Below, piece after piece: positions 1 to 64,000 of a stretch of 64,000 nucleotides of DNA; position 1 is the stretch's first letter; the number at the start of each line of letters is the position of its first letter. The notes under the pieces were generated by a model that saw only the letters and a list, made by a program, of their open reading frames with translations, was not told the origin of the DNA and searched no databases. Where the stretch lies: assembly GCF_003386665.1 (NCBI RefSeq), contig NZ_QTUB01000001.1:3658001-3722000 (forward strand), written 5' to 3'. This DNA is from Xenorhabdus cabanillasii (GTDB taxonomy: Bacteria; Pseudomonadota; Gammaproteobacteria; Enterobacterales; Enterobacteriaceae). Position numbers and translations under genes: made by a program.

Positions 1-1
1 C

Positions 2-3000
2 AATTTTGTTCACGTTCAGTGCCAGACCAATGAACTGACATCCTCTGACCGTGTACTGCAATTTACTTCTGTTGCCTTTGACACCACTGTCTCCGATATT
101 TTTGCCACGTTGGCGGTTGGTGCAACATTAGTTCTGCGTTCTCCGGATCTGCGAATTCCAGATATCACCTTTACCGAATTCCTGCGGGAACAACAAATCA
201 CCGTTTCCGATCTCCCGACTGCCTTCTGGCACTTATGGGTACAGGAGATGGCAGCAGGTCGTTGCGGTTTCAGCCCATATCTGCGTCTGGTGATCGTTGG
301 CGGTGAAAAAGCCGAACTCCGCCATTTCATGACCTGGCAATCCATGCCGGAAACTCATTCATGCCAATGGATTAACTCTTACGGCCCGACGGAAACTACG
401 GTTATCGCTACCGTCCTGAAGCTGGATAGCCATTCACCTTACATGGCAGAAACCCTGCCGATTGGTTACCCGCTCACCAATAGCCGGATCTATATTCTGG
501 ATAAAGACGGTCAACCTGTTCCTCTTGGTGTTGCCGGTGAAATCCATATCGGTGGAGCCGGTGTTGCCCGTGGTTATCTGAATCGTCCTGATCTTACCGC
601 CGAACGTTTTATCCCGGATACATTCAGTGAACAACCGAATGCCCGCATGTACAAAACCGGTGATTTAGGCCGCTGGCTACCGGACGGAACAATCGAATAT
701 CTGGAGCGCAATGATTTTCAGGTCAAGATCCGCGGATACCGTATTGAACTGGGAGAAATTGAAGCTCAGCTGTCGGCCTGTGATGGAGTCAAAGACGCTA
801 TCGTTATCGCGCGTGAAGATGAAAACGGTGACAAACGTCTGGTCGCATATCTGATACCACAACCGGAAATGCCATTAGATATTGTTCAACTACGTCAACA
901 GCTTGGCTCCCGTCTGATGGAATACATGCTGCCCAGCGCCTTTGTGGTTCTGGACGCCTTCCCGCTGACTCCGAACGGTAAACTGGATCGTCAGGCCCTG
1001 CCTGCACCGGATCGCTCTGCAATTGTCAGCCGTGAATATCAGGCTCCTCAAGGGGAAACTGAGCAACTCTTAGCAACTATCTGGCAGACTTTGTTGGGGT
1101 TAGAGCAAGTCGGACGATATGACAATTTCTTTGAATTGGGTGGACATTCACTGTTAGTGGTTAGTCTGATTGAACAGTTGCGCCAGCGCGGCTTTACTCT
1201 GGCAATCAGTGCTGTCTTCTCTTCTTCCTCATTGATGGCAATGGCAGAACGTTTGACAAAAACAACAGCAGGTGACTGCATTACCTGTGATGTACCAGCC
1301 AATCTTATTTCTGATGACTGTCAGGCTATCACACCGGATATGTTGCCGTTGGTCACACTGACACAAGACAACATTGACCAGATTGTGGATCAGGTTGCCG
1401 GGGGCATCGCCAATATTCAGGATATTTATCCATTGGGACCATTACAGGAAGGTATTCTGTTCCACCATTTGCTGGAAACAACCGGCGATACCTATCTGGA
1501 CAATCTGTTGATGACTTTCGACAACCGTACACGTCTGGATGCATTTTTGCAGACGGTGCAACAGGTCATTACCCGCCATGATATTCTGCGCAGTGCAGTG
1601 TACTGGGAAAATCTGCCGGAGCCGGTACAAGTGGTTCACCGCCACGTATCAATGCCTGTCACAGAGCTGGAATTGTCATCTGAAACTGATGCTGAACAAC
1701 AACTGCGCGGTTATACCGATCCTGACGTGGTACGTATGGATGTCACCAAAGCACCATTATTGTCCGCCAGCATCGCCAAAGATCCGCATAGTGACAGGTG
1801 GCTGTTATCCCTACTGCATCATCATTTAGTCTGCGATCATTTATCGCTGAAATTGGTATTTAATGAAGTCAATGCTTTGCTACAGGGAAAAAGTGAGCAA
1901 TTGCCAACACCTCTACCCTATCGCAATTTCATTGCCCAGACTAAAAATGTGCCGCTTGAACAACATCAGAGCTATTTCCGGCAACTGTTAGGTGATGTGG
2001 AAGAACCTACCCTGCCATTTGGTTTACTCGACGTTCAGAACAATGACGACATGATTGTGGAAGATGTCCTGACGCTGGATGATGATCTGGTTCAAATGAT
2101 CCAGCAATGTGCCCGCCAGCAGGGTGTCAGCACTGCGGTCTTGTTTCATGTCGCCTGGGCTCAGGTACTGGCACAATGCAGTGGTCGTGATGATGTTGTC
2201 TTCGGAACAGTTTTACTGGGAAGATTACAGAGTGGAGAAGAGACAGAGCGAATATTAGGGATGTTTATCAACACATTGCCTGTCCGGGTTATTCTGCGGG
2301 GACGCAATGTTCAACAAACGGTACAGGAAACTTATCGGCAACTCAGTACATTACTGATACATGAACAAGCCCCTTTGGCGATTGCTCAGCGTTGCAGTGG
2401 CATTCCCGCTTCTCTGCCGTTATTTAACAGTCTGCTTAATTTCCGTCATAGCTCAGATGAGTCTGACGAAGATGAACAGGAACTCTCATCAATCTGGGAA
2501 GGTATTGAAACACTCAATACGAAAGAGTCACGCAGCAATTATCCTTTATCACTGGATATTGATGCCTATGATGATGGATTTGAACTGACCGCTCAGTGTA
2601 ACCAGCAAATCGACCCTGCTCGCATTAATGCCTATGTGGTGACTGCACTAAGAGAATTGGTGACCGCACTGCAAAGCACACCGAAACAGGATATTCAGAC
2701 AATAACTATCCTGCCACCAGAAGAACACACTCAGTTAATGGTAGATTTCAACGGTGCTGAGATTGTTTATCCGCAAGATGTCCTGCTCCATCAGTTATTC
2801 GAACAACAGGCCGTTGTTTCACCTGATGCCATTGCCCTGATGAGTGGTGAAGGACAACTCAGTTACACTGAACTAAACCAACGTGCCAACCAGTTAGCTC
2901 ATGCCCTGATTGCCGCGGGTGTACAACCGAATGATCGGGTAGCTATTTGTGTTGAACGCAGTCTGGATATGATTATTGGTCTGTTCGGGATACTGAAAGC

Positions 3001-5419
3001 GGGTGCTGGTTATGTACCACTGGACACAGATTATCCGACCGAAAGGTTGAGCTATATTCTGGCGGACTGCAAACCGAAGTTATTACTGACTCAGCAACAT
3101 TTACAGAGCCGTCTGGCAACTGACGTACCGGTTTGGTTAATGGATGGTGAAGACTATTTAACTACCGTGGCACAACATTCCACCCACAATCCTGAACCGC
3201 ATCTGTCAGGGCTGGCTCCGCACCATCTGGCCTATATCATCTATACCTCCGGCTCTACCGGCCAGCCGAAAGGCGTTATGATTGAGCATCGTAATGTGGT
3301 CAATTTTGTTCATGTCCAACGCCAGACCAATGAACTGACACCTGCTGACCGTGTGCTGCAATTTACTTCCGTTGCGTTTGACACCACTGTCTCTGATATT
3401 TTTGCCACACTGGCAACCGGAGCAACCTTAATCCTGCGACCAGCTGATCTTCGTGTACCGGACAGCAACTTTGCCCGCTTCTTACGGGAACAGCAAATCA
3501 CCGTTACAGACCTCCCCACTGCCTTCTGGCATCAATGGGTACAGGAATTAGCCGCAGGACGGTGCGGTTTCAGTCCTTCTTTGCGTCTGGTTATTGTTGG
3601 GGGTGAAAAAGCGGAGCTTCACCATCTCAACCTCTGGAAATCGCTGCCTGAAACCCAATCCTGCCGCTGGATTAACTCCTATGGGCCAACGGAAACGACG
3701 GTCATCGCCACGGTATTAAAAGTAGATGGTCATTCCGCTTATATTGCTGCCACCCTGCCTGTTGGTTATCCATTAACTAATAGCCGCATTTATATTCTGG
3801 ATACACAGGGGCGACCTGTTCCTCTTGGTGTTGCCGGTGAAATCCATATTGGCGGCGCAGGTGTTGCCCGCGGTTATCTCAATCAACCTGAACTCACAGA
3901 GGAACGTTTTATTCCTGATCCATTCAGCCATCAGGCCGATGCAAGAATGTATAAAACCGGTGATTTAGGATGCTGGCTACCGGACGGTACAATTGAGTAT
4001 CTCGGACGCAACGATTTTCAGGTTAAGATCCGCGGATTCCGCATCGAACTGGGGGAAATTGAAGCCAGATTATTTAATTATCCCGGAATCAAAGACGCAA
4101 TTGTTATCGTGCGGGAAGACAATTTGCAAGAAAATATGCCCAATGATAAACGTCTGGTGGCCTATGTAGTACCACAACCAGAAACGACTATAGATCTGGA
4201 AAATCTGCGTGAGGCCTTACACACGAATTTAGCCAGTTATATGGTTCCCAGTGCTTTTGTGATCCTGGAGTCATTCCCGTTGACACCAAACGGCAAATTA
4301 GATCGTCGGGCATTACCGATACCGGATAAATCCGCTGTTATCAGTCGTGATTATGAAGCTCCTGTCGGAAAAACCGAGGAGATCATTGCAGAAATATGGC
4401 AGGACGTACTCAGGCTGGAACGTGCAGGACGACACGATCACTTCCTAGAGCTTGGTGGTCATTCCCTGTTAACTTTGCAAGTTGCTGTTCGTCTGCAACA
4501 GGTCTTAGGTAAAGATATCGGGATACGTGATCTGCTTGTCCATCCAACCATCAGTGAACTGGCTGCTTTTATTCAGTCAGACGCTGCACTTTCTCAACAA
4601 GAAAATCTGGTGACTATCCGTAAAGGCAATGGTGACATCTCACTGTTTCTTGTTCATGCGGTAGATGGAGATATTCACTATGCTTACGATCTTGCTCCTT
4701 ATATTGAAGACAGTGAGCTGTCAATTTATGGACTCGCGACCAGTGACTCCTACGCAGAAGAAGATGCACAACTCACCGTTAACAAAATGGCTCAAACATA
4801 TATTGCCTGTATCCGTCAGGTACAGGCTCATGGCCCTTATTATCTGGCAGGATGGTCATCAGGCGGAACTATTGCTTATGAAATAGCCTGCCAACTGGCC
4901 GCCGATGGTGAGGCAGTCAACTTTGTCGGATTACTGGATTCTGCTTCCAACTATCTGGAGTTCTTCACTCCAGAAGAACAACAAGCTGGAATACCATTTG
5001 AGAAAAGCACTACATTGCTTGAGTTACTGCCAGAAGGCATTCCTGAGCATTTCAGTGATGAACTGTATCGATTGGCTAAAAATCGTGATTACCATGCAAT
5101 GCTGACCTTTGCAGAACAGAACAATTTGCTACCACCACAAATCACGCTTGAGAATATCAACGATCTCCTGCAATTACGCCACAATATCGCTGTTGCAGCC
5201 TACAACTATACGCCATCCCCGGCAGTCGTAGACGTTACTCTATTCAGAGCAACCGAAGAAGCGGCTCAGGGAGATGCAACTCTTGGATGGGATAAAATTG
5301 TACCAAATGAACGACTGACTATTATCCCGATTAAAGGAGACCATGGTTCTATTGTGACGCAACCTAATATTCAGGATGTGGGTAAGGTATTACTTGAGGC
5401 AATTATAGAGAGGAAATAA
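2..5419 (+). CDS. Nonribosomal peptide synthetase, C-terminal part (A-T-C-A-T-TE), 5' end outside window
   Basis: The reading frame is open from base 2, so the gene starts before the window; 1805 residues are visible. Domains (residues counted from base 2): partial A domain to about 330 (YGPTETT, KTGDLGRW, NGKLDRQALP), T (FELGGHSL, near 380), C (about 440-880, HHHLVCDH), A (about 925-1435, YTSGSTGQPKG), T (LELGGHSL, near 1480), type I thioesterase (about 1543-1800, GWSSGG). The TE makes this the last synthetase of its line. The C domain begins with HHLLETTGD, which fits the HH[I/L]xxxxGD signature of dual epimerisation/condensation domains, so the residue loaded by the first A domain is probably turned into the D form. 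Both A domains show the same nine pocket residues in GrsA numbering (D,T,S,D,I,G,S,V,I), implying the same amino acid twice; the Asp in position four could suit a basic side chain, but I do not recognise the code. The two A domains are also similar in DNA at an offset of 3300 bases. Confidence 0.95.
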   Translation, partial: NFVHVQCQTNELTSSDRVLQFTSVAFDTTVSDIFATLAVGATLVLRSPDLRIPDITFTEFLREQQITVSDLPTAFWHLWVQEMAAGRCGFSPYLRLVIVGGEKAELRHFMTWQSMPETHSCQWINSYGPTETTVIATVLKLDSHSPYMAETLPIGYPLTNSRIYILDKDGQPVPLGVAGEIHIGGAGVARGYLNRPDLTAERFIPDTFSEQPNARMYKTGDLGRWLPDGTIEYLERNDFQVKIRGYRIELGEIEAQLSACDGVKDAIVIAREDENGDKRLVAYLIPQPEMPLDIVQLRQQLGSRLMEYMLPSAFVVLDAFPLTPNGKLDRQALPAPDRSAIVSREYQAPQGETEQLLATIWQTLLGLEQVGRYDNFFELGGHSLLVVSLIEQLRQRGFTLAISAVFSSSSLMAMAERLTKTTAGDCITCDVPANLISDDCQAITPDMLPLVTLTQDNIDQIVDQVAGGIANIQDIYPLGPLQEGILFHHLLETTGDTYLDNLLMTFDNRTRLDAFLQTVQQVITRHDILRSAVYWENLPEPVQVVHRHVSMPVTELELSSETDAEQQLRGYTDPDVVRMDVTKAPLLSASIAKDPHSDRWLLSLLHHHLVCDHLSLKLVFNEVNALLQGKSEQLPTPLPYRNFIAQTKNVPLEQHQSYFRQLLGDVEEPTLPFGLLDVQNNDDMIVEDVLTLDDDLVQMIQQCARQQGVSTAVLFHVAWAQVLAQCSGRDDVVFGTVLLGRLQSGEETERILGMFINTLPVRVILRGRNVQQTVQETYRQLSTLLIHEQAPLAIAQRCSGIPASLPLFNSLLNFRHSSDESDEDEQELSSIWEGIETLNTKESRSNYPLSLDIDAYDDGFELTAQCNQQIDPARINAYVVTALRELVTALQSTPKQDIQTITILPPEEHTQLMVDFNGAEIVYPQDVLLHQLFEQQAVVSPDAIALMSGEGQLSYTELNQRANQLAHALIAAGVQPNDRVAICVERSLDMIIGLFGILKAGAGYVPLDTDYPTERLSYILADCKPKLLLTQQHLQSRLATDVPVWLMDGEDYLTTVAQHSTHNPEPHLSGLAPHHLAYIIYTSGSTGQPKGVMIEHRNVVNFVHVQRQTNELTPADRVLQFTSVAFDTTVSDIFATLATGATLILRPADLRVPDSNFARFLREQQITVTDLPTAFWHQWVQELAAGRCGFSPSLRLVIVGGEKAELHHLNLWKSLPETQSCRWINSYGPTETTVIATVLKVDGHSAYIAATLPVGYPLTNSRIYILDTQGRPVPLGVAGEIHIGGAGVARGYLNQPELTEERFIPDPFSHQADARMYKTGDLGCWLPDGTIEYLGRNDFQVKIRGFRIELGEIEARLFNYPGIKDAIVIVREDNLQENMPNDKRLVAYVVPQPETTIDLENLREALHTNLASYMVPSAFVILESFPLTPNGKLDRRALPIPDKSAVISRDYEAPVGKTEEIIAEIWQDVLRLERAGRHDHFLELGGHSLLTLQVAVRLQQVLGKDIGIRDLLVHPTISELAAFIQSDAALSQQENLVTIRKGNGDISLFLVHAVDGDIHYAYDLAPYIEDSELSIYGLATSDSYAEEDAQLTVNKMAQTYIACIRQVQAHGPYYLAGWSSGGTIAYEIACQLAADGEAVNFVGLLDSASNYLEFFTPEEQQAGIPFEKSTTLLELLPEGIPEHFSDELYRLAKNRDYHAMLTFAEQNNLLPPQITLENINDLLQLRHNIAVAAYNYTPSPAVVDVTLFRATEEAAQGDATLGWDKIVPNERLTIIPIKGDHGSIVTQPNIQDVGKVLLEAIIERK

Positions 5420-5427
5420 AAACATAA

Positions 5428-5458
5428 ATCACGCCCGCAACAGCGGGCGTGATTTTTT
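5428..5458 (+). terminator. Rho-independent terminator of the NRPS gene
   Basis: An 11-bp perfect stem (ATCACGCCCGC with its complement) and a 4-base loop AACA is followed by a run of T, nine bases after the stop codon of the NRPS gene. Confidence 0.93.
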
Positions 5459-5459
5459 A

Positions 5460-5758
5460 TATTCTAATTAACCGGAGTTTCGTTTAAAAAGGGAGTTAAA
5501 GAGACCAGGGATCAACTTCAATTTTTATCAATGATAAATAAATTAGCGGAAACCAACAGACTCTAATTTACTTTAGACGGTCATTACAGAGATGTCGACA
5601 ATTTCTGCCAAAAATTTATATTTTTTGACATGGGTTCCATTTGGAAGAGGGGAAATTGTTTCGCCTTTTCGAGAGGCATAATGATAAGTTAATCAGATAA
5701 ATTATCTGCATTACTGTTACAATCGATAACACGATAACCTGATTCTCTGCCTGTTCTT
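5460..5758. other. Intergenic region between NRPS terminator and IS630-type element
   Basis: About 300 AT-rich bases with no supported gene. The left end of the IS630-type element should lie here, but I could not find a convincing terminal inverted repeat pair with the sequence after 6762. Confidence 0.4.
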
Positions 5759-6232
5759 ATGAAATCGAAGATAATACTTTCTGAGCCTGAACGAATCACA
5801 TTGCAACAACTTGCTTTGAATCATCCACATCGGGACATTCGTACGCGAGGAACGGGTTTGCTCATGCTTGCCAGAGGGATCAAGCCGTCCCAGATCACCG
5901 CTGAAATCGGATGCAGTCTCCGGGTTATCTATAATTGGGTTCACATGTGGCACAATTCAGGGATAGCGGGATTATTAGGTGGTCATGCCGGAGGCCGGTA
6001 TCTCGCCATGACGCCTGACATGATTGCCACTGCGGTCGAAGCGGCCAGCGCAGAGTCCCTGACACTCGCCCGGATAGCTCAGTGCGTTGAGGCAAAGCAT
6101 GGTGCCCTGCCTTGTACGCTTGAAACGCTGGCAAATACCCTGAAAAAGCAGGGGCTCACCTATAAACGAACCCGACTGTCGCTTAAAAAAAGCGTAACGA
6201 AACGGAGTTTGCTAAAAAATCCGCCTTGCTGA
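5759..6232 (+). CDS. IS630-family transposase, N-terminal frame (orfA)
   Basis: 157 residues carrying the helix-turn-helix DNA-binding region of IS630 transposases (residues about 20-75, including SLRVIYNWVHMW followed by a Gly-rich turn) and the linker to the catalytic domain. It stops at 6230-6232, where the catalytic frame (-1) is already open. On its own it would be a DNA-binding protein without catalytic residues; the full enzyme needs a -1 frameshift near residue 152. Confidence 0.85.
   Translation: MKSKIILSEPERITLQQLALNHPHRDIRTRGTGLLMLARGIKPSQITAEIGCSLRVIYNWVHMWHNSGIAGLLGGHAGGRYLAMTPDMIATAVEAASAESLTLARIAQCVEAKHGALPCTLETLANTLKKQGLTYKRTRLSLKKSVTKRSLLKNPPC
6214..6220 (+). promoter_or_regulatory. 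Programmed -1 frameshift site (A AAA AAT)
   Basis: In the orfA frame the codons are CTA AAA AAT, giving the canonical slippery heptamer A AAA AAT. A -1 slip here enters the orfB frame (AAA AAA TCC) and joins the DNA-binding and catalytic parts. A second A-run at 6185-6191 is a weaker alternative. IS630 elements are known to use this kind of shift. Confidence 0.7.
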
Positions 6233-6762
6233 ATAAAATTAAGGCTGGAGCACAGTTAGGCCATTACCGTCTGCTCTATTTCGATGAGGCGGGTTTTGCC
6301 GCGTCTCCTCCGGTGCAATATGGATGGAGTCCACGGGGTAAGCCCCATAAAACTGAGCCTCGAGAGCATGACAGACGGTCAGTTCTGGGGGCGTTAAATT
6401 ACACGGATAACACGCTGTTTTACCAGACAACGTCAGGCAGTATCACGCGCGATGACGTGATTGATTTTTTAGAGCAGGTCGCCAAACAAGGGGACAACCG
6501 CCTGACATTTTTAGTGTTGGATAATGCGCGTATCCATCACGGGATCGAAGAACAAATCAGAAATGGCTGGTTACGAGAACACAACATGTTTTTATTCTAT
6601 CTTCCCGCTTACAGCCCAGAGCTGAATTTGATTGAGATCGTCTGGAAACAGGCCAAATACCATTGGCGACGTTTTATCACTTGGACTCAGAATACAATGG
6701 AGCATGAATTAAATACTTTATTGAAAGGTTATGGCGACCAATTTGCAATTAACTTTTCTTGA
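6226..6762 (+). CDS. IS630-family transposase, catalytic DDE frame (orfB)
   Basis: 178 residues from the first methionine-type start, although the frame is open from 6187 and is most likely translated by frameshift from orfA. Catalytic motifs are visible in order: YFDEAG (first Asp), VLDNARIHH (second Asp) and YSPELNLIE (Glu). Length and motif spacing match the DDE domain of IS630 transposases, and no internal stop is present, so the element may still be active. Confidence 0.85.
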   Translation: MLNKIKAGAQLGHYRLLYFDEAGFAASPPVQYGWSPRGKPHKTEPREHDRRSVLGALNYTDNTLFYQTTSGSITRDDVIDFLEQVAKQGDNRLTFLVLDNARIHHGIEEQIRNGWLREHNMFLFYLPAYSPELNLIEIVWKQAKYHWRRFITWTQNTMEHELNTLLKGYGDQFAINFS

Positions 6763-7106
6763 GTACTTAATAATGAATGTTAAGATAATGCTTAATGATT
6801 TTGTCATGTATTTCAATGAATTTTGAAAAAATATTTATCTCACCAGTTTCGTCAAGTGTTACATAAGCTCAGGTTGTATTATTCTGTACGCTATGTGTAA
6901 CGTTTACTGACAATATCAAGTCTACCCGCCAATACCTTTCTGTTTGTAGTGATATTTATAAATATTAATATCATCAGCCCCCATTTTTGATATTGATCAT
7001 ATGTAAAACTGCTGTAGAGTCGCAAATCGACAAACACAAAAATCCATTATCGTTATTTTAATTTTTTATTAATAGTAAGGTTGATCACTTTTGGATTTAT
7101 CATGAC
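6763..7106. other. Intergenic region and probable promoter region of the 7.1-18 kb cluster
   Basis: About 340 very AT-rich bases. No gene seen. It must hold the right end of the IS element and the promoter for the radical SAM gene, but I could not assign either with confidence. Confidence 0.4.
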
Positions 7107-8147
7107 GTGGAAAATAATATGGAAGAAACCATCGCCATTGCGAAGTATCCTATTGGTCTGAACCCGGCAAGGTTGTTTGCCGTACCTAAACTTAACTATG
7201 CGTTTATACGTATCAATAATATTTGTAATGCGCGTTGCGAATTTTGCGATGTCTGGCAAACGGCTCAGATTGATGCACATAAACAAATAGACATGGTTAA
7301 ACTCTGGCAAGAACTGGAGGCACTCTCACCACAGGAAGTCAATATTCATGGGGGTGAAGCCTTTTTATCAAAAGATTTTCTGGCTATTTTGGATTGTAAT
7401 AAAAATACACCGATTTCTATTACTACCAATGGAACGGCTTTATCAAAAAAGATTTTCAATCGTATACAAAATAAAAGCCATCTTGTCAGAAAATTTTATA
7501 TTTCCATTGATCATGTAGAACCTGAAAAAAATGGTGAATCGCGCGGCATTCGTTGGTTAACAAACAATCTTTATGATGCAATGGAATATATTAAGCAGGA
7601 AATACCGGCTTCGATTATTGTCGTCAATCATGTTGTGACTTCACTAAATTATGACACTATCGATAAGTTTCTGCTTAAAATGGCTGAACTGGGCGTTGAT
7701 GGTGTTAATCTGATCCCGATTAAAGATTACCCTCTGCTATTTTTAAATACGGCTCAAATTAAATTATTTATGCAGAAAATAACGACCCTGTTGGAAAATA
7801 AACAAATTTCACGTCATTTATTCATGGATGCCAACTACGAAATTTTCGGCCGCAATGAGGAAGATTATTCCCGCGCTGAAATGGGGAATTACAACGCTTC
7901 CAGCAAAAAAGCTTGTGCTATTCCACTGACAACACTATTCATTGATGCTGTAACAGGAAATGTTTACCCTTGCGATACTACGATGTATCGACCCAACCCT
8001 GAGCAGTATATTATGGGCAATGTTCTGGAGCATTCGCTGCACGATATTTGGCATGGTGATAAGTTCTCGCTGTTCCGTAAAAAAATGTATCCCGTCATCA
8101 CTTGCGATTGTATTAAAGGCTGTGATCCTGCCAATAGATTAAGGTAA
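7107..8147 (+). CDS. Radical SAM protein with C-terminal cysteine cluster
   Basis: 346 residues from a GTG at 7107; an ATG at 7119 is an equally good start. The cluster motif CNARCEFC (CxxxCxxC, residues about 37-44) binds the SAM-cleaving 4Fe-4S centre. A Gly-rich stretch NIHGGEAF follows, as in the radical SAM core. The last 70 residues hold several Cys (CAIPLT, YPCDT, CDCIKGCD), typical of SPASM/twitch domains that bind an extra cluster. First gene of a plus-strand cluster, four bases before the ATP-grasp gene. In blasticidin S and mildiomycin pathways a radical SAM enzyme (BlsE, MilG) decarboxylates the cytosylglucuronate sugar; a similar role here is inference from the neighbourhood, and a dehydrogenase of the BtrN type or a peptide-modifying enzyme are alternatives. 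Confidence 0.88.
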   Translation: MENNMEETIAIAKYPIGLNPARLFAVPKLNYAFIRINNICNARCEFCDVWQTAQIDAHKQIDMVKLWQELEALSPQEVNIHGGEAFLSKDFLAILDCNKNTPISITTNGTALSKKIFNRIQNKSHLVRKFYISIDHVEPEKNGESRGIRWLTNNLYDAMEYIKQEIPASIIVVNHVVTSLNYDTIDKFLLKMAELGVDGVNLIPIKDYPLLFLNTAQIKLFMQKITTLLENKQISRHLFMDANYEIFGRNEEDYSRAEMGNYNASSKKACAIPLTTLFIDAVTGNVYPCDTTMYRPNPEQYIMGNVLEHSLHDIWHGDKFSLFRKKMYPVITCDCIKGCDPANRLR

Positions 8148-8151
8148 CACG

Positions 8152-9495
8152 ATGTCTCTAGAAATACATATCAATAATCAGGCCAGTTTTCATCGCGGGC
8201 AGCCGACGATTTTCTGTATGCCGGATATCAAAGACAGTGAACGTTTTATTCAATTATGTTATCAACATAATGTAAATATGCTTCTGTTGATCAAGAAAAA
8301 ATGGCTGGACTCAACGGATTGTTCTTCAGCGTTGGCATATTTAGTGGTTGATGATCCGTTGGCTAATCATGCCGACAGAAGAATAATCGAGGCGCTGAAA
8401 CAGGTCCAAAAAACACTATCAATGACTACCGGACCCATTCACATCGACTATTTTATGGCTTTTTCTGAGCTGCATGTTGAATTGATGGCGACGATCGCAG
8501 CTCATATTAACCATGATATTCACCTTATTGAGGTGGCCCGATCATTTAGGGATAAGTGGATAATGCGCAAGATTGCCAATGAACATGGGCTTGATTGTCC
8601 CAAATTCACTCTGGCATCAGAGATGCTCATCTCCCCTGAACATTTCGAGGCGTTTACCGAATCAGTCGAGAATGCCGCCAAACACAAGGGCAATCAAGTC
8701 GGTTTTATTGTAAAGCCTCGCTCATTTTGGGGATCGATGGGTGTTACAGCATATTCAGACCGCACTTCTTTGCTCTGTGCATTACAGAAACTGGATTCCC
8801 CGGAAGAGTATCTGGTTGAGGAAAAAATCCAGGGCAAGTTACTGCATGTTGATACCGCCGTTTTCCAGCATAAGATACTCTATCAAGGCATCGGCGTTTA
8901 CGCTTGTTCATTACTCTTTGCCGATCAAACCGAACCCGGTCATTTTATGTGGCATACCATGTTGCCGGATTCTCCGGACAGCCACAGGTTGTTTGAATTT
9001 AACCGACGAGTATTGCAGGCATTCAATCTCGAATACGGTTTTACCCATACTGAAATTTTTATTGAAGAAAATACCGATAATTTGATACTTTGCGAAACCG
9101 CATCGCGTCCACCCGGACTCAGACTATTCGACCTTCATGCACAAGCCGATCATAGACATGCCTTTGATGTCTTTATCAACGCATTGATTTCTCAGTCTTC
9201 GATTAACAACACGCCTTCTTTCTCCACCAGGCACGCCGATCCCAATTGTATTGGCATGATCATTTTTAACCCACCGATTGGCAAAGTAGATGCCATAACA
9301 CCTGTAGACGAAATTATTGATGAGCATGTTATTGAATGGGAACAGTATGCCAAAACCGGCAATTATTTCTCCAACACCCATTATACTGAAAAAATGGGCT
9401 ATATTATTTGCTCTGCCAAAAACGAACATGAGTGTCTGCAACATTTAAATAATTACAAAACTAAATTCCACTATACAACCATAAAAAAAGATTAA
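8152..9495 (+). CDS. ATP-grasp carboxylate-amine ligase
   Basis: 447 residues. The central and C-terminal parts show the ATP-grasp fold: VKPRSFWGSMGV (ATP-binding Lys and loop), YLVEEKIQGKLLHVD (the EE at the nucleotide pocket) and HTEIFIEENTDNLILCETASRPPG (metal-binding acidic residues and the ligase Arg). Such enzymes activate a carboxylate as acyl phosphate and couple it to an amine. The spacing to its neighbours is four bases on each side, so it is co-transcribed with the radical SAM and exporter genes. In a biosynthetic cluster without an NRPS module it is the most likely enzyme to attach an amino acid or build a dipeptide. Substrates cannot be read from the sequence. Confidence 0.88.
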   Translation: MSLEIHINNQASFHRGQPTIFCMPDIKDSERFIQLCYQHNVNMLLLIKKKWLDSTDCSSALAYLVVDDPLANHADRRIIEALKQVQKTLSMTTGPIHIDYFMAFSELHVELMATIAAHINHDIHLIEVARSFRDKWIMRKIANEHGLDCPKFTLASEMLISPEHFEAFTESVENAAKHKGNQVGFIVKPRSFWGSMGVTAYSDRTSLLCALQKLDSPEEYLVEEKIQGKLLHVDTAVFQHKILYQGIGVYACSLLFADQTEPGHFMWHTMLPDSPDSHRLFEFNRRVLQAFNLEYGFTHTEIFIEENTDNLILCETASRPPGLRLFDLHAQADHRHAFDVFINALISQSSINNTPSFSTRHADPNCIGMIIFNPPIGKVDAITPVDEIIDEHVIEWEQYAKTGNYFSNTHYTEKMGYIICSAKNEHECLQHLNNYKTKFHYTTIKKD

Positions 9496-9499
9496 TGCG

Positions 9500-10711
9500 A
9501 TGATAAGAAGTCTGTTTCTCATTTCTTTAGTGATTAATGGCATTGGTTCAAGTATTCTCGCTGTCGGATATCCCTATATATTATTATCTGAAAATACACC
9601 AATGACATACTATTATGCTAATATGGGCGTTATATTTTTATTTACCTCTATCGGTGCTTTGTTATGGGGTTATAAAATTGATTATGCAACGGATATTTGG
9701 CAGTTTCGTATTGTTATATTATTGATTGAAATCTTTAGCACTTTACTATTATTGATATTATTAGTGAGTAAAATAGCATTTTCTCCTATTATGCTGCTTT
9801 TGTTTATTGCCACATTGGAGTTTCTTTTTGCCTATGAAATTCCGTGGTCACGGGTTGCCTGGCATGAACTTAATGGCTGGACAGAGCAACAAGGTGGTCA
9901 ACATTTAAATGTCTCTCTCTATATTGTTATTGCCACTTCACTTATTTCAGCCCTTGGCCCCGGATTGGGTGCTTTGCTGGGAATTACGCAAGGGATCGGT
10001 ACGATTGTGGCAATCAAGTTATTTTCCCTGCTACCTTATTTCTATGTCTGCTATCTTATGATGAAAATGCAGATAAAGCGTACAGCAGAACAAAAATCTC
10101 AGTTAACCGTTAGGCTACGTTCTGTATTTCAACAGCGCTATTATAAGACGTTTGCCATTGCTGTTGTCTTCACCATTTTTGCCAATGCGTTTCTGATGGT
10201 GGCACTGCCCGTTGTTGTCATGGAAAGTTTGGCGCATAAAAGTTATGGATTGGTCACCCTGTTCTATTTACTCAGTGCTCTGATCCCGATTTTCTGCACC
10301 ACCTTACTCAATAAAACCCGTGTTGATAACCATATCCAACGTTATCCCATTGCAATATTTATTAGTCTGTTGATATTTGGCATTCTGTTTTTTCAGCTAC
10401 CAACATTTTATGCAAAATCCTTTTTCTATTTGCTCTACAACATTGCAATAATTTATTTCAATGTGTTAATTACCAACATCATTTATCAAAAAGGATTGGA
10501 AATGCAACAAGGCCGGTTATTTTCTTTATTCCAGGTCACAATGAATTTCTCATTCCCAATAGCAGCAATTACCGTATCCATTGCGCCTGATTCCAGCCAA
10601 TATTTTTTACCGGTGTTTGGTTTCTCTATACTTTTACTGATGGCAATCGCTGTTTATTTCATCATTCAGATAAATAAAGTCCCTGCTCCACTGCATCATT
10701 GGCGCAGGTGA
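9500..10711 (+). CDS. MFS-type transporter, probable product exporter
   Basis: 403 residues, mostly hydrophobic, with about 11-12 predicted membrane segments (for example residues 1-25, 45-60, 75-95, 150-175, 210-235, 250-265, 280-300, 310-335, 350-375, 380-395). The layout of two six-helix halves separated by a charged loop (near residue 190-205) fits the major facilitator superfamily, although the classical loop 2-3 motif is weak. Four bases after the ATP-grasp gene. The cluster context suggests export of, or self-resistance to, the cluster product. Confidence 0.75.
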   Translation: MIRSLFLISLVINGIGSSILAVGYPYILLSENTPMTYYYANMGVIFLFTSIGALLWGYKIDYATDIWQFRIVILLIEIFSTLLLLILLVSKIAFSPIMLLLFIATLEFLFAYEIPWSRVAWHELNGWTEQQGGQHLNVSLYIVIATSLISALGPGLGALLGITQGIGTIVAIKLFSLLPYFYVCYLMMKMQIKRTAEQKSQLTVRLRSVFQQRYYKTFAIAVVFTIFANAFLMVALPVVVMESLAHKSYGLVTLFYLLSALIPIFCTTLLNKTRVDNHIQRYPIAIFISLLIFGILFFQLPTFYAKSFFYLLYNIAIIYFNVLITNIIYQKGLEMQQGRLFSLFQVTMNFSFPIAAITVSIAPDSSQYFLPVFGFSILLLMAIAVYFIIQINKVPAPLHHWRR

Positions 10712-10745
10712 TATTAATAAGTATATTCGTTATTAGGATAATAAT

Positions 10746-11891
10746 ATGTCATATCTTAGACCTTATCTCGGTAATACCAAGATTGCTGATAATGTACAAT
10801 TCCGCTTGCAGACTGTCCTTGATAATAAAGCGGTATTCAGGTATGCCACAGAGAGCCAATATTGCTTTCAGGCAGAAAAGTTGTTGCAAAATATCCTGCA
10901 TACTCAACACGCCATTCTCATCACAAATGGCACTGTTGCGCTTAAAGCTGCCCTGCTTGGGCTCAGACCCAAAATAGGGCAATGGGTGCTCATTCCTTCC
11001 ATCTCATTTATCGCGACAGCCAACGCTGTACTGAGTTGCGGATTAATCCCTGTCCTTGTTGATGTCGATGACAATGGCATGATGTGTCCAATAGCACTGA
11101 AACGCACATTAAATCATCTGGAGACAAAACCTCTGGCAGTCATTGCCGTTCATCTGGAAGGGACTCCCGCTTCAATCGCTGAAATCACCCAGATTTGCCA
11201 GCAACATCATGTGCACCTGATTGAAGACTGTGCGCAAGCGATGGGAGTGAAATACCAACATCAGCCTGTCGGTACATTTGGTGAGTATGGTTGTTTCAGT
11301 TTTCAGGCCAATAAATTAATCAGCAGCGGTGAAGGCGGTTTACTGATTGCCAAAAATCTCCCCCTGTTTATCAATGCCTGCATGATGACTGACCACGGCG
11401 CTGAACGTACAGCAGAGGGCTATCCAGATTGGCGCAATAGTATTGGTTTTGGTGACAATAATAAATTCAATGAAATACAAGCTACCTTGCTGATTGACCA
11501 ATTAGAAAATATCGAACAGTTTCGCACTTTGTTAACCGCGCGTTATCAAGAAATTCTGCAACATCTGCCCACAGATTGGGTCACTCCACGCCCGGAAGGT
11601 ACGATCCCCGTCTCTGTCTGGCTAAAACGCAGCAAATTGCCCGCAGATCGTTGCAATTCAACCCTGCTATATGATTGGAAAGCATGGGATTTAGCTAATC
11701 ACCCGATTATAAAAAATCAACTTTCGCCCTACTCTGACCATTTTCCCTGGAGTCTGCACCAAGATCCGCTCCCTGTACCAGAATTAGCGAAGCACCCTGC
11801 GATAGTGGCTGATCGCATTTGTCTGCCCGTGCCTATTGATAATGCAACTTATGAAAATGTCTTACAGTGGGTGGAAGGAAAGCCAGCATGA
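10746..11891 (+). CDS. DegT/DnrJ/EryC1/StrS-type PLP-dependent aminotransferase
   Basis: 381 residues, the normal length of the family. Visible family features: TNGTVALKAAL (cofactor phosphate binding, residues 58-68), LIEDCAQAMG (Asp pairing with the pyridine nitrogen), and FSFQANKLISSGEGG with the Schiff-base Lys. These enzymes usually transfer an amino group to a keto sugar or cyclitol, sometimes dehydrate. Its stop overlaps the next start (ATGA), so translation is coupled. In nucleoside antibiotic clusters the same family (BlsH) aminates or deoxygenates the sugar ring; a sugar aminotransferase is the most likely role here. Confidence 0.9.
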   Translation: MSYLRPYLGNTKIADNVQFRLQTVLDNKAVFRYATESQYCFQAEKLLQNILHTQHAILITNGTVALKAALLGLRPKIGQWVLIPSISFIATANAVLSCGLIPVLVDVDDNGMMCPIALKRTLNHLETKPLAVIAVHLEGTPASIAEITQICQQHHVHLIEDCAQAMGVKYQHQPVGTFGEYGCFSFQANKLISSGEGGLLIAKNLPLFINACMMTDHGAERTAEGYPDWRNSIGFGDNNKFNEIQATLLIDQLENIEQFRTLLTARYQEILQHLPTDWVTPRPEGTIPVSVWLKRSKLPADRCNSTLLYDWKAWDLANHPIIKNQLSPYSDHFPWSLHQDPLPVPELAKHPAIVADRICLPVPIDNATYENVLQWVEGKPA

Positions 11892-12748
11892 TATTAAATA
11901 ACAACTTTTTCACCCAACCTGGTAATAACAATCAGCCAGTCCAGTATGTGTTGGGCGGCTCTTGTATCTGTTACGCAAAAGGCATTCCCGCCCGGCTTTC
12001 ACTACAGGATTTGATCGATTCTCTGCTGCCGGCAATTATCGCTTCACAACACAATGCCCCGGTTTATCTCTATTTTCAGTCTCATGAAGCGATCATGATG
12101 GCCGATTTATTGCATTTTGATCCTACACAGGCCAACCATACGACAATGAGGGCATGGCTGGAAGCCGGCATTATTTATACGTTGGAACAACTAAATATAC
12201 CTTTACCCCCAATTTATTGGGTAGATACATCCGAGGATAAGATCCGCCAGCATCTTGATCAGTGGGTTCCCCATATCAAGACGGTTTTGCCACCATCAAG
12301 GCTATATGGCCTTTATGCTAAAAAACCGGATGCCACTTATCCGCAGGGAACCGATGAAGAACAGATGATGCTGGATGTGTATTACCGCAATATTACTCTT
12401 TACACTCCCGAATTCCTCAACGCAGCCCTTGGTATTCCCCCAGAACACACCCTGTTTGTGGAAAATACCACGCAACAAAAAGCCATCCAGATTTACTATC
12501 ATGCGACTGGACAAAATTGCAACATATTGCTTTACCATCCGGCACCCAATACCCAAGGTAAAGAAATGTGTTTGGGTAATAGCAATCATAAAATCGAATT
12601 ACGTCTAACCACCAAACAGATCATACATCGTGCCGCTAAAATGGGTCATGAGGATTATTACCAGGCTATCTTTAACCCACATTCTGTTGTGGATATCATG
12701 CAGGGCTGGCAAGCAAAGGTTTTGGACAATAAACGTTTTGAGCAATAA
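11888..12748 (+). CDS. Unrecognised cluster protein, 286 residues
   Basis: Start chosen at ATG 11888, which overlaps the stop of the aminotransferase gene by ATGA and follows a GGAAGGAAAG ribosome-binding site; a GTG at 11867 would extend it but lies inside the previous gene. The protein is soluble, without signal peptide or membrane helices. Visible features are VLGGSCICYAKG near the N-terminus, GTDEEQMMLDVYYR in the middle and two short His-containing stretches (LLYHPAPN, RAAKMGHEDYYQ). I recognise no family. Position in the middle of a coupled operon makes a biosynthetic or tailoring role likely, and the lack of a clear family makes it worth a structure-based search. Confidence 0.8.
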   Translation: MILNNNFFTQPGNNNQPVQYVLGGSCICYAKGIPARLSLQDLIDSLLPAIIASQHNAPVYLYFQSHEAIMMADLLHFDPTQANHTTMRAWLEAGIIYTLEQLNIPLPPIYWVDTSEDKIRQHLDQWVPHIKTVLPPSRLYGLYAKKPDATYPQGTDEEQMMLDVYYRNITLYTPEFLNAALGIPPEHTLFVENTTQQKAIQIYYHATGQNCNILLYHPAPNTQGKEMCLGNSNHKIELRLTTKQIIHRAAKMGHEDYYQAIFNPHSVVDIMQGWQAKVLDNKRFEQ

Positions 12749-12760
12749 AGGTATTGGGCA

Positions 12761-14152
12761 ATGAAGCATAAGACCGTTGTTGTTGTTAGAGGAACACCGG
12801 CAAGTGGCAAATCCACTACGTGTAACCAATTGAAAGAGGCCATGTTGGCACAGGGGTTAACGGTTTCCTATTTACCGTGGGATACTTTTCATCATTTCGT
12901 TGAACCACGATCACACCTTACGCAAAAAATTATCATGGAAGATACCTTGCGACTATTAAAGGTGGCGGATGATTGCCTTGATGCCGGTAGTGATCTGATT
13001 ATTCTGGATGGCGTATTCATTTATCCTGAAGAGATTGACGCCATTCATTGCCGGTTTACCCGAAAAAATGTCCGAATTCTGCATTACCGACTGGTTGCAC
13101 AGGAAGCAACACTGATTACCCGTAATCAGGAACGCGCGATCGAAGATCGTTTGCCCACTTGCCGGATAAGAGAAGTTGCTCAGGATAGTTTGTGGAATAA
13201 CAATGTCCCTGATGAAACGTTGCTGGATAGCGCGAAATATTCTACAAACAGGATAGTGGCACTGATAAGCCAAGCGATTATGCAGCAATCTGCGCCAGTT
13301 CCAGTTGACGTCTTCGCCAATCCAACAACTTCACCTTTATGGCGTCTGGGAACGGTGCTGCGTTACCCAGAACTCAAACGTTTTAAGCATATTGATTTGG
13401 TCTGGCAAGAAAACCACCAGCAGTGGCAAAGCAATACTTTCTTCGATTTCACCTTTACGGCGAAAGAAGAAACAGAATTACTCGCTTTTTTACAGCAACA
13501 ATCTCAAGCCATTGTATTTAAGTATTTGAATGCTGAGTCCCACGCTTATCACTATTTACATCATTTAGCGCAGCAGCATGGATTACACTGCCATGCAGAG
13601 AGTAAATGGTTAGCCCCCATTGCCAATATCCCGCCGCGAACAACGGTAACTGATTTTTTGATCCGGCACTCAACACGATTAAAACGCAGCCTGAAAAAAG
13701 CACGTGGCTACAGTACCGTCACTCGTTACAGTACCTCAGGGCAGACTGAGCAATTATGGCAAGATGCCTTATGTGTCGATGCCAGAAGCTGGAAAACCAC
13801 TCAGCAAAGTGATATGCGCAGCCTGAACCGTGAAGATCTCCAGTATCTCCCCGGTCTGTTATCCAAAAGTAACCAATACCATCTGGCTGTCACTTATGAT
13901 GATACGGGTACGCCCGGCGCTTGGTCATTGATGCTAAATGACGGCGCGGGTCAATGGTATGCTGCTAAATGGGGTTGCAGTCATCAAGGCAGAGAAAGCC
14001 TGATGGGGATTAATTGTCTGATGGATCATCTTGAGAGGCTTTACTGCCCTGATACCGGCCTTCAGGTTGATCTCTGGGGCAGAAACAATGAATTCTATGA
14101 CCAATTAGCCAGTCAGTATATTGAACGGCTTCATCTCAGGATCACCCCATGA
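12761..14152 (+). CDS. Fusion: P-loop kinase domain + FemAB/GNAT-type acyltransferase domain
   Basis: 463 residues. Residues 1-170: P-loop small-molecule kinase with Walker A GTPASGKST, a Walker-B-like DLIILDGVF and an Arg-rich lid segment, comparable to zeta-toxin, chloramphenicol phosphotransferase and APS kinase domains. Residues about 185-463: a domain resembling the FemAB/CelD-type acyltransferases (basic helix HSTRLKRSLKKARG, ARSWK, then a C-terminal half ending in a LWGRN motif). Known FemAB-type enzymes transfer an aminoacyl group, often from tRNA. The combination suggests phosphorylation plus aminoacylation of the same scaffold. Ends in an ATGA overlap with the next gene. The fold assignment of the C-terminal half is less sure than that of the kinase. 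Confidence 0.78.
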   Translation: MKHKTVVVVRGTPASGKSTTCNQLKEAMLAQGLTVSYLPWDTFHHFVEPRSHLTQKIIMEDTLRLLKVADDCLDAGSDLIILDGVFIYPEEIDAIHCRFTRKNVRILHYRLVAQEATLITRNQERAIEDRLPTCRIREVAQDSLWNNNVPDETLLDSAKYSTNRIVALISQAIMQQSAPVPVDVFANPTTSPLWRLGTVLRYPELKRFKHIDLVWQENHQQWQSNTFFDFTFTAKEETELLAFLQQQSQAIVFKYLNAESHAYHYLHHLAQQHGLHCHAESKWLAPIANIPPRTTVTDFLIRHSTRLKRSLKKARGYSTVTRYSTSGQTEQLWQDALCVDARSWKTTQQSDMRSLNREDLQYLPGLLSKSNQYHLAVTYDDTGTPGAWSLMLNDGAGQWYAAKWGCSHQGRESLMGINCLMDHLERLYCPDTGLQVDLWGRNNEFYDQLASQYIERLHLRITP

Positions 14153-14991
14153 TAGCTGACCACAATAACCTATTTTCGGAAAATATCATCCACTATGGCG
14201 ACTCGGTACGAGACTTTTTCCGTAAAGATCTACAGGATATAGCGCCTCAAGGTGACTGTCTGATGCCGGAGTGGATATGTCAGAGTATGGTTGAATCCGT
14301 TTACGCCGCTAATTGGCAGCCGCGCTTCTATCCTGTTCTGTCGCCAGAACAGGCCAGCGTGGTTTTACAAGCGGATATCCACGCGATGATGGACATGCTA
14401 AATGCCCTGCCACAACCCTGCGCCGTACTTCTCGCCCATCCTTTAGGTTATATCGATCCGGAATGTCTGGCATTTTTGCAGCAAAAGCAAAACATCCCCC
14501 ATGTTCATGTGTTTCTGGATCTTTCTCAGGGCTATGGCAGGGAAAATTGCCTACAGGAACTCTTGCATGTTCATGCTGCGTATTATTCTTTCAACGGCAA
14601 TAAACTTATCCGTACTGGTGGTGCATTACGCCTTCGCCTGACAAACAGAAAGCCTGTTCCCGCCTCGGTCAGAAATATTTTCACGGCGTTTTATACCGCC
14701 GCTGAAGAAAAATTTGCGGCATTAAGAAACCAGCTAAAATTTCATGCCATTGAAGATGATATTCACAATGCCTCACTGTACGCTGCTTATCAATCAAGTC
14801 CCTACCGCACTGTATTGGATTGGGAGAAATGCTCTCCTTCTCTGCAAACATTGCTTAAACATCAGGGACTGATTCAGCCGTTACTCGCTGAACCCCGACA
14901 AGAAAAAGGGCTTTTAAGCTCAAATTATCATCAATGGTGTGAGAGCATCATGTTGATGTTCAGTTCACCCAGAGTTGAATGGAGTCAGTAA
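14149..14991 (+). CDS. Reduced DegT-like PLP-fold protein
   Basis: 280 residues, about 100 shorter than true DegT aminotransferases. The sequence keeps YYSFNGNKLIRTGG, which matches the Schiff-base-lysine segment of the DegT family, and HVFLDLSQGYG, matching the segment with the pyridine-pairing Asp. The N-terminal cofactor phosphate-binding TNGT-type motif is not seen and the C-terminal subdomain is short. It may be a partner of the full-length aminotransferase encoded upstream, or a specialised enzyme such as a sugar dehydratase. The start overlaps the previous stop (ATGA). I infer the fold from two motifs only. Confidence 0.7.
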   Translation: MIADHNNLFSENIIHYGDSVRDFFRKDLQDIAPQGDCLMPEWICQSMVESVYAANWQPRFYPVLSPEQASVVLQADIHAMMDMLNALPQPCAVLLAHPLGYIDPECLAFLQQKQNIPHVHVFLDLSQGYGRENCLQELLHVHAAYYSFNGNKLIRTGGALRLRLTNRKPVPASVRNIFTAFYTAAEEKFAALRNQLKFHAIEDDIHNASLYAAYQSSPYRTVLDWEKCSPSLQTLLKHQGLIQPLLAEPRQEKGLLSSNYHQWCESIMLMFSSPRVEWSQ

Positions 14992-14992
14992 A

Positions 14993-16093
14993 ATGCTAGA
15001 ACTCAAACAAGTTACCCCGCAATCTCCCTTGTGGAATTCATTTCTTCATCTTTATGGCGAATATTTTCAACGCTATTGGCCGGACGTTTTTGGCGATCTG
15101 TCAGAAGAGGCGATGGCAAAAGAAAACCATACCGCACTTGAACAACGCATCCTGCAAGGTGACAGGGGGCTGTTTTTGTTGCTGAATGCCGGGCAATTGG
15201 CGGGATTAGCCAATGTATATCTTGAACGGGAAGAATTTGGGCAGGAAGAAAAAGTTACCCTGAATATTGCTGAATTTTATATCAGGGATGAATACCAACG
15301 CCAAAAGCTAGGTCATGGATTATGGCATGCCATGTTGCAATGGGGACGACGCCACGGTGCAACCCAGGTTCATCTGGAGACCGATGTCGGTAAAAGTGCC
15401 AACTTTTTTTGGCAATCCCATGGGCTTTCAAGCCACCAAGTCGATGAGCGTGTGCACTACCATGGCCCCATACCTCCCCTAAAGATACTGTGGTTAAGGC
15501 ATGGACAAATTATCCCGCTTGATCATCTGGATTATTGCCCTGAAGATAATTTAATCGCTCTTGATGCGACTTCCATCAAACAAGCTAAAGAAATCGGTAT
15601 CCGAATACTGGGGAAACTGCCGTGGCAAACTATTTATACTTCGCCCCAACGTCGGGCATTTGAAACTGCCAAAGCATTGAGTTCAGCCAATAAGTCTTGT
15701 TTAATACAAGAAACGGAGGCACTTTGTGAATTCTTTCCAGAAGAGCTTATTGGCATGAAGCTGGCAGATATTCCGCATCGTTATGGTGAAGATTATGCCC
15801 ATCGGTTGCTATATACCCCCCTTGATTCGCCTTTCAAAAACTCAGAACAGGTAACGGATGCCGCCAACAGAATTCATCGTTTTATCATGCAAATGGGTGA
15901 TGAGCTTTCAATGTCTTCCATGCGAATGATTGTTTCCCATCAAAATTTGCACAATATTTTCTTGGCTCATTTAATGACACGCGATCTCAATCTTTCTGGG
16001 CGATGGCATCTTAATCATCTTCATGGCAGTACTTTTTTATATTGCCCTTACACTAAACAGTTTGATGTGGAAAATGTAAATATTCCTTTATGA
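14993..16093 (+). CDS. Fusion: GNAT N-acetyltransferase + histidine phosphatase
   Basis: Start at ATG 14993 with GGAG eight bases upstream, preferred over TTG 14975 which lies inside the previous gene; 366 residues. Residues 1-150: GNAT fold, with the beta-4/alpha-3 acetyl-CoA loop (REEYQRQKLGHGLW-like, seen as DEYQRQKLGHGL). Residues 158-360: histidine phosphatase of the phosphoglycerate mutase type, with the catalytic WLRHGQ motif, TSPQRRAFETA, and SHQNLHN containing the second His. In biosynthesis such phosphatases remove a protecting phosphate from an exported, inactive precursor, which would match the kinase domain two genes upstream; the acetyltransferase could equally be a self-resistance activity. 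Domain calls are firm, roles are inference. Confidence 0.85.
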   Translation: MLELKQVTPQSPLWNSFLHLYGEYFQRYWPDVFGDLSEEAMAKENHTALEQRILQGDRGLFLLLNAGQLAGLANVYLEREEFGQEEKVTLNIAEFYIRDEYQRQKLGHGLWHAMLQWGRRHGATQVHLETDVGKSANFFWQSHGLSSHQVDERVHYHGPIPPLKILWLRHGQIIPLDHLDYCPEDNLIALDATSIKQAKEIGIRILGKLPWQTIYTSPQRRAFETAKALSSANKSCLIQETEALCEFFPEELIGMKLADIPHRYGEDYAHRLLYTPLDSPFKNSEQVTDAANRIHRFIMQMGDELSMSSMRMIVSHQNLHNIFLAHLMTRDLNLSGRWHLNHLHGSTFLYCPYTKQFDVENVNIPL

Positions 16094-16102
16094 GAGAGTA
16101 AC

Positions 16103-17326
16103 ATGTTGAAAAACGCTCCCTGTATTATCTTTGACGCCGATCCATTCTGTTTTGGCCCAATATCCACCACGTTAAATGTAGTGGAAAAATTAAGGCGCCG
16201 AAATAAATTAATATCAGGCACTAAATTTATTTTGCTGGGTACACTCACTTCTTCCCAATTAGGCCAAAAATCCGGCTTATTTGATGCTGTTTATGAATGT
16301 GATACCACTGCTGTTACCGAGCTCTCACGCTATTGTGAACTTATTTCAGGTGCAAACTTGTATATCAGCAATACTAATCCTAACTCAATTAATTTCGTTT
16401 CGAAACTTGATACTCCCACTATCTATATCGATACGCTATTTTGGATGTGGGACAATCTTCATGTCGATCTGCACCAAACCGAGAAAACATTCATTCAGAA
16501 CTTTCACGGAATAGAACGCAATATTGAACGATTCCAAAATAAGCTTGGCAATTATCAAGTGATACCACCGATTCTCCACAGCTCCCTGCAACAATATATG
16601 ATGGATGAGCGTACGATGGATGAACATTCACCAGAAGGCGTGTTAATTACACTTGGTGGTATTGATACCGTCTACGCCGATACCACCGATTTTTATTACC
16701 ATTTTCTGGCAGAATTATTGTCTATCCCTTATCTGCAACATGAAACTCATATTACTATTGCGGGTGGAGGCAAAACGATCGTCAATCTGGCAGATAGGTT
16801 TGCCAAAACGCATCCTCATATTAATATTGGCTGTTTTGCAAGGCATGATTTTCTGCAAAAATTACGCCGTGCCCGTAAGGTATTAGCCAATCCAGGTCTT
16901 ACAACATTTTATGAGTGTGTCGCTCTCAATAAGGATGTCTTTTTCTTACCACCACAAAATTATAGCCAGCAATTACAATTAGACGTTTATCTGCAACATT
17001 ATTATAGTCATGAATACGGTTTCTTATGGCAACCAGAATATGGTTACCCGGATATTCCCCCATATCTGCCGGAGAAAGAGGGATTAGCGTTAATTAAAAA
17101 ATGTAATGACTTATTTATTAATAACCCCACAGAAAGAAAACGAGCGATGGATATGATCAGCCAATTTTTCGCAAAAGAAAAAAACCACCCTGATTTTTGT
17201 CATAACATTTACCCAAACGATATTTCCAAAAATGACATTTTCCCAAAAAATGCAGATGACATTATTGTTAGTTATATTGAAAATCGGTTTTCCAATCAAA
17301 AATTGGAAGATGGCACTCTAATTTAA
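16103..17326 (+). CDS. GT-B-fold glycosyltransferase-like protein
   Basis: 407 residues. The C-terminal half has the nucleotide-sugar-binding pattern of GT-B enzymes: LITLGGID, a second beta-strand THITIAGGGKT, then ANPGLTTFYECVALNKDVFFLPPQNYSQQLQ-type donor-site region (residues about 265-295, with the conserved Glu and the Pro-rich strand). This arrangement is shared with MurG/PseG-like proteins and with cytosylglucuronate synthases (BlsD, MilC) of nucleoside antibiotic pathways, which join a free base to UDP-glucuronate. Here the next gene encodes a probable nucleotide N-glycosidase, which would supply the free base. Nine bases after the phosphatase-fusion gene. Confidence 0.78.
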   Translation: MLKNAPCIIFDADPFCFGPISTTLNVVEKLRRRNKLISGTKFILLGTLTSSQLGQKSGLFDAVYECDTTAVTELSRYCELISGANLYISNTNPNSINFVSKLDTPTIYIDTLFWMWDNLHVDLHQTEKTFIQNFHGIERNIERFQNKLGNYQVIPPILHSSLQQYMMDERTMDEHSPEGVLITLGGIDTVYADTTDFYYHFLAELLSIPYLQHETHITIAGGGKTIVNLADRFAKTHPHINIGCFARHDFLQKLRRARKVLANPGLTTFYECVALNKDVFFLPPQNYSQQLQLDVYLQHYYSHEYGFLWQPEYGYPDIPPYLPEKEGLALIKKCNDLFINNPTERKRAMDMISQFFAKEKNHPDFCHNIYPNDISKNDIFPKNADDIIVSYIENRFSNQKLEDGTLI

Positions 17327-17399
17327 CGATAAAATAATAATGGGAATATAATTTATTCAAATGATAATCCTGTAATGTTTGTATAAAAATAAATTATTA

Positions 17400-17518
17400 T
17401 CAGCTACGTATATATTCTATAAACTTCAAGTTGCAGCTTGCAAGACGAAAACCGCTTATTATCTCCCCGCACTGCGGAAAATAATAAATGCATCATGAAG
17501 TACGACGAGTATAAACAT
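17400..17518. repeat. Dispersed palindromic repeat, long variant
   Basis: Left part TATATTCTATAAACTTCAAG, right part ending in TGAAGTACGACGAGTATA, related to the short repeats near 31.3, 33.6, 58.1 and 59.05 kb. It separates the glycosyltransferase gene from the last cluster gene (221-base gap), unlike the tight spacing of the rest of the operon. Confidence 0.5.
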
Positions 17519-17547
17519 GAGATCTTATTTCTATAAGAGGAGACCCT

Positions 17548-18076
17548 ATGTCTATGATATTTTCTAATCTTAACGTATTTATTGGCGGCCCTATTCAACA
17601 TGCACTGAGATCCAGGGTATTAGACAATAATTTGCAAGTTCACATTAAATCGGCTATTCACCAATTGGAATCACTCGGTGCCAACGTTTTTTTCCGCTCA
17701 TCGCGCAGAGCAGTTTGGTGGAGCAACCCATCTATTTACACCGGAGGAAGTTTCCCAACGGGATCGCCAATGGATGGAACAGTGTGATATTTTTGTTGCC
17801 ATTTTGCCCGTCTGCCCACAACAAAAACAACTAATCAGAACGGATGGCACCCATATCGAATTAGGCTGGGCTTCCGCCTTAAAACGTCCAATTATACTGG
17901 TCACCGAACAACCCTTTAATCACTCTGCCAGCCATTTACTAAAAGGCTTATCAGCTATTGCTCAAGTTCATCATATTTCCCTGAATGATTTTGAACATGA
18001 TCCGGCTATATTAAGCCATACAATTCAATCCATAGCAGAAAGGCAAGTTACCCAAAAATCTTTAACCATGGCATGA
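17548..18076 (+). pseudogene. Nucleoside 2-deoxyribosyltransferase-like hydrolase, frameshifted in a T7 run
   Basis: Starts at ATG 17548 behind AGGAG. The first 47 or so residues are in one frame and the rest in the +1 frame; removing one T from the seven T at 17687-17693 restores a protein of about 175 residues reading GANVFSAHRAEQFGG. Family features: FIGGPI at the N-terminus (nucleotide-binding loop), VFSAHRAEQFGG, CDIFVAILP and RTDGTHIELGWASAL with the catalytic Glu. Members of this superfamily include MilB and BlsM, which cleave CMP or hydroxymethyl-CMP to the free base in mildiomycin and blasticidin S synthesis. The break could be a true mutation, slippage-tolerant or phase-variable, or a sequencing error. 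Confidence 0.8.
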
Positions 18077-18095
18077 AATATGGCATGAATCAGAA

Positions 18096-18118
18096 AATAG
18101 GGGCTCCACGCCCCTATT
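18096..18118 (+). terminator. Hairpin terminator at the end of the nucleoside-type cluster
   Basis: Nine-bp stem AATAGGGGC / GCCCCTATT with loop TCCAC, 20 bases after the last cluster gene. Only a weak T stretch follows. Confidence 0.6.
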
Positions 18119-18259
18119 CACCAATTTTCATTCATAATGAATGAGTATCTGAATGAGGGTGAACCAATTAGCTGTACCAACTAATTAATTCGTCACGCAA
18201 TTTTTCGGGTAATACTGCGAAAGGAAAACCCACGGGAATTGCTTTTATTGATTCCATGA

Positions 18260-18562
18260 GTTAGCCAGGAACTGGCGGACGATTTAGCGCAAACAGGTGC
18301 CACTTTCATCACGAAAAAACGCCGTAACATGAAAGCGAAGGCGCAGGCAGAGTGGGACAGGATAATGTTATTAAAGCGTTTTCTCATTGAAACCATTAAT
18401 GGTCAGTTAAAAGAAATTTCTCAAATAGAGCATTCTCGCCACCGAAGTCTAACAGGATTTCTGTTGACCGTTTTAGGCGGTGTGATTGCCTACTGCCTAA
18501 AATGGAAGAAACCATCACTGAAAATTTTCTACTCAGAAGAAGATGTTCCAGTGATGGTTTAA
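18260..18562 (+). pseudogene. IS982-family transposase, C-terminal remnant
   Basis: About 100 codons of an IS982 transposase end: VSQELADDLAQTGATFITKK, KRFLIETINGQLKEISQIEH and a hydrophobic LLTVLGGVIAYCL tail. The frame has a stop directly upstream at 18257-18259 and lacks the N-terminal two thirds with two of three catalytic acids, so it is an inactive fragment. Confidence 0.8.
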
Positions 18563-18633
18563 ACAGAACTCGGGTTAATTATAACTATTTGTTTCAGACC
18601 AGTCTTTGTCGGTGAGCGTGGAAGTTTGAAAAG

Positions 18634-19380
18634 TCAGGCCACCAATTCCCGCGCCCGTTCCTCTATCCAATCAATAACTTCATCACTGGAAAATAAGTAG
18701 AAATGCTCTCCTGCAAAAACTTTTTGTGTCACAGGCATAGTGAATATTTCTCGCCATTGTGCCAACCAAAGGACAGGAACGTGCTCATCGTGATCCGCAC
18801 CAATCACACAGGCCTGACAGTTTATCGCCGGCTTCGGCAACCGGGATAAAGAAGCCAGCAGACGAAGATCACTTCGCATGGCGTCAACCACATATTTTCG
18901 CAATTCAGGGTGTGTGAGAACATCCTGAGGCGTCTCTTCAAATTCTTCCAGCAAGTCTATTATTTCCGCTTCTGATAATGTCTCATTTCGTAAATCATCG
19001 GGAGCGGACGTTCCCCGCGCAGAAAGTATAAGGCCCAATTTCTTTCCCGGTGCCTCACCTTTTAATCTTCGAGCTACATGGTAAGCAAGCTCTGCTCCCA
19101 GGCTATGGCCAAACAACAACAAAGGCTTGTCTTCTCCCAATTTCAATCGTTTGATCGAAGCAAGAAGGTCAGATATTACCGTTTCAGCATCCGTCTGAAA
19201 TGGCTGTAAGAAACGCGACCCCCTGCCTGCCAGTTCCATACAGTATGTTTCAATAAATCCAGATAGCTTCTGAGAAAGTTGCAAATAAGAGTAGCTGGAG
19301 CCACCAGCATGATGTAAAAACACAAGTTGAACTTTCGCTTCTGTTCTTTCGAACGCAGGGTATAGGATTGAATCAGTCAA
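18634..19380 (-). CDS. Type II thioesterase (RifR/GrsT type)
   Basis: 248 residues, the usual length of NRPS-associated external thioesterases. An alpha/beta hydrolase with LVFLHHAGGSSYSY (oxyanion region), the nucleophile elbow FGHSLGAELAYH, the acid in GADHDEHVP and the catalytic His in FAGEHFYLF. Such enzymes remove stalled or wrong acyl groups from carrier domains. It lies 11 bases downstream of, and in the same direction as, the Pro-activating NRPS gene, so the two form an operon. Confidence 0.92.
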   Translation of the reverse strand: MTDSILYPAFERTEAKVQLVFLHHAGGSSYSYLQLSQKLSGFIETYCMELAGRGSRFLQPFQTDAETVISDLLASIKRLKLGEDKPLLLFGHSLGAELAYHVARRLKGEAPGKKLGLILSARGTSAPDDLRNETLSEAEIIDLLEEFEETPQDVLTHPELRKYVVDAMRSDLRLLASLSRLPKPAINCQACVIGADHDEHVPVLWLAQWREIFTMPVTQKVFAGEHFYLFSSDEVIDWIEERARELVA

Positions 19381-19391
19381 AATTAAGGCCT

Positions 19392-22127
19392 TTAGTTAAT
19401 CTGGTTATTCGTTAAGTTCGTCAGAAAATAATCGGAATTACCGGTAATTGGGTTAATACGATCTATTTTTTTCTCCGGCGCACTTTCCAGAGCAGTAACG
19501 ATTTTCTGTAATATCGTTTGGAAAATGTCACTGACACGTTCAAGATTAATCCCCTGTTCAGCCTGTTTGTGGATCACAAAGTCTTCGCCGATATCTTCAA
19601 TACTGATGTAAATCGGGTGATCCGGGTGTTCCACAATACCAGCGCTACTGAAAAGCTCAGCACCAGCAGGTGTTACTGCTAATAATGGTTTTGCCGGAGA
19701 GATGTTACGTATTTCACTATGACAATAATTGAATAATGAAGTAAATAATGGTGCAGCTCCCGACAATTGTGATAATTGCTGTTGTAACGATTGCAAAGTC
19801 AGTGCCTGCGATATTTTCTGATGTTTAACCAACTGTGCCAGATTGTCTTGAACAAGCCAGAGGCACTCAAGCACAGGCAAATTATCCAGACGCATATAAA
19901 TGGGTATTATGTGGATAAATTGCTTTGCCCCATTTTTAGTATCGGCGCCTGCAAACATATGCTCCGATAAAACCGTGCCAAAAACAGCGTCATTACGTCC
20001 AACCAGACAACCCATTGTTTTGCCCCAGGCCAAATAAAAAATTGCAGCAACACTGACAGCATGTACTTTAGCTTGTTGGCGTATTTGATTATTTAAATTC
20101 TCCGGTAACAGTTGCCACGCTTGGGTTGTCACAGTATCAATGCCTAAATATGTTTCCACATCGAATGGAATTGAAGACGGTTTATCATCTTTTAACAAAG
20201 ATGCTGTCATTTCGGGGCATTCCATCCCACTGGAGTCGATATCTGTTGAGTTGTAAGCCTGCAAATAAACGGCTAATTCGGACAATACAGGATATTGATA
20301 CAGCATATGTGCTTCCACCATCAATCCGCGACGACGTAATTCCTGTACCATTTTTATAGCTGACAGTGAATTACCACCCAGATTGAAGAACTGAGCATGT
20401 CTGCTGACCTTTTTAACCCCGAACAATTCACTCCATACTTCAGCCAGTGTTTTTTCAATCCCCTCTTTTGCCGGAGCGGAATCCTGTTGTTTAAGCTTTC
20501 CAATAGCAATAACCGGAAAAGCCTTGCGGTCGAGTTTGCCGCTGGCAGATAAAGGAAAATGATTGACAATAACAATGGCTGCCGGTCGCATATAATCAGG
20601 AGCCACTCTTTTCATGAATTGCTGAATGCTCTCTTTCACACTACTCTGTGAATGATGCTGCAAAGCACGTTCTGAAATAATCACGAAAGCAATCAAACGA
20701 TTGTCTTCTGAACTTTCACTTTGCTCCCGCGCGGTTTGTATCAGCACAACAGCATCACGTACAGCCGGATGTTTCATCAACAGCACTTCAACTTCACCCA
20801 GTTCAACGCGATAACCCCGTACTTTGACCTGAAAATCCATCCGGCCAAGAATGTCCAGCAAACCGTCCTGCCGCCATTTCGCTAAATCACCGGTACGATA
20901 CATGCGTTTGGGAGGCGCACTATTGACCGCAATATTGACAAATTTAGCCGCGGTTTCTTCCGGGCGCTGGTGATAACCCTCAGCCAGTTGTGCTCCCGCA
21001 ATACACAGTTCACCCGGTGTTTCATCCTTAATAGCACAGTTATTGGTATCCAGCAGATGGATTTCAACATTATCAATCGGTGCGCCAATAGGAGGCAGAA
21101 CCGGCCATTCTTCTGCCTTGCCTTCCAGAGTGTAAGCTGTCACGACATGTGCTTCTGATGGGCCGTAGTGATTATGCAGGCGGCAATGGGGCAATGCCTG
21201 AAAAAATTGCCTGATAGCTGTGGTAATAACTAATTGTTCCCCCGCCGTGATCACATCAATAAGGCTCTCTGGATAACATTCCTGTGCAATCGCCGCCATT
21301 GCCAAACCATTTAATGCTACATAAGGCAAAAATATTCGTTCAATCTGCTGTTCTGCAATAAACGTAACCAGAGCCAATTGATCCAATCGTAAGTGATTGG
21401 AGATCAACACTAACTCACCACCGCTGGATAAAGTTGAAAATATTTCCTGAAATGAGACATCAAAGCTTAGTGGAGAAAATTGTAACGTTTTTTTACCGAA
21501 ATAATCGCCTTGCTGATGAATTTGCCAGACCAGCATATTCATCAACGACTGATGAGGCATACAAACCCCTTTAGGCTTTCCTGTCGAACCTGAGGTATAA
21601 ATTAAGTAAGCGAGATCTTGAGGAGTACAAGCTACCGTCAAGTTTTCTATGTCACAACTATCACTATTGCTATTTTCTTTTTTACTGTCGGAAAAATCAC
21701 ACTGAGCTAAATCAATACATGCGATAGTTTCAGGAAATGATAATTCAATATCTCCACGGGAAATAACGACTGAGACATTAGAATCGGTCAAAATGTAGGA
21801 TTGACGCTCAATAGGATAACTCAGATCAATCGGGACATAAGCAGCTCCGGCTTTTAAAACACCAATAACCGCAACAATCGTATCAATGCTACGTTCAAGA
21901 CAAATACCTATCGGAGAAATTTTTTCACCATCATGATGGTGATGCCGGCGGATATAATGGGCCAATCTGTTTGCTCTACGATTTAATTCATCATAAGACA
22001 ATGATTGCTCACCAAATCTTATGGCAATAACATCCGGTGTTTTCGCTACCTGCTGCTCAAATAGTTCATGCACACAACAAAATACGGAATGATTTGAATG
22101 ACGCTCTGACAATGATTCAACACGCAT
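19392..22127 (-). CDS. NRPS, A(Pro)-T-partial C
   Basis: Start placed at ATG 22127, which has AAGGAAG eight bases upstream; the open frame begins 12 codons earlier. 911 residues. A domain (about 20-535): YTSGSTGKPKG, NHYGPSE, YRTGDLAKW, SGKLDRKAFP; pocket residues D,V,Q,F,I,A,H,V,V in GrsA numbering match the known proline code (DVQxIAHVVK). T domain (about 555-625): FFNLGGNSLSAIK. From about residue 660 only the C-terminal subdomain of a condensation domain follows (VSVAAIFYLAWGK, AVFGTVLS); the N-terminal half with HHxxxDG is missing although the frame is intact. No TE domain; the type II thioesterase gene follows. It may be a remnant of a longer synthetase or use the half domain only for docking. 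Confidence 0.9.
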   Translation of the reverse strand: MRVESLSERHSNHSVFCCVHELFEQQVAKTPDVIAIRFGEQSLSYDELNRRANRLAHYIRRHHHHDGEKISPIGICLERSIDTIVAVIGVLKAGAAYVPIDLSYPIERQSYILTDSNVSVVISRGDIELSFPETIACIDLAQCDFSDSKKENSNSDSCDIENLTVACTPQDLAYLIYTSGSTGKPKGVCMPHQSLMNMLVWQIHQQGDYFGKKTLQFSPLSFDVSFQEIFSTLSSGGELVLISNHLRLDQLALVTFIAEQQIERIFLPYVALNGLAMAAIAQECYPESLIDVITAGEQLVITTAIRQFFQALPHCRLHNHYGPSEAHVVTAYTLEGKAEEWPVLPPIGAPIDNVEIHLLDTNNCAIKDETPGELCIAGAQLAEGYHQRPEETAAKFVNIAVNSAPPKRMYRTGDLAKWRQDGLLDILGRMDFQVKVRGYRVELGEVEVLLMKHPAVRDAVVLIQTAREQSESSEDNRLIAFVIISERALQHHSQSSVKESIQQFMKRVAPDYMRPAAIVIVNHFPLSASGKLDRKAFPVIAIGKLKQQDSAPAKEGIEKTLAEVWSELFGVKKVSRHAQFFNLGGNSLSAIKMVQELRRRGLMVEAHMLYQYPVLSELAVYLQAYNSTDIDSSGMECPEMTASLLKDDKPSSIPFDVETYLGIDTVTTQAWQLLPENLNNQIRQQAKVHAVSVAAIFYLAWGKTMGCLVGRNDAVFGTVLSEHMFAGADTKNGAKQFIHIIPIYMRLDNLPVLECLWLVQDNLAQLVKHQKISQALTLQSLQQQLSQLSGAAPLFTSLFNYCHSEIRNISPAKPLLAVTPAGAELFSSAGIVEHPDHPIYISIEDIGEDFVIHKQAEQGINLERVSDIFQTILQKIVTALESAPEKKIDRINPITGNSDYFLTNLTNNQIN

Positions 22128-22494
22128 AGTTATCTTCCTTTTATTCCATAAACTGACTATCATTCATGGTAATCAGCACATTATTCTGCGCAAATATCTG
22201 TCCTTCATTTTTTAGTTACCCCTTTGTTTATTGTAAATAGGTTAATTATGAATAGATTAGTTGTGAATAGAAATAAATTGCCTCCGGATAATATTAACAT
22301 TGATAAAACAGCTATAGATTAATAATATCGAAATAATCTTTCTATAATAGAAAATATTATTTTCATAACTCTTTTTTTCATCATCATTGTCAGACTGGCA
22401 TATGTTATTAGGCAAATATCACGCTATATAATAGGAATAATAGAAATAATGGAAACACGACTAAATGATGTATCCAAATATTAAGCAAATAAAA
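22128..22494. other. Intergenic region upstream of the Pro-NRPS
   Basis: About 370 very AT-rich bases separating two minus-strand units. It should hold the promoter of the NRPS-thioesterase pair. No gene or clear repeat seen. Confidence 0.4.
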
Positions 22495-22704
<210 letters not shown>

Positions 22705-22737
22705 TTATTCTTACCCTGCTATCACTTTATTATCGTC

Positions 22738-23187
22738 TTAGATGCCGTCAACGTCGGGCAGTGCCTGTTTTGACTGCTGCTGTTCATGCCACAGGCTGGT
22801 CAATCCGCGACGACCACACTCCAGAGCCCTGTCACGAAATTCAATAGTGTTCATCTCATCACGCATTATCATCATTTCAACAGCCAACTGCATATTAGTC
22901 CCCGTGATCACCTGCCAGTGCGGATAAACTAATTGTGGATGTGTTAAAGCCAACTGTGCAGCCTGACGGAAAGGAGAGCCGCCTAACAGATCCGTCAGGA
23001 AAACGCCTCCTTTCCCCAAGTCGCACACTTTGCTGGCTATGTACAACGCTTGATACAGTTGCTCTGTCGTCATTCCGTCAGGAAAATCAACGGCAATGCA
23101 TCCCGGCTGTTTACCAATGATCTGCTCTACCGCCTGTAGCAAGCCACTGGCAAACGTTCCGTGCCCGGTTATTACGATACCTAACAT
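22738..23187 (-). CDS. PTS mannose-family EIIA component
   Basis: 149 residues. IVITGHGTFASGLLQA places the phosphorylated His at residue 9, as in ManX/AgaF-type EIIA. It accepts phosphate from HPr and passes it to EIIB. Last complete gene of the EIIB-EIIC-EIID-EIIA set, nine bases after EIID. Gene order and the following aldolase remnant suggest N-acetylgalactosamine or galactosamine uptake (Aga type), but the sugar cannot be proved from sequence. Confidence 0.9.
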   Translation of the reverse strand: MLGIVITGHGTFASGLLQAVEQIIGKQPGCIAVDFPDGMTTEQLYQALYIASKVCDLGKGGVFLTDLLGGSPFRQAAQLALTHPQLVYPHWQVITGTNMQLAVEMMIMRDEMNTIEFRDRALECGRRGLTSLWHEQQQSKQALPDVDGI

Positions 23188-23196
23188 TTTTTCTCC

Positions 23197-24084
23197 TTAT
23201 AAAATTCCGATCAATTTACCAACAACCCCAAACACGGCTGTAATCCCTATCAGCTTCACTGGCGAAAAACCACGTTTCATTAACCAGTAAACCAGCAATG
23301 TGAAGGTCAGAGGGAGTAAGTTAGGCATCAGCTTATCGAGTACATCTGTTTGCAGTGCGACTTTTGCTTCCCCGGCTTTCATGACAAGAGGAGTCGAAAG
23401 ATGAACATAAGAAGCAACAAGAGCACCGATAACCGTCATACCAACAATTGACGCTGCATGAGAAATATTTTTCGTATGGATTTTCAGCATAGCTATGGCT
23501 TTAGTGCCGGTACGGTAACCGTAATGCGCCAAACCAAAACGCAAAGCAAAATGTACAATATTAAACATCAACAGAAACAGAATTGGCCCCAGGACACTGC
23601 CTTGCAGTGCTAATGATGCCCCGATACCCGCACAGATCGGTAATAAGGTCAGCCAGAACAGTGCATCACCGATCCCACCCAATGGCCCCATCAGAGCAAC
23701 TTTTACAGCACGGATGGTAGAAAGTTTTTCCTTACTGCGTTCCATCGCCAGTACTAAACCGGACAGAAAAGTGACATCAAATGGATGGACGTTAAGAAAT
23801 TCCATGTGCATTTTCATGGAATTTGCCAGATCATCGGGATTTTTATGCAGCTTACGCAGTGCCGGGATCAGTGTGTAGAGCCAGCCTCCCGCCTGCATGC
23901 GTTCATAGTTAAAAGAAGCCTGTAACAGCAGAGAACGCAGAGCCATAACATTGATATCGCGCTTTGTTAAATCTTCCGCCGGGGTCGTATCAACATAGTC
24001 ATCACGATCTACCGTACTGCTGTCTTGCTCTGTATTCGCACCGTTTTTTTCGGACGCTGTGTTATCCAATGTATTAAATGCCAT
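23197..24084 (-). CDS. PTS mannose-family EIID component
   Basis: Start at ATG 24084 behind GGAGGAG; 295 residues, although the frame extends further upstream into the EIIC gene. The N-terminal region carries the typical EIID start (LRSLLLQASFNYERMQAGGW) and a conserved membrane core (KVALMGPLGGIGDALFW), with further membrane helices towards the C-terminus (LLPLTFTLLVYWLMKRG). EIID with EIIC forms the membrane channel of the mannose-family PTS. The gene overlaps EIIC by 11 bases, so translation is coupled. Confidence 0.92.
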   Translation of the reverse strand: MAFNTLDNTASEKNGANTEQDSSTVDRDDYVDTTPAEDLTKRDINVMALRSLLLQASFNYERMQAGGWLYTLIPALRKLHKNPDDLANSMKMHMEFLNVHPFDVTFLSGLVLAMERSKEKLSTIRAVKVALMGPLGGIGDALFWLTLLPICAGIGASLALQGSVLGPILFLLMFNIVHFALRFGLAHYGYRTGTKAIAMLKIHTKNISHAASIVGMTVIGALVASYVHLSTPLVMKAGEAKVALQTDVLDKLMPNLLPLTFTLLVYWLMKRGFSPVKLIGITAVFGVVGKLIGIL

Positions 24085-24871
24085 CTTGCATCTCCTCCGG
24101 TGAATTTGACTGGGATGACGTACCCTGCGTATTACCATCGTCGTTACGGGTACGGTTAAAGAAATCAATTAATGCAATCGCAAATGCACCTAGCGCAATA
24201 GCAATAATAGGCAAATGCAGGAAAGTGACAGAAATAAAACCGAGGATGAAATAAGCCACATAGGTCTTTTTCATCATGACCTTCATCAACAGAGCAAAAC
24301 CGATAGCAGGCATCATGCCACCAGCAACAGAAAGACCATCAAGCAGCCATTGTGGTGCTTTCTGCACGATGACTCTGGCAGTATCTGCACCAAAATAAAT
24401 AGGTAAGAAAGAGACAATGAAATAGAAGCAGAACAGGATAATGACACCAAAATAGTTTACCCATTCAACCCCGCGCCAATTGAGCTTTCTGACCATTTGA
24501 TCGCATTTGTGCATCATCGGTGAGTAAATGGTAAACAGCAGTGTTATACACCCCTGAACAGCAATAGAGAAAGGAACTGCAATGCCAATCGCGACTTTGG
24601 GATCTGCCTGAGTGAGAATGGCAAAAGTTGTTCCGATAATCCCCCCTATAACAACATTGGGCGGTTGGGCACCCGCCAGCGGCACCATGCCCATCCAGAC
24701 AAGTTCTAATGAACCACCAACCAGTAAACCGGTCTGAATATCGCCTAAAATTAATCCGACCAACGGCCCGATAACAATCGGACGATGGATGTGTGTCAAT
24801 CCATTGAACAGATCAATCCCTGCAATCCCTGCCAATATTGAGATTAAAAGCGCTTCAATGAACATATTCAC
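24074..24871 (-). CDS. PTS mannose-family EIIC component
   Basis: 265 residues, strongly hydrophobic, with about eight membrane segments. GPLVGLILGDIQTGLLVGG and LVWMGMVPLAGAQPPN are characteristic of the EIIC subunits of the mannose/sorbose/galactosamine family. It forms the sugar channel with EIID. It lies 20 bases after EIIB and overlaps EIID by 11 bases. Confidence 0.92.
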   Translation of the reverse strand: MNMFIEALLISILAGIAGIDLFNGLTHIHRPIVIGPLVGLILGDIQTGLLVGGSLELVWMGMVPLAGAQPPNVVIGGIIGTTFAILTQADPKVAIGIAVPFSIAVQGCITLLFTIYSPMMHKCDQMVRKLNWRGVEWVNYFGVIILFCFYFIVSFLPIYFGADTARVIVQKAPQWLLDGLSVAGGMMPAIGFALLMKVMMKKTYVAYFILGFISVTFLHLPIIAIALGAFAIALIDFFNRTRNDDGNTQGTSSQSNSPEEMQDGI

Positions 24872-24891
24872 CTCCGTTATTTCAGAAGACG

Positions 24892-25374
24892 TTATTTCAG
24901 AAGACTAGCAATATTTTCACCTGCTTCGTCTGGCACCCGGCGGATTTCACAGGGAATGCCACGTTTTTCCAGTTCACGAAAGGCGTCAATATCACTTTTA
25001 TCAACAGAAACTGTTTTATGGATCTGAGTTTTTCCTTCTGAAAAATGCATGTTACCAACGTTCACAAATTTGATTGGTACATTGCCTTTTACAAGCGTCA
25101 GCACATCTTGTGGTGTTTTACAGACGATAAAGATTTTCTGGCGCTCCGCAGCTTTATGAATGACATCAATAGTTTTTTGCAGAGTGAAATAGCGGGTCTG
25201 AACACCATCAGACATCACCATATCCATAAGCGATTGCTGAACAGGATCATTTGCTGCTTCATCATTCGCTACTACAACAAGGTTGGCACCCAGTGAATTA
25301 GCCCAGGTAACACCAACCTGTCCATGGATCAAGCGGTTATCAATACGGGTCAATAGAATATTTGGGGTAGACAT
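24892..25374 (-). CDS. PTS mannose-family EIIB component
   Basis: 160 residues. TRIDNRLIHGQVGVTW contains the phosphorylated His (residue 15), as in AgaV/SorB-type EIIB proteins. It transfers phosphate from EIIA to the incoming sugar. First gene of the minus-strand PTS unit. The operon order EIIB-EIIC-EIID-EIIA is that of agaVWEF. Confidence 0.92.
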   Translation of the reverse strand: MSTPNILLTRIDNRLIHGQVGVTWANSLGANLVVVANDEAANDPVQQSLMDMVMSDGVQTRYFTLQKTIDVIHKAAERQKIFIVCKTPQDVLTLVKGNVPIKFVNVGNMHFSEGKTQIHKTVSVDKSDIDAFRELEKRGIPCEIRRVPDEAGENIASLLK

Positions 25375-25385
25375 TCTAACTCCTG

Positions 25386-25697
25386 TTACTTTTCTGATTC
25401 AGTGTAGGGATAAATTTGAACGCCTTTTACCACACGATTAACTTCACCTGTCGGGCATGGATTATCAGGAGACAGGCCGAGAATGCCTGATGTTCTGCCA
25501 GCCACCGGGATGAATAAGGAAAAAAGGGGGTCATAACACAGCTCCTTCTGTCTCTGTTTCACAGGCCTCAGCGTACAATACCCAGGGATTTGCGGAGCAA
25601 ACAGAGTAAATTCCAACCGACTCACCAGATTTATGGCAACGGATAAGCTGTAATAGCGATTGCATAATGTTTCATGTCTCCAATACCTTAAATACAT
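25386..25697 (-). other. Doubtful ORF or remnant upstream of the PTS genes
   Basis: 103-codon frame ending 11 bases before EIIB. The C-terminal half (LSPDNPCPTGEVNRVVKGVQ) looks protein-like, the N-terminal half does not, and I recognise no family. It may be the decayed end of a gene that once headed the PTS operon. Confidence 0.3.
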
Positions 25698-26099
25698 TGA
25701 GTTTTAGTGTCATTTTTTAAGCTCTGCCGTTGCTGGAATCTATGGAAAATAGGCAGAGTAAATAATAATAAGCAGGAAATGACGGGTAAAAATTATTAAG
25801 CATTGGTATTAATAACACCCAAGCATTACAACAAAGGAAATCCATCGAAACTGTGATCCTGATTAAAAGTTTATTTTTTTAATAAAACGCGAGTAAAGTA
25901 CTCTTGTTTCATTATTAAACAAAAGATAATTTTTTCCGATAACTTTCAGTCGGATGTTTATAAGTGTGATATCCGATGGATTAGAAAGCCTGTGATGATA
26001 TACAGAAAGATATTATTCTATTTATCGTAAGTAAGAATAAATCGTGGTGAGGAAAAAAATGATAAAGCTCATCTGTAAAGATGAAAAAAAGATATATGA
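25698..26099. other. Intergenic region upstream of the PTS unit
   Basis: About 400 AT-rich bases. It probably contains the promoter of the PTS operon. No operator or gene could be assigned. Confidence 0.35.
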
Positions 26100-26138
26100 G
26101 GCTGGGGAAATTATTACATTCTCATAAATTTCCCAGCC
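26100..26138 (-). terminator. Terminator of the alpha/beta hydrolase gene
   Basis: Inverted repeat GGCTGGGGAAATT / AATTTCCCAGCC (12 bp, one bulged G), 28 bases after the hydrolase stop on the minus strand; a T-rich stretch follows on that strand. Confidence 0.6.
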
Positions 26139-26166
26139 AACAATATTTTCAATTAACTAATCGATG

Positions 26167-27003
26167 TTACTGGAAATCACAAAGAAAATCAGACAATATC
26201 GGATTAAATCTGGCTGGTGTTTCCCAAAACGGTGCATGATCCACTCCGACCAAACTAAATACTTGATCTTGCCAAAGGTTTTGATAATTCAAACCTTCAA
26301 CATATTCGGCATTGATGAAAGGATCACCTGCCCCATTCACAATAGCCAAAGGTATTTTACTTGTTTCAGCCAATAACTTCTGATCTGTTGCCTGTGGGGA
26401 AGTAAAAGCTTCAAACATATACTGGCGTGACAAACCATCTGTTCTTGCTACTGCCTCAAGGATAAACGGCTCATGAGGAGCGTTAACGCCCACTGTTTGA
26501 TAGGCATAATTCTTCACATCTTCTTCAGTGAAATCAGCTTTCCCGGCAAGCCCCATATGCTCGCTTTGACGAAAACCAAGTGCGACATTTTCTTTACCCG
26601 CAGCCACAGGGGGTGTACCACAAATCATCAGCCCAATCATTTTGGGGTACAGTGCCAGCATTTCCAGCCCGATATGTCCCCCTAATGACCAACCAAAAAC
26701 AACCACTCTGTCAATTCCGAGGTTGTCCAGTACTTCAATAACGGTGCGGGCATAACCCGGCATTGAATATGTCTGACGTGGATCACTGGCATTAGAAGAT
26801 GCACCATGTCCCGGTAAATCCAGAGCTAAAACCCGATAATCCTTTTTAAAATATTCTATCTGATGGCGAAATATCTCTTTACTACTTGAATTACCATGTA
26901 TTAAAAGAACCGGGAGCCGATTACCGCCAGTATCTAATACTGAAATACAAGCATAACGGGTGGATATATCATAGTAGTGAATATCAGTGTGTGCAGCAGC
27001 CAT
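26167..27003 (-). CDS. Alpha/beta-fold hydrolase
   Basis: 278 residues. LLIHGNSSSKEIF is the oxyanion region, VVFGWSLGGHIGLE the nucleophile elbow (Ser), DPFIN near residue 225 a candidate acid, and VGVDHAPFW the catalytic His. Cytosolic, no signal peptide. It transcribes away from the TRAP remnant. The family covers esterases, C-C bond hydrolases and dioxygenase-like members; no substrate can be inferred. Confidence 0.85.
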   Translation of the reverse strand: MAAAHTDIHYYDISTRYACISVLDTGGNRLPVLLIHGNSSSKEIFRHQIEYFKKDYRVLALDLPGHGASSNASDPRQTYSMPGYARTVIEVLDNLGIDRVVVFGWSLGGHIGLEMLALYPKMIGLMICGTPPVAAGKENVALGFRQSEHMGLAGKADFTEEDVKNYAYQTVGVNAPHEPFILEAVARTDGLSRQYMFEAFTSPQATDQKLLAETSKIPLAIVNGAGDPFINAEYVEGLNYQNLWQDQVFSLVGVDHAPFWETPARFNPILSDFLCDFQ

Positions 27004-27382
27004 GATTTTATCTCTCCTGATGAGTGAATAGCAGAGTAATTTTTCTGCTAAAAATACAGTAACTTATTGCATTTTATCTTGATACCTTTATGTCTTACAT
27101 ACTAATGGCATGACACTACGGTATTTTTTGCCCCCTCTCAATTATTAACATTCACATACACCTGATTTTTTTTCTCAATGATTCTTAAATGAATAACAAC
27201 TTTATAAATTCATTATTATTATTTTTGAATTTACCAGATTGATTCTTTCAATAACTGCCGTGTTCCAATATGAAATATTTTTACTATGAAAAATAGTAAT
27301 TAACTATGGAATTAATTGTGCGGAATAAAGACGTGATGTTGTTCAAATTTCTACAATAATAAGTGAAGAAACGATTAATTTT
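27004..27382. other. Divergent intergenic region
   Basis: About 380 AT-rich bases between the minus-strand hydrolase and the plus-strand TRAP remnant. Promoters for both directions are expected; none assigned. Confidence 0.35.
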
Positions 27383-27925
27383 ATGATTGTGACATCTATC
27401 TCTATTCTCTATATTTCAGCGTCCATTGCTGTTCTTACCTTAATCACTCTGTCAACAGCATCAACCGCGATCATTGTCTTTATCCTGTTTGGTTCATTTT
27501 TGAGTGTCAGTGGCGCGACAGCACTGTTCAATGACTTAGCATTGGCAATCGCCGGACGTCGCCGTGGCGGGCCCGCACAAGTTGCGGTTATTTCTTCTGC
27601 CCTGACGAGTTCACTCAGTGGGAGAGCTGTCCGGCTGGCTTTACCCGGCTTTATCATCCCTCTTATTTTGGTATACAACCCCGCATTATTGATGCAAGGC
27701 AATGACTTGAATGTGCTGTCCATTCTTTACATGATAATGACGGCATTAATTGGTATTTATTCTCTTTCTATCGCAACCTCCAACTTCTGGATGATTAAGG
27801 CCCACTGGCTGGAAAGAGTCCTCTTCACTATTGCCGCTATTCTTTTAATCAAGCCGGGTATATGGACAGATTTAGTGGGTAATGCTGATTGTGTTATCAG
27901 GTGGTATTCATCTCCTGCGCTATAA
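27383..27925 (+). pseudogene. TRAP transporter fused permease (DctQM-type), deletion remnant
   Basis: 180 codons. The first part matches the middle of fused TRAP permeases (FNDLALAIAGRRRGGPAQVA followed by SSALTSSLSG). It then jumps to their C-terminus (ALPGFIIPLILVYNPALLMQ, LIKPGIWTDLVG). Full proteins have 600-850 residues; both the N-terminal third and a central stretch of roughly 200 residues are missing, the latter in frame at about 27622-27640. Not functional as a transporter. Confidence 0.75.
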
Positions 27926-28012
27926 ACAATACCGGACAGCATTACGGGGCAATAGCAGCAAGCATGACCTTGAAGCCAATTGAGAAAACACAATTAAAGA
28001 GGCAAAGTAAAA

Positions 28013-29203
28013 ATGTATGACGTTATTATTATTGGTGCAGGATTAGTCGGGCTTGGTACTGCCAATGCCCTGCAAGAACATCATCCACACTTACGCCTGC
28101 TGGTATTGGATAAAGAAAAGAATGTGGCTGCTCATCAGAGTGGTCATAACAGCAATGTTGTCCATTCTGGCATTTACTATCCCCCCGGCAGTCTGAAAGC
28201 GCGTCTGGCGAAAAAAGGCAATCGGACGATATATCAGTTTTGCCAAGAACATGGCTTATATTATGACCGCTGCGGCAAAGTTATTGTTGCAACCCAATTA
28301 AAAGAACTCCTTTTATTGGAAAATATTTATCACCGAGGTTTACAAAACGATCTTAATGTCAGTCGGTTATCACAAGCTGCTTTGAAAGAACGTGAGCCTT
28401 ATGTCAATGGACTGGAAGCAATTTTGGTGCCGGATACGGGGATCGTGAATTATCCTGAAATTGCAGCAAAACTGGCTGAGATCATACAAACCAGGGGCGG
28501 AGATATTCACTGCCAACAACAGGTAAAAGCTATCCGTGAACATAGTAATTATGTTGAGGTACAGACTCAACAACGCAGTTATCAGGCCAGATGGCTGGTG
28601 AACTGTGCCGGGCTACACAGCGACAGGATTGCTAAGCTGGCGGGCTACGATACTGGTATGAAGATTGTGCCATTCCGGGGTGAATATTATGTATTGGATA
28701 GCAGTAAAAACTATTTGGTCAATCACTTGATTTATCCTGTCCCCAATCCTGATTTTCCGTTTTTAGGTGTTCATTTCACACGCATGTACAATGGCAAACG
28801 GGATGTTGGCCCTAATGCAGTACTGGCATTTAAGCGTGAAGGCTATCATAAAACAGATTTCAGCCTGCGGGATCTGACGGAGGTACTGACTTACAAAGGA
28901 TTCTGGAAAATTGCCACACGCTATTTCGGTGAAGGCATGGCAGAAATACGCCGTTCATGTTCACACCAGCTTTTTACTGATAATGCCCGTCAGCTCATTC
29001 CTGATTTACAGCCCGAAGATATTATACCGGGGTCAGCAGGTGTTCGCGCCCAGGCATTAACAGTTGATGGCAAACTGGTGGATGATTTCCACTTTGTGAA
29101 GGGCCATCGCTCACTGCACGTTTGCAATGCCCCTTCACCAGCCGCTACGGCATCGTTTGAAATTGGGAGAGAAATTGTAAGACAATATTTTGAAAAAATT
29201 TAA
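28013..29203 (+). CDS. lhgO: L-2-hydroxyglutarate oxidase
   Basis: 396 residues, the normal length of LhgO/YgaF. FAD-binding Rossmann motif DVIIIGAGLVGLGTA at the N-terminus; HQSGHNSNVVHSGIYYPPGS is the family signature; NCAGLHSDRIAK and a C-terminal Gly-containing flavin contact (GSAGVRAQAL) follow. The enzyme oxidises L-2-hydroxyglutarate to 2-oxoglutarate at the inner membrane and passes electrons to quinones. It stands alone behind the TRAP remnant, followed by a hairpin. Confidence 0.92.
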   Translation: MYDVIIIGAGLVGLGTANALQEHHPHLRLLVLDKEKNVAAHQSGHNSNVVHSGIYYPPGSLKARLAKKGNRTIYQFCQEHGLYYDRCGKVIVATQLKELLLLENIYHRGLQNDLNVSRLSQAALKEREPYVNGLEAILVPDTGIVNYPEIAAKLAEIIQTRGGDIHCQQQVKAIREHSNYVEVQTQQRSYQARWLVNCAGLHSDRIAKLAGYDTGMKIVPFRGEYYVLDSSKNYLVNHLIYPVPNPDFPFLGVHFTRMYNGKRDVGPNAVLAFKREGYHKTDFSLRDLTEVLTYKGFWKIATRYFGEGMAEIRRSCSHQLFTDNARQLIPDLQPEDIIPGSAGVRAQALTVDGKLVDDFHFVKGHRSLHVCNAPSPAATASFEIGREIVRQYFEKI

Positions 29204-29220
29204 GTGTTTGGCTGTTCATA

Positions 29221-29254
29221 AGTAAGCGCACAGTAAAATCACCCTGCGCTTACT
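29221..29254 (+). terminator. Hairpin after lhgO
   Basis: Perfect 10-bp stem AGTAAGCGCA / TGCGCTTACT with a 14-base loop, 17 bases after the stop. No T-run, so termination strength is uncertain. Confidence 0.5.
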
Positions 29255-29587
29255 GAAATGGTCAATTACTAATTAGTATAATTTATCTGAAAGACTATTC
29301 GCCTGCATCCATCGCATTCTCACAGCAGTAAGAGCATCATCATCGCAATCTATCATGTTTACTATCTATTTAATTAAAACAGATAAAAACCCAATAAATT
29401 TTATTGTAATTTTCATAGATAAATATTTAAAATCTAATTACCACAATTAACCTATTAAATATACAAGAAAATAATTGTATTATTGTTTAATAAATACAAA
29501 ATAACAAACAATTATTTTATGAAATATACTTTATGACGTATTTCTCATATTTTAAACTCTCTATCCTTCATTATTAAGGGAAACATT
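29255..29587. other. AT-rich intergenic region
   Basis: Very AT-rich (long stretches of A and T only) before a small orphan gene, a pattern often seen upstream of horizontally acquired, H-NS-silenced genes. Nothing else seen. Confidence 0.35.
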
Positions 29588-29896
29588 ATGTATAAAAACC
29601 TTTATAACAGAACAGGAGTGCCTTTAACTATAACCATTAGTGGAGACCCTAAAGTAGATCCTCCAAATAAAAACATTCGGATAACAATTCAACCTGGCCA
29701 AATAATGACAGTAAATATTGATTACCATTATATTGGCTTATTACAACCTCATATAAACATACCCGAAGTTTATTTTGTGCAGTCATACATTGTCTCAGAT
29801 AAAAATTCTGATCTATTTCATTTAATTAATAATCGCGATAATTTACAATTTTTCTTTGATAAAAATCAATTTCTTTTTTCAATTGGTTATTATTAA
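29588..29896 (+). CDS. Small orphan protein, 102 residues
   Basis: ATG at 29588 behind AAGGGAAAC. No signal peptide, no Cys, alternating hydrophobic and polar residues as in a small beta-sandwich. I recognise no family. Codon use is more AT-rich than in neighbouring metabolic genes. It is followed 44 bases later by another orphan in the same direction with its own strong ribosome-binding site, so the two are probably expressed together. Confidence 0.6.
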   Translation: MYKNLYNRTGVPLTITISGDPKVDPPNKNIRITIQPGQIMTVNIDYHYIGLLQPHINIPEVYFVQSYIVSDKNSDLFHLINNRDNLQFFFDKNQFLFSIGYY

Positions 29897-29940
29897 TTAC
29901 GATATAATTCTATTGGGCACAACTAATAGGAGATTATAAA

Positions 29941-30303
29941 ATGTATGATATTCCTTCCGACAGGCTATTAACTAATTCTACTGATTATTACGCTTATACA
30001 AATATATATCTGAAAGGAGGCAAAAACCCAAAAACAATGATAATGAAACCTATGAGCTCCACAAACATTTTACCAGAAACACAAGATACTCCTGTACAAA
30101 TATTTGCAATAATGTTTAGATTAACCCTTGAAAATGATCCTTCGCTACAATCGAAAGACTACATAGAGCTGTATTATCAGGTATCTCAACAGGGGATGGG
30201 CATTGATAGAACATTTAACAACTTTGGTCACATTATGTTAATTCCGTCTCCACTCAGACCTGGATCAACACCGACTTTTAATTTTCGGTTATCGGGAAGA
30301 TAA
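29941..30303 (+). CDS. Small orphan protein, 120 residues
   Basis: ATG at 29941 behind AGGAG. Soluble, without Cys; contains LTLENDPSLQSKDYIELYYQ and ends in a Pro/Thr/Arg-rich stretch. Composition suggests a beta-rich protein. No family recognised. Forms a pair with the 102-residue gene upstream; an inverted repeat at 30365-30412 may end the transcript. Confidence 0.6.
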   Translation: MYDIPSDRLLTNSTDYYAYTNIYLKGGKNPKTMIMKPMSSTNILPETQDTPVQIFAIMFRLTLENDPSLQSKDYIELYYQVSQQGMGIDRTFNNFGHIMLIPSPLRPGSTPTFNFRLSGR

Positions 30304-30364
30304 CCAACATATTAATATCACACCCATGATATATTAAAATTATTATAATAAGTTTTAACTATAT

Positions 30365-30445
30365 AATGGAGTAATGAAACCTTTTTATCATAGAATTATT
30401 CATCACTCCATTACAATAAAAGACTCACACCCAGATATTGGGTGT
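30365..30445 (+). terminator. Two hairpins after the orphan pair
   Basis: First: 14-bp inverted repeat AATGGAGTAATGAA / TTCATCACTCCATT (one mismatch) at 30365-30412. Second: ACACCCA / TGGGTGT with a 5-base loop at 30427-30445. They lie in the 375-base gap before the crystallin-like gene, which otherwise holds nothing recognisable. Confidence 0.5.
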
Positions 30446-30678
30446 AAATGTTGTGGTTTGATTGTGTGGAATAAAAACCTATTGGAATAGGATCCAAATA
30501 ACAATAAACCTTGTCAAATAAAAACAATCTTATTTATTAATTTCAATATATCTAAAATTAAATAAATATTTTTTAAAACCATAGCTCAATATAAGAGTCA
30601 CCTACCACCTTGACACATAATTATTCCTCCTTATTCTAGTTTGGCATTGTTGCAATAAATTTAAGGAGAATATCTATT

Positions 30679-31305
30679 ATGTCTAAATCTCAACTCGCCA
30701 ATGGTGCTATATTTTATACCCAAAAGGATTACACTGGTAGTTCTTATCAATATCCAGAAAGCAGTACAGAAGTAAATTTAATAGGCACTCCACTGAATGA
30801 TAAATTTCTTTCTGTCAAAGTTGGCCTGGAGTCAATAGTTTTTGCCTGGCGGCATGGCAGTGATAGTCAAGCCGGACAAATTTATCGCGAATGGGATACA
30901 AGCCAGGCTGATATTAGTGATATTCAAGGTTTGTCAAAGTTTATTGTATCTCCGTCAAACCGTGATTTGCTGGCAATAAAATTGCTTAACGAGTCAGGAA
31001 TAGATCAGGTATTTAGGGCAAATATCCAGACTTATACCATTCCTGATGCGGTGAACTGTTATTCAGATGGCGACTATGAAGTCGTTGGTCTGATACCAAA
31101 AGACGGGCAACTATATGTTACCTCCGTAGCCATATTTAATTATCAGAATATCGTGGTAACTCAAGGTGCTGTTTATTTTAAATATAATGGCACTGACCTT
31201 GATATTGTTACTTACGATGACACAAAACCATCCTATATGCGGTTTGAAAAAGCCAGCAGTTATCATTTTAATTTCTATTTGGAAGAATTTCCTCGCAATG
31301 AGTAA
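30679..31305 (+). CDS. Beta/gamma-crystallin-like protein, 208 residues
   Basis: ATG behind AAGGAG. Residues 9-60 fit a Greek-key crystallin motif: FYTQKDYTG (aromatic, six residues, Gly) and LNDKFLSVKVG (Asn-Asp before the Ser), which in microbial crystallins can bind Ca2+. The remaining 140 residues are beta-rich and unrecognised. No signal peptide. It could be a stress, adhesion or toxin-associated protein; only the N-terminal fold is supported. Confidence 0.65.
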   Translation: MSKSQLANGAIFYTQKDYTGSSYQYPESSTEVNLIGTPLNDKFLSVKVGLESIVFAWRHGSDSQAGQIYREWDTSQADISDIQGLSKFIVSPSNRDLLAIKLLNESGIDQVFRANIQTYTIPDAVNCYSDGDYEVVGLIPKDGQLYVTSVAIFNYQNIVVTQGAVYFKYNGTDLDIVTYDDTKPSYMRFEKASSYHFNFYLEEFPRNE

Positions 31306-31317
31306 AGGGAAAAAAAA

Positions 31318-31368
31318 TTTGTATATACCCTATGGATTTCAAGAGGCAACTTGAAAGACGACGGGTAT
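31318..31368. repeat. Dispersed palindromic repeat, short variant
   Basis: TATACCCTATGGATTTCAAG and, inverted, CTTGAAAGACGACGGGTATA flank a few bases. Same family as copies near 17.4, 33.6, 58.1 and 59.05 kb. Confidence 0.7.
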
Positions 31369-31470
31369 AGTGGGTAATTTTAATATAGCCCCTGAAAAGG
31401 GGCTTATTGATAATGACTCCGGTTCGAATTAATATCGCCAAACAGGCTATAATAAAAAATTCATTAATAC

Positions 31471-32043
31471 TTACTCATTCGGATGTAAATCCACCCACAA
31501 CAACTGGCTGTCTGCCACTAATGGTTTAATCGCCCCTTCCCGTATATCTTCCGGCAACCACCATGCGCCTTGCCCAAAAGCAAGCTGGACAGAATTTGTG
31601 CCGGACATTTCCCAACGCCCTTTCAGAACATACAGCACTCCGCTGTGAGATGTCGGTAAGCGACGTTCAGCAGTCACCACAGAAATTTCAGAAACCCAGG
31701 AGGAACGGCGAGTCAGGATATTGAAGCACTGAACAGATCCATCCAACAGTTCAGCATGCCCCCGAATATCACCGGAAAAATGGAAGGGGATCATTTTTTT
31801 CACCAGCTCATGTTCCAGAAAACCCGGACTGGTTAAACGAATGCCTTTTCCCTTCAATAATACGATGGAGCGATCAACATCGGGGAATTGCCCCAGTGCC
31901 CCATTTTGATGAATAGATGTGAAGCAGACACGCCAAGCGAAATCATCAGCAACCGGCCAGCAAACAATATCCCTTACTTCCCCGATCCCTCCAGCCCATT
32001 GTTCTCTTGATAACGTTGCATAATCGAAACATTTCATTCTCAT
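31471..32043 (-). CDS. HutD/Ves family protein
   Basis: 190 residues, the normal length. Family features are WAGGIGEVRDI near the N-terminus, FAWRVCFTSI, the GxFPDVDRSIVLLKG stretch and a beta-rich bicupin core ending in WVDLHP. Members are HutD (histidine utilisation locus) and Ves (cold/environment stress-induced). No hut genes are adjacent, so a Ves-like orphan role is more likely. Biochemical activity is unknown for the family. Confidence 0.82.
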   Translation of the reverse strand: MRMKCFDYATLSREQWAGGIGEVRDIVCWPVADDFAWRVCFTSIHQNGALGQFPDVDRSIVLLKGKGIRLTSPGFLEHELVKKMIPFHFSGDIRGHAELLDGSVQCFNILTRRSSWVSEISVVTAERRLPTSHSGVLYVLKGRWEMSGTNSVQLAFGQGAWWLPEDIREGAIKPLVADSQLLWVDLHPNE

Positions 32044-32162
32044 GCTCCCCTTTCACGACTCTTACTGTTCTACTTACACCTGAAGAGGCAATAAATGTCC
32101 AATTATAAACTTCGCAAATAATTTTTCCTGCCGCAACCGAGAAACAATTAAAATGTGATTAA

Positions 32163-33584
32163 TTACCCGTATTCCTTTAATAACGTACGACACAAACTTC
32201 CCAATGTTTTCATGGCTGCCACCTGAGTTTCATTCCATGCAAATGAAGTATTCAACCGGAAAGCGTGATCAAACTGAGAACTGGTGGAAAACATGCTACC
32301 GGGCGCAATGCTGATACCTTTAGCCAGCGCCAGTTGATATAACCGACTAGCATTGAAAGGCGGTTCGAATTCCAGCCAGATAAAATAACCACCACGGGTG
32401 CTGTTAACCTTGACCGACTGAGGGAAATATTCGCTGACCGCCCGCAGCATCTGAATTTGCCTTTGTTCCAATTGACGCCGCAACCGCCGTATATGGTTAT
32501 CATACCCTCCCTGAGTCAGGTATTCCGCAATCGCCAACTGTGTGGGGATACTGGCTGAAACGGTACTCATCATCTGCAATTGCTGGACCTTTATCGCATG
32601 TTTTCCCGCAGCTACCCATCCGACGCGATATCCGGGAGCGAGACATTTTGAAAAGGATGCGCAGTGCATGAAATTATTTTCCTTGTCCCATGCTTTGATT
32701 GGCATCGGCGGCTCCTGATCAAAATAGAGTTCACCATAAACATCATCTTCAATCAGGATAATGCCGCTTCGGTTCAGAATTTCAACTAACCGCTGTTTAT
32801 TTTCTGCCGGCATACTGACACACAACGGATTCTGAAATCGGGACATCAGCCAGCAAGCTTTTATTTGATATTTACTGACAACTTCCTCCAGTACATCCAA
32901 ATCAATACCTGTTTTCGGATCTGTTTTTATAGCAATAGCTTTCAAGCGTAAACGCTCTATAGCCTGTAATGCACCATAAAAAGCCGGTGACTCAATCACT
33001 ACCCAATCTCCGGGGCAAGTCGCTGACTGTAAGCTGAAACTCAACGATTCCATTGCGCCTGCTGTGATCACAATTTCATCAGGAGAAACATGGATGCCTT
33101 GTGCGGCATAACGGCGGGATATGTTACGCCTCAATCGTTCATTTCCCGGAGGTAAATTTGCCAATGAACTGTGAGGAACAAAGCGACGAGCGACTGACGC
33201 CAATGTTTTGGCTAACTTAGGCTCTACCAACAAGGAAGGATCAGGAAATGCGGAACCAAAAGGAACGATTTGTGGATCTTTACACGCTTGTAAGACATCA
33301 AAAATTGAGGCACTAATCTCCACATTTTCACTCAGATTCAGTTTCTTTCCTCCTTTTGCCGCTGCAAACGGTTTTATCCGCGGGGCAACATAATAGCCTG
33401 ATTGCGGACGAGCCACGATCCAGCCCTGACTTTCCAGTAATTGATAGGCTTGCAGCACCGTCATCAAACTTAATCCCGACGATTTCACCGATTCCCGCAG
33501 TGATGGCAGCCTGTCCCCCACTTGCCAAATGTCATCCTCTATCTGTTGGCGGATCGTTACTGCCAGTTGTTCGTAGCGCGTCAT
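32163..33584 (-). CDS. MocR-type transcriptional regulator (GntR HTH + aminotransferase-like domain)
   Basis: 473 residues. Residues 1-70 form a GntR winged helix (QLAVTIRQQIEDDIWQVGDRLPSLRES in two parts). Residues 90-470 are a fold-type I aminotransferase domain, with SRFQNPLCVSMP, DDVYGELYFD and CASFSKCLAPGYRVGW holding the PLP-binding Lys. Such regulators sense PLP or an amino compound. Its closest known types include YdcR and PdxR. Target genes are not evident: the neighbouring HutD/Ves gene is co-directional, 119 bases downstream. Confidence 0.9.
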   Translation of the reverse strand: MTRYEQLAVTIRQQIEDDIWQVGDRLPSLRESVKSSGLSLMTVLQAYQLLESQGWIVARPQSGYYVAPRIKPFAAAKGGKKLNLSENVEISASIFDVLQACKDPQIVPFGSAFPDPSLLVEPKLAKTLASVARRFVPHSSLANLPPGNERLRRNISRRYAAQGIHVSPDEIVITAGAMESLSFSLQSATCPGDWVVIESPAFYGALQAIERLRLKAIAIKTDPKTGIDLDVLEEVVSKYQIKACWLMSRFQNPLCVSMPAENKQRLVEILNRSGIILIEDDVYGELYFDQEPPMPIKAWDKENNFMHCASFSKCLAPGYRVGWVAAGKHAIKVQQLQMMSTVSASIPTQLAIAEYLTQGGYDNHIRRLRRQLEQRQIQMLRAVSEYFPQSVKVNSTRGGYFIWLEFEPPFNASRLYQLALAKGISIAPGSMFSTSSQFDHAFRLNTSFAWNETQVAAMKTLGSLCRTLLKEYG

Positions 33585-33605
33585 ATGCAGGCCTTTGGTT
33601 AAACT

Positions 33606-33667
33606 GCTATACCCGTCATCTTCCCAATTGCAGTTTTGTTGGCTGCATTCTGAAAACTATAGGGTAT
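33606..33667. repeat. Dispersed palindromic repeat
   Basis: TATACCCGTCATCTTCCCAA, then TTGTTGGCTGC, ending ACTATAGGGTATA. Inverse orientation of the copy at 58086-58156, with which it shares most positions. It lies just upstream of the MocR gene start. Confidence 0.7.
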
Positions 33668-33878
33668 ATAGCCAGAGTATTAATAATCTTTCACTATTAT
33701 ACCCGAATCCCTACATTTTATTTGCCTGCACCTTCTCACTTTGCTGGCCAGTTTAAGACACTGGTATCCATAACTGCGGTCCAGGCAGGGTTAGTAAGTA
33801 GTTATCAACAAACACTTTTGCATCTGGCATATATTGAACAATCTTTTTTCAGGAGATGATTTTTCAGTGAAATGATTT
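33668..33878. other. Region between repeat and nitrilase remnant
   Basis: Contains a short plus-strand open stretch that could be a gene remnant, but no family is recognisable and no start signal is present. Confidence 0.3.
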
Positions 33879-34342
33879 TCAAGATAACAGTGAGCCAAAT
33901 CCCGGAGCGAATGTACCTAGCCCAAGCTGTTTCAGTATCACATAAGTTGTTGCCACAGATGCAGAGATGACAGGCACTCCCACAATATCCACTGAAGCAT
34001 CCGACAATTCCAATGCACAGCGATCACTATCTGCATCCATTGCCACCAGTTCATCTTTTCTGACCGTTTTCATTCTCATACGGCTGGAATGAAAGGTAAA
34101 ACGTTCAGGGGTAATCTTTTCGCGCGTGCGCAGGGTAAACTGGATCGCATTCATGGCACGGCGATTCACTTTCAAATCGAAAATATCAAAACGGCTGTAA
34201 TACCCTGTTATGTCGTGCATCTGGCGGGGTTGAATACAACGGTTCAGATCAATTTCCGCATAGACAATTCCTTCTTTATCAATCAGAGGATGACCAATCA
34301 CACGCCCATCTGGCCCGATAATTCCCGTAAACGCACTATTAG
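33879..34342 (-). pseudogene. Nitrilase C-terminus fused to a collapsed maleate isomerase
   Basis: On the minus strand from 34342: the end of a nitrilase (AFTGIIGPDGRVIGHPLIDK, GYYSRFDIFDL) to about 34133. It then runs in frame into maleate cis-trans isomerase sequence (ERFTFHSSRMRMK, DSDRCALELSDA) and, after another deletion near 33980, into the isomerase C-terminus (VISASVATTYVILKQLGL). The missing parts include most of the isomerase. The nitrilase N-terminus is found at 38579-39322, on the other side of the 4.2-kb insertion. The apparent start upstream of 34342 lies in the IS end. Confidence 0.85.
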
Positions 34343-34419
34343 TACTACAGTCGTACGTACGCCCCATTGTGGCATGATAGCTCCTGACATTTTTTCCTGA
34401 AAATACGGGGAGGTGTTCA

Positions 34420-35496
34420 ATGCACTTACCTATCAACACTTGAGAGCAGGAACTGCTCTCACTGCATACCCGTTTGGCTCCCTTGTTTCACCACCCTGGC
34501 CCACAACAACGCAGCCTCGCTTATCTCCGGGGACTGCTCAGTGACGTTGAACGTAAAAATGGCTGGCAACTGGCGGAATGGATAGGCGAACGCTCGCCTG
34601 ATGGGGTTCAGCATCTGCTGGAGCGTGCTCGCTGGGATGTCGATGTGGCCCGCGATATTTTGCGTGACTACGTGATGGAACATTTGAGCGATGAACATGG
34701 GGTGCTCATTGTGGATGAAACCGGCTTTATTAAAAAAGGCCCCCATTCTGCCGGGGTGCAACGTCAATACAGTGGCACTGCCGGACGCGTCGAAAACAGT
34801 CAGATAGGCGTCTTTCTCTGTTATGCCGGTCAGGGCGGCCATGCCTTTATTGACCGGGCGTTATACCTGCCCAAACAATGGGCGGATGACCGGCCCCGCT
34901 GTGAAACCGCCGGCATTCCTGACTCAGTCCCCTTTGCCACCAAACCGCAACTAGCCCGGCAGATGCCGTTTATGGTCAGGATCGTCGCCTGCGCGGCTGG
35001 CTGGAGTCCCGATATCAACCGGTTGTGCTGGCGATCCCCAAAAATGAACCGTTGTGGTGGCAAGGGCCGACCCCTGTCAGAGCGGACAACATTGTGGACA
35101 GCCTGACGCCTCAGCAATGGGAATCACATTCTGCGGGGCGGGGAGCGAAAGGCGAACGTCAGTATGATTGGGTTTTAATGCCGCTCTGGCGTTTACAATG
35201 CAGTGAGAAAGAACGGGAATATGGCCATTATCTGCTGGTCCGGCGCAGCCGGGATGAAAAACAGGAACGGGCTTACTATGTCGTGTATGCACACCGAGAA
35301 CAGGCTGATCTGAAAACCCTGGTTCAGGTGGCAGGTTGTCGCTGGGAAATTGAATGTGGTTTTGAGGAAACAAAAGGAGAATGTGGTCTGGATCATTATG
35401 AAGTGCGGCAATGGTACAGCTGGTATCGGCATATTACCTTATCGCTACTGGCTCATGCAGTTCTGGCGGTCTTGCGGATACGGGAGAAAAAAAAAC
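34420..35496 (+). pseudogene. IS701-family transposase, copy 1 (broken)
   Basis: ATG at 34420 behind GGGGAGG, but codon 8 is TGA where copy 2 has TGG. The frame then reads [60 protein letters not shown], followed by a frameshift near 34950-35020 and the C-terminal RRSRDEKQERAYYVVYAHRE and FEETKGECGLDHYEVRQWYS. The 3' end is cut by the IS6 element at 35497. At least two lesions plus the truncation make it inactive. Confidence 0.88.
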
Positions 35497-36304
35497 GGTT
35501 CTGTCGCGTTAAGAATAATAGTTCGAAGGAAAGCCGGATTGATTAACTTTTATGCAGTTAGTTGATAAAAGAAGGCGGCGGGTGATAAGGTTTTCTCTCT
35601 AGGGTGAATATATTGTCCTTTACGCAACATGTTAACCAACTCAATCCCTGCCAATACAGTCTGAGCCCGCCTGAAATTTTTGAATCCCAGCATGGGGTGA
35701 GTTCGTCGTTTAACACCACGATGATCTTGTTCAATCAGATTGTTGAGGTATTTGTTTTGTCGGATAACCATGGCGTCATCCTTTGATTTTCCCTGATTTA
35801 ATTTGTCTACTGCTGCTTTATTGGCACCGCTTTTATCTATCGTGACCACGTCAGGCTTTCCATGCTGGCGAATGGCTTTTTTAAAGAAACGCAGAGCCGC
35901 GGGTTTATCCCGATAAGCAGTCAGCAAAAAATCAATCGTATTGCCGTCAGAATCGACTGCTCGGTAGAGGTATTTCCACTGACCTTTAACTTTGATATAC
36001 GTTTCATCCATTCGCCACCGACGCCTAACCGCAGGCTTGTTGTGGCGGTAACGTTTAACAATTAACGGAACTAAACGGTGAACCCAGCGAGAGAGTGGAA
36101 TGATCTACGGCAATCCCCCGCTCTGCCATTATTTCTTTCAGATTACGCAAACTCAGTGCATAAGCCAGATACCAGCGGACACACTGAGCGATGATATCAA
36201 CCGGATAATGGAGGCGTTTGAAGGCTTTTCGGATCAAAGACATTATTTGGAACTCGCGTAAAAAACGGGAAGTTTACCTGATGTTCCATTAATGCGACAG
36301 AACC
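35497..36304 (-). mobile_element. IS6-family insertion sequence (808 bp)
   Basis: Terminal inverted repeats GGTTCTGTCGCGTTAA (35497-35512) and TTAATGCGACAGAACC (36289-36304), one mismatch. The length is typical of IS6/IS26/IS240 elements. Flanks (AAAAAAAC left, GTTTGGAG right) show no 8-bp duplication, which points to loss of neighbouring DNA by IS6-mediated deletion or recombination; the missing right end of IS701 copy 1 fits this. Confidence 0.88.
35550..36243 (-). pseudogene. IS6-family transposase, frameshifted
   Basis: Two frames: residues 1-52 (FKRLHYPVDIIAQCVRWYL, ERGIAVDHSTLS) and, after a break near 36098, the catalytic part (RWRMDETYIKVKGQWKYLYR, VVTIDKSGANKAAV, LIEQDHRGVKRRTHPMLGFK). 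An intact frame would read HSTLSRWVHRL; loss of one CT from a short CT run explains the break. All three catalytic acids are still encoded. Confidence 0.85.
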
Positions 36305-36612
36305 GTTTGGAGCGCTACCTCGAAGGTCGCTCTTATGTCAAAAATCACTGATCGCGCTCCTCGTAAAAAGTGGGTATTCCATTCCGACGCCACCTATCCT
36401 ATTTTTAAAACTCTACTTTTCAAAGAACTTTTAATAAGTAGAATAAGCATTGAAGATTTTATGACCATTTACCGTAATTATGATAATTACGGTAAATAAG
36501 ATAATTTTACAAGTTCGGATGAATAGGTGTAATGCCGCGCTGGAACGTACTTACGAGGGATAGGCATAACAGCGGGAGTTGGTCGAGTAGCCCACCAAGG
36601 GGGATTTCACCC
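36305..36612. other. Non-coding part of the composite element with a perfect palindrome
   Basis: About 300 bases without a gene. It holds a perfect 13-bp inverted repeat (ATTTACCGTAATT / AATTACGGTAAAT, loop ATGAT) at 36467-36497, a possible terminator or protein-binding site, followed by a GC-rich stretch that resembles the tail of another mobile element which I cannot name. Confidence 0.45.
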
Positions 36613-36918
36613 TCATATCCCCCAGAACATGAAGTTAATGGCGTTCTTAATCGCGTCGGCGGCGCTGCTAACGTCGGCAATAGCCTCTCCAGTAACGTTT
36701 ACAGACACGCTTGATAGTTCGGTCGTCATCACCCGATAATCCTCATCGTTGACCCTAACCAGAGGAAACAGTGAGCTATTCACTTTTTCAGAAAGGTGGC
36801 GGGATTCAATCAGGGGGATGACCATACGCCGCCCTAGTGTATCGATGATGTCGCTTTGTACATCGACAAACATTTTATAATGGCTTGCCCGCTTGTATTC
36901 ATAAACAATGAATTGCAT
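36613..36918 (-). CDS. ccdB: Toxin CcdB (gyrase inhibitor)
   Basis: 101 residues from ATG 36918, the exact length of F-plasmid CcdB; the open frame upstream of this ATG is inside ccdA. Closely follows the F-type sequence: [34 protein letters not shown] and the C-terminal AINFMFWGI, whose Trp and terminal residues make gyrase contact. CcdB traps DNA gyrase unless bound by CcdA. One base separates it from ccdA. Being complete, the module may still be functional and help maintain the element. Confidence 0.95.
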
Positions 36919-36919
36919 G

Positions 36920-37138
36920 TCACCAGTTCCTGTTTTCCTCAGCGAACGAACCATGTTGCGCTATAAAATTTGCAACTTCTGTCATTCCTTCGTGGTTATC
37001 TGCTTTCCACTTTTCGGCCTTTATCCTGCGGGCTTCTTTTCCTATGACATCATTTACTAGGCCAGAAATATTTATCCCGGAAGAACTAAGCACTTGATAG
37101 TGTTCTCTGTCTACAGTTACGCTAATTCTATGCTTCAT
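36920..37138 (-). CDS. ccdA: Antitoxin CcdA
   Basis: 72 residues, like F-type CcdA. The N-terminus ([15 protein letters not shown]) is the ribbon-helix-helix DNA-binding part and the C-terminus ([20 protein letters not shown], ending NW) is the CcdB-binding part. ATG at 37138 follows GGAGGTG. It precedes ccdB and would repress the shared promoter in the 84-base region upstream. Confidence 0.95.
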
Positions 37139-37222
37139 GGGTACACCTCCTTTATATATATCGAGTATATACTATAAGTAATCAATTGACAATTGGACGC
37201 AAAATTCTGTTCGCGAAATGGC

Positions 37223-37864
37223 TCAATTGTTATGACGTATCTCTTCTGCTGACTCTGCAATTTTGTTCTCCACCGGCGTGGCTTTACCAAACGGCGCTTT
37301 CGCTATCTCTTCCAATTCATCACCAAAACTGCTGAGCCAGGAACCCGGCTGGCGTCCAGTCATCATATTGAATAACCAGTCACGGCTACTCACCACTTCC
37401 GATCGCAGGTAGTACAGTGGGTGATGTTGGCCAAATTCCGGGTCAGCATGATAATCATCCTGATACGTATAGGATAACATTGGCAAGTTTTCACACTTCG
37501 TTTTCAGGAACAGAATAAAACGCTTGAGATTACCCAGCCCACCACTTCTCATACCATTCTTGAGCATGAAACCAGTGCTCTCATACGCAACTGAATAGCA
37601 ATTTCTAATAGAACGCACAACTATCAATGTGCCGTCACAACTGCCACCGGAAACACGGATAAAGTGAAAACGGGCATCGGAGGAGTCAGCTACTTCATTG
37701 GTATCAGGCAGAAAAAAAGACTGGTAATTTCTGCTGCCGAGGCTACGTACATGAAATGGCGAAAACTCGCCAGTGTATAGCCAGCTTGAGTTGCAGTTAA
37801 ATGTCTCACCGATGCGGTTTGCCATACTGAACGTAAGACTTTCTCTTCCGTCCAGGCAGCCTAG
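37223..37864 (-). pseudogene. XRE-type (phage-repressor-like) regulator, N-terminally truncated by IS701
   Basis: The frame reads from the IS701 left end into a truncated protein: second half of a helix-turn-helix (LTFSMANRIGETFNC, SSWLYTGEFSPF, the pattern of prophage/plasmid regulators) and about 170 residues of an unrecognised C-terminal domain. The first helices are missing and the start codons offered lie in IS sequence, so it is a fragment. Together with ccdAB it suggests plasmid- or phage-derived cargo. Confidence 0.65.
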
Positions 37865-37936
37865 TACTACAGCCGTACGCGCCATTGTGGCATGATAGCC
37901 CATGACATTTTTTCCTGAAAATACGGGAGGTGCCCC

Positions 37937-38560
37937 ATGCACTCACCGACCAACGCCTGGGAACAGGAACTTATTTCACTGCATACCCGTCTGGCTCCCC
38001 TGTTTCACCATCCCGGCCCACAGCAACGCAGCCTCGCCTACCTCAAAGGATTGCTCAGTGACGTTGAACGTAAAAATGGCTGGCAACTGGCGGAATGGAT
38101 AGGCGAGCGCACCACCTGCTGGTTCGGCGCAGCCGGGATGAAAAACAGAAGCGGGCTTATTTTGTGGTGTATGCGCGCAGAGAACAGGCGGATCTGAAAA
38201 CCCTGGCTCAGGTGGCAGGCCGACGCTGGGAAATTGAATGTAGTTTTGAGGAAACGAAGGGAGAATGCGGCCTGGATCATTACGAAGTGCGGCAATGGCA
38301 CAGTTGGTATCGGCACATCACCTTATCGCTACTGGCTCATGCGGTTCTGGCAGTCTTGCGGATAGGGGAGAAAAAAAACGCCGGCGGGACTGATCGCCCT
38401 CAGTGTGGCGGAACTCCGTAATTTGCTGTCAAAATTGATGGAAAAAACGGGAGAGACAATCGAACAGATTTTACATTGGTCATATTGGCGACGACGACAC
38501 CAATACTGCGCACAACAATGTCATTATCGGAGCCGGGATAACCTTATGATTACAGAGCGA
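37937..38560 (+). pseudogene. IS701-family transposase, copy 2 (internal deletion)
   Basis: ATG behind GGGAGG; the first 55 residues are intact ([33 protein letters not shown]). Then about 640 bases present in copy 1 are missing: the sequence jumps at 38111 to the C-terminal region (RRSRDEKQKRAYFVVYARRE), which continues to LIALSVAELRNLLSKLMEK and HYRSRDNL after a shift in an A8 run. The catalytic centre is lost, but both terminal inverted repeats remain. Confidence 0.85.
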
Positions 38561-38578
38561 TTACGGCTGTAGTATTAG

Positions 38579-39322
38579 GACATGCCAGCAATTGTTCAGC
38601 TTCAGGCTGGCTGTCATAGCCTGTGTGATTTCCGGGGAAATAGTGGAACAGGAAACGAGGGTAAAAACTTTACCTTCAAAGCAATGCGCAGCCGCACGTA
38701 AACGGATCGCCTCAGCCATATCATAATCTGCTGGTGCAACAGGCAGGGAGATAAAACTGGCAACATGTATCAGCTCTCCCTGAGATAACAAAGCAAAACG
38801 TGCCAACGGGTTGGTATTCTCGCCACAAGCCAGTACGCCCAGCGGGCCAATACTCGTACCATGTACTTTTAATGAAGAAGCATCACCATTCGCCCATGTC
38901 AGCTTTTCGGCCCATGTCGGGACCAGTTTACGATGGCGTCCCAAAATACGCCCGTCATCAGAAATAGTCACCAATGTGTTATAAAGCGTTGCAATACCTG
39001 TGGGACTGCGTTCATTCACACCAATCAAAACATTGATATGATGACGAGCAGCAGCCTGAGCGATTTTATGGATCTCAGCCCCCGGCACTTCAATAGCAGA
39101 TTTGCACAGTTTTTCAAACCACGGGCTACCCTGAACGGGCGTCATCACCCAGTTCCAATAGGGATACCCCGCAATAAATACTTCAGGAAAAGCCTCCAGA
39201 CTGGCGCCATTATTTGCCGCCTCATGGATAAGCTGGCAAACGAGATCCACTGTCGCTTCCGTGTCCAGAAAGATCGGTGCAGCCTGTACCGTAGCTGCCT
39301 TGAATTTAGGAAGATTCAGCAT
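38579..39322 (-). pseudogene. Nitrilase, N-terminal part (gene split by the composite element)
   Basis: From ATG 39322 about 240 residues of a carbon-nitrogen hydrolase of the aliphatic nitrilase type. The Glu-Lys-Cys triad is complete: FPEVFIAGYPYW (Glu), RHRKLVPTWAEKL (Lys), LACGENTNPLARF (Cys). The gene is cut at the TTAG target site; its C-terminus is at 34133-34342. Removing the element does not restore the frame: near 38608 a 4-base loss from a CCAG repeat (GCCAGCCTGAA instead of a likely GCCAGCCAGCCTGAA) is also needed to read QPEAEQLLACPNSAFTG. Two independent lesions. Confidence 0.88.
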
Positions 39323-39362
39323 ATCAGGCTCCTGTTCTCTTTATACCCGCCTATAAGAAGAT

Positions 39363-40274
39363 TTACACCGCAATAACGGGATGGCGCAAATCACCTATTT
39401 TCTCAAGATGTGCTTCAATGACATCCCCCGGCCATAGCCATTCCTGCGGATCACGCCCCGCCCCGACACCGGATGGCGTTCCTGTAGCGATGATATCTCC
39501 CGGCTCCAGTGTAATACCTTTACTGATATCTGCGATCAAAGCATTAACCTTGAATAACATATGATGAGTATTGGAATCCTGTTTAGTCACTCCATTAACT
39601 TTCAGGCTCAACGCAAGATTATGCGGGTCGGGGATGTCATCAGCGGTGACAATGCAAGGGCCGAAAGGTGCATAGGTATCCTGACCTTTAGAGTAGATCC
39701 ACTGCCCGGCACGGTGACAGTCACGGGCGCTCATGTCGATAATCAAACTATAACCAAAAACATATTTCAGCGCGTCAGACTCCGGTACACTCTTCGCACG
39801 CTGCCCGATAATCACGGCTAACTCCACTTCCCAATCCAATTGCCGGGTGATTTCACGATTGTGTTCAATCGCATCCCCCGGACCAATGATTGCGGTTGGT
39901 GGCTTAGAAAAAATAACCGGTTCTTTTGGCAGCTCTTTTGCCGTATCGGGAGACAGACTGGATTCCTCAACATGTTCAACATAATTCAGCCCAATGCCGA
40001 AAATGTTTTTGCGCGGGCGGGGAATGGGAGCCAGAATTTTTACATTCTCCAGTGGCCGGGCCACACCGATTGGCCATAGACCTTCAAACGAATTTAATAA
40101 TATGGTTGTACTGTTTACGGCCAATGGTCCCAATTCGATAAAGTCCAGCATGTTATCCGGTAAGACACTTCCGGCATGAGCAGCCAATTTTGCCAAATCC
40201 ACCACATGATTATTTACAATCGCCCCCAATCGTGCAGCAGCAGTTATTTCGGTACGATAAGTGATTAAACGCAT
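39363..40274 (-). CDS. Fumarylacetoacetate hydrolase family protein, probable fumaryl- or maleylpyruvate hydrolase
   Basis: 303 residues, intact. The C-terminal two thirds hold the FAH fold: GIGLNYVEHVEE, the metal-binding LDWEVELAVIIG (Glu-x-Glu) and GYSLIIDMSARD (Asp), and TGTPSGVGAGRDP. Enzymes of this type hydrolyse fumarylpyruvate or maleylpyruvate in the gentisate pathway. The neighbours support this: a gentisate dioxygenase fragment two bases upstream and a maleate isomerase fragment further downstream. It is the only apparently complete gene of the catabolic group. Confidence 0.88.
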   Translation of the reverse strand: MRLITYRTEITAAARLGAIVNNHVVDLAKLAAHAGSVLPDNMLDFIELGPLAVNSTTILLNSFEGLWPIGVARPLENVKILAPIPRPRKNIFGIGLNYVEHVEESSLSPDTAKELPKEPVIFSKPPTAIIGPGDAIEHNREITRQLDWEVELAVIIGQRAKSVPESDALKYVFGYSLIIDMSARDCHRAGQWIYSKGQDTYAPFGPCIVTADDIPDPHNLALSLKVNGVTKQDSNTHHMLFKVNALIADISKGITLEPGDIIATGTPSGVGAGRDPQEWLWPGDVIEAHLEKIGDLRHPVIAV

Positions 40275-40276
40275 CT

Positions 40277-40605
40277 TTATCCTCCTACTCGTTGATGTCC
40301 GTCGTTATCGGCCAGCACTTCTTCATAATACAACTGTAATGCCCGTATCACCGACAGGTCATTGAAACAGAATAAACAGGCATCTTCCGTTTGTGATGTA
40401 TTGACATGTTCATGCAGCGCCCATGAAGGAACACAGAAAATATCCCGCTCCTGCCAGTCAAACCGCTGACCATCAATAACAGAATAGCCCTGTCCTTTCG
40501 CTACCTGATAAATGAAGTTACGTGCCGCATTCTGGATTTTCAACACTTCCACACTGCGTACTTTCTGGTAATGTGACAAGCCCGCAGACAAATCTCCCTG
40601 ATGTG
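40277..40605 (-). pseudogene. Gentisate 1,2-dioxygenase, C-terminal fragment
   Basis: The frame carries the end of a gentisate dioxygenase cupin: ARNFIYQVAKGQGYSVIDGQ, FDWQERDIFCVPSWALHEHV, then LFCFNDLSVIRALQLYYEE. The N-terminal two thirds, with the metal-binding His of the first cupin, are missing; instead the frame continues upstream into indolepyruvate oxidoreductase sequence (junction about 40535-40610). A deletion fused the two genes in frame. Confidence 0.8.
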
Positions 40606-41154
40606 TTATCACTGGTGTATGGCTGGCTTTCGACAACTCAAACCCCATTTTTACTGCCTGCACAATTGAAGGCAGGTCGGGACACGGATCAAGCAACCAG
40701 ATCTGGGATTTCATCGCAAATGCATGGCTGCGCTCCTGCATGATAGAAGAACCTTCACCATAATCTTCGCCGACAATAATCAGCGCACCGCCTAAAACGC
40801 CACCGGATGCCAGGTTTGCTAATGCATCTGAGGCAACATTTGTGCCCACAGTCGCCTTAAATGTGACAACACCGCGTAATGGATAATTAACAGAAGCAGC
40901 AAGTGTGGCAGCGGCCGTTGCTTCACTGGCGCTGTTTTCAAAACGAATATCTATTCAGAAAGGATCGCCTGCGCATCAGCCAGAACATCCATCAGATGGG
41001 CAATGGGCGCTCCCTGATACCCTGCAATATAAGCAACGCCTGATTCCAACAACGCTTTTGTCACAGCGAGTATACCTTCCCCACGGAAAAGTTCTCCCTG
41101 ACCCAGACGTAATTTTTCCACCTCTTTAACAAATGATCGTTCTGCCATGATCAA
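40606..41154 (-). pseudogene. Indolepyruvate ferredoxin oxidoreductase alpha-type (IorA), N-terminal fragment with frameshift
   Basis: From ATG 41154: AGYQGAPIAHLMDVLADAQA, then a single-base loss near 40958 puts a stop in frame; the next frame continues with FENSASEATAAATLAASVNY, the thiamine-enzyme region VGTNVASDALANLASGG and IIVGEDYGEGSSIMQERSHA. The remaining protein is lost by the fusion to gentisate dioxygenase. Non-functional. Full IorA has over 600 residues. Confidence 0.82.
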
Positions 41155-41425
41155 TCACCTCGCATTTCTGTTTTGCTACAGCTTGTTAAAAGAAGACCTT
41201 GAAAGAAAACAGGTATGGGTATTATGTAATGAGAGTATAAATCAACGTCAATACATGCTCTGTCATGTAATTATGATTTATGCAGTGTCTGGATAGAACA
41301 GGCAGAGAGCGGATAAAAAACCCGTCAAAACAGATAAGAATGAGAGTGTTTAAAACTTAATACTATATTAATAATATGTAAGGTTTCTCATCAATATATT
41401 CACAATCATATATCTTCCATTTAGG
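41155..41425. other. Intergenic region between IorA remnant and IS630 element
   Basis: About 270 bases; nothing recognisable besides AT-rich sequence that may have held the promoter of the decayed operon. Confidence 0.35.
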
Positions 41426-42510
41426 CAAAATGTGGATACTGCTAAATAAGTTTTCATAATAGTGATACACCCATTTTTCTCATTCCCGGTTGTTGCCCTG
41501 ATGAAAATGCGTTAATAAACGCTTCAACGCATTTCAAGAGTTGCCACATATACTGACAACAATGATTCCGTGTGACGGTTTCATGCAATGATTGCCATAG
41601 GCGTTCAATCTTATTTATCCATGGCGAATAGACCGGTAAAAACAACAAATTAAATTTAGGATTTTGTTTTAGCCATGCCCTGACTTTCCGGCTTTTATGA
41701 ATGCCATAGTTATCTAAAATCAACGTGATGTTTTTTGCATGGCGATATTGGCCATTCAGTTCCTTTAACATGTTGATAAATAAATCAGAATTTTTCTTTA
41801 TACCGCTGACATAAGTCACTTGGCCTGTTTGGGCGTCAAGGCAGCCCGCGAGGTAGTGTTTTTGATTTTTTCCCGGCGTCATGACCCGTTTTTGTTGCCC
41901 TTTCAGACACCAGTCCGCCCCGATTTTTGGGTTAAGGTCAATATCGACTTCATCTTCGTAAAAAACAGGATGTGGTTCTGACACGTTGGATAAAGCTTCA
42001 GTGATTTTTGCCATTTTTTCGTCATACTCAGGATCAGGCTTTTTTACGGTAGGTGCTGCCCTTCGCCAGACAATACCGACCTGACAGAAATAACGATAGA
42101 ACGTACTTTGCGAAAGCGACAAACAGAATAATTCATTGATTATTCGAGTAATCAGCTCAATGCTCCAACGTGAACGCAGACAGCCAAAATCCTGTGGGGA
42201 GTGCTGTAATAAGAACGACAGCAAACTAAAAAGTGGTGCTAAATTCCAGATAGCAGGTCTTCCTGACGGTAAACTTTTTAATCCTTCCAGCCCATATAAT
42301 GTAAACCAATTTATCCAACGATTAACCGAAGAACGTGAACAATGAAGGGTTCTGGAGATGGCAGAAACGGTCTTGCCTTCATGTAACATTAAGAGTGCCA
42401 TGAGTCGGCGTGCATAATCTTTATCCCGGGTTTTATGAATAAATTTTTTCATCTGACGTCGTTCACTTCGGGGTATGGGTGCTATGATTGGCATTACTCA
42501 GTCCATTTTG
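41426..42510 (-). mobile_element. IS630-family insertion sequence, single-frame transposase
   Basis: A complete transposase gene lies between possible imperfect terminal repeats, recognisable only as CAAAATG (41426-41432) and its complement CATTTTG (42504-42510) with partial matches beyond. Limits are therefore tentative. It borders the large NRPS region. Confidence 0.65.
41454..42494 (-). CDS. IS630-family transposase
   Basis: 346 residues in one frame. Helix-turn-helix region at the N-terminus (TVSAISRTLHCSRSSVNRWI), then a DDE domain: YEDEVDIDLNP (Asp), LILDNYGIHKSRKV (Asp) and LPVYSPWINKIERLW (Glu). Length and motif spacing are normal, so it is probably active. It is unlike the two-frame IS630 element at 5.8 kb. 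Confidence 0.92.
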   Translation of the reverse strand: MPIIAPIPRSERRQMKKFIHKTRDKDYARRLMALLMLHEGKTVSAISRTLHCSRSSVNRWINWFTLYGLEGLKSLPSGRPAIWNLAPLFSLLSFLLQHSPQDFGCLRSRWSIELITRIINELFCLSLSQSTFYRYFCQVGIVWRRAAPTVKKPDPEYDEKMAKITEALSNVSEPHPVFYEDEVDIDLNPKIGADWCLKGQQKRVMTPGKNQKHYLAGCLDAQTGQVTYVSGIKKNSDLFINMLKELNGQYRHAKNITLILDNYGIHKSRKVRAWLKQNPKFNLLFLPVYSPWINKIERLWQSLHETVTRNHCCQYMWQLLKCVEAFINAFSSGQQPGMRKMGVSLL

Positions 42511-43258
42511 GGATTTTTTTGATTTGGCGATTAATCAGATCGCAAAAACCGGGCTGAGTTCCCTTCAAGTGATCTACTATTTTGAAAGCTTATTTAGTAG
42601 AAAACGGTATAGCTTTAATAAATGTTTAAAGAGATATCTAATAATTCATTATATTAAATCGGAGAATAATAATACTACCGAAGTTTTAAACTTTGTTCAT
42701 CTACCAACAAAAATAATATTAAAAATATTACTAATAACTTACTAACAAAATAACTTAATAAAATTATTTATCAAGATAAAAAATGCCAATATAGCAATCA
42801 AATCATCAGCAAATGATTATAAAGATCTTTAAATATACCGCATTACATCTACAAGCCATAAAAAAATTGCCATAATAAACAAAAAATAATATAGACATCG
42901 ACTCAAATGAGAATCACTATTGCATTGCAAAGGATTTTATAACCATGAGGTGACAAGGATGTATACTTGAAATTATCAAAAATAAAAACTTAATCATTAG
43001 CCGATAAATATTAACTATTTTTAATTAAGGAGAGTGTTGAAAGATTGCGAGATTATCTGTAATAACACTATGATAGATGATGCCAATACCTATTAAATGA
43101 AAATAACAATTTAATATTGAAAGATATAAAATATAGCACCCTTAATTATATCAATGCTAAAACATAAATTAATTAAGGTCAGGCAAATAATTAAATCTAC
43201 TCATTTACACCATAAATTACAAATAACTTGTAAACGGAATACATTCGTATAATTTATT
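42511..43258. other. Long AT-rich leader region of the large NRPS gene
   Basis: About 750 bases, extremely AT-rich, no supported gene. It contains one Fur-box-like site (42903-42921) and presumably the NRPS promoter. No MbtH-like gene is present. Confidence 0.5.
42903..42921. promoter_or_regulatory. Possible Fur box upstream of the NRPS
   Basis: TCAAATGAGAATCACTATT matches 13 of 19 positions of the Fur consensus GATAATGATAATCATTATC, including the central ATGA-AATCA core. It is about 340 bases before the start codon, so the link to the NRPS is uncertain. Confidence 0.3.
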
Positions 43259-46200
43259 ATGAGAATATCTGAGAATTCATTGCGTCCGAACTTATATCCT
43301 CTCCATCCTTCTCAGGAAGATGTGTTTTACGAACAAGCGCTTTATGAGAATAATCCGATACACAACCTCAATTGGTATACTGTGATAGAAGAAGAGGTTG
43401 ATATAGCTCTGTTACAAAAAGTGTGGAACGTATTACATCAACATATTGATATGTTGCGCTTGCGTATATCGGTTAATGCAGACAATGAAGCGATACAATA
43501 TCTTGAAGAACAGAGTAAACCGGAAACAATTATATTTCATAATGTTGCCATGCAGGCTGAACCTGAGAAATCAGCAATACTCTGGATGAAACAACACCTT
43601 GAAATACCAATGGATTATTTGAAGGAAACGCCATATCAGATTTTCTTGATCCGTCTGGCTGATGAAAATTATTATTTCTTCACTAAAATTCACCATATTA
43701 TGATTGATGGTGTCGGATTATACCGGCTTCATAAATATGTCCATAAATTATACAAATGCTTTAAGGATGGCACATCAATAGCATGGCTGTCAGATATTCC
43801 ACAATATTTAACAACAATAACCAAGGCAAGAGAATATTTAAGTACTATTCATTATGAAGAAGATAAAAAATATTGGCTTAATTTTCTAAAAGAAAATGAA
43901 ATACACCAATTAATACCTTACTATAAAAATACAGGGCCTGGTAATAGTACGTTAATATTGCCCCTTCAAACTAAAAAAGATTTACTTGTTTTTTGCAATG
44001 AACATAAAACTAACTTACTGGCTGTCTTTTCTGGTCTTATCACTATTATGATGATAGAACTTACCGGGCAACAAGAGTTGGTATTTAACACGATCACACA
44101 TGGAAGAAGGGAAAAATCAGAAAAATATATTGTTGGCATGCAGACAAGTACGTATCCCGTGTATTGCCACATCTCAAGCACATCCAGTGTGATTGAACAG
44201 ATTAAGCGAATGGAATTAGCACTGAAAGACAGTTATCGTCACAGTAAATTTCCTCACTCACATCTTACCCGGCTTGCGAGCCAGCATAGGTTTTCTTTAC
44301 CTAACATATCTATATTTTATGAACGTTTTTATGAATCAGCTGCTGAAATTACCGAAAATCAATATCACCATCTGGATGAGATATTTAATATTTATCCTAT
44401 CGTCTTTCGATTGAAAGATTATGGATATGATCAGGAATTAAAAATAACGATCGATTATCGACAGGAATATTTTAGTGAACTGGATATCAGCCGGATACTT
44501 GAACGATTACAAAACCTATTCGTTGCCTTAATCAACAATCCTGCATTGTTAGTCAGTGAGTTACCTATTTTATTAGAGCAGGAACGCCAAACATTACTGC
44601 ATACCTGGAACCAGCCCGATATACCGTATCCGCAAACCTGTACTCTCCAGCAGCAATTTGAGGCGCAGGCCGCAGCCAGACCGGACAGCGTGGCGCTGGT
44701 GTTTGAAGGGGAAACACTGACTTACCGCCAGTTAAATGAACGGGCGAACCAGTTGGCCGCGGTGATCCGGGCACACTATCAGCAGCAGCACAATGTCCCT
44801 ATGCCTGCTGATACGCTGGTGGCTTTGTATCTGGATCGCAGTCTGGAAATGGTGATCAGCATACTGGCGGTGCTGAAAGCCGGCGGGGCTTATGTGCCGA
44901 TATCTCCGCAATATCCGCCTGAGCGGATCCGGTTTATTTTGCAAGATACGGCATCATCTTGTGTAGTGACCCAACAGCAGTATCTGGCAACACTGGGGAA
45001 ATATACCCAGACACGGGTTAAGCCGCCGGCATTGATAGCTGCGGATGATCAGGCCGTGACAGAAAACCCGCCGCCAGAAAATCCGGCTTCTGTGAATACA
45101 GCTGCGGATCTGGCTTACGTCATCTATACATCGGGCACGACCGGGCAACCGAAAGGCGTGTTGCAGACCCATCATAATGTTGTCCGTTTATTCGCGGCCA
45201 CTCAGGGAGATTATCAGTTTGACCAGAATGATACCTGGGTGCTTTACCATGCTTACACCTTTGATTTCAGTGTCTGGGAATTATGGGGCGCATTGCTCTA
45301 TGGCGGGCGTCTGATTATCCCGACAACAGAATACACGAAGGATTTCGGCAGATTCAGCCGCCTCTGCTCTGATCAGAAAGTTACCGTATTAAATCAGACG
45401 CCGGGGGCATTTTACGCCTTTATTGAGGCGTCATTGAATATGGATGCTGCATTTCCCCACCTTCGCTACGTGATTTTCGGCGGCGATAAACTGAACCCGG
45501 TTCAATTAAAACCCTGGTGGAACCGTTACGGCGATCAATCCCCGGCCCTGATTAATATGTATGGGATCACGGAAACAACCGTACATGTTACCTACAGGAA
45601 ATTAACCCGGGACGACGCGATAACAGCATCCAATATTGGCCGGCCGTTAAATGACCTGTCTGCCTATGTATTGAATCATACCGGGCAGCCTGTACCGATT
45701 GGTGCGCCCGGAGAGTTATACATCGGTGGGGCCGGGCTGGCGCGCGGGTATTTAAACCGGCCTGAACTGACCGCCGGGCGGTTTGTGGCAAATCCGTTTG
45801 CCACGGATAAGGACAGAGCGCGCGGTTACACCCGCCTGTATAAAACCGGCGATTTGGTACGCTGGTTATCGGATGGCAATCTGGAATATCTGGGGCGCAA
45901 CGATTTTCAGGTAAAAATTCGTGGTTATCGTATTGAACCGGGGGAGATTGAAAGCGCACTGGCTTTGCACCCACAGATCAGGCAGGCGGTGGTGATTGAT
46001 TGTGAACATGAGGGTAATAAAGCCCTGGTGGCCTATTTGGTTGCGGAAAATACGGCTGTGGAAGGCGAACTTTCAGACGATAAGCTGATCAGCTACTTAT
46101 CTGACCGCTTGCCGGAATATATGCTGCCGGCCAGTTTTACCCGTCTTGAGTCTGTACCACTGACCCTGAACGGTAAAGTGGATCGCCGGGCATTACCAGA

Positions 46201-49200
46201 GCCGGTCTGGGTAAATAGAGACAATTATGTGGCGCCGCGCAATGCACTGGAAACCCGGCTCTGTGCCATCTGGCAGGAAATATTAGGGCTGGAACGGGTT
46301 GGCATTGAGGATAACTTCTTCCGTATCGGGGGCAACTCCCTGACAGCGATTAAGCTGGCTGCGGCCATTCGCCGGACGTTGGCAATAGATGTTTCTCTGG
46401 CACAGGTGTTTGAGTTGAAAACGGTTGCCGGATTGGCAGCCCAGATGGGGCAGCAGGTCTCTATTGTCATTCCTCATATTGAGCTTGCCCGTTATCCCTT
46501 GTCCTTTGCTCAGGAGCGGATGCTGTTTATTGAGCAGTTTGAACAGGGCACTGATGCCTATCATATCCCTTATCTGGTTCAGCTGGATGATGATGCCTGC
46601 CTGCCATTGTTGGAAACCGCCATTAACCGGCTAGCTGAACGCCACTCAGTAATGAAGATGGTATACCACACTCATGATGACGGTCAGATTTATCAGCAAA
46701 TATTGCATGAAAATCTGGTTATCAAATCCCAATCCTGTGAAGATGTTAATACGCTTCTGGACACAGTTCGCGCTGAGATAGCCACTCCGTTTGATCTGAC
46801 CACAGAACCCAGTCTGCGCCTGTGTCACTATCCGGTTTCTGACAGCCACTATTTACTACTGTTGTGGCACCATATCGCCATTGATGGCTGGTCAATTGAT
46901 ATCTTTATGGCTGAACTGGCGGAAATTTACCAGTCCTTGCGGGAAAACCGCGACAGCCAGCTTGCTGCGCTGGATATCACCTATGGGGATTATGCCGCAT
47001 GGCAACGCGACTATTTACAGGGTGACCGGCGTGAACGCCAACTCGCTTACTGGCAACAGGCTTTAGCCAGCCATGAATCACTGGCCTTGCCAACCGATTA
47101 CCCCAGACCGGCTCAGGTGAATTATCAGGGACGGGATTTCAGTTTTGGGCTGAATACCCGGCTTTCTGAACAGTTAAGGCGTCTGGCAAAAACACAGGAA
47201 ACCACCCTGTATACCGTGCTGCTCAGTGCCTTTTATGTCACGCTGGCAAAATTATCCGGGCAAAACGATATCATACTGGGGACGCCAACCGATAACCGCC
47301 ACCACGCCCAGATTCAGCCCCTGATTGGGATGTTTGTCAACTCACTGGTCTTAAGGGCGCAGCTGCAACAAACTGTCAGCGTGGAAGCCCTGATTGAGCA
47401 AACCCATAAACAGGTTGCCGAAGCCAAAGCCCATCAGGATATGCCGTTTGAACAGCTCCTTGATGCCCTGAATATTGTACGTGATACCGCCCGCCACCCG
47501 ATTTTTCAGATCATGTTTGGTTTGCAGAGCTTTGGAGAAAATCCGTCAGACAACCGCCTGCCATTCAGGCCGGTGACTCTGGATGAGCCGTTATACAGCC
47601 CCGCCAAGTTTGACCTCAGCCTGTTTATGTCCGACGGGCAAACCGAGATTACCGGTTGCCTGAATTACGCAGTCAGCCTGTTTAATGAAACCACCATCGT
47701 CAGGCTGGCAGAGAGCTATCAACGGGTACTGGAAGCCTTTGTGGCAAACCAGAAACAACCACTGTCCGCGCTGGATATTCTGTCCGCACAGGAGCGCCAT
47801 ACCCTGCTGCATACCTGGAACCAGACCGATGCGCCTTATCCGCAGGACAAAACCCTGCAACAACTGTTCGAAGCTCAGGTGGAAAGGACACCGGATAATA
47901 TTGCACTGGTGTTTAAAGGAGATACACTGACCTACCGCCAGCTTAACGAACGGGCAAACCAGCTGGCCTGTGTGATCCGCGAACGCTATCAGCAACAGAA
48001 TAATAAAACCATGCCGGCTGACACACCGATAGCCCTGTATCTGGATCGCAGCCCGGAAATGGTGATCACTATGCTGGCGGTGCTGAAAGCCGGCGGCGCT
48101 TATGTGCCGATTTCCCCCGCCTACCCCGCTGAGCGAGTACAGTTTATTCTGGCTGACACAGCAACACCCTGTGTACTGACTCAACAGCGGCATCTGGCTA
48201 CACTGGCAGAATACAGCCAGGCACTCACGGCACAACCGGTACTCATCGCGGCGGATGACCGGACAATCACCGCCGGCCAGTCTGTGGAAAATCCGGTGCG
48301 GATAAACCGGTCAACCGATCTGGCCTATATCATTTACACGTCAGGCACCACGGGTCAGCCCAAAGGGGTCATGATTGAGCACAAAAATGTGGCTTATATA
48401 GTGGCAACGCAGGCCGAATTTTTCGATGCGACAAAGAGAACAAAAGTCTTAATGTTTGCTGCTTATGTATTTGATGCTTCTGTTTTCGAATTATTCCCTG
48501 GCTTATTTAATGGCCTGACTATTTACCTTTGCAGCGAAACAGAACGTAACGCTCCTGCAATTGCCAGACTCATTCAACGGGAAGGTATTGAGATTGCCTT
48601 ATTACCCCCGGCCCTCTTGAAGTTGTTAATCGGTACGGAATTACCCTCCCTGCAATTATTGGTGACGGCGGGAGAGTCCCCCTCCCTGGATTTTCTGGCA
48701 TATTTCAGCCAATACAGCTGCGTACTCAATGCTTATGGCCCGACAGAAACTACCGTTGTGGTAACCGGGAATGTGTATCAACATGGGGATATTGCAACCA
48801 ATATCGGCAAAGCGAATCATAACGTCCGCCTTTACGTCCTTGATAGTTATGGCAATCTGTCTCCCGTCGGCGCACCGGGAGAACTGTATATCGGCGGCGC
48901 CGGGCTGGCGCGGGGATATTTAAACCGGACTGAATTAACCGCAGAACGGTTTGTGGCAAACCCGTTTGCCACGGATAAGGACAAAGAGCGCGGTTACACC
49001 CGCCTGTATAAAACCGGCGATTTGGTACGCTGGTTATCGGACGGCAAGCTGGAATATCTGGGGCGCAATGATTTTCAGGTCAAAATTCGCGGTTACCGTA
49101 TAGAATTAAGTGAAATCGAAAGTGTGCTTACTTTCCATTCACAGGTCAAACAGGCGGTGGTAATTGACCGTGAATATAACGGAAATAAAGTACTGGCTGC

Positions 49201-52200
49201 GTATCTGGTCACGGAAGGAACACTGTCCGATGACAGCCTGATAGGCTATCTCTCCTCCCGCCTGCCGGAATATATGGTGCCGGCCAGCTTTACCTTTATT
49301 GACTCGATTCCTCTGACCCTGAACGGCAAAGTGGATCGCCGGGCATTACCAGAGCCGGTCTGGGGGAATAAAAACGGTTATGTGGCGCCCCGTAATGTAC
49401 TGGAAACCCAGTTATGCACTCTTTGGCAGGAGGTCTTGGGGCTGGAACGGGTTGGCATTGAGGATAACTTTTTCCGTATCGGGGGGAATTCCCTGACAGC
49501 AGTTAAGCTGACCGCCGCCATTCGCCGGGTTTTGGCAACCGAAGTATCACTGGCACAACTGTTTGAACTGAAAACTATTGCTGGCCTGACAACCCAGATG
49601 GAACAGCAGACCTATACGGTTATCCCCCATCTGTCACGGGAACACTACCCGTTATCGTTTGCTCAGGAGCGGATGCTGTTTATCGAGCAGTTTGAACAGG
49701 GCTCTGATGCCTATCATATCCCTTATCTGGTTCAGCTGGATAATGATGCCTGTCTGCCTCTGTTGGAAACCGCCATTAACCGGCTGGCTGAACGCCACTC
49801 AGTAATGAAGATGGTATACCGCACTGATGATGACGGTCAGATTTATCAGCAAATATTGCATGAAAATCTGGTTATCAAATCCCAATCCTGTGAAGATGTT
49901 AATACGCTTCTGGACACAGTTCGTGCTGAGATAGCCACTCCGTTTGATCTGACCACAGAACCCAGTCTGCGTCTGTGTCACTATCCGGTTTCTGACAGCC
50001 ACTATTTATTACTGTTATGGCACCATATCGCCATTGATGGCTGGTCAATTGATATCTTTATGGCTGAGCTGGCGGAAATTTACCAGTCCTTGCGGGAAAA
50101 CCGCGACAGCCAGCTTGCTGCGCTGGATATCACCTATGGGGATTATGCCGTATGGCAACGCGACTATTTACAGGGTGACATTCGTGAACGCCAGCTTACC
50201 TACTGGCGACAGGCTTTAGCCAGCCATGAATCACTGGCCTTGCCAACCGATTACCCCAGACCGGCTCAGGTGAATTATCAGGGGCGTAATTTCAGTTTTG
50301 AGCTGAATACCCGGCTTTCTGAACAGTTAAGGCGTCTGGCAAAAACACAGGAAACCACCCTGTATACCGTGCTGCTCAGTGCCTTTTATGTCACGCTGGC
50401 AAAATTATCCGGGCAAAACGATATCGTACTGGGAACGCCAACCGATAACCGGCACCATGCCCAGACTCAGCCCCTGATTGGGATGTTTGTCAACTCACTG
50501 GTCTTAAGGGCGCAGCTGCAACAAACTGTCAGCGTGGAAGCCCTGATTGAGCAGACCCATAAACAGGTTGCCGAAGCCAAAGCCCATCAGGATATGCCGT
50601 TTGAACAACTGGTTGAAGCGCTGGGAATTGAGCGTGATACTGCCCGCCACCCGATTTTTCAGATCATGTTTAGTTTACAGGGCGCTGGAGAAAATCCGTC
50701 AGACAACCGCCTGCCATTCAGGCCGGTGACACTGGACGATTCTTTCCTGTACAGCCCCGCCAAGTTTGATCTCAGCCTGTTTATGTCCGACGGGCAAACC
50801 AGCATTACCGCTTATCTGAATTACGCAGTCAGCCTGTTTAATGAAGCCACCATCGTCAGGCTGGCAGAGAGCTATCAACGGGTACTGGAAGCCTTTGTGG
50901 CAGACCAGAAACAACCACTGTCCACGCTGGATATTCTGTCTGCACAGGAGCGCCATACCCTGCTGCATACCTGGAACCAGACCGATGCGCCTTATCCGCA
51001 GGACAAAACCCTGCAACAACTGTTTGAAGCTCAAGTGGAAAGGACACCGGATAACGTAGCACTGGTGTTTGAAGGCGCAACACTGACCTACCGCCAGCTT
51101 AACGAACGGGCAAACCAGCTGGCCTGCGTGATCCGCGAACGCTATCAGCAACAGAATAATAAAACCATGCCGGCTGACACACCGATAGCCCTGTATCTTG
51201 ATCGCAGCCCGGAAATGGTGATCACTATTCTGGCGGTGCTGAAAGCCGGCGGCGCTTATGTGCCGATTTCCCCCGCCTACCCCGCTGAGCGAGTACAGTT
51301 TATTCTGGCTGACACAGCAACGCCCTGTGTGCTGACCCAACAGCGGCATCTGACTACACTGGCAGAATACAGCCAGATACTCACGGCACAACCGGTACTC
51401 ATCGCGGCAGATGACCGGACAATCACCGCCGGCCAGCCAGTGGAAAATCCGGTGCGGCTAAACCGGCCAACCGATCTGGCCTATATCATTTACACGTCAG
51501 GCACCACGGGCCAGCCCAAAGGGGTCATGATTGAGCACAAAAATGTGGCTCATATGGTGACAACGCAGGCCGAATTTTTCGATGCGACAAAGAGAACAAA
51601 AACCTTAATGTTTGCTGCTTATGTATTTGATGGTTCTGTTTTCGAATTATTCCCTGGCTTATTTAATGGCCTGACCATTTACCTTTGCAGCGAAACAGAA
51701 CGCAATGCCCCTGCAATTGCCAGACTCATTCAACGGGAAAATATTGAGATTGCCGCCTTACCCCCGGCCCTCTTGAAATTGTTAATCGGTACGGAATTAC
51801 CCTCCCTGCAATTATTGGTGACGGCGGGAGAGTCCCCTTCCCTGGATTTTCTGGCATATTTCAGCCAATACAGCCGCGTACTCAATGCTTACGGCCCGAC
51901 AGAAGTTACCGTTGTGGTAACCGGGAATGTGTATCAACATGGGGATATTGCAACCAATATCGGCAAAGCGATTCATAACGTCCGCCTTTACGTCCTTGAT
52001 AATTACGGCAATCTGTCTCCCGTCGGCGCACCGGGAGAACTGTATATCGGCGGCGCCGGACTGGCGCGGGGATATTTAAACCGGCCAGAACTCACTGCCG
52101 GGCGTTTTGTGGCAAACCCGTTTGCCACGGATAAAGACAAAGAATACGGTTACACCCGCCTGTATAAAACCGGCGATCTGGTACGCTGGCGGCCGGACGG

Positions 52201-55200
52201 CAAGCTGGAATATCTGGGGCGCAATGATTTTCAGGTCAAAATCCGTGGTTACCGCATTGAGCCGGGAGAAATCGAAAGCGCCCTGGCTTCCCATCCACAG
52301 GTCAAACAGGCGGTGGTGATTGACCGTGAGCATAACGGAAATAAAGTACTGGCCGCTTATCTGGTCACAGATGCCATGTTATCAAATGAAATTCTGGTTG
52401 AGCACTTATCTGAGCGGTTGCCGGAATATATGGTGCCGGCCAGTTTTACCTTTATTGATTCGATTCCTCTGACCCTGAACGGCAAAGTGGATCGCCGGGC
52501 ATTACCAGAGCCGGTCTGGGAGAATAGAGACAGTTATGTAGCGCCCCGCAATGCACTGGAAACCCGGCTCTGTACTCTTTGGCAAGAGGTCTTGGGGCTG
52601 GAACGGGTTGGCATTGAGGATAATTTCTTCCGTATCGGCGGCGATTCGATTGTCAGTATCCAGCTGGTCTCCAAACTGCGGCAGGCAGGCTTTTCACTGC
52701 AAGTTAAATCAATTTTTGAAGCACCGACCGTGGCCCGGTTAGCCCTGCTGCTGACACAGTCATCATTCACAGAAAATGTGGTGGCCGAACAGGGATTATT
52801 AAGCGGGGAATTTGATTTATTGCCTGTCCAGCAAGCTTTCTTCGACTGGGATTTATCGAATCCACACCATTGGAACCAGGCATTTATGATTCGGGTTCCC
52901 GGTAATATTAAGTCGGCACAGATTGGACAGGCCCTGATAATGCTGGCTGAACGGCATGATATGTTACGTGCTCGCTTTATCGATACCGGAAACGGCTACC
53001 GTCAGTGTTATTCCAGATTTCAGGGCTATTCCGGGATTCAGGACTGTTCCGGGGAAATGCCACCTTCACATCCCCTTTTACAGCACTGCGATATCCGGGG
53101 ATTAAATAAGGAAGAGCAACATCAACAATTGACCCAATGGCAAAATGGGTTCGATTACAACAACGGACCATTGTGGCAGGCTGGGCACCTTACCGGGTAT
53201 GCAGATGGCAGTGCCCGGTTATTCTTCGCATTCCACCATCTGATTATTGATACTGTGTCCTGGCGAATTATTGCTGAAGATATGCGCTTGTTATTACAGG
53301 GCATGACATTACCACCGAAAACCAGCAGTTATCGGCAATGGGTAATCGCTGTCCATCGTTATGCACAGCAGCATCAGGATGAAGTACCCTACTGGCAACA
53401 GGTGATAGCAGGAAACGACATCAAACCCGCGCAGGATGACCTCACTCGTCACTTGTTAAGCATTTCTGCTGAGATGACGGACATACTTCTGCATGAAGCC
53501 AACACCGGTTACCATACAGAAATTAACGACTTACTGCTAAGTGCACTGACACTGGCCCTGCAAGAGACTTTCTCCCAAGCCGTAAACCACATCCTTCTGG
53601 AAGGACATGGACGGGAATCTATTGATAACACATTGGATATTTCTGAAACCGTGGGCTGGTTCACTACAATGTATCCCGTTCGCCTGGCAATGCAGACAGA
53701 TATTGCTGAAACCATTATTTACACCAAAGAGATGCTTCGTACTGTACCGAACAAAGGCATTGGTTACAGCACGTTACATCAAGCAGGACACCTGACTGGC
53801 GATTTACCGGCTATCAGTTTCAACTATCTCGGCCAGTTAGAAGTAACCAGCCATCAAGACTGGTGCATAACCAACGATGATTGTGGGACTGTGACAGCCA
53901 GTGAAAATGGCAGTCATTTACTACTGGGCATCAATGGTGCCGTTCAGATGGGAAAACTGCAATTTAGTGTGGATTCCCGCTTGCCACAGGCTCAGACAGC
54001 GATATTTATCACAGCATTTGAGCAAGCACTCAACAGCGTCATTGCGACTGGTCAAAAGCAGGCTCAATCAGGAGGAGTAAAAACGCCCAGTGATTATGGT
54101 ATTGAAGGACTTTCAGTCAAGCTCTTGTGCAATCTTCAACAGCGGTATCAGATTGAAGCACTGTACCCTGCCACCAGCTTGCAGCAGGGATTTATTTATC
54201 ATCATCTGGCTCATCCACAAGATGATGCCTATCGTGTACAAATGCTGTTGGATTATCACACCAACGTCGATTTTGCTATCTACCAACAAGCCTGGTCACT
54301 GGCTTCGCTGCGTTTCCCTATTCTCAGAACTGCATTTGATTGGGAAGAAAAAATATTACAGATCATAACAATGGATACCAGTATTGGGCCAGCGAACTTC
54401 AAGATTAAAGATATCAGTCAGTTATCAGAAGAGAACCGAAACAAGGCGATTGACGAAATTCAACAACACGATCGAACCCGGCCTTTTAATTTAAGTCAGC
54501 CCGGCTTAATCCGTTTCACTCTCATCAAGCAAGATGAACAGTTAATAACAGTATTGATCACACAACATCATTGTATTGCCGATGGCTGGAGTAATCCGAT
54601 TCTATTACAAACTGTGCATGAGTATTACAACCAACTGATAAACGGGCAAACACCCCAGATTGTGGTGGAACAGGCTTATCTGGCAACTCAGCAATATCAT
54701 CTGGATCATAAAGCTGAGTCAGACACCTATTGGTCGGAACGTAAAACACAATTTCAAGGAGCCAATAATTTTTCTGCTCTGTTAAGTCATCACGTTGATT
54801 TAACGCAGATAAAAACTGTGGAAAAACCCGCTGAACAGCTACTCACTGTACAGGGAAATGCTTATGAGCAACTGAAGAACATGTCCAGAACACAAGGTGT
54901 TACTCTGAATGTGATACTGCAATTTGCCTGGCATAAATTACTGCACAGCTACACGGGTGATGAACAGACTATTGTGGGCACTACCGTATCCGGCCGCGAT
55001 GTACCAGTGGATAAGATTGAATCCAGTGTTGGCCTGTATATCAATACATTACCGCTGATGGTGCAATGGGATCAGACAAACAGTGTGGCTGCCGTCTTAC
55101 AGGACATACAGAAAGATATCGCCGCACTCAATAGCCACAGTGCTGTTTCACTTGCCAGTTTACAATCCGACGGAGAACGATTGTTCCATAGCCTGCTGAT

Positions 55201-58162
55201 CTTTGAAAATTATCCAGTTCCAGTGGCGAGCGAAAACAAGGAAGGTATAGAGCACACCCTGACGTTCCGTCAGTCCGTCGAAAAAGTGGAGTATCCGATC
55301 TCGTTGATGGCCTATGAGCAGGGCAACAGTTTAATAATGAAATTAAGTTATGGTGAAAACTGGCTGACAGAAAAACAAGCCCGGCGTTTGCTTTGTCAGC
55401 TCGAACGTATTCTGCACGCGGTAGCCTGCAACCCGAATCAGTCACATACGTCAATAACATTCCTCAGTGAAGAAGAACGCCATACCCTGCTGCATACCTG
55501 GAACCAGACCGATGCGCTTTTTCCGCAGGATAAAACCCTGCAACAACTGTTTGAAGCTCAGGTGGAAAGGACACCGGATAATATCGCACTGGTGTTTGAA
55601 GGAGATACATTGACCTACCGCCAGCTTAACGAGCGGGCAAACCAGCTGGCTCATCATCTGATTGCATTAGGAGTTAGCCCGGACGACAGAGTGGCGATTT
55701 ACGCCGAGCGCAGTCTCTATTTGGTGGTGGGACTGTTGGCTATCCTCAAGGCCGGCGGTGCTTATGTGCCGCTTGATCCGGCACAGCCAAGCGAGCGGTT
55801 GGTCTATATGATTAAAGACTCCGCACCCGTCGCATTACTGACCCAAACAGCGTTGTTTGATGCCCTGACCGGCACCATGTCTGCGGTATCCTTACTGGCC
55901 GATTCCTTATCAGCAAATTCATTACCGATCATCACACTGGACAATCAGGTATCGTTAATAACAGCCCTGCCGGATCACAATCCGAATATCTCAGAACTGA
56001 CTGCCGATCATCTGGCTTATGTTATCTATACTTCTGGTTCAACGGGTCAGCCCAAGGGCGTAATGAGCAATCATCAAACCCTGTGTAATCGGTTATTGTG
56101 GTTCGTTCGTGATATTGCGATATCGCCACTGGTGGCCGCACTGAAAACCAGTATCAGCTTTGTCGATTCAATCACCGAAACACTGGGTACGTTGCTGGCT
56201 GGCGGTAAACTGGTAGTGTTCAACAACCATGACGTGAAAGATCCCATCCGTTTCAGTCAAGGTTTGCGCCGTTTCGGTGTCAATTATCTGGTGGTTGTAC
56301 CTTCACTGCTCAAGCTCTTGTTACAAAATCGCGATGATAGTGATTGTCTGAAACCAATTCGCCTATTAATTTGCAGCGGCGAACGACTCGCGCCTGAGCT
56401 GGCACGACAGGTTGTGACACATTACCCTCAGCTTCGGTTGCTCAATTTTTATGGTTCTTCCGAAATCAACGGCGATGCCACATGGTATGAATACCGTGCT
56501 GCTGAGGGTATACCGGAAGTCTCCGTGATCGGCAAACCGATCGCCAATATCCAAAGCTATATCCTTGACGGCTCTGGTCAACCTGTTCCCATCGGGGTTA
56601 CGGGTGAAATCTATATTGCTGGCCGAGGCGTCGCCCGCGGCTATCTGAACCGCCCGGAATTGACTGTCGAACGTTTTCTTATCGATCCATTCTCCCCGCA
56701 ACCTAATGCACGTATGTTCAAAACGGGTGATCTCGGTCGCTGGCTGCCCGATGGTAATATTGAGTATCTCGGTCGCAATGACTTTCAGGTCAAAATCCGC
56801 GGCTACCGCATTGAACTGGGGGAAGTTGAAAACATCCTCACTTCTCACCCACAGGTAGAACAGGCAGTGGTAATCGACCATAATCACAAAGGAAATAAAG
56901 TGCTGGCCGCGTATCTGGTGGCAGATGGCGCACTGTCTGATGACACTCTGATCAGGTATCTCTCTTCCCGCCTGCCCGAATACATGCTGCCTGCCAGCTT
57001 TACTCGTGTTGAGTCCGTTCCACTGACCCTGAATGGTAAGCTAAACCGCCACGCCCTGCCTGAACCAATCTGGGGGGATCGTAACAACTATGCCGCGCCC
57101 CGCAATGCACTGGAAACCCAGTTATGTACCATTTGGCAGGAGGTCTTGGGGCTGGATCAGGTTGGTATTGACGATAACTTCTTCCGTATCGGTGGTAATT
57201 CCTTAATGGCAATTAAGTTGACCACAGCGATACGCCATGAAACAGGAGTTGATATCCCTTTGAATGTTTTATTTAACTGCAAATGTATTTCTTTGTTATC
57301 TCAATGGCTGAAAACAGATAATGCAAAATTCAGTTTACTTAATTCCTTAACACCCAAATCAATTGCAACCAATAAATTGTTTATGGTTCATCCCGCTAAT
57401 GCCGGTAGTGAAGTCTATGAATCTCTGGCAAATACCTTATCTGATGTGTATAAGTGCATAGGCATCGATAATTATAATCTTTGCACAGATAACCAAATAA
57501 ATTCACTACACCAATTAGCTCAAATCTATATGGAGTTAATTCTGACAGAAACGTCTATTGATCAACCTATTCACATCCTGGGATGGTCATTAGGTGGACA
57601 ATTAGCGATGGAAATTGCATTTAAATTAGAACAGCTTGGTGCAAAAAAAATTCAGCTGTTCTTATTAGATGCTATCATTAATAACGATGAGCTAGGAGAG
57701 CTCAGAAACAAATTAGATATGTCAAATAAATATCGGGAGATTACTGAAAAATTGCAGGAAATGGGAGCAAGCGATACTTATATCAATAAGGTATTGGAAG
57801 CAGTACCATTTGAATTTGGCATAGCTAACTGCAATTTAAGCGGAAAACTATCCCACACAAACATCACGTTATTTAAAGCTGGTCAAATGAATCCATTTAA
57901 TAAAGAAGGAACTGGATTCACGATGAATCAATTGATAATAGAAACACCAGATAATAATATTTCCCAATGGACAACCAATCCATTAGTCATTAAATTGATT
58001 CATGATCGTTATCACGAAAATATTATCGAAGCTGTTTCCATTATCAGCACAGAAATAGTCAATACATTCAAAATTAAGGATAATATGACTATACCCTATG
58101 ACTGCAAAATGCAGCGCAGCCAACAAAGCTGCAATTTGAAAGATGATGGGTATATAAATTAA
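43259..58162 (+). CDS. Four-module NRPS: Cstart-A-T-C-A-T-C-A-T-E-C-A-T-TE
   Basis: 4967 residues in one frame. Domains (approximate residues): starter C 15-440 (KIHHIMIDG); A1 464-970, T1 1010-1065; C2 1075-1500 (WHHIAIDGWS), A2 1530-2030, T2; C3 2125-2560, A3 2580-3080, T3 with the GGDSI form that precedes epimerases; E 3180-3600 (HHLIIDTVSW, LEGHGRE, SFNYLGQ); DCL-type C4 3625-4060 (HHCIADGWS), A4 4095-4600, T4, TE 4705-4940 (LGWSLGG). Pocket residues in GrsA numbering: A1 D,F,W,N,I,G,M,V,H is the Thr code; A2 D,A,F,L,V,A,A,V,V and A3 D,G,F,A,V,A,A,V,V resemble Phe/Tyr/Trp codes; A4 V,D,T,V,I,S,F,G,D is close to the beta-alanine code (VDWVISLAD). Predicted product: acyl-Thr-X-D-X-beta-Ala, released or cyclised by TE. 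Modules 2 and 3 are near-identical copies. The last 26 or so residues are encoded by a dispersed repeat. Confidence 0.96.
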   Translation: MRISENSLRPNLYPLHPSQEDVFYEQALYENNPIHNLNWYTVIEEEVDIALLQKVWNVLHQHIDMLRLRISVNADNEAIQYLEEQSKPETIIFHNVAMQAEPEKSAILWMKQHLEIPMDYLKETPYQIFLIRLADENYYFFTKIHHIMIDGVGLYRLHKYVHKLYKCFKDGTSIAWLSDIPQYLTTITKAREYLSTIHYEEDKKYWLNFLKENEIHQLIPYYKNTGPGNSTLILPLQTKKDLLVFCNEHKTNLLAVFSGLITIMMIELTGQQELVFNTITHGRREKSEKYIVGMQTSTYPVYCHISSTSSVIEQIKRMELALKDSYRHSKFPHSHLTRLASQHRFSLPNISIFYERFYESAAEITENQYHHLDEIFNIYPIVFRLKDYGYDQELKITIDYRQEYFSELDISRILERLQNLFVALINNPALLVSELPILLEQERQTLLHTWNQPDIPYPQTCTLQQQFEAQAAARPDSVALVFEGETLTYRQLNERANQLAAVIRAHYQQQHNVPMPADTLVALYLDRSLEMVISILAVLKAGGAYVPISPQYPPERIRFILQDTASSCVVTQQQYLATLGKYTQTRVKPPALIAADDQAVTENPPPENPASVNTAADLAYVIYTSGTTGQPKGVLQTHHNVVRLFAATQGDYQFDQNDTWVLYHAYTFDFSVWELWGALLYGGRLIIPTTEYTKDFGRFSRLCSDQKVTVLNQTPGAFYAFIEASLNMDAAFPHLRYVIFGGDKLNPVQLKPWWNRYGDQSPALINMYGITETTVHVTYRKLTRDDAITASNIGRPLNDLSAYVLNHTGQPVPIGAPGELYIGGAGLARGYLNRPELTAGRFVANPFATDKDRARGYTRLYKTGDLVRWLSDGNLEYLGRNDFQVKIRGYRIEPGEIESALALHPQIRQAVVIDCEHEGNKALVAYLVAENTAVEGELSDDKLISYLSDRLPEYMLPASFTRLESVPLTLNGKVDRRALPEPVWVNRDNYVAPRNALETRLCAIWQEILGLERVGIEDNFFRIGGNSLTAIKLAAAIRRTLAIDVSLAQVFELKTVAGLAAQMGQQVSIVIPHIELARYPLSFAQERMLFIEQFEQGTDAYHIPYLVQLDDDACLPLLETAINRLAERHSVMKMVYHTHDDGQIYQQILHENLVIKSQSCEDVNTLLDTVRAEIATPFDLTTEPSLRLCHYPVSDSHYLLLLWHHIAIDGWSIDIFMAELAEIYQSLRENRDSQLAALDITYGDYAAWQRDYLQGDRRERQLAYWQQALASHESLALPTDYPRPAQVNYQGRDFSFGLNTRLSEQLRRLAKTQETTLYTVLLSAFYVTLAKLSGQNDIILGTPTDNRHHAQIQPLIGMFVNSLVLRAQLQQTVSVEALIEQTHKQVAEAKAHQDMPFEQLLDALNIVRDTARHPIFQIMFGLQSFGENPSDNRLPFRPVTLDEPLYSPAKFDLSLFMSDGQTEITGCLNYAVSLFNETTIVRLAESYQRVLEAFVANQKQPLSALDILSAQERHTLLHTWNQTDAPYPQDKTLQQLFEAQVERTPDNIALVFKGDTLTYRQLNERANQLACVIRERYQQQNNKTMPADTPIALYLDRSPEMVITMLAVLKAGGAYVPISPAYPAERVQFILADTATPCVLTQQRHLATLAEYSQALTAQPVLIAADDRTITAGQSVENPVRINRSTDLAYIIYTSGTTGQPKGVMIEHKNVAYIVATQAEFFDATKRTKVLMFAAYVFDASVFELFPGLFNGLTIYLCSETERNAPAIARLIQREGIEIALLPPALLKLLIGTELPSLQLLVTAGESPSLDFLAYFSQYSCVLNAYGPTETTVVVTGNVYQHGDIATNIGKANHNVRLYVLDSYGNLSPVGAPGELYIGGAGLARGYLNRTELTAERFVANPFATDKDKERGYTRLYKTGDLVRWLSDGKLEYLGRNDFQVKIRGYRIELSEIESVLTFHSQVKQAVVIDREYNGNKVLAAYLVTEGTLSDDSLIGYLSSRLPEYMVPASFTFIDSIPLTLNGKVDRRALPEPVWGNKNGYVAPRNVLETQLCTLWQEVLGLERVGIEDNFFRIGGNSLTAVKLTAAIRRVLATEVSLAQLFELKTIAGLTTQMEQQTYTVIPHLSREHYPLSFAQERMLFIEQFEQGSDAYHIPYLVQLDNDACLPLLETAINRLAERHSVMKMVYRTDDDGQIYQQILHENLVIKSQSCEDVNTLLDTVRAEIATPFDLTTEPSLRLCHYPVSDSHYLLLLWHHIAIDGWSIDIFMAELAEIYQSLRENRDSQLAALDITYGDYAVWQRDYLQGDIRERQLTYWRQALASHESLALPTDYPRPAQVNYQGRNFSFELNTRLSEQLRRLAKTQETTLYTVLLSAFYVTLAKLSGQNDIVLGTPTDNRHHAQTQPLIGMFVNSLVLRAQLQQTVSVEALIEQTHKQVAEAKAHQDMPFEQLVEALGIERDTARHPIFQIMFSLQGAGENPSDNRLPFRPVTLDDSFLYSPAKFDLSLFMSDGQTSITAYLNYAVSLFNEATIVRLAESYQRVLEAFVADQKQPLSTLDILSAQERHTLLHTWNQTDAPYPQDKTLQQLFEAQVERTPDNVALVFEGATLTYRQLNERANQLACVIRERYQQQNNKTMPADTPIALYLDRSPEMVITILAVLKAGGAYVPISPAYPAERVQFILADTATPCVLTQQRHLTTLAEYSQILTAQPVLIAADDRTITAGQPVENPVRLNRPTDLAYIIYTSGTTGQPKGVMIEHKNVAHMVTTQAEFFDATKRTKTLMFAAYVFDGSVFELFPGLFNGLTIYLCSETERNAPAIARLIQRENIEIAALPPALLKLLIGTELPSLQLLVTAGESPSLDFLAYFSQYSRVLNAYGPTEVTVVVTGNVYQHGDIATNIGKAIHNVRLYVLDNYGNLSPVGAPGELYIGGAGLARGYLNRPELTAGRFVANPFATDKDKEYGYTRLYKTGDLVRWRPDGKLEYLGRNDFQVKIRGYRIEPGEIESALASHPQVKQAVVIDREHNGNKVLAAYLVTDAMLSNEILVEHLSERLPEYMVPASFTFIDSIPLTLNGKVDRRALPEPVWENRDSYVAPRNALETRLCTLWQEVLGLERVGIEDNFFRIGGDSIVSIQLVSKLRQAGFSLQVKSIFEAPTVARLALLLTQSSFTENVVAEQGLLSGEFDLLPVQQAFFDWDLSNPHHWNQAFMIRVPGNIKSAQIGQALIMLAERHDMLRARFIDTGNGYRQCYSRFQGYSGIQDCSGEMPPSHPLLQHCDIRGLNKEEQHQQLTQWQNGFDYNNGPLWQAGHLTGYADGSARLFFAFHHLIIDTVSWRIIAEDMRLLLQGMTLPPKTSSYRQWVIAVHRYAQQHQDEVPYWQQVIAGNDIKPAQDDLTRHLLSISAEMTDILLHEANTGYHTEINDLLLSALTLALQETFSQAVNHILLEGHGRESIDNTLDISETVGWFTTMYPVRLAMQTDIAETIIYTKEMLRTVPNKGIGYSTLHQAGHLTGDLPAISFNYLGQLEVTSHQDWCITNDDCGTVTASENGSHLLLGINGAVQMGKLQFSVDSRLPQAQTAIFITAFEQALNSVIATGQKQAQSGGVKTPSDYGIEGLSVKLLCNLQQRYQIEALYPATSLQQGFIYHHLAHPQDDAYRVQMLLDYHTNVDFAIYQQAWSLASLRFPILRTAFDWEEKILQIITMDTSIGPANFKIKDISQLSEENRNKAIDEIQQHDRTRPFNLSQPGLIRFTLIKQDEQLITVLITQHHCIADGWSNPILLQTVHEYYNQLINGQTPQIVVEQAYLATQQYHLDHKAESDTYWSERKTQFQGANNFSALLSHHVDLTQIKTVEKPAEQLLTVQGNAYEQLKNMSRTQGVTLNVILQFAWHKLLHSYTGDEQTIVGTTVSGRDVPVDKIESSVGLYINTLPLMVQWDQTNSVAAVLQDIQKDIAALNSHSAVSLASLQSDGERLFHSLLIFENYPVPVASENKEGIEHTLTFRQSVEKVEYPISLMAYEQGNSLIMKLSYGENWLTEKQARRLLCQLERILHAVACNPNQSHTSITFLSEEERHTLLHTWNQTDALFPQDKTLQQLFEAQVERTPDNIALVFEGDTLTYRQLNERANQLAHHLIALGVSPDDRVAIYAERSLYLVVGLLAILKAGGAYVPLDPAQPSERLVYMIKDSAPVALLTQTALFDALTGTMSAVSLLADSLSANSLPIITLDNQVSLITALPDHNPNISELTADHLAYVIYTSGSTGQPKGVMSNHQTLCNRLLWFVRDIAISPLVAALKTSISFVDSITETLGTLLAGGKLVVFNNHDVKDPIRFSQGLRRFGVNYLVVVPSLLKLLLQNRDDSDCLKPIRLLICSGERLAPELARQVVTHYPQLRLLNFYGSSEINGDATWYEYRAAEGIPEVSVIGKPIANIQSYILDGSGQPVPIGVTGEIYIAGRGVARGYLNRPELTVERFLIDPFSPQPNARMFKTGDLGRWLPDGNIEYLGRNDFQVKIRGYRIELGEVENILTSHPQVEQAVVIDHNHKGNKVLAAYLVADGALSDDTLIRYLSSRLPEYMLPASFTRVESVPLTLNGKLNRHALPEPIWGDRNNYAAPRNALETQLCTIWQEVLGLDQVGIDDNFFRIGGNSLMAIKLTTAIRHETGVDIPLNVLFNCKCISLLSQWLKTDNAKFSLLNSLTPKSIATNKLFMVHPANAGSEVYESLANTLSDVYKCIGIDNYNLCTDNQINSLHQLAQIYMELILTETSIDQPIHILGWSLGGQLAMEIAFKLEQLGAKKIQLFLLDAIINNDELGELRNKLDMSNKYREITEKLQEMGASDTYINKVLEAVPFEFGIANCNLSGKLSHTNITLFKAGQMNPFNKEGTGFTMNQLIIETPDNNISQWTTNPLVIKLIHDRYHENIIEAVSIISTEIVNTFKIKDNMTIPYDCKMQRSQQSCNLKDDGYIN
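46490..52650 (+). repeat. Intragenic tandem duplication of a C-A-T module
   Basis: Two units of about 3153-3156 bases, about 46490-49600 and 49643-52640, are nearly identical over long stretches in C, A and T parts (for example the segments at 46650-47100 and 49800-50260). Differences concentrate in the first C-domain residues, a few A-pocket codons and the T domain, which in the second unit is replaced by the pre-epimerase type. Confidence 0.85.
58086..58156. repeat. Dispersed palindromic repeat overlapping the NRPS 3' end
   Basis: TATACCCTATGACTGCAAAA, then GCAGCCAACAAAGCTGCAAT and TGAAAGATGATGGGTATA. Homologous, in inverse orientation, to the copy at 33606-33667. It lies inside the NRPS reading frame and encodes its final residues; the stop codon (58160-58162) is just beyond the repeat. 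Confidence 0.85.
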
Positions 58163-58219
58163 CTTAATTATTATTAACGAGGCTGGCACTGCTGGCCTCG
58201 TCAGGAAGGATAGAGTCTC

Positions 58220-58250
58220 AACGCCACTCATATTATTGAGCAGCGTTTTT
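58220..58250 (+). terminator. Terminator after the large NRPS gene
   Basis: Stem AACGC-CA-CTCA / TGAG-CA-GCGTT with loop TATTAT followed by TTTTT, about 58 bases after the stop codon. A weaker GC stem (ACGAGGC / GCCTCGT) lies at 58180-58202. Confidence 0.7.
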
Positions 58251-58305
58251 ATTTCTCTCCATATTATTTTACCTTCCTATTTAATCCGGCAAAAATAATC
58301 CCGAA

Positions 58306-59055
58306 TTAAAACGCAACCGCAACTTTTAAGAAAACCTGTGAACCAACCGGACGATTAGCTACAGCAAGATCTTCCTGCCACTTCAGAGCCACCAGCCAAC
58401 CTTTATCATTAGCGTAACGAACAGAAGGGCCAAGACCAAATGCACTCGCTTTGCCCTGTGCTGAGTTTGGCCAGCTGTCATTTATCATCTGCTGGAAAAT
58501 AACTTATCGCCCAAACAGGTTGAATCATCCAGTAATTTTTCCCCAGGCTGGAGGGATTATTACGATTATAAGGCGCTGTTGGTACGTTAATATTCACTCC
58601 TACAACATAGCCCAAATCAGGAGCAGGATGGTAACCCAGAGCGGGGCCAAAAGTGAGATCGCCTGACCCTTTTAAAGCCAGGAACAGGGATCAAAGCACC
58701 ATCATTTCCCCTAATCCGGTTATAGTGAATATTGCCACCATAAAACAAGATATGAACACCCGGTGGAGGTAACGCACCTGACAGAAAGTTATCCATAATT
58801 TGATTAGCGCCGCGCAAGCTGACGGGCAACAAGGTAGCCGGAAGTCCCGGCTAACCCAGGGTCAGGATGTGTTGAAGCCCCAATATGAAATACATTACTG
58901 ACAAAAGTTTGATGTGCTCGTGTACCTTGCGAAGAGGCAAAAGGACGCAGCCAGAAAAATTGATCCGGTGAGCAAATTCCTGAATAGGGATCTTTCCCAA
59001 CCAAATTGCAATTCAATGCCTGTAAATCTGCCGGAGAATGCAGCGCAACCAACAA
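58306..59055 (-). pseudogene. Outer-membrane protein of the MetA-pathway of phenol degradation family, broken
   Basis: Minus-strand fragments in three frames. The N-terminal part (NCNLVGKDPYSGICSPDQFF, then SNVFHIGASTHPDPG) begins near 59055. A middle part around 58500-58610 reads VNINVPTAPYNRNNPSSLGK and NYWMIQPVWAISYFP, typical of this beta-barrel family. The C-terminal part (GLGPSVRYANDKGWLVALKW, ending in VFLKVAVAF with the terminal Phe) ends at 58306. Several frameshifts separate them. Such proteins are found in aromatic catabolism loci, as are the two truncated genes directly upstream. Confidence 0.7.
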
Positions 59056-59085
59056 AACTGTTATTTGAAAGACGATGGATGACGG
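59036..59085. repeat. Half copy of the dispersed palindromic repeat
   Basis: GCAGCGCAACCAACAAAACT followed by TGAAAGACGATGGATGACGG matches the right half of the repeat at 58086-58156. It lies between the flavin reductase fragment and the broken outer-membrane protein gene. Confidence 0.6.
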
Positions 59086-59091
59086 GGACTG

Positions 59092-59484
59092 TTATATTTC
59101 CCGCATATCATGCAACGCAGTAAACATACCACTATGAAAAACCAATGGTTTTCCTTCAATGCTGGCAATACGCTTTACCTGCCCAATCATCAACAGGTGA
59201 TCACCAAGATGGGTTTGCTGATGATTAGCACAAACCAGTGCCGCTATTGCACCATCAATTGACGGCATCCCTTCCTGCGTTTCCTGCATGGGAATACCCT
59301 GAAACTTATTTTCAACTCTCGGATTGGCAAAACACAGAACCAGCTCCTGATGATCACAGCCAAGGACACTGATTGTGAAATATTCACAGTTACGGAATAC
59401 AGACAGATTGGGAGAGTGATTAACCAGGCTCCAGAGTATCAAGGGCGGTTCCAGTGAAAGTGAAGCAAATGAGTTGATGGTCAA
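59092..59484 (-). pseudogene. Flavin reductase domain protein, N-terminally truncated
   Basis: 130 residues starting at MTINSFASLSLEPPLILWSL, which in complete HpaC-type flavin reductases is preceded by about 30-40 residues that help bind FMN; these are missing. The rest is conserved (NCEYFTISVLGCDHQELVLC, the late GDHLLMIGQV and PLVFHSGMF). These small proteins supply reduced flavin to aromatic monooxygenases. It follows the truncated SDR gene after 24 bases. It may retain some activity, but a remnant is more likely. Confidence 0.75.
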
Positions 59485-59508
59485 CCCGAGTTAGATCTGG
59501 AATCTCTG

Positions 59509-60087
59509 CTATTCCGCCAAACGAGAAATAGCCGGTTTGGCTTGCTCAGGCCCCATTGCTGAATAACCGCCATCAACGGTGTAGTCAGCTCCGGTCACAA
59601 AACTCGCTAAATCAGAAAGAAGAAATGCAACTACCTGAGCGATCTCTTCAGGATCTCCAACACGGCCAAGCAAGTGATAATCTGCGGCAATTTCATCCGT
59701 TTTCTGGCGATTGCCCTGAGTCAATTCATCCATGACCCGTGACCAAGTCCAACCCGGCGAGACAGAGTTCACACGAATGTGATCAGCGGCATAGTCCATT
59801 GCCATGCTGCGGGTAACTTGCAATAAGGTGGCTTTTGAAGCGGGATATAACCAACGGCCTGTCTGGGCAACAGAAGATGAAATACTGGTGAAACTGACAA
59901 TCGCCCCACCTCCGGCAATCATAAAATAAGGGTGTACAAGCTGAGCGGCCCTGACAGCACTGACCACATTGATATTGAGTGCGGTCAGCCACGTTTCGCG
60001 ACCAGAGACTACACCATCATCCAGATAAGTTGCAGAGAGATTAACGAGGCAGTTAAGACGACCATAATAAGCAGCAACCTCATGCAC
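59509..60087 (-). pseudogene. Short-chain dehydrogenase/reductase, N-terminally truncated
   Basis: 192 residues from a GTG. The catalytic part is complete (GGAIVSFTSISSSV with the Ser, YPASKATLLQ with Tyr-x-x-x-Lys, then the C-terminal FVTGADYTVDGGYSAM), but the N-terminal dinucleotide-binding TGxxxGxG segment of about 50 residues is absent. The frame stays open about 15 codons further upstream (IKCITYDKQLAQG), still inside the homologous region, then meets a stop. So the gene lost its 5' end. Confidence 0.8.
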
Positions 60088-60255
60088 TCCCTGAGCAAGT
60101 TGTTTATCATATGTTATACATTTGATCTCAATTAAACTGTTATATCAAATAAATAAAAAATTGTTACTGTTATATCCAAAATCCGTGTGCTCTACTTGTC
60201 CTCACTCTTTCACTTCTTTTACCCAATAGGGTTCAGTCAAAAATAAGAGGTCACT

Positions 60256-61593
60256 ATGTTCGGGTTAAGTGCCCTTGAACTCGCAAGGATACAGTTTGCA
60301 TTTACAGTTTCTTTTCACATTATCTTTCCTGCCATTACGATAGGTTTAGCCAGTTTTCTTGCTCTGTTGGAAGGTTTATGGCTGAAAACGCGCAATACAG
60401 ACTATAAAACGCTATACCACTTCTGGGCGAAAATTTTTGCAATTAATTTCGGTATGGGAGTGGTTTCTGGTTTAGTCATGGCCTATCAATTTGGCACTAA
60501 CTGGAGCTTCTTCTCTGATTTTGCAGGAACTATCACAGGCCCTTTACTGGTCTATGAAGTCTTGACCGCATTTTTCCTTGAGGCAGGGTTTCTTGGCGTT
60601 ATGCTGTTCGGCTGGCATCGGGTAGGTGAAAAACTCCATTTTTTCGCCACCTGTATGGTCGCTCTCGGAACGATTATCTCCACTTTTTGGATCCTGGCAT
60701 CCAATAGCTGGATGCAGACGCCACAAGGTTACGAGATTGTCAATAATCAAGTCGTTCCTGTAGATTGGCTGGCAGTTATCTTTAATCCCTCTTTTCCTTA
60801 TCGCTTGCTGCATATGGGAACGGCGGCATTTCTTGCCTCAGCATTCTTTATTGCTGCCTCTGCGGCCTGGCATTTACTGAAAGGCAATAATTCATCAGCC
60901 ATGCAGAAAATGCTGTCCATGGCGATGTGGCTGATCCTGATTATTGCTCCGTTACAAGCCATGATTGGTGACTTACATGGCCTGAATACACTGAAGCACC
61001 AGCCTGCCAAAATTGCTGCGATGGAAGGCCATTGGGAAAATCATCCCGGGGAAGCTACTCCGTTAATTTTATTCGGTATCCCTGATCAGACAGCAGAAGA
61101 GACACGTTATGCAGTCAAAATTCCCTACCTTGCCAGTCTGATCCTGACACACAGTATTGATAAACAAGTTCCGGCATTAAAAGAATTCGCACCAGAAGAT
61201 CGCCCCAATGCTTTCATGGTGTTCTGGTCATTCCGGATCATGGTCGGGTTAGGGCTATTAATGATTACGGCAGGCATTTGGGGATTGTGGTTACGTTATA
61301 AAAAACGCTTGTACCAGAACCGGGCTTTCCTCCGTTTTATGCTCCTGATGGCGCCTTCTGGCCTGATTGCTATCTTGGCCGGATGGTTCACCACTGAAAT
61401 TGGCCGCCAGCCGTGGGTTGTCTATGGTTTGATGCGCACAAAAGATGCTGTTTCGGCCCATGGTGAGATCCATATGAGTATCAGCTTGCTGATTTTCTTT
61501 GTCGTCTACAGCGCCGTATTCGGTGTCGGTTATGCCTACATGATGAAACTTATCCGCAAAGGTCCCAATAAGGAGTTAACAAATGGGTATTGA
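60256..61593 (+). CDS. Cytochrome bd-type quinol oxidase subunit I (CydA/CioA)
   Basis: 445 residues. An N-terminal heme ligand region (LARIQFAFTVSFHIIFPAIT), the conserved VVSGLVMAYQFGTNW and LLVYEVLTAFFLEAGFLGVM, the second His in FPYRLLHMGTAAFLA, and ATEIGRQPWV-like TTEIGRQPWVVYGLMRT are visible. The quinone-binding loop is short, as in the cyanide-insensitive (CioAB) subfamily, and the length is less than E. coli CydA (522). Integral membrane protein with nine helices; reduces O2 to water with quinol. Overlaps the subunit II gene by 11 bases. Confidence 0.93.
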   Translation: MFGLSALELARIQFAFTVSFHIIFPAITIGLASFLALLEGLWLKTRNTDYKTLYHFWAKIFAINFGMGVVSGLVMAYQFGTNWSFFSDFAGTITGPLLVYEVLTAFFLEAGFLGVMLFGWHRVGEKLHFFATCMVALGTIISTFWILASNSWMQTPQGYEIVNNQVVPVDWLAVIFNPSFPYRLLHMGTAAFLASAFFIAASAAWHLLKGNNSSAMQKMLSMAMWLILIIAPLQAMIGDLHGLNTLKHQPAKIAAMEGHWENHPGEATPLILFGIPDQTAEETRYAVKIPYLASLILTHSIDKQVPALKEFAPEDRPNAFMVFWSFRIMVGLGLLMITAGIWGLWLRYKKRLYQNRAFLRFMLLMAPSGLIAILAGWFTTEIGRQPWVVYGLMRTKDAVSAHGEIHMSISLLIFFVVYSAVFGVGYAYMMKLIRKGPNKELTNGY

Positions 61594-62590
61594 TCTTCCT
61601 CTGCTTTGGTTCCTTATCATCACCTTCAGCACTATGATGTATATCGTGATGGATGGCTTTGATCTTGGTATCGGTATTTTGTATCCCATGATTAAGCAAC
61701 AATCAGACCGTGATTTGATGATGAATTCGGTAGCACCTGTTTGGGATGGTAACGAAACCTGGCTGGTTCTCGGTGGTGCCGGGTTATTTGGCGCTTTCCC
61801 TCTGGCATATGCTGTTATTTTGGATGCGCTGGCAATCCCATTGACGATTATGTTATTAGGGCTGATATTCCGTGGCGTGGCTTTCGAATTCCGTTTCAAG
61901 GCAACGCCAGCGCATCAACCCATTTGGGATAAGGCATTTATTGCTGGTTCAATTATTGCCACTTTTACACAAGGCATTGTTGTCGGAGCAGTTATTAACG
62001 GTTTCCCCATCGAAAATCGCACCTATACTGGTGGTACTTTCGATTGGTTTTCACCATTTCCGCTATTTTGTGGTTTTGGTTTGCTTATTGCTTATGGGCT
62101 GTTGGGATGTGGCTGGTTGGTGATGAAAACCGAAGGACGTTTGCAACAACAAATGTATGGCCTTCTACGCCCGTTAACCCTGTTGATGCTGACGGTCATC
62201 ATTATTATCAGTTTTTGGACACCTGCTTCTCAACCCGCTATTGCCGGGCGCTGGTTCAGTTTTCCTAACCTGCTTTTCTTTATGCCTGTACCATTACTGG
62301 TCTTGTTCTCAGGCTGGAAACTACTGATTGCCAAACAGAATGGCAGCCATTACACACCATTTTTGGCTGCACTGTTATTAATCTTCATGGGCTTCAGTGG
62401 ATTGGGGATCAGCATCTGGCCAAATATTATCCCTCCGTTTATTAGTTATGAAGAAGCCGCCTCCCCTTCTCAATCACTGGGCTTTATGCTCGTTGGCGCG
62501 CTATTTATTATCCCGATAATCTTGGTTTACACCTGTTGGAGTTATTATGTCTTCCGAGGAAAAATTACCCATGAACAAGGCTACCACTAA
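61583..62590 (+). CDS. Cytochrome bd-type quinol oxidase subunit II (CydB/CioB)
   Basis: 335 residues, highly hydrophobic with eight or nine membrane helices. Family signatures: MDGFDLGIGILYPM, NSVAPVWDGNETWLVLGGAG and FPLAYAVILDALAIPL-type helices, FRGVAFEFRFKA. It forms the heterodimer with the upstream subunit. The start overlaps subunit I and the end overlaps the small third gene or lies close to it, giving a three-gene operon. Confidence 0.94.
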   Translation: MGIDLPLLWFLIITFSTMMYIVMDGFDLGIGILYPMIKQQSDRDLMMNSVAPVWDGNETWLVLGGAGLFGAFPLAYAVILDALAIPLTIMLLGLIFRGVAFEFRFKATPAHQPIWDKAFIAGSIIATFTQGIVVGAVINGFPIENRTYTGGTFDWFSPFPLFCGFGLLIAYGLLGCGWLVMKTEGRLQQQMYGLLRPLTLLMLTVIIIISFWTPASQPAIAGRWFSFPNLLFFMPVPLLVLFSGWKLLIAKQNGSHYTPFLAALLLIFMGFSGLGISIWPNIIPPFISYEEAASPSQSLGFMLVGALFIIPIILVYTCWSYYVFRGKITHEQGYH

Positions 62591-62729
62591 AACAGAGCAC
62601 ACCCATCCTCCATTATGGAAAAGATTGGGCTGGATGATAATAATTTGGCTTTGTAGTGTATTAGCACTTTATACTGTTTCCACTTTATTTCGTTTTTTAA
62701 TGACAACAGCGGGTATGAAAATCAAGTAA
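62571..62729 (+). CDS. Small bd-oxidase-associated membrane protein (DUF2474, CydX-like)
   Basis: 52 residues from ATG 62571, with GAGGA about 11 bases upstream; an ATG at 62547 would give 60 residues. One membrane helix (LGWMIIIWLCSVLALYTVST) flanked by basic residues. DUF2474 proteins are encoded behind CioAB-type oxidases and are thought to stabilise the complex as CydX does. It overlaps the subunit II gene by 20 bases. Confidence 0.82.
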   Translation: MNKATTKTEHTHPPLWKRLGWMIIIWLCSVLALYTVSTLFRFLMTTAGMKIK

Positions 62730-62824
62730 TTATTAGATTTTCTACCAATTTGATATTTTCATATTTATTCATTTCTTCGTTATACCCATTGTTTTTTTAA
62801 TTTTTTATCATTTGAACTCATTTT

Positions 62825-62854
62825 CCCCAGCCACAATGGATTCTGTGTCTGGGG
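62825..62854 (+). terminator. Hairpin after the oxidase operon
   Basis: CCCCAG-C-CACA / TGTG-T-CTGGGG with an 8-base loop, followed by ATTTATT, about 95 bases after the last oxidase gene. The rest of the 338-base gap to the next gene is plain AT-rich sequence. Confidence 0.6.
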
Positions 62855-63067
62855 ATTTATTGAAACTCTCTTCCAGAAAAACAATTTACTTCCAAACTTA
62901 AAGACAGATTTAGAAAACAATCAACAGCAACATATCTATTTTAGATATTCATCCAGATTATTTTAATATTAACAAGCATATATTTATACACTATAAATAT
63001 ATTCTCAACCATATTGCATTTTTTAGTAAAAATAATATTTATACTAAATTTATATACGGAGTTTGAT

Positions 63068-64000
63068 ATGATCAAAATAACATTACTTACTTTTTCAGGG
63101 CGGGAAAATTATCAATGGTTTTTTGACGGAACTGATATCAAACTGTTATTAGATTTCATGCGAGATAAGAAAAAGGGAATAAACTTTGGGATAAATGAGA
63201 GAAAGCTCGGATTTTCTGGTTTTTTTGTCGAAATTGAAGACTCTGCACAAGGGTCAGCACTTCAATATGGACTCATTAATTCATTTTATGTCTGTGATGG
63301 TATGGCAGAAGATCTACAAGACAGTAAAGAGCTTGGCTTGGTTTTACTCGAAAAATTCACCCAGGATGATCCACTCAAAGAACATATAAAACAGGAAATA
63401 CAAGATCTACAGCCAGATAACTCTGATACTTCCCTGAGCACTGAACAAGATGAACAGGAATACAAAGAGACTGAATTTAATCGGATACACGAACCAAGTT
63501 GGTATATGTCAGTAAAATTTACCAACCCATTAACCGGACAAGTTTATGATGTAGATGCGGCCAGGTATAACCAGGGTTTCTGGAATGATCCCACCCGCAT
63601 TGCTCTGAATAATTGTTATGCTTACGCATGTAACTATGCAAGTAACGATTACCCTCAGCCCGGCAGTTACGGTGGTAAACCAATCACATTCCCTTATACA
63701 AAACGTTATCTTCAGGCTGTTATAGATGGGGCTATAGCAGATGGGTTAGCTAAACTTGATGAGTTTACAGATGCACAATATCATCCCAATTATGTTGTTG
63801 CTCTCTATACTATGCCAGATAATTCATACAATTGGGATTACCACTGGTATCGGTTGGTTTTCGATCAGTACCGAACTCAGATGTGGGCACATAAACTTGG
63901 CAGAGAAAGGGTCAGAAAAACAGATAATCAGAGAAGAATTATAAGAGATCCTAACAAAGCCGATCGAGGAAAATATACTGTATTCGGAGGGTACTTTGTC
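63068..64000 (+). CDS. Unrecognised protein with Cys/His motifs, 3' end outside window
   Basis: ATG at 63068 behind CGGAG; 311 codons without a stop to the end of the window. Residues 1-115 look like a separate N-terminal domain, residues 115-150 are acidic and Gln-rich (linker), and a second domain starts with SWYMSVKFTNPLTGQVYDVD. In it, NNCYAYACNYAS offers a possible catalytic Cys and DYHWYRLVFDQ a possible catalytic His, followed by MWAHKLG and DPNKADRGKYTVFGGYF. The Cys-His order and the HK-G and DRG patterns recall small papain-like or NlpC-like hydrolases of secreted bacterial proteins, but I cannot assign a family. No signal peptide. Confidence 0.75.
   Translation, partial: MIKITLLTFSGRENYQWFFDGTDIKLLLDFMRDKKKGINFGINERKLGFSGFFVEIEDSAQGSALQYGLINSFYVCDGMAEDLQDSKELGLVLLEKFTQDDPLKEHIKQEIQDLQPDNSDTSLSTEQDEQEYKETEFNRIHEPSWYMSVKFTNPLTGQVYDVDAARYNQGFWNDPTRIALNNCYAYACNYASNDYPQPGSYGGKPITFPYTKRYLQAVIDGAIADGLAKLDEFTDAQYHPNYVVALYTMPDNSYNWDYHWYRLVFDQYRTQMWAHKLGRERVRKTDNQRRIIRDPNKADRGKYTVFGGYFV

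What the first reader, a model, noticed from the sequence alone, without database searches (positions are those of the whole stretch)
7107..18076. Candidate undescribed peptidyl-nucleoside-type biosynthetic cluster
Ten plus-strand genes, most coupled by 4-base gaps or ATGA overlaps, encode a nucleotide N-glycosidase-like protein, a GT-B glycosyltransferase, a radical SAM enzyme with extra Cys, a DegT aminotransferase, an ATP-grasp ligase, an acyltransferase and an exporter. Seen: domains and motifs. Known: blasticidin S and mildiomycin pathways use CMP hydrolase (BlsM/MilB), cytosylglucuronate synthase (BlsD/MilC), radical SAM decarboxylase (BlsE/MilG) and PLP aminotransferase (BlsH). Inference: this cluster builds a base-sugar scaffold, aminates it and adds amino acids by ATP-grasp and FemAB-like chemistry. 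Such a pathway in a Photorhabdus/Xenorhabdus-like genome, with these fusions, would be new to me.
Basis: partly seen in the sequence, partly recalled or inferred. Interest (0 to 1): 0.85.

Follow-up and report, generated by a model that had tools for sequence, protein, structure and literature searches.

The report
tRNA-flavoured blasticidin-type nucleoside gene cluster
A ten-gene cluster, conserved in many Xenorhabdus insect-symbiont bacteria and found once in Bordetella, looks like a machine for an uncharacterised sugar-base antibiotic related to blasticidin S, with amino acids probably added by an unusual mix of enzymes that includes relatives of the cell's protein-making machinery.

Summary
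The ten genes are real and collinear: all ten in 8 named Xenorhabdus loci and in Bordetella ansorpii (41.6-65.5% identity), dN/dS 0.03-0.29 in the Xenorhabdus pairs compared. Three genes point to blasticidin-type clusters: g10's best solved relatives are BlsM/MilB-type hydrolases; g9's only significant NCBIfam hit is CGA synthase, far below cut-off (46.7 of 300 bits); g4's top 3 of 400 plasmid records are two annotated bls-type loci and one unannotated locus with the same homologues. The radical SAM protein g1 is only remotely BlsE-like, and g2 does not point there.

New: g5, without a family match, is predicted to have a Tyr/Trp-tRNA-synthetase-like fold without HIGH; g6 fuses a P-loop kinase to a FemX/Sba18-like fold (low-confidence model). 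The usual site is yccS-[cluster]-sxy-sulA-ompA, with decayed remnants in some genomes, this one included. In this genome g10 is frameshifted.

Best reading: a proteobacterial branch of the blasticidin-type glycosyl-base pathway with tRNA-related aminoacylation. Product unknown; nothing tested biochemically; no description found in the paper searches listed.

The parts
6896..7106 (+). conserved upstream (promoter) stretch of the cluster
   Evidence: 112-211 bases upstream of g1 are 71-85% identical between the window and each of the 8 other Xenorhabdus loci
7107..8147 (+). g1: radical SAM protein with SPASM/Twitch-type C-terminal cysteines
   Evidence: PF04055 8.8e-14, PF13186 1.7e-10; cysteine pattern shared with BlsE of L025 and L030
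8152..9495 (+). g2: ATP-grasp carboxylate-amine ligase
   Evidence: PF13535 7.9e-8; LAL_C2 below its cut-off; 22 plasmid records with ATP-grasp relatives, 12 annotated NikS
9500..10711 (+). g3: MFS-type exporter
   Evidence: Bordetella orthologue hits MFS_1 2e-5, below the cut-off; the window copy has no hit
10746..11891 (+). g4: DegT/DnrJ/EryC1 aminotransferase, groups with those of bls-type loci
   Evidence: PF01041 1.2e-57; plasmid search; tree
11888..12748 (+). g5: predicted class-I Tyr/Trp-tRNA-synthetase-like fold, no HIGH motif, degenerate KMSKS-like stretch; overlaps g4 by ATGA
12761..14152 (+). g6: N-terminal P-loop kinase fused to a FemX/Sba18-like GNAT fold
14149..14991 (+). g7: short protein partly similar to g4 (fold-type I PLP), Lys and Asp positions kept
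   Evidence: BLASTP with g4 1.5e-4 over 125 columns; hhalign probability 39%; no Pfam hit
14993..16093 (+). g8: GNAT acetyltransferase fused to a histidine phosphatase
   Evidence: PF00583 2.3e-9, PF00300 2.9e-20; best NCBIfam model alpha-ribazole phosphatase, 52.6 of 162.9 bits
16103..17326 (+). g9: GT-B-like glycosyltransferase related to cytosylglucuronate (CGA) synthase
   Evidence: TIGR04467 2.3e-12, the next hit being 0.023; 26% identity over 306 columns to the CGA synthase of L025; shared motifs
17548..18076 (+). g10: CMP N-glycosidase (BlsM/MilB) family gene, frameshifted in this genome
   Evidence: start and break; intact L007 orthologue: BlsM 1.3e-18 in PDB
5759..6762 (+). transposase split over two reading frames, upstream of the cluster (mobile context)
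   Evidence: HTH_29 2.1e-12 and DDE_3 8.6e-32; the IS630 label is recalled

Best explanation
The cluster makes and exports a peptidyl glycosyl-base (most likely pyranosyl-cytosine) compound by a blasticidin-type logic. Proposed steps: (1) g10 cleaves a nucleotide (CMP by homology) to free the base; (2) g9 joins the base to an NDP-sugar, by homology UDP-glucuronic acid; (3) g1, a radical SAM enzyme with auxiliary-cluster cysteines, oxidises or decarboxylates the sugar; (4) g4 installs an amine on the keto group, with g7 a short PLP-like partner of unknown role; (5) g2 (ATP-grasp) ligates an amino acid, and the FemX-like half of g6 adds another from aminoacyl-tRNA, g5 being either a dedicated supplier or a transferase in its own right; (6) the kinase half of g6 and the phosphatase half of g8 phosphorylate and later dephosphorylate an intermediate, and the GNAT half of g8 acetylates an amine (tailoring or self-protection); (7) g3 exports the product. 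Shown: gene order, conservation, family membership and predicted folds. Inferred: every reaction, their order, the base and the product.
Against: g1 scores 28.4 bits (38.1 in Bordetella) against the BlsE model, cut-off 400, while a real BlsE scores 654.6; better models include maturases, its plasmid matches (4 records) are not bls loci, and BtrN and the peptide maturase SkfB rank above BlsE among solved structures. g2's 22 plasmid records include none of the three bls-type loci; only the Bordetella g2 matches the ligase of L025. g9 has 46.7 of 300 bits for CGA synthase; that model also rings faintly in Lactococcus lactis. g10 has Ile for MilB Phe22 and Gln for Arg23, so its substrate may not be CMP. 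In a further g9 record, S. microflavus, the g10 match is about 239 kb away. The g5 and g6 models rest on 8 and 11 sequences (pLDDT 70.7 and 58.0); sequence profiles do not link g5 to tRNA synthetases; Foldseek for g6 also lists acyl-CoA-type GNATs, with poor superposition. No tRNA gene in the window or 10 loci. 7 of 11 proteins of L030, BlsF, BlsG and the ligase among them, have no match in window, L007 or L015 at E<=0.01. g10 is broken in this genome, so the pathway may be off here.
Confidence: 0.65

Rival explanations
1. An N-glycosyl compound whose base is not cytosine: g10 frees another base and g9 uses a different donor and acceptor; the blasticidin resemblance is only common ancestry of the scaffold enzymes.
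For: Ile for Phe22 and Gln for Arg23 in g10; g10's closest plasmid relative (43-46% identity) lies in an Agrobacterium gene set with no CGA synthase, radical SAM or DegT gene among its 20 annotated features; g9 is far below the CGA cut-off.
Against: BlsM/MilB-type hydrolases are still the best solved relatives of g10 and CGA synthase the best family for g9; three loci share homologues of g1, g4, g9 and g10.
Confidence: 0.2
2. The cluster makes or tailors a peptide: the radical SAM enzyme is a peptide maturase, and ATP-grasp, FemX-like and GNAT proteins build or modify a peptide, with sugar enzymes as decoration.
For: Several of g1's better-scoring NCBIfam models are maturases; NRPS genes lie on both sides in this genome.
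Against: In most of the other Xenorhabdus loci examined the flanks are yccS and sxy-sulA-ompA, not NRPS genes; g9 and g10 would have no role. A short precursor gene was not searched for.
Confidence: 0.09
3. A non-antibiotic use of the same enzymes, for example a modified sugar or nucleotide for surface polysaccharide, signalling or symbiosis.
For: DegT, GT-B and GNAT enzymes are common in polysaccharide loci (established knowledge); product and target are unknown.
Against: A likely exporter, predicted aminoacyl-transfer enzymes, patchy presence (g5 in 16 of 30 Xenorhabdus genomes) and decayed copies look like a special metabolite; g4 groups with the DegT proteins of bls-type loci and not with the five other DegT enzymes compared.
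Confidence: 0.06

Closest known systems
Blasticidin-type loci: Kitasatospora sp. NBC_00039 (L030) and Streptomyces sp. NBC_00467 (L025, with beta-methylarginine genes)
   Same: BlsM-type N-glycosidase, CGA-synthase-related GT, radical SAM protein with matching C-terminal cysteines, DegT aminotransferase; gene types MFS exporter and ATP-grasp ligase also present
   Different: no match to BlsF, BlsG (arginine 2,3-aminomutase), the methyltransferase or the ligase of L030; gains tRNA-synthetase-like, kinase-FemX, second PLP-like and GNAT-phosphatase proteins; identities of the four shared genes 18-38%
Mildiomycin cluster (mil)
   Same: MilB-type hydrolase; MilC-type GT by the shared TIGR04467 model
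   Different: no MilA-like (thymidylate-synthase-like) hit among the ten proteins; Gln instead of the Arg/Lys of hydroxymethyl-CMP specific relatives
Ascamycin AcmF, an alanyl-tRNA-synthetase-like enzyme in the biosynthesis of an aminoacyl nucleoside sulfamate (PMC12945691, passages read)
   Same: a tRNA-synthetase relative used to put an amino acid on a nucleoside
   Different: alanyl-type synthetase, whereas g5 looks like the Tyr/Trp class-I fold; the other scaffold genes were not compared
GNAT-fold tRNA-dependent transferases (PacB, VlmA, Orf11, Sba18/Sbb17, FemX)
   Different: fused to a P-loop kinase; low-confidence model; no activity known
Cyclodipeptide synthases and class-I aminoacyl-tRNA synthetases
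   Same: g5's predicted fold; CDPSs also lost HIGH (PMC2922099, passages read)
   Different: g5 keeps a KMSKS-like stretch and shows no sequence-profile match
Puromycin-like clusters of Xenorhabdus bovienii and other species (PMC11641026, passages read)
   Same: nucleoside clusters in the same genus, proposed by their authors to use aminoacyl-tRNA
   Different: those centre on Pur6 and some carry a tRNA-Cys; no tRNA gene here; Pur6 similarity was not tested
4'-thiothymidine cluster thmABC of Photorhabdus (PMC12691670, passages read)
   Same: nucleoside product and radical SAM gene in a related genus
   Different: three genes: radical SAM, kinase, triphosphatase; the words ATP-grasp and glycosyltransferase do not occur in its text

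Membership tests
blasticidin/mildiomycin-type (CGA) pathway | CMP N-glycosidase (BlsM/MilB) gene | tested here: met
   intact L007 copy: BlsM 1.3e-18, further CMP hydrolases 3.5e-16 to 2.4e-13; Glu103, Asp78, Glu62, Gly99 kept, Phe22 and Arg23 not
blasticidin/mildiomycin-type (CGA) pathway | CGA synthase by NCBIfam cut-off (TIGR04467, 300 bits) | tested here: not met
   46.7 bits (49.4 Bordetella, 50.2 L013); only hit at E<=1e-5
blasticidin/mildiomycin-type (CGA) pathway | BlsE cytosylglucuronate decarboxylase by cut-off (TIGR04466, 400 bits) | tested here: not met
   28.4 bits (38.1 Bordetella); L025 BlsE as control 654.6
blasticidin/mildiomycin-type (CGA) pathway | DegT aminotransferase of the bls-locus type | tested here: met
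   joins three bls-type-locus DegT rows, 100/100, apart from 5 other rows; small tree, long branches flagged
blasticidin S itself | beta-arginine branch (BlsG aminomutase, methyltransferase) and BlsF | tested here: not met
   tblastn of L030 proteins against window, L007 and L015: no match at E<=0.01
mildiomycin | CMP hydroxymethylase MilA and Arg/Lys at MilB position 23 | tested here: not met
   no thymidylate-synthase-like hit in the ten proteins; Gln at that position
pyranosyl-cytosine antibiotic | product contains a cytosyl-pyranoside | not testable with these tools
   needs metabolite analysis
class-I aminoacyl-tRNA synthetase (g5) | catalytic-domain fold | tested here: met
class-I aminoacyl-tRNA synthetase (g5) | HIGH signature | tested here: not met
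   no H-x-G-H before helix 1 in any of 8 aligned sequences; the position is read from the predicted secondary structure
cyclodipeptide synthase (g5) | CDPS fold and catalytic residues | tested here: inconclusive
   CDPS chains at Foldseek ranks 33, 34, 37 and 44; catalytic residues not compared
FemX/GNAT aminoacyl-tRNA-dependent transferase (g6 C-terminal half) | double-GNAT fold related to FemX | tested here: inconclusive
NikS-type ATP-grasp ligase (g2) | specific relation to NikS | tested here: inconclusive
   12 of 22 matching plasmid records annotated NikS, but the three lowest E-values belong to other ATP-grasp proteins
puromycin-type Pur6 cluster | Pur6-like synthetase | not tested
   no Pur6 sequence was fetched; only the tRNA gene was looked for, 0 found in window and 10 loci

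The most novel reading that the evidence does not exclude
The cluster encodes a tRNA-dependent peptidyl-nucleoside pathway in which a HIGH-less protein derived from a class-I tRNA synthetase (g5) and a kinase-FemX fusion (g6) work as a dedicated pair to activate and transfer an amino acid to a phosphorylated glycosyl-base, next to an ATP-grasp ligase: a new enzyme combination on a blasticidin-type scaffold, giving a new antibiotic class from Gram-negative bacteria.
Probability: 0.28. Interest if true: 0.85.

Novelty: new variant of a known kind. Interest (0 to 1): 0.71.

Why it matters
The annotated blasticidin-type clusters met here both lay in actinomycetes. A coherent relative, conserved across Xenorhabdus and once in Bordetella and kept under purifying selection, points to an unexplored compound family in Gram-negative insect symbionts. 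If g5 and g6 act as predicted, they would show how a tRNA-synthetase fold without its ATP signature is used with a kinase-transferase fusion to attach amino acids to a small molecule. The proteins are of ordinary size, so most steps can be tested one by one.

Tried and rejected
Homologue searches in the large protein database could not be made, so no deep alignment was available for either structure model. Sequence links of g5 to tRNA synthetases were sought and not found: Pfam scan of 8 members, PDB searches (one chance hit at E 1.5), hhalign against this genome's TyrS and TrpS, probability under 1%; the assignment rests on the predicted fold. PDB searches with g9 found nothing. Rfam and ARAGORN gave no RNA gene. 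Wider searches found no further cluster: g9 in 3 of 295 genomes of the family, all the same genus; g5 in 1 of 369 genomes of the class, the own one, and in 1 of 268 of the Bordetella family, the same Bordetella; g6 full length in 2 Xenorhabdus of 299 genomes of the phylum, 6 others matching about 40 residues at the P-loop; TIGR04467 in 4 of 398, none over its cut-off, the two outside Xenorhabdus being short partial matches. These are samples, not all genomes. Seven proteins were searched in plasmids: g5 and g6 no match, g1 4 records and g2 22 records, none a bls-type locus, g4, g9 and g10 as described; g3, g7 and g8 were not searched there. Filing as blasticidin S, mildiomycin or thiothymidine-like was rejected (membership test; Closest known systems). 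That the neighbouring NRPS genes belong to the pathway was rejected because the cluster lies elsewhere in most other loci examined. A radical SAM tree with characterised maturases was not made.
Full report
OBSERVATION. Ten plus-strand genes lie in 7107-18076. Pfam and NCBIfam give: g1 radical SAM/SPASM, g2 ATP-grasp, g4 DegT, g6 N-terminal P-loop (AAA_33), g8 GNAT plus histidine phosphatase, g9 weak glycosyltransferase hits with CGA synthase as the only hit under 1e-5, g10 (C-terminal piece) nucleoside-deoxyribosyltransferase family. g3 and g5 had no hit, g7 one at 0.029. The nine junctions measure 4, 4, 34, -4, 12, -4, 1, 9 and 221 bases. The last gene starts at 17548 and its frame is broken in this genome at a run of T near 17690; 10 of 10 relatives aligned are intact.

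CONSERVATION. A scan of genome contigs with g9 returned 11 loci. All ten genes are collinear in 8 Xenorhabdus loci (L006-L012, L014) and in Bordetella ansorpii (L015, identities 41.6-65.5%); L016, titled a metagenome-assembled enterobacterial genome, holds g3-g10 and part of g2 at its contig edge; X. budapestensis (L013) holds only g9. In 30 Xenorhabdus genomes g9 is found in 21 and g5 in 16; in those 16 the two start 4.15-4.28 kb apart on one contig. The five with g9 but no g5 hold three full-length and two fragmentary g9 copies. dN/dS in five pairs among the window, L006, L007 and L010 is 0.03-0.29 for g1-g9; g10, without the window copy, was measured in two pairs (0.15, 0.11); against Bordetella dS is saturated. 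Sampled genomes outside this set gave no cluster.

CHROMOSOMAL HOME. In six records (L007-L009, L011, L012, L014) the cluster lies between yccS and sxy-sulA-ompA; L006 shares the downstream side (names from NCBIfam, and TfoX domains for sxy). Remnants of g8, g9 or g10 sit at the same site in two genomes (L043, L044), and a solo g9 follows a partly lost yccS in L013 (L040 is the same contig). The window's genome has a g9 remnant at this site (L005), while its ten-gene copy lies between NRPS genes (Pfam) beside a split transposase. X. szentirmaii (L010) shows neither flank. Upstream of g1, 112-211 bases match between the window and each of the 8 loci. So the cluster has moved and decayed.

RELATION TO BLASTICIDIN-TYPE CLUSTERS. 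Seven of the ten proteins were searched in 72,556 plasmid records. g9 matched 3; the best is an annotated CGA synthase (26.1%, E 9e-10) in a locus of Streptomyces sp. NBC_00467 with a BlsM-type gene beside it and annotated blsE, blsF, DegT, MFS and ATP-grasp genes. g10 matched 9 records, among them that locus, Embleya sp. NBC_00888 and Kitasatospora sp. NBC_00039; the last has annotated CGA synthase, blsE, blsF and blsG genes. The Embleya locus has no annotation but matches g1, g4, g9 and g10. g4 matched 400 records, and the three best-ranked are these same three (167-171 bits; the nine other rows listed have at most 139). Against this, g1 (4 records) and g2 (22 records) found none of the three, g5 and g6 found nothing, and in S. 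microflavus the g9 and g10 matches lie about 239 kb apart. In direct comparison g1, g4, g9 and g10 match all three loci, g1 weakly; in reverse, 4 of 11 proteins of L030 match (CGA synthase, BlsE, DegT, BlsM-type) and 7 do not (BlsH, BlsI, BlsL, BlsM as names for L030 genes are recalled). A 12-row tree joins g4 with the three loci's DegT proteins (100/100), apart from five others; long branches are flagged. g9 and CGA synthases share a D-[ST]-L stretch followed by W, a GG motif and a PGLTT-E-PPQN-SQ block. BlsD/MilC couples UDP-glucuronic acid with cytosine and BlsE decarboxylates the product (PMC3715490, passages).

SUBSTRATE HINTS. g10's best solved relatives are BlsM and MilB-type hydrolases. 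In the MilB paper (PMC4081090, passages) Phe22 stacks on the base, Arg23 reads the hydroxymethyl group, and the nine relatives without a linked MilA have neither Arg nor Lys there. g10 has Ile and Gln at these places (MilB row), and none of the ten proteins hits a thymidylate-synthase-like family, so hydroxymethylcytosine is unlikely; plain cytosine fits best, but the Ile leaves another base possible. g1 shares CxxxCxxC, C-x18-C and GC cysteines with the BlsE proteins of L025 and L030, yet scores 28.4 bits with the BlsE model. Its solved relatives are BtrN (SPASM part, 4.2e-8), an unnamed radical SAM protein (0.0017), SkfB (0.02) and BlsE (0.09). Dehydrogenation, as by BtrN (function recalled), followed by DegT amination is as likely as decarboxylation.

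LITERATURE. Nine searches in the open-paper library showed no listed title or abstract start describing this cluster; only passages of some papers were read. Nucleosides of the clade that I met: 4'-thiothymidine (PMC12691670, passages), puromycin-like clusters (PMC11641026, passages), a GTP-mimic prodrug operon (PMC9239236, listing only). A survey of Xenorhabdus and Photorhabdus clusters (PMC9177418) has none of the words nucleoside, blasticidin, cytosine, ATP-grasp in its main text. Subscription papers, preprints and supplements were not searched.

VERDICT. A real, conserved and mobile cluster, best read as a new proteobacterial variant of the blasticidin-type glycosyl-base pathway with tRNA-related aminoacylation (0.65; set down by 0.01 on rechecking that g1 and g2 searched alone do not find bls loci). 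The scaffold enzymes are supported by homology, the tRNA-related part by predicted folds only; the product is unknown.

Noticed in passing
17548-18076: g10, the N-glycosidase gene, is frameshifted in this genome while 10 of 10 aligned relatives are intact; a real loss or a homopolymer sequencing error.
   Followed up: partly
L013 10001-11146 (L040 is the same contig); L041; L042; L005 1522-2190: A solo g9-like gene (67-73% identity) is full length without other cluster genes nearby in three genomes and a remnant in the window's genome; it lies beside yccS in L013 and L005. Its own function is unclear.
   Followed up: partly
L015 11705-12271 (minus strand): Next to the Bordetella cluster lies a stand-alone GNAT protein related to the N-terminal half of g8 (41% identity), a possible self-protection acetyltransferase.
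   Followed up: no
L026 6378-14187: An Agrobacterium plasmid gene set around the closest plasmid relative of g10: 2OG-Fe oxygenase, diaminopimelate decarboxylase, creatininase-family, MATE exporter; looks like another uncharacterised pathway.
   Followed up: no
43259-58162: A 4967-aa NRPS with five condensation, four adenylation, four carrier and one thioesterase matches; further NRPS genes at 110-5419 and 19392-22163 flank the cluster.
   Followed up: partly
18240-18570: Transposase-like remnant between the cluster and the downstream NRPS genes, judged by eye.
   Followed up: no
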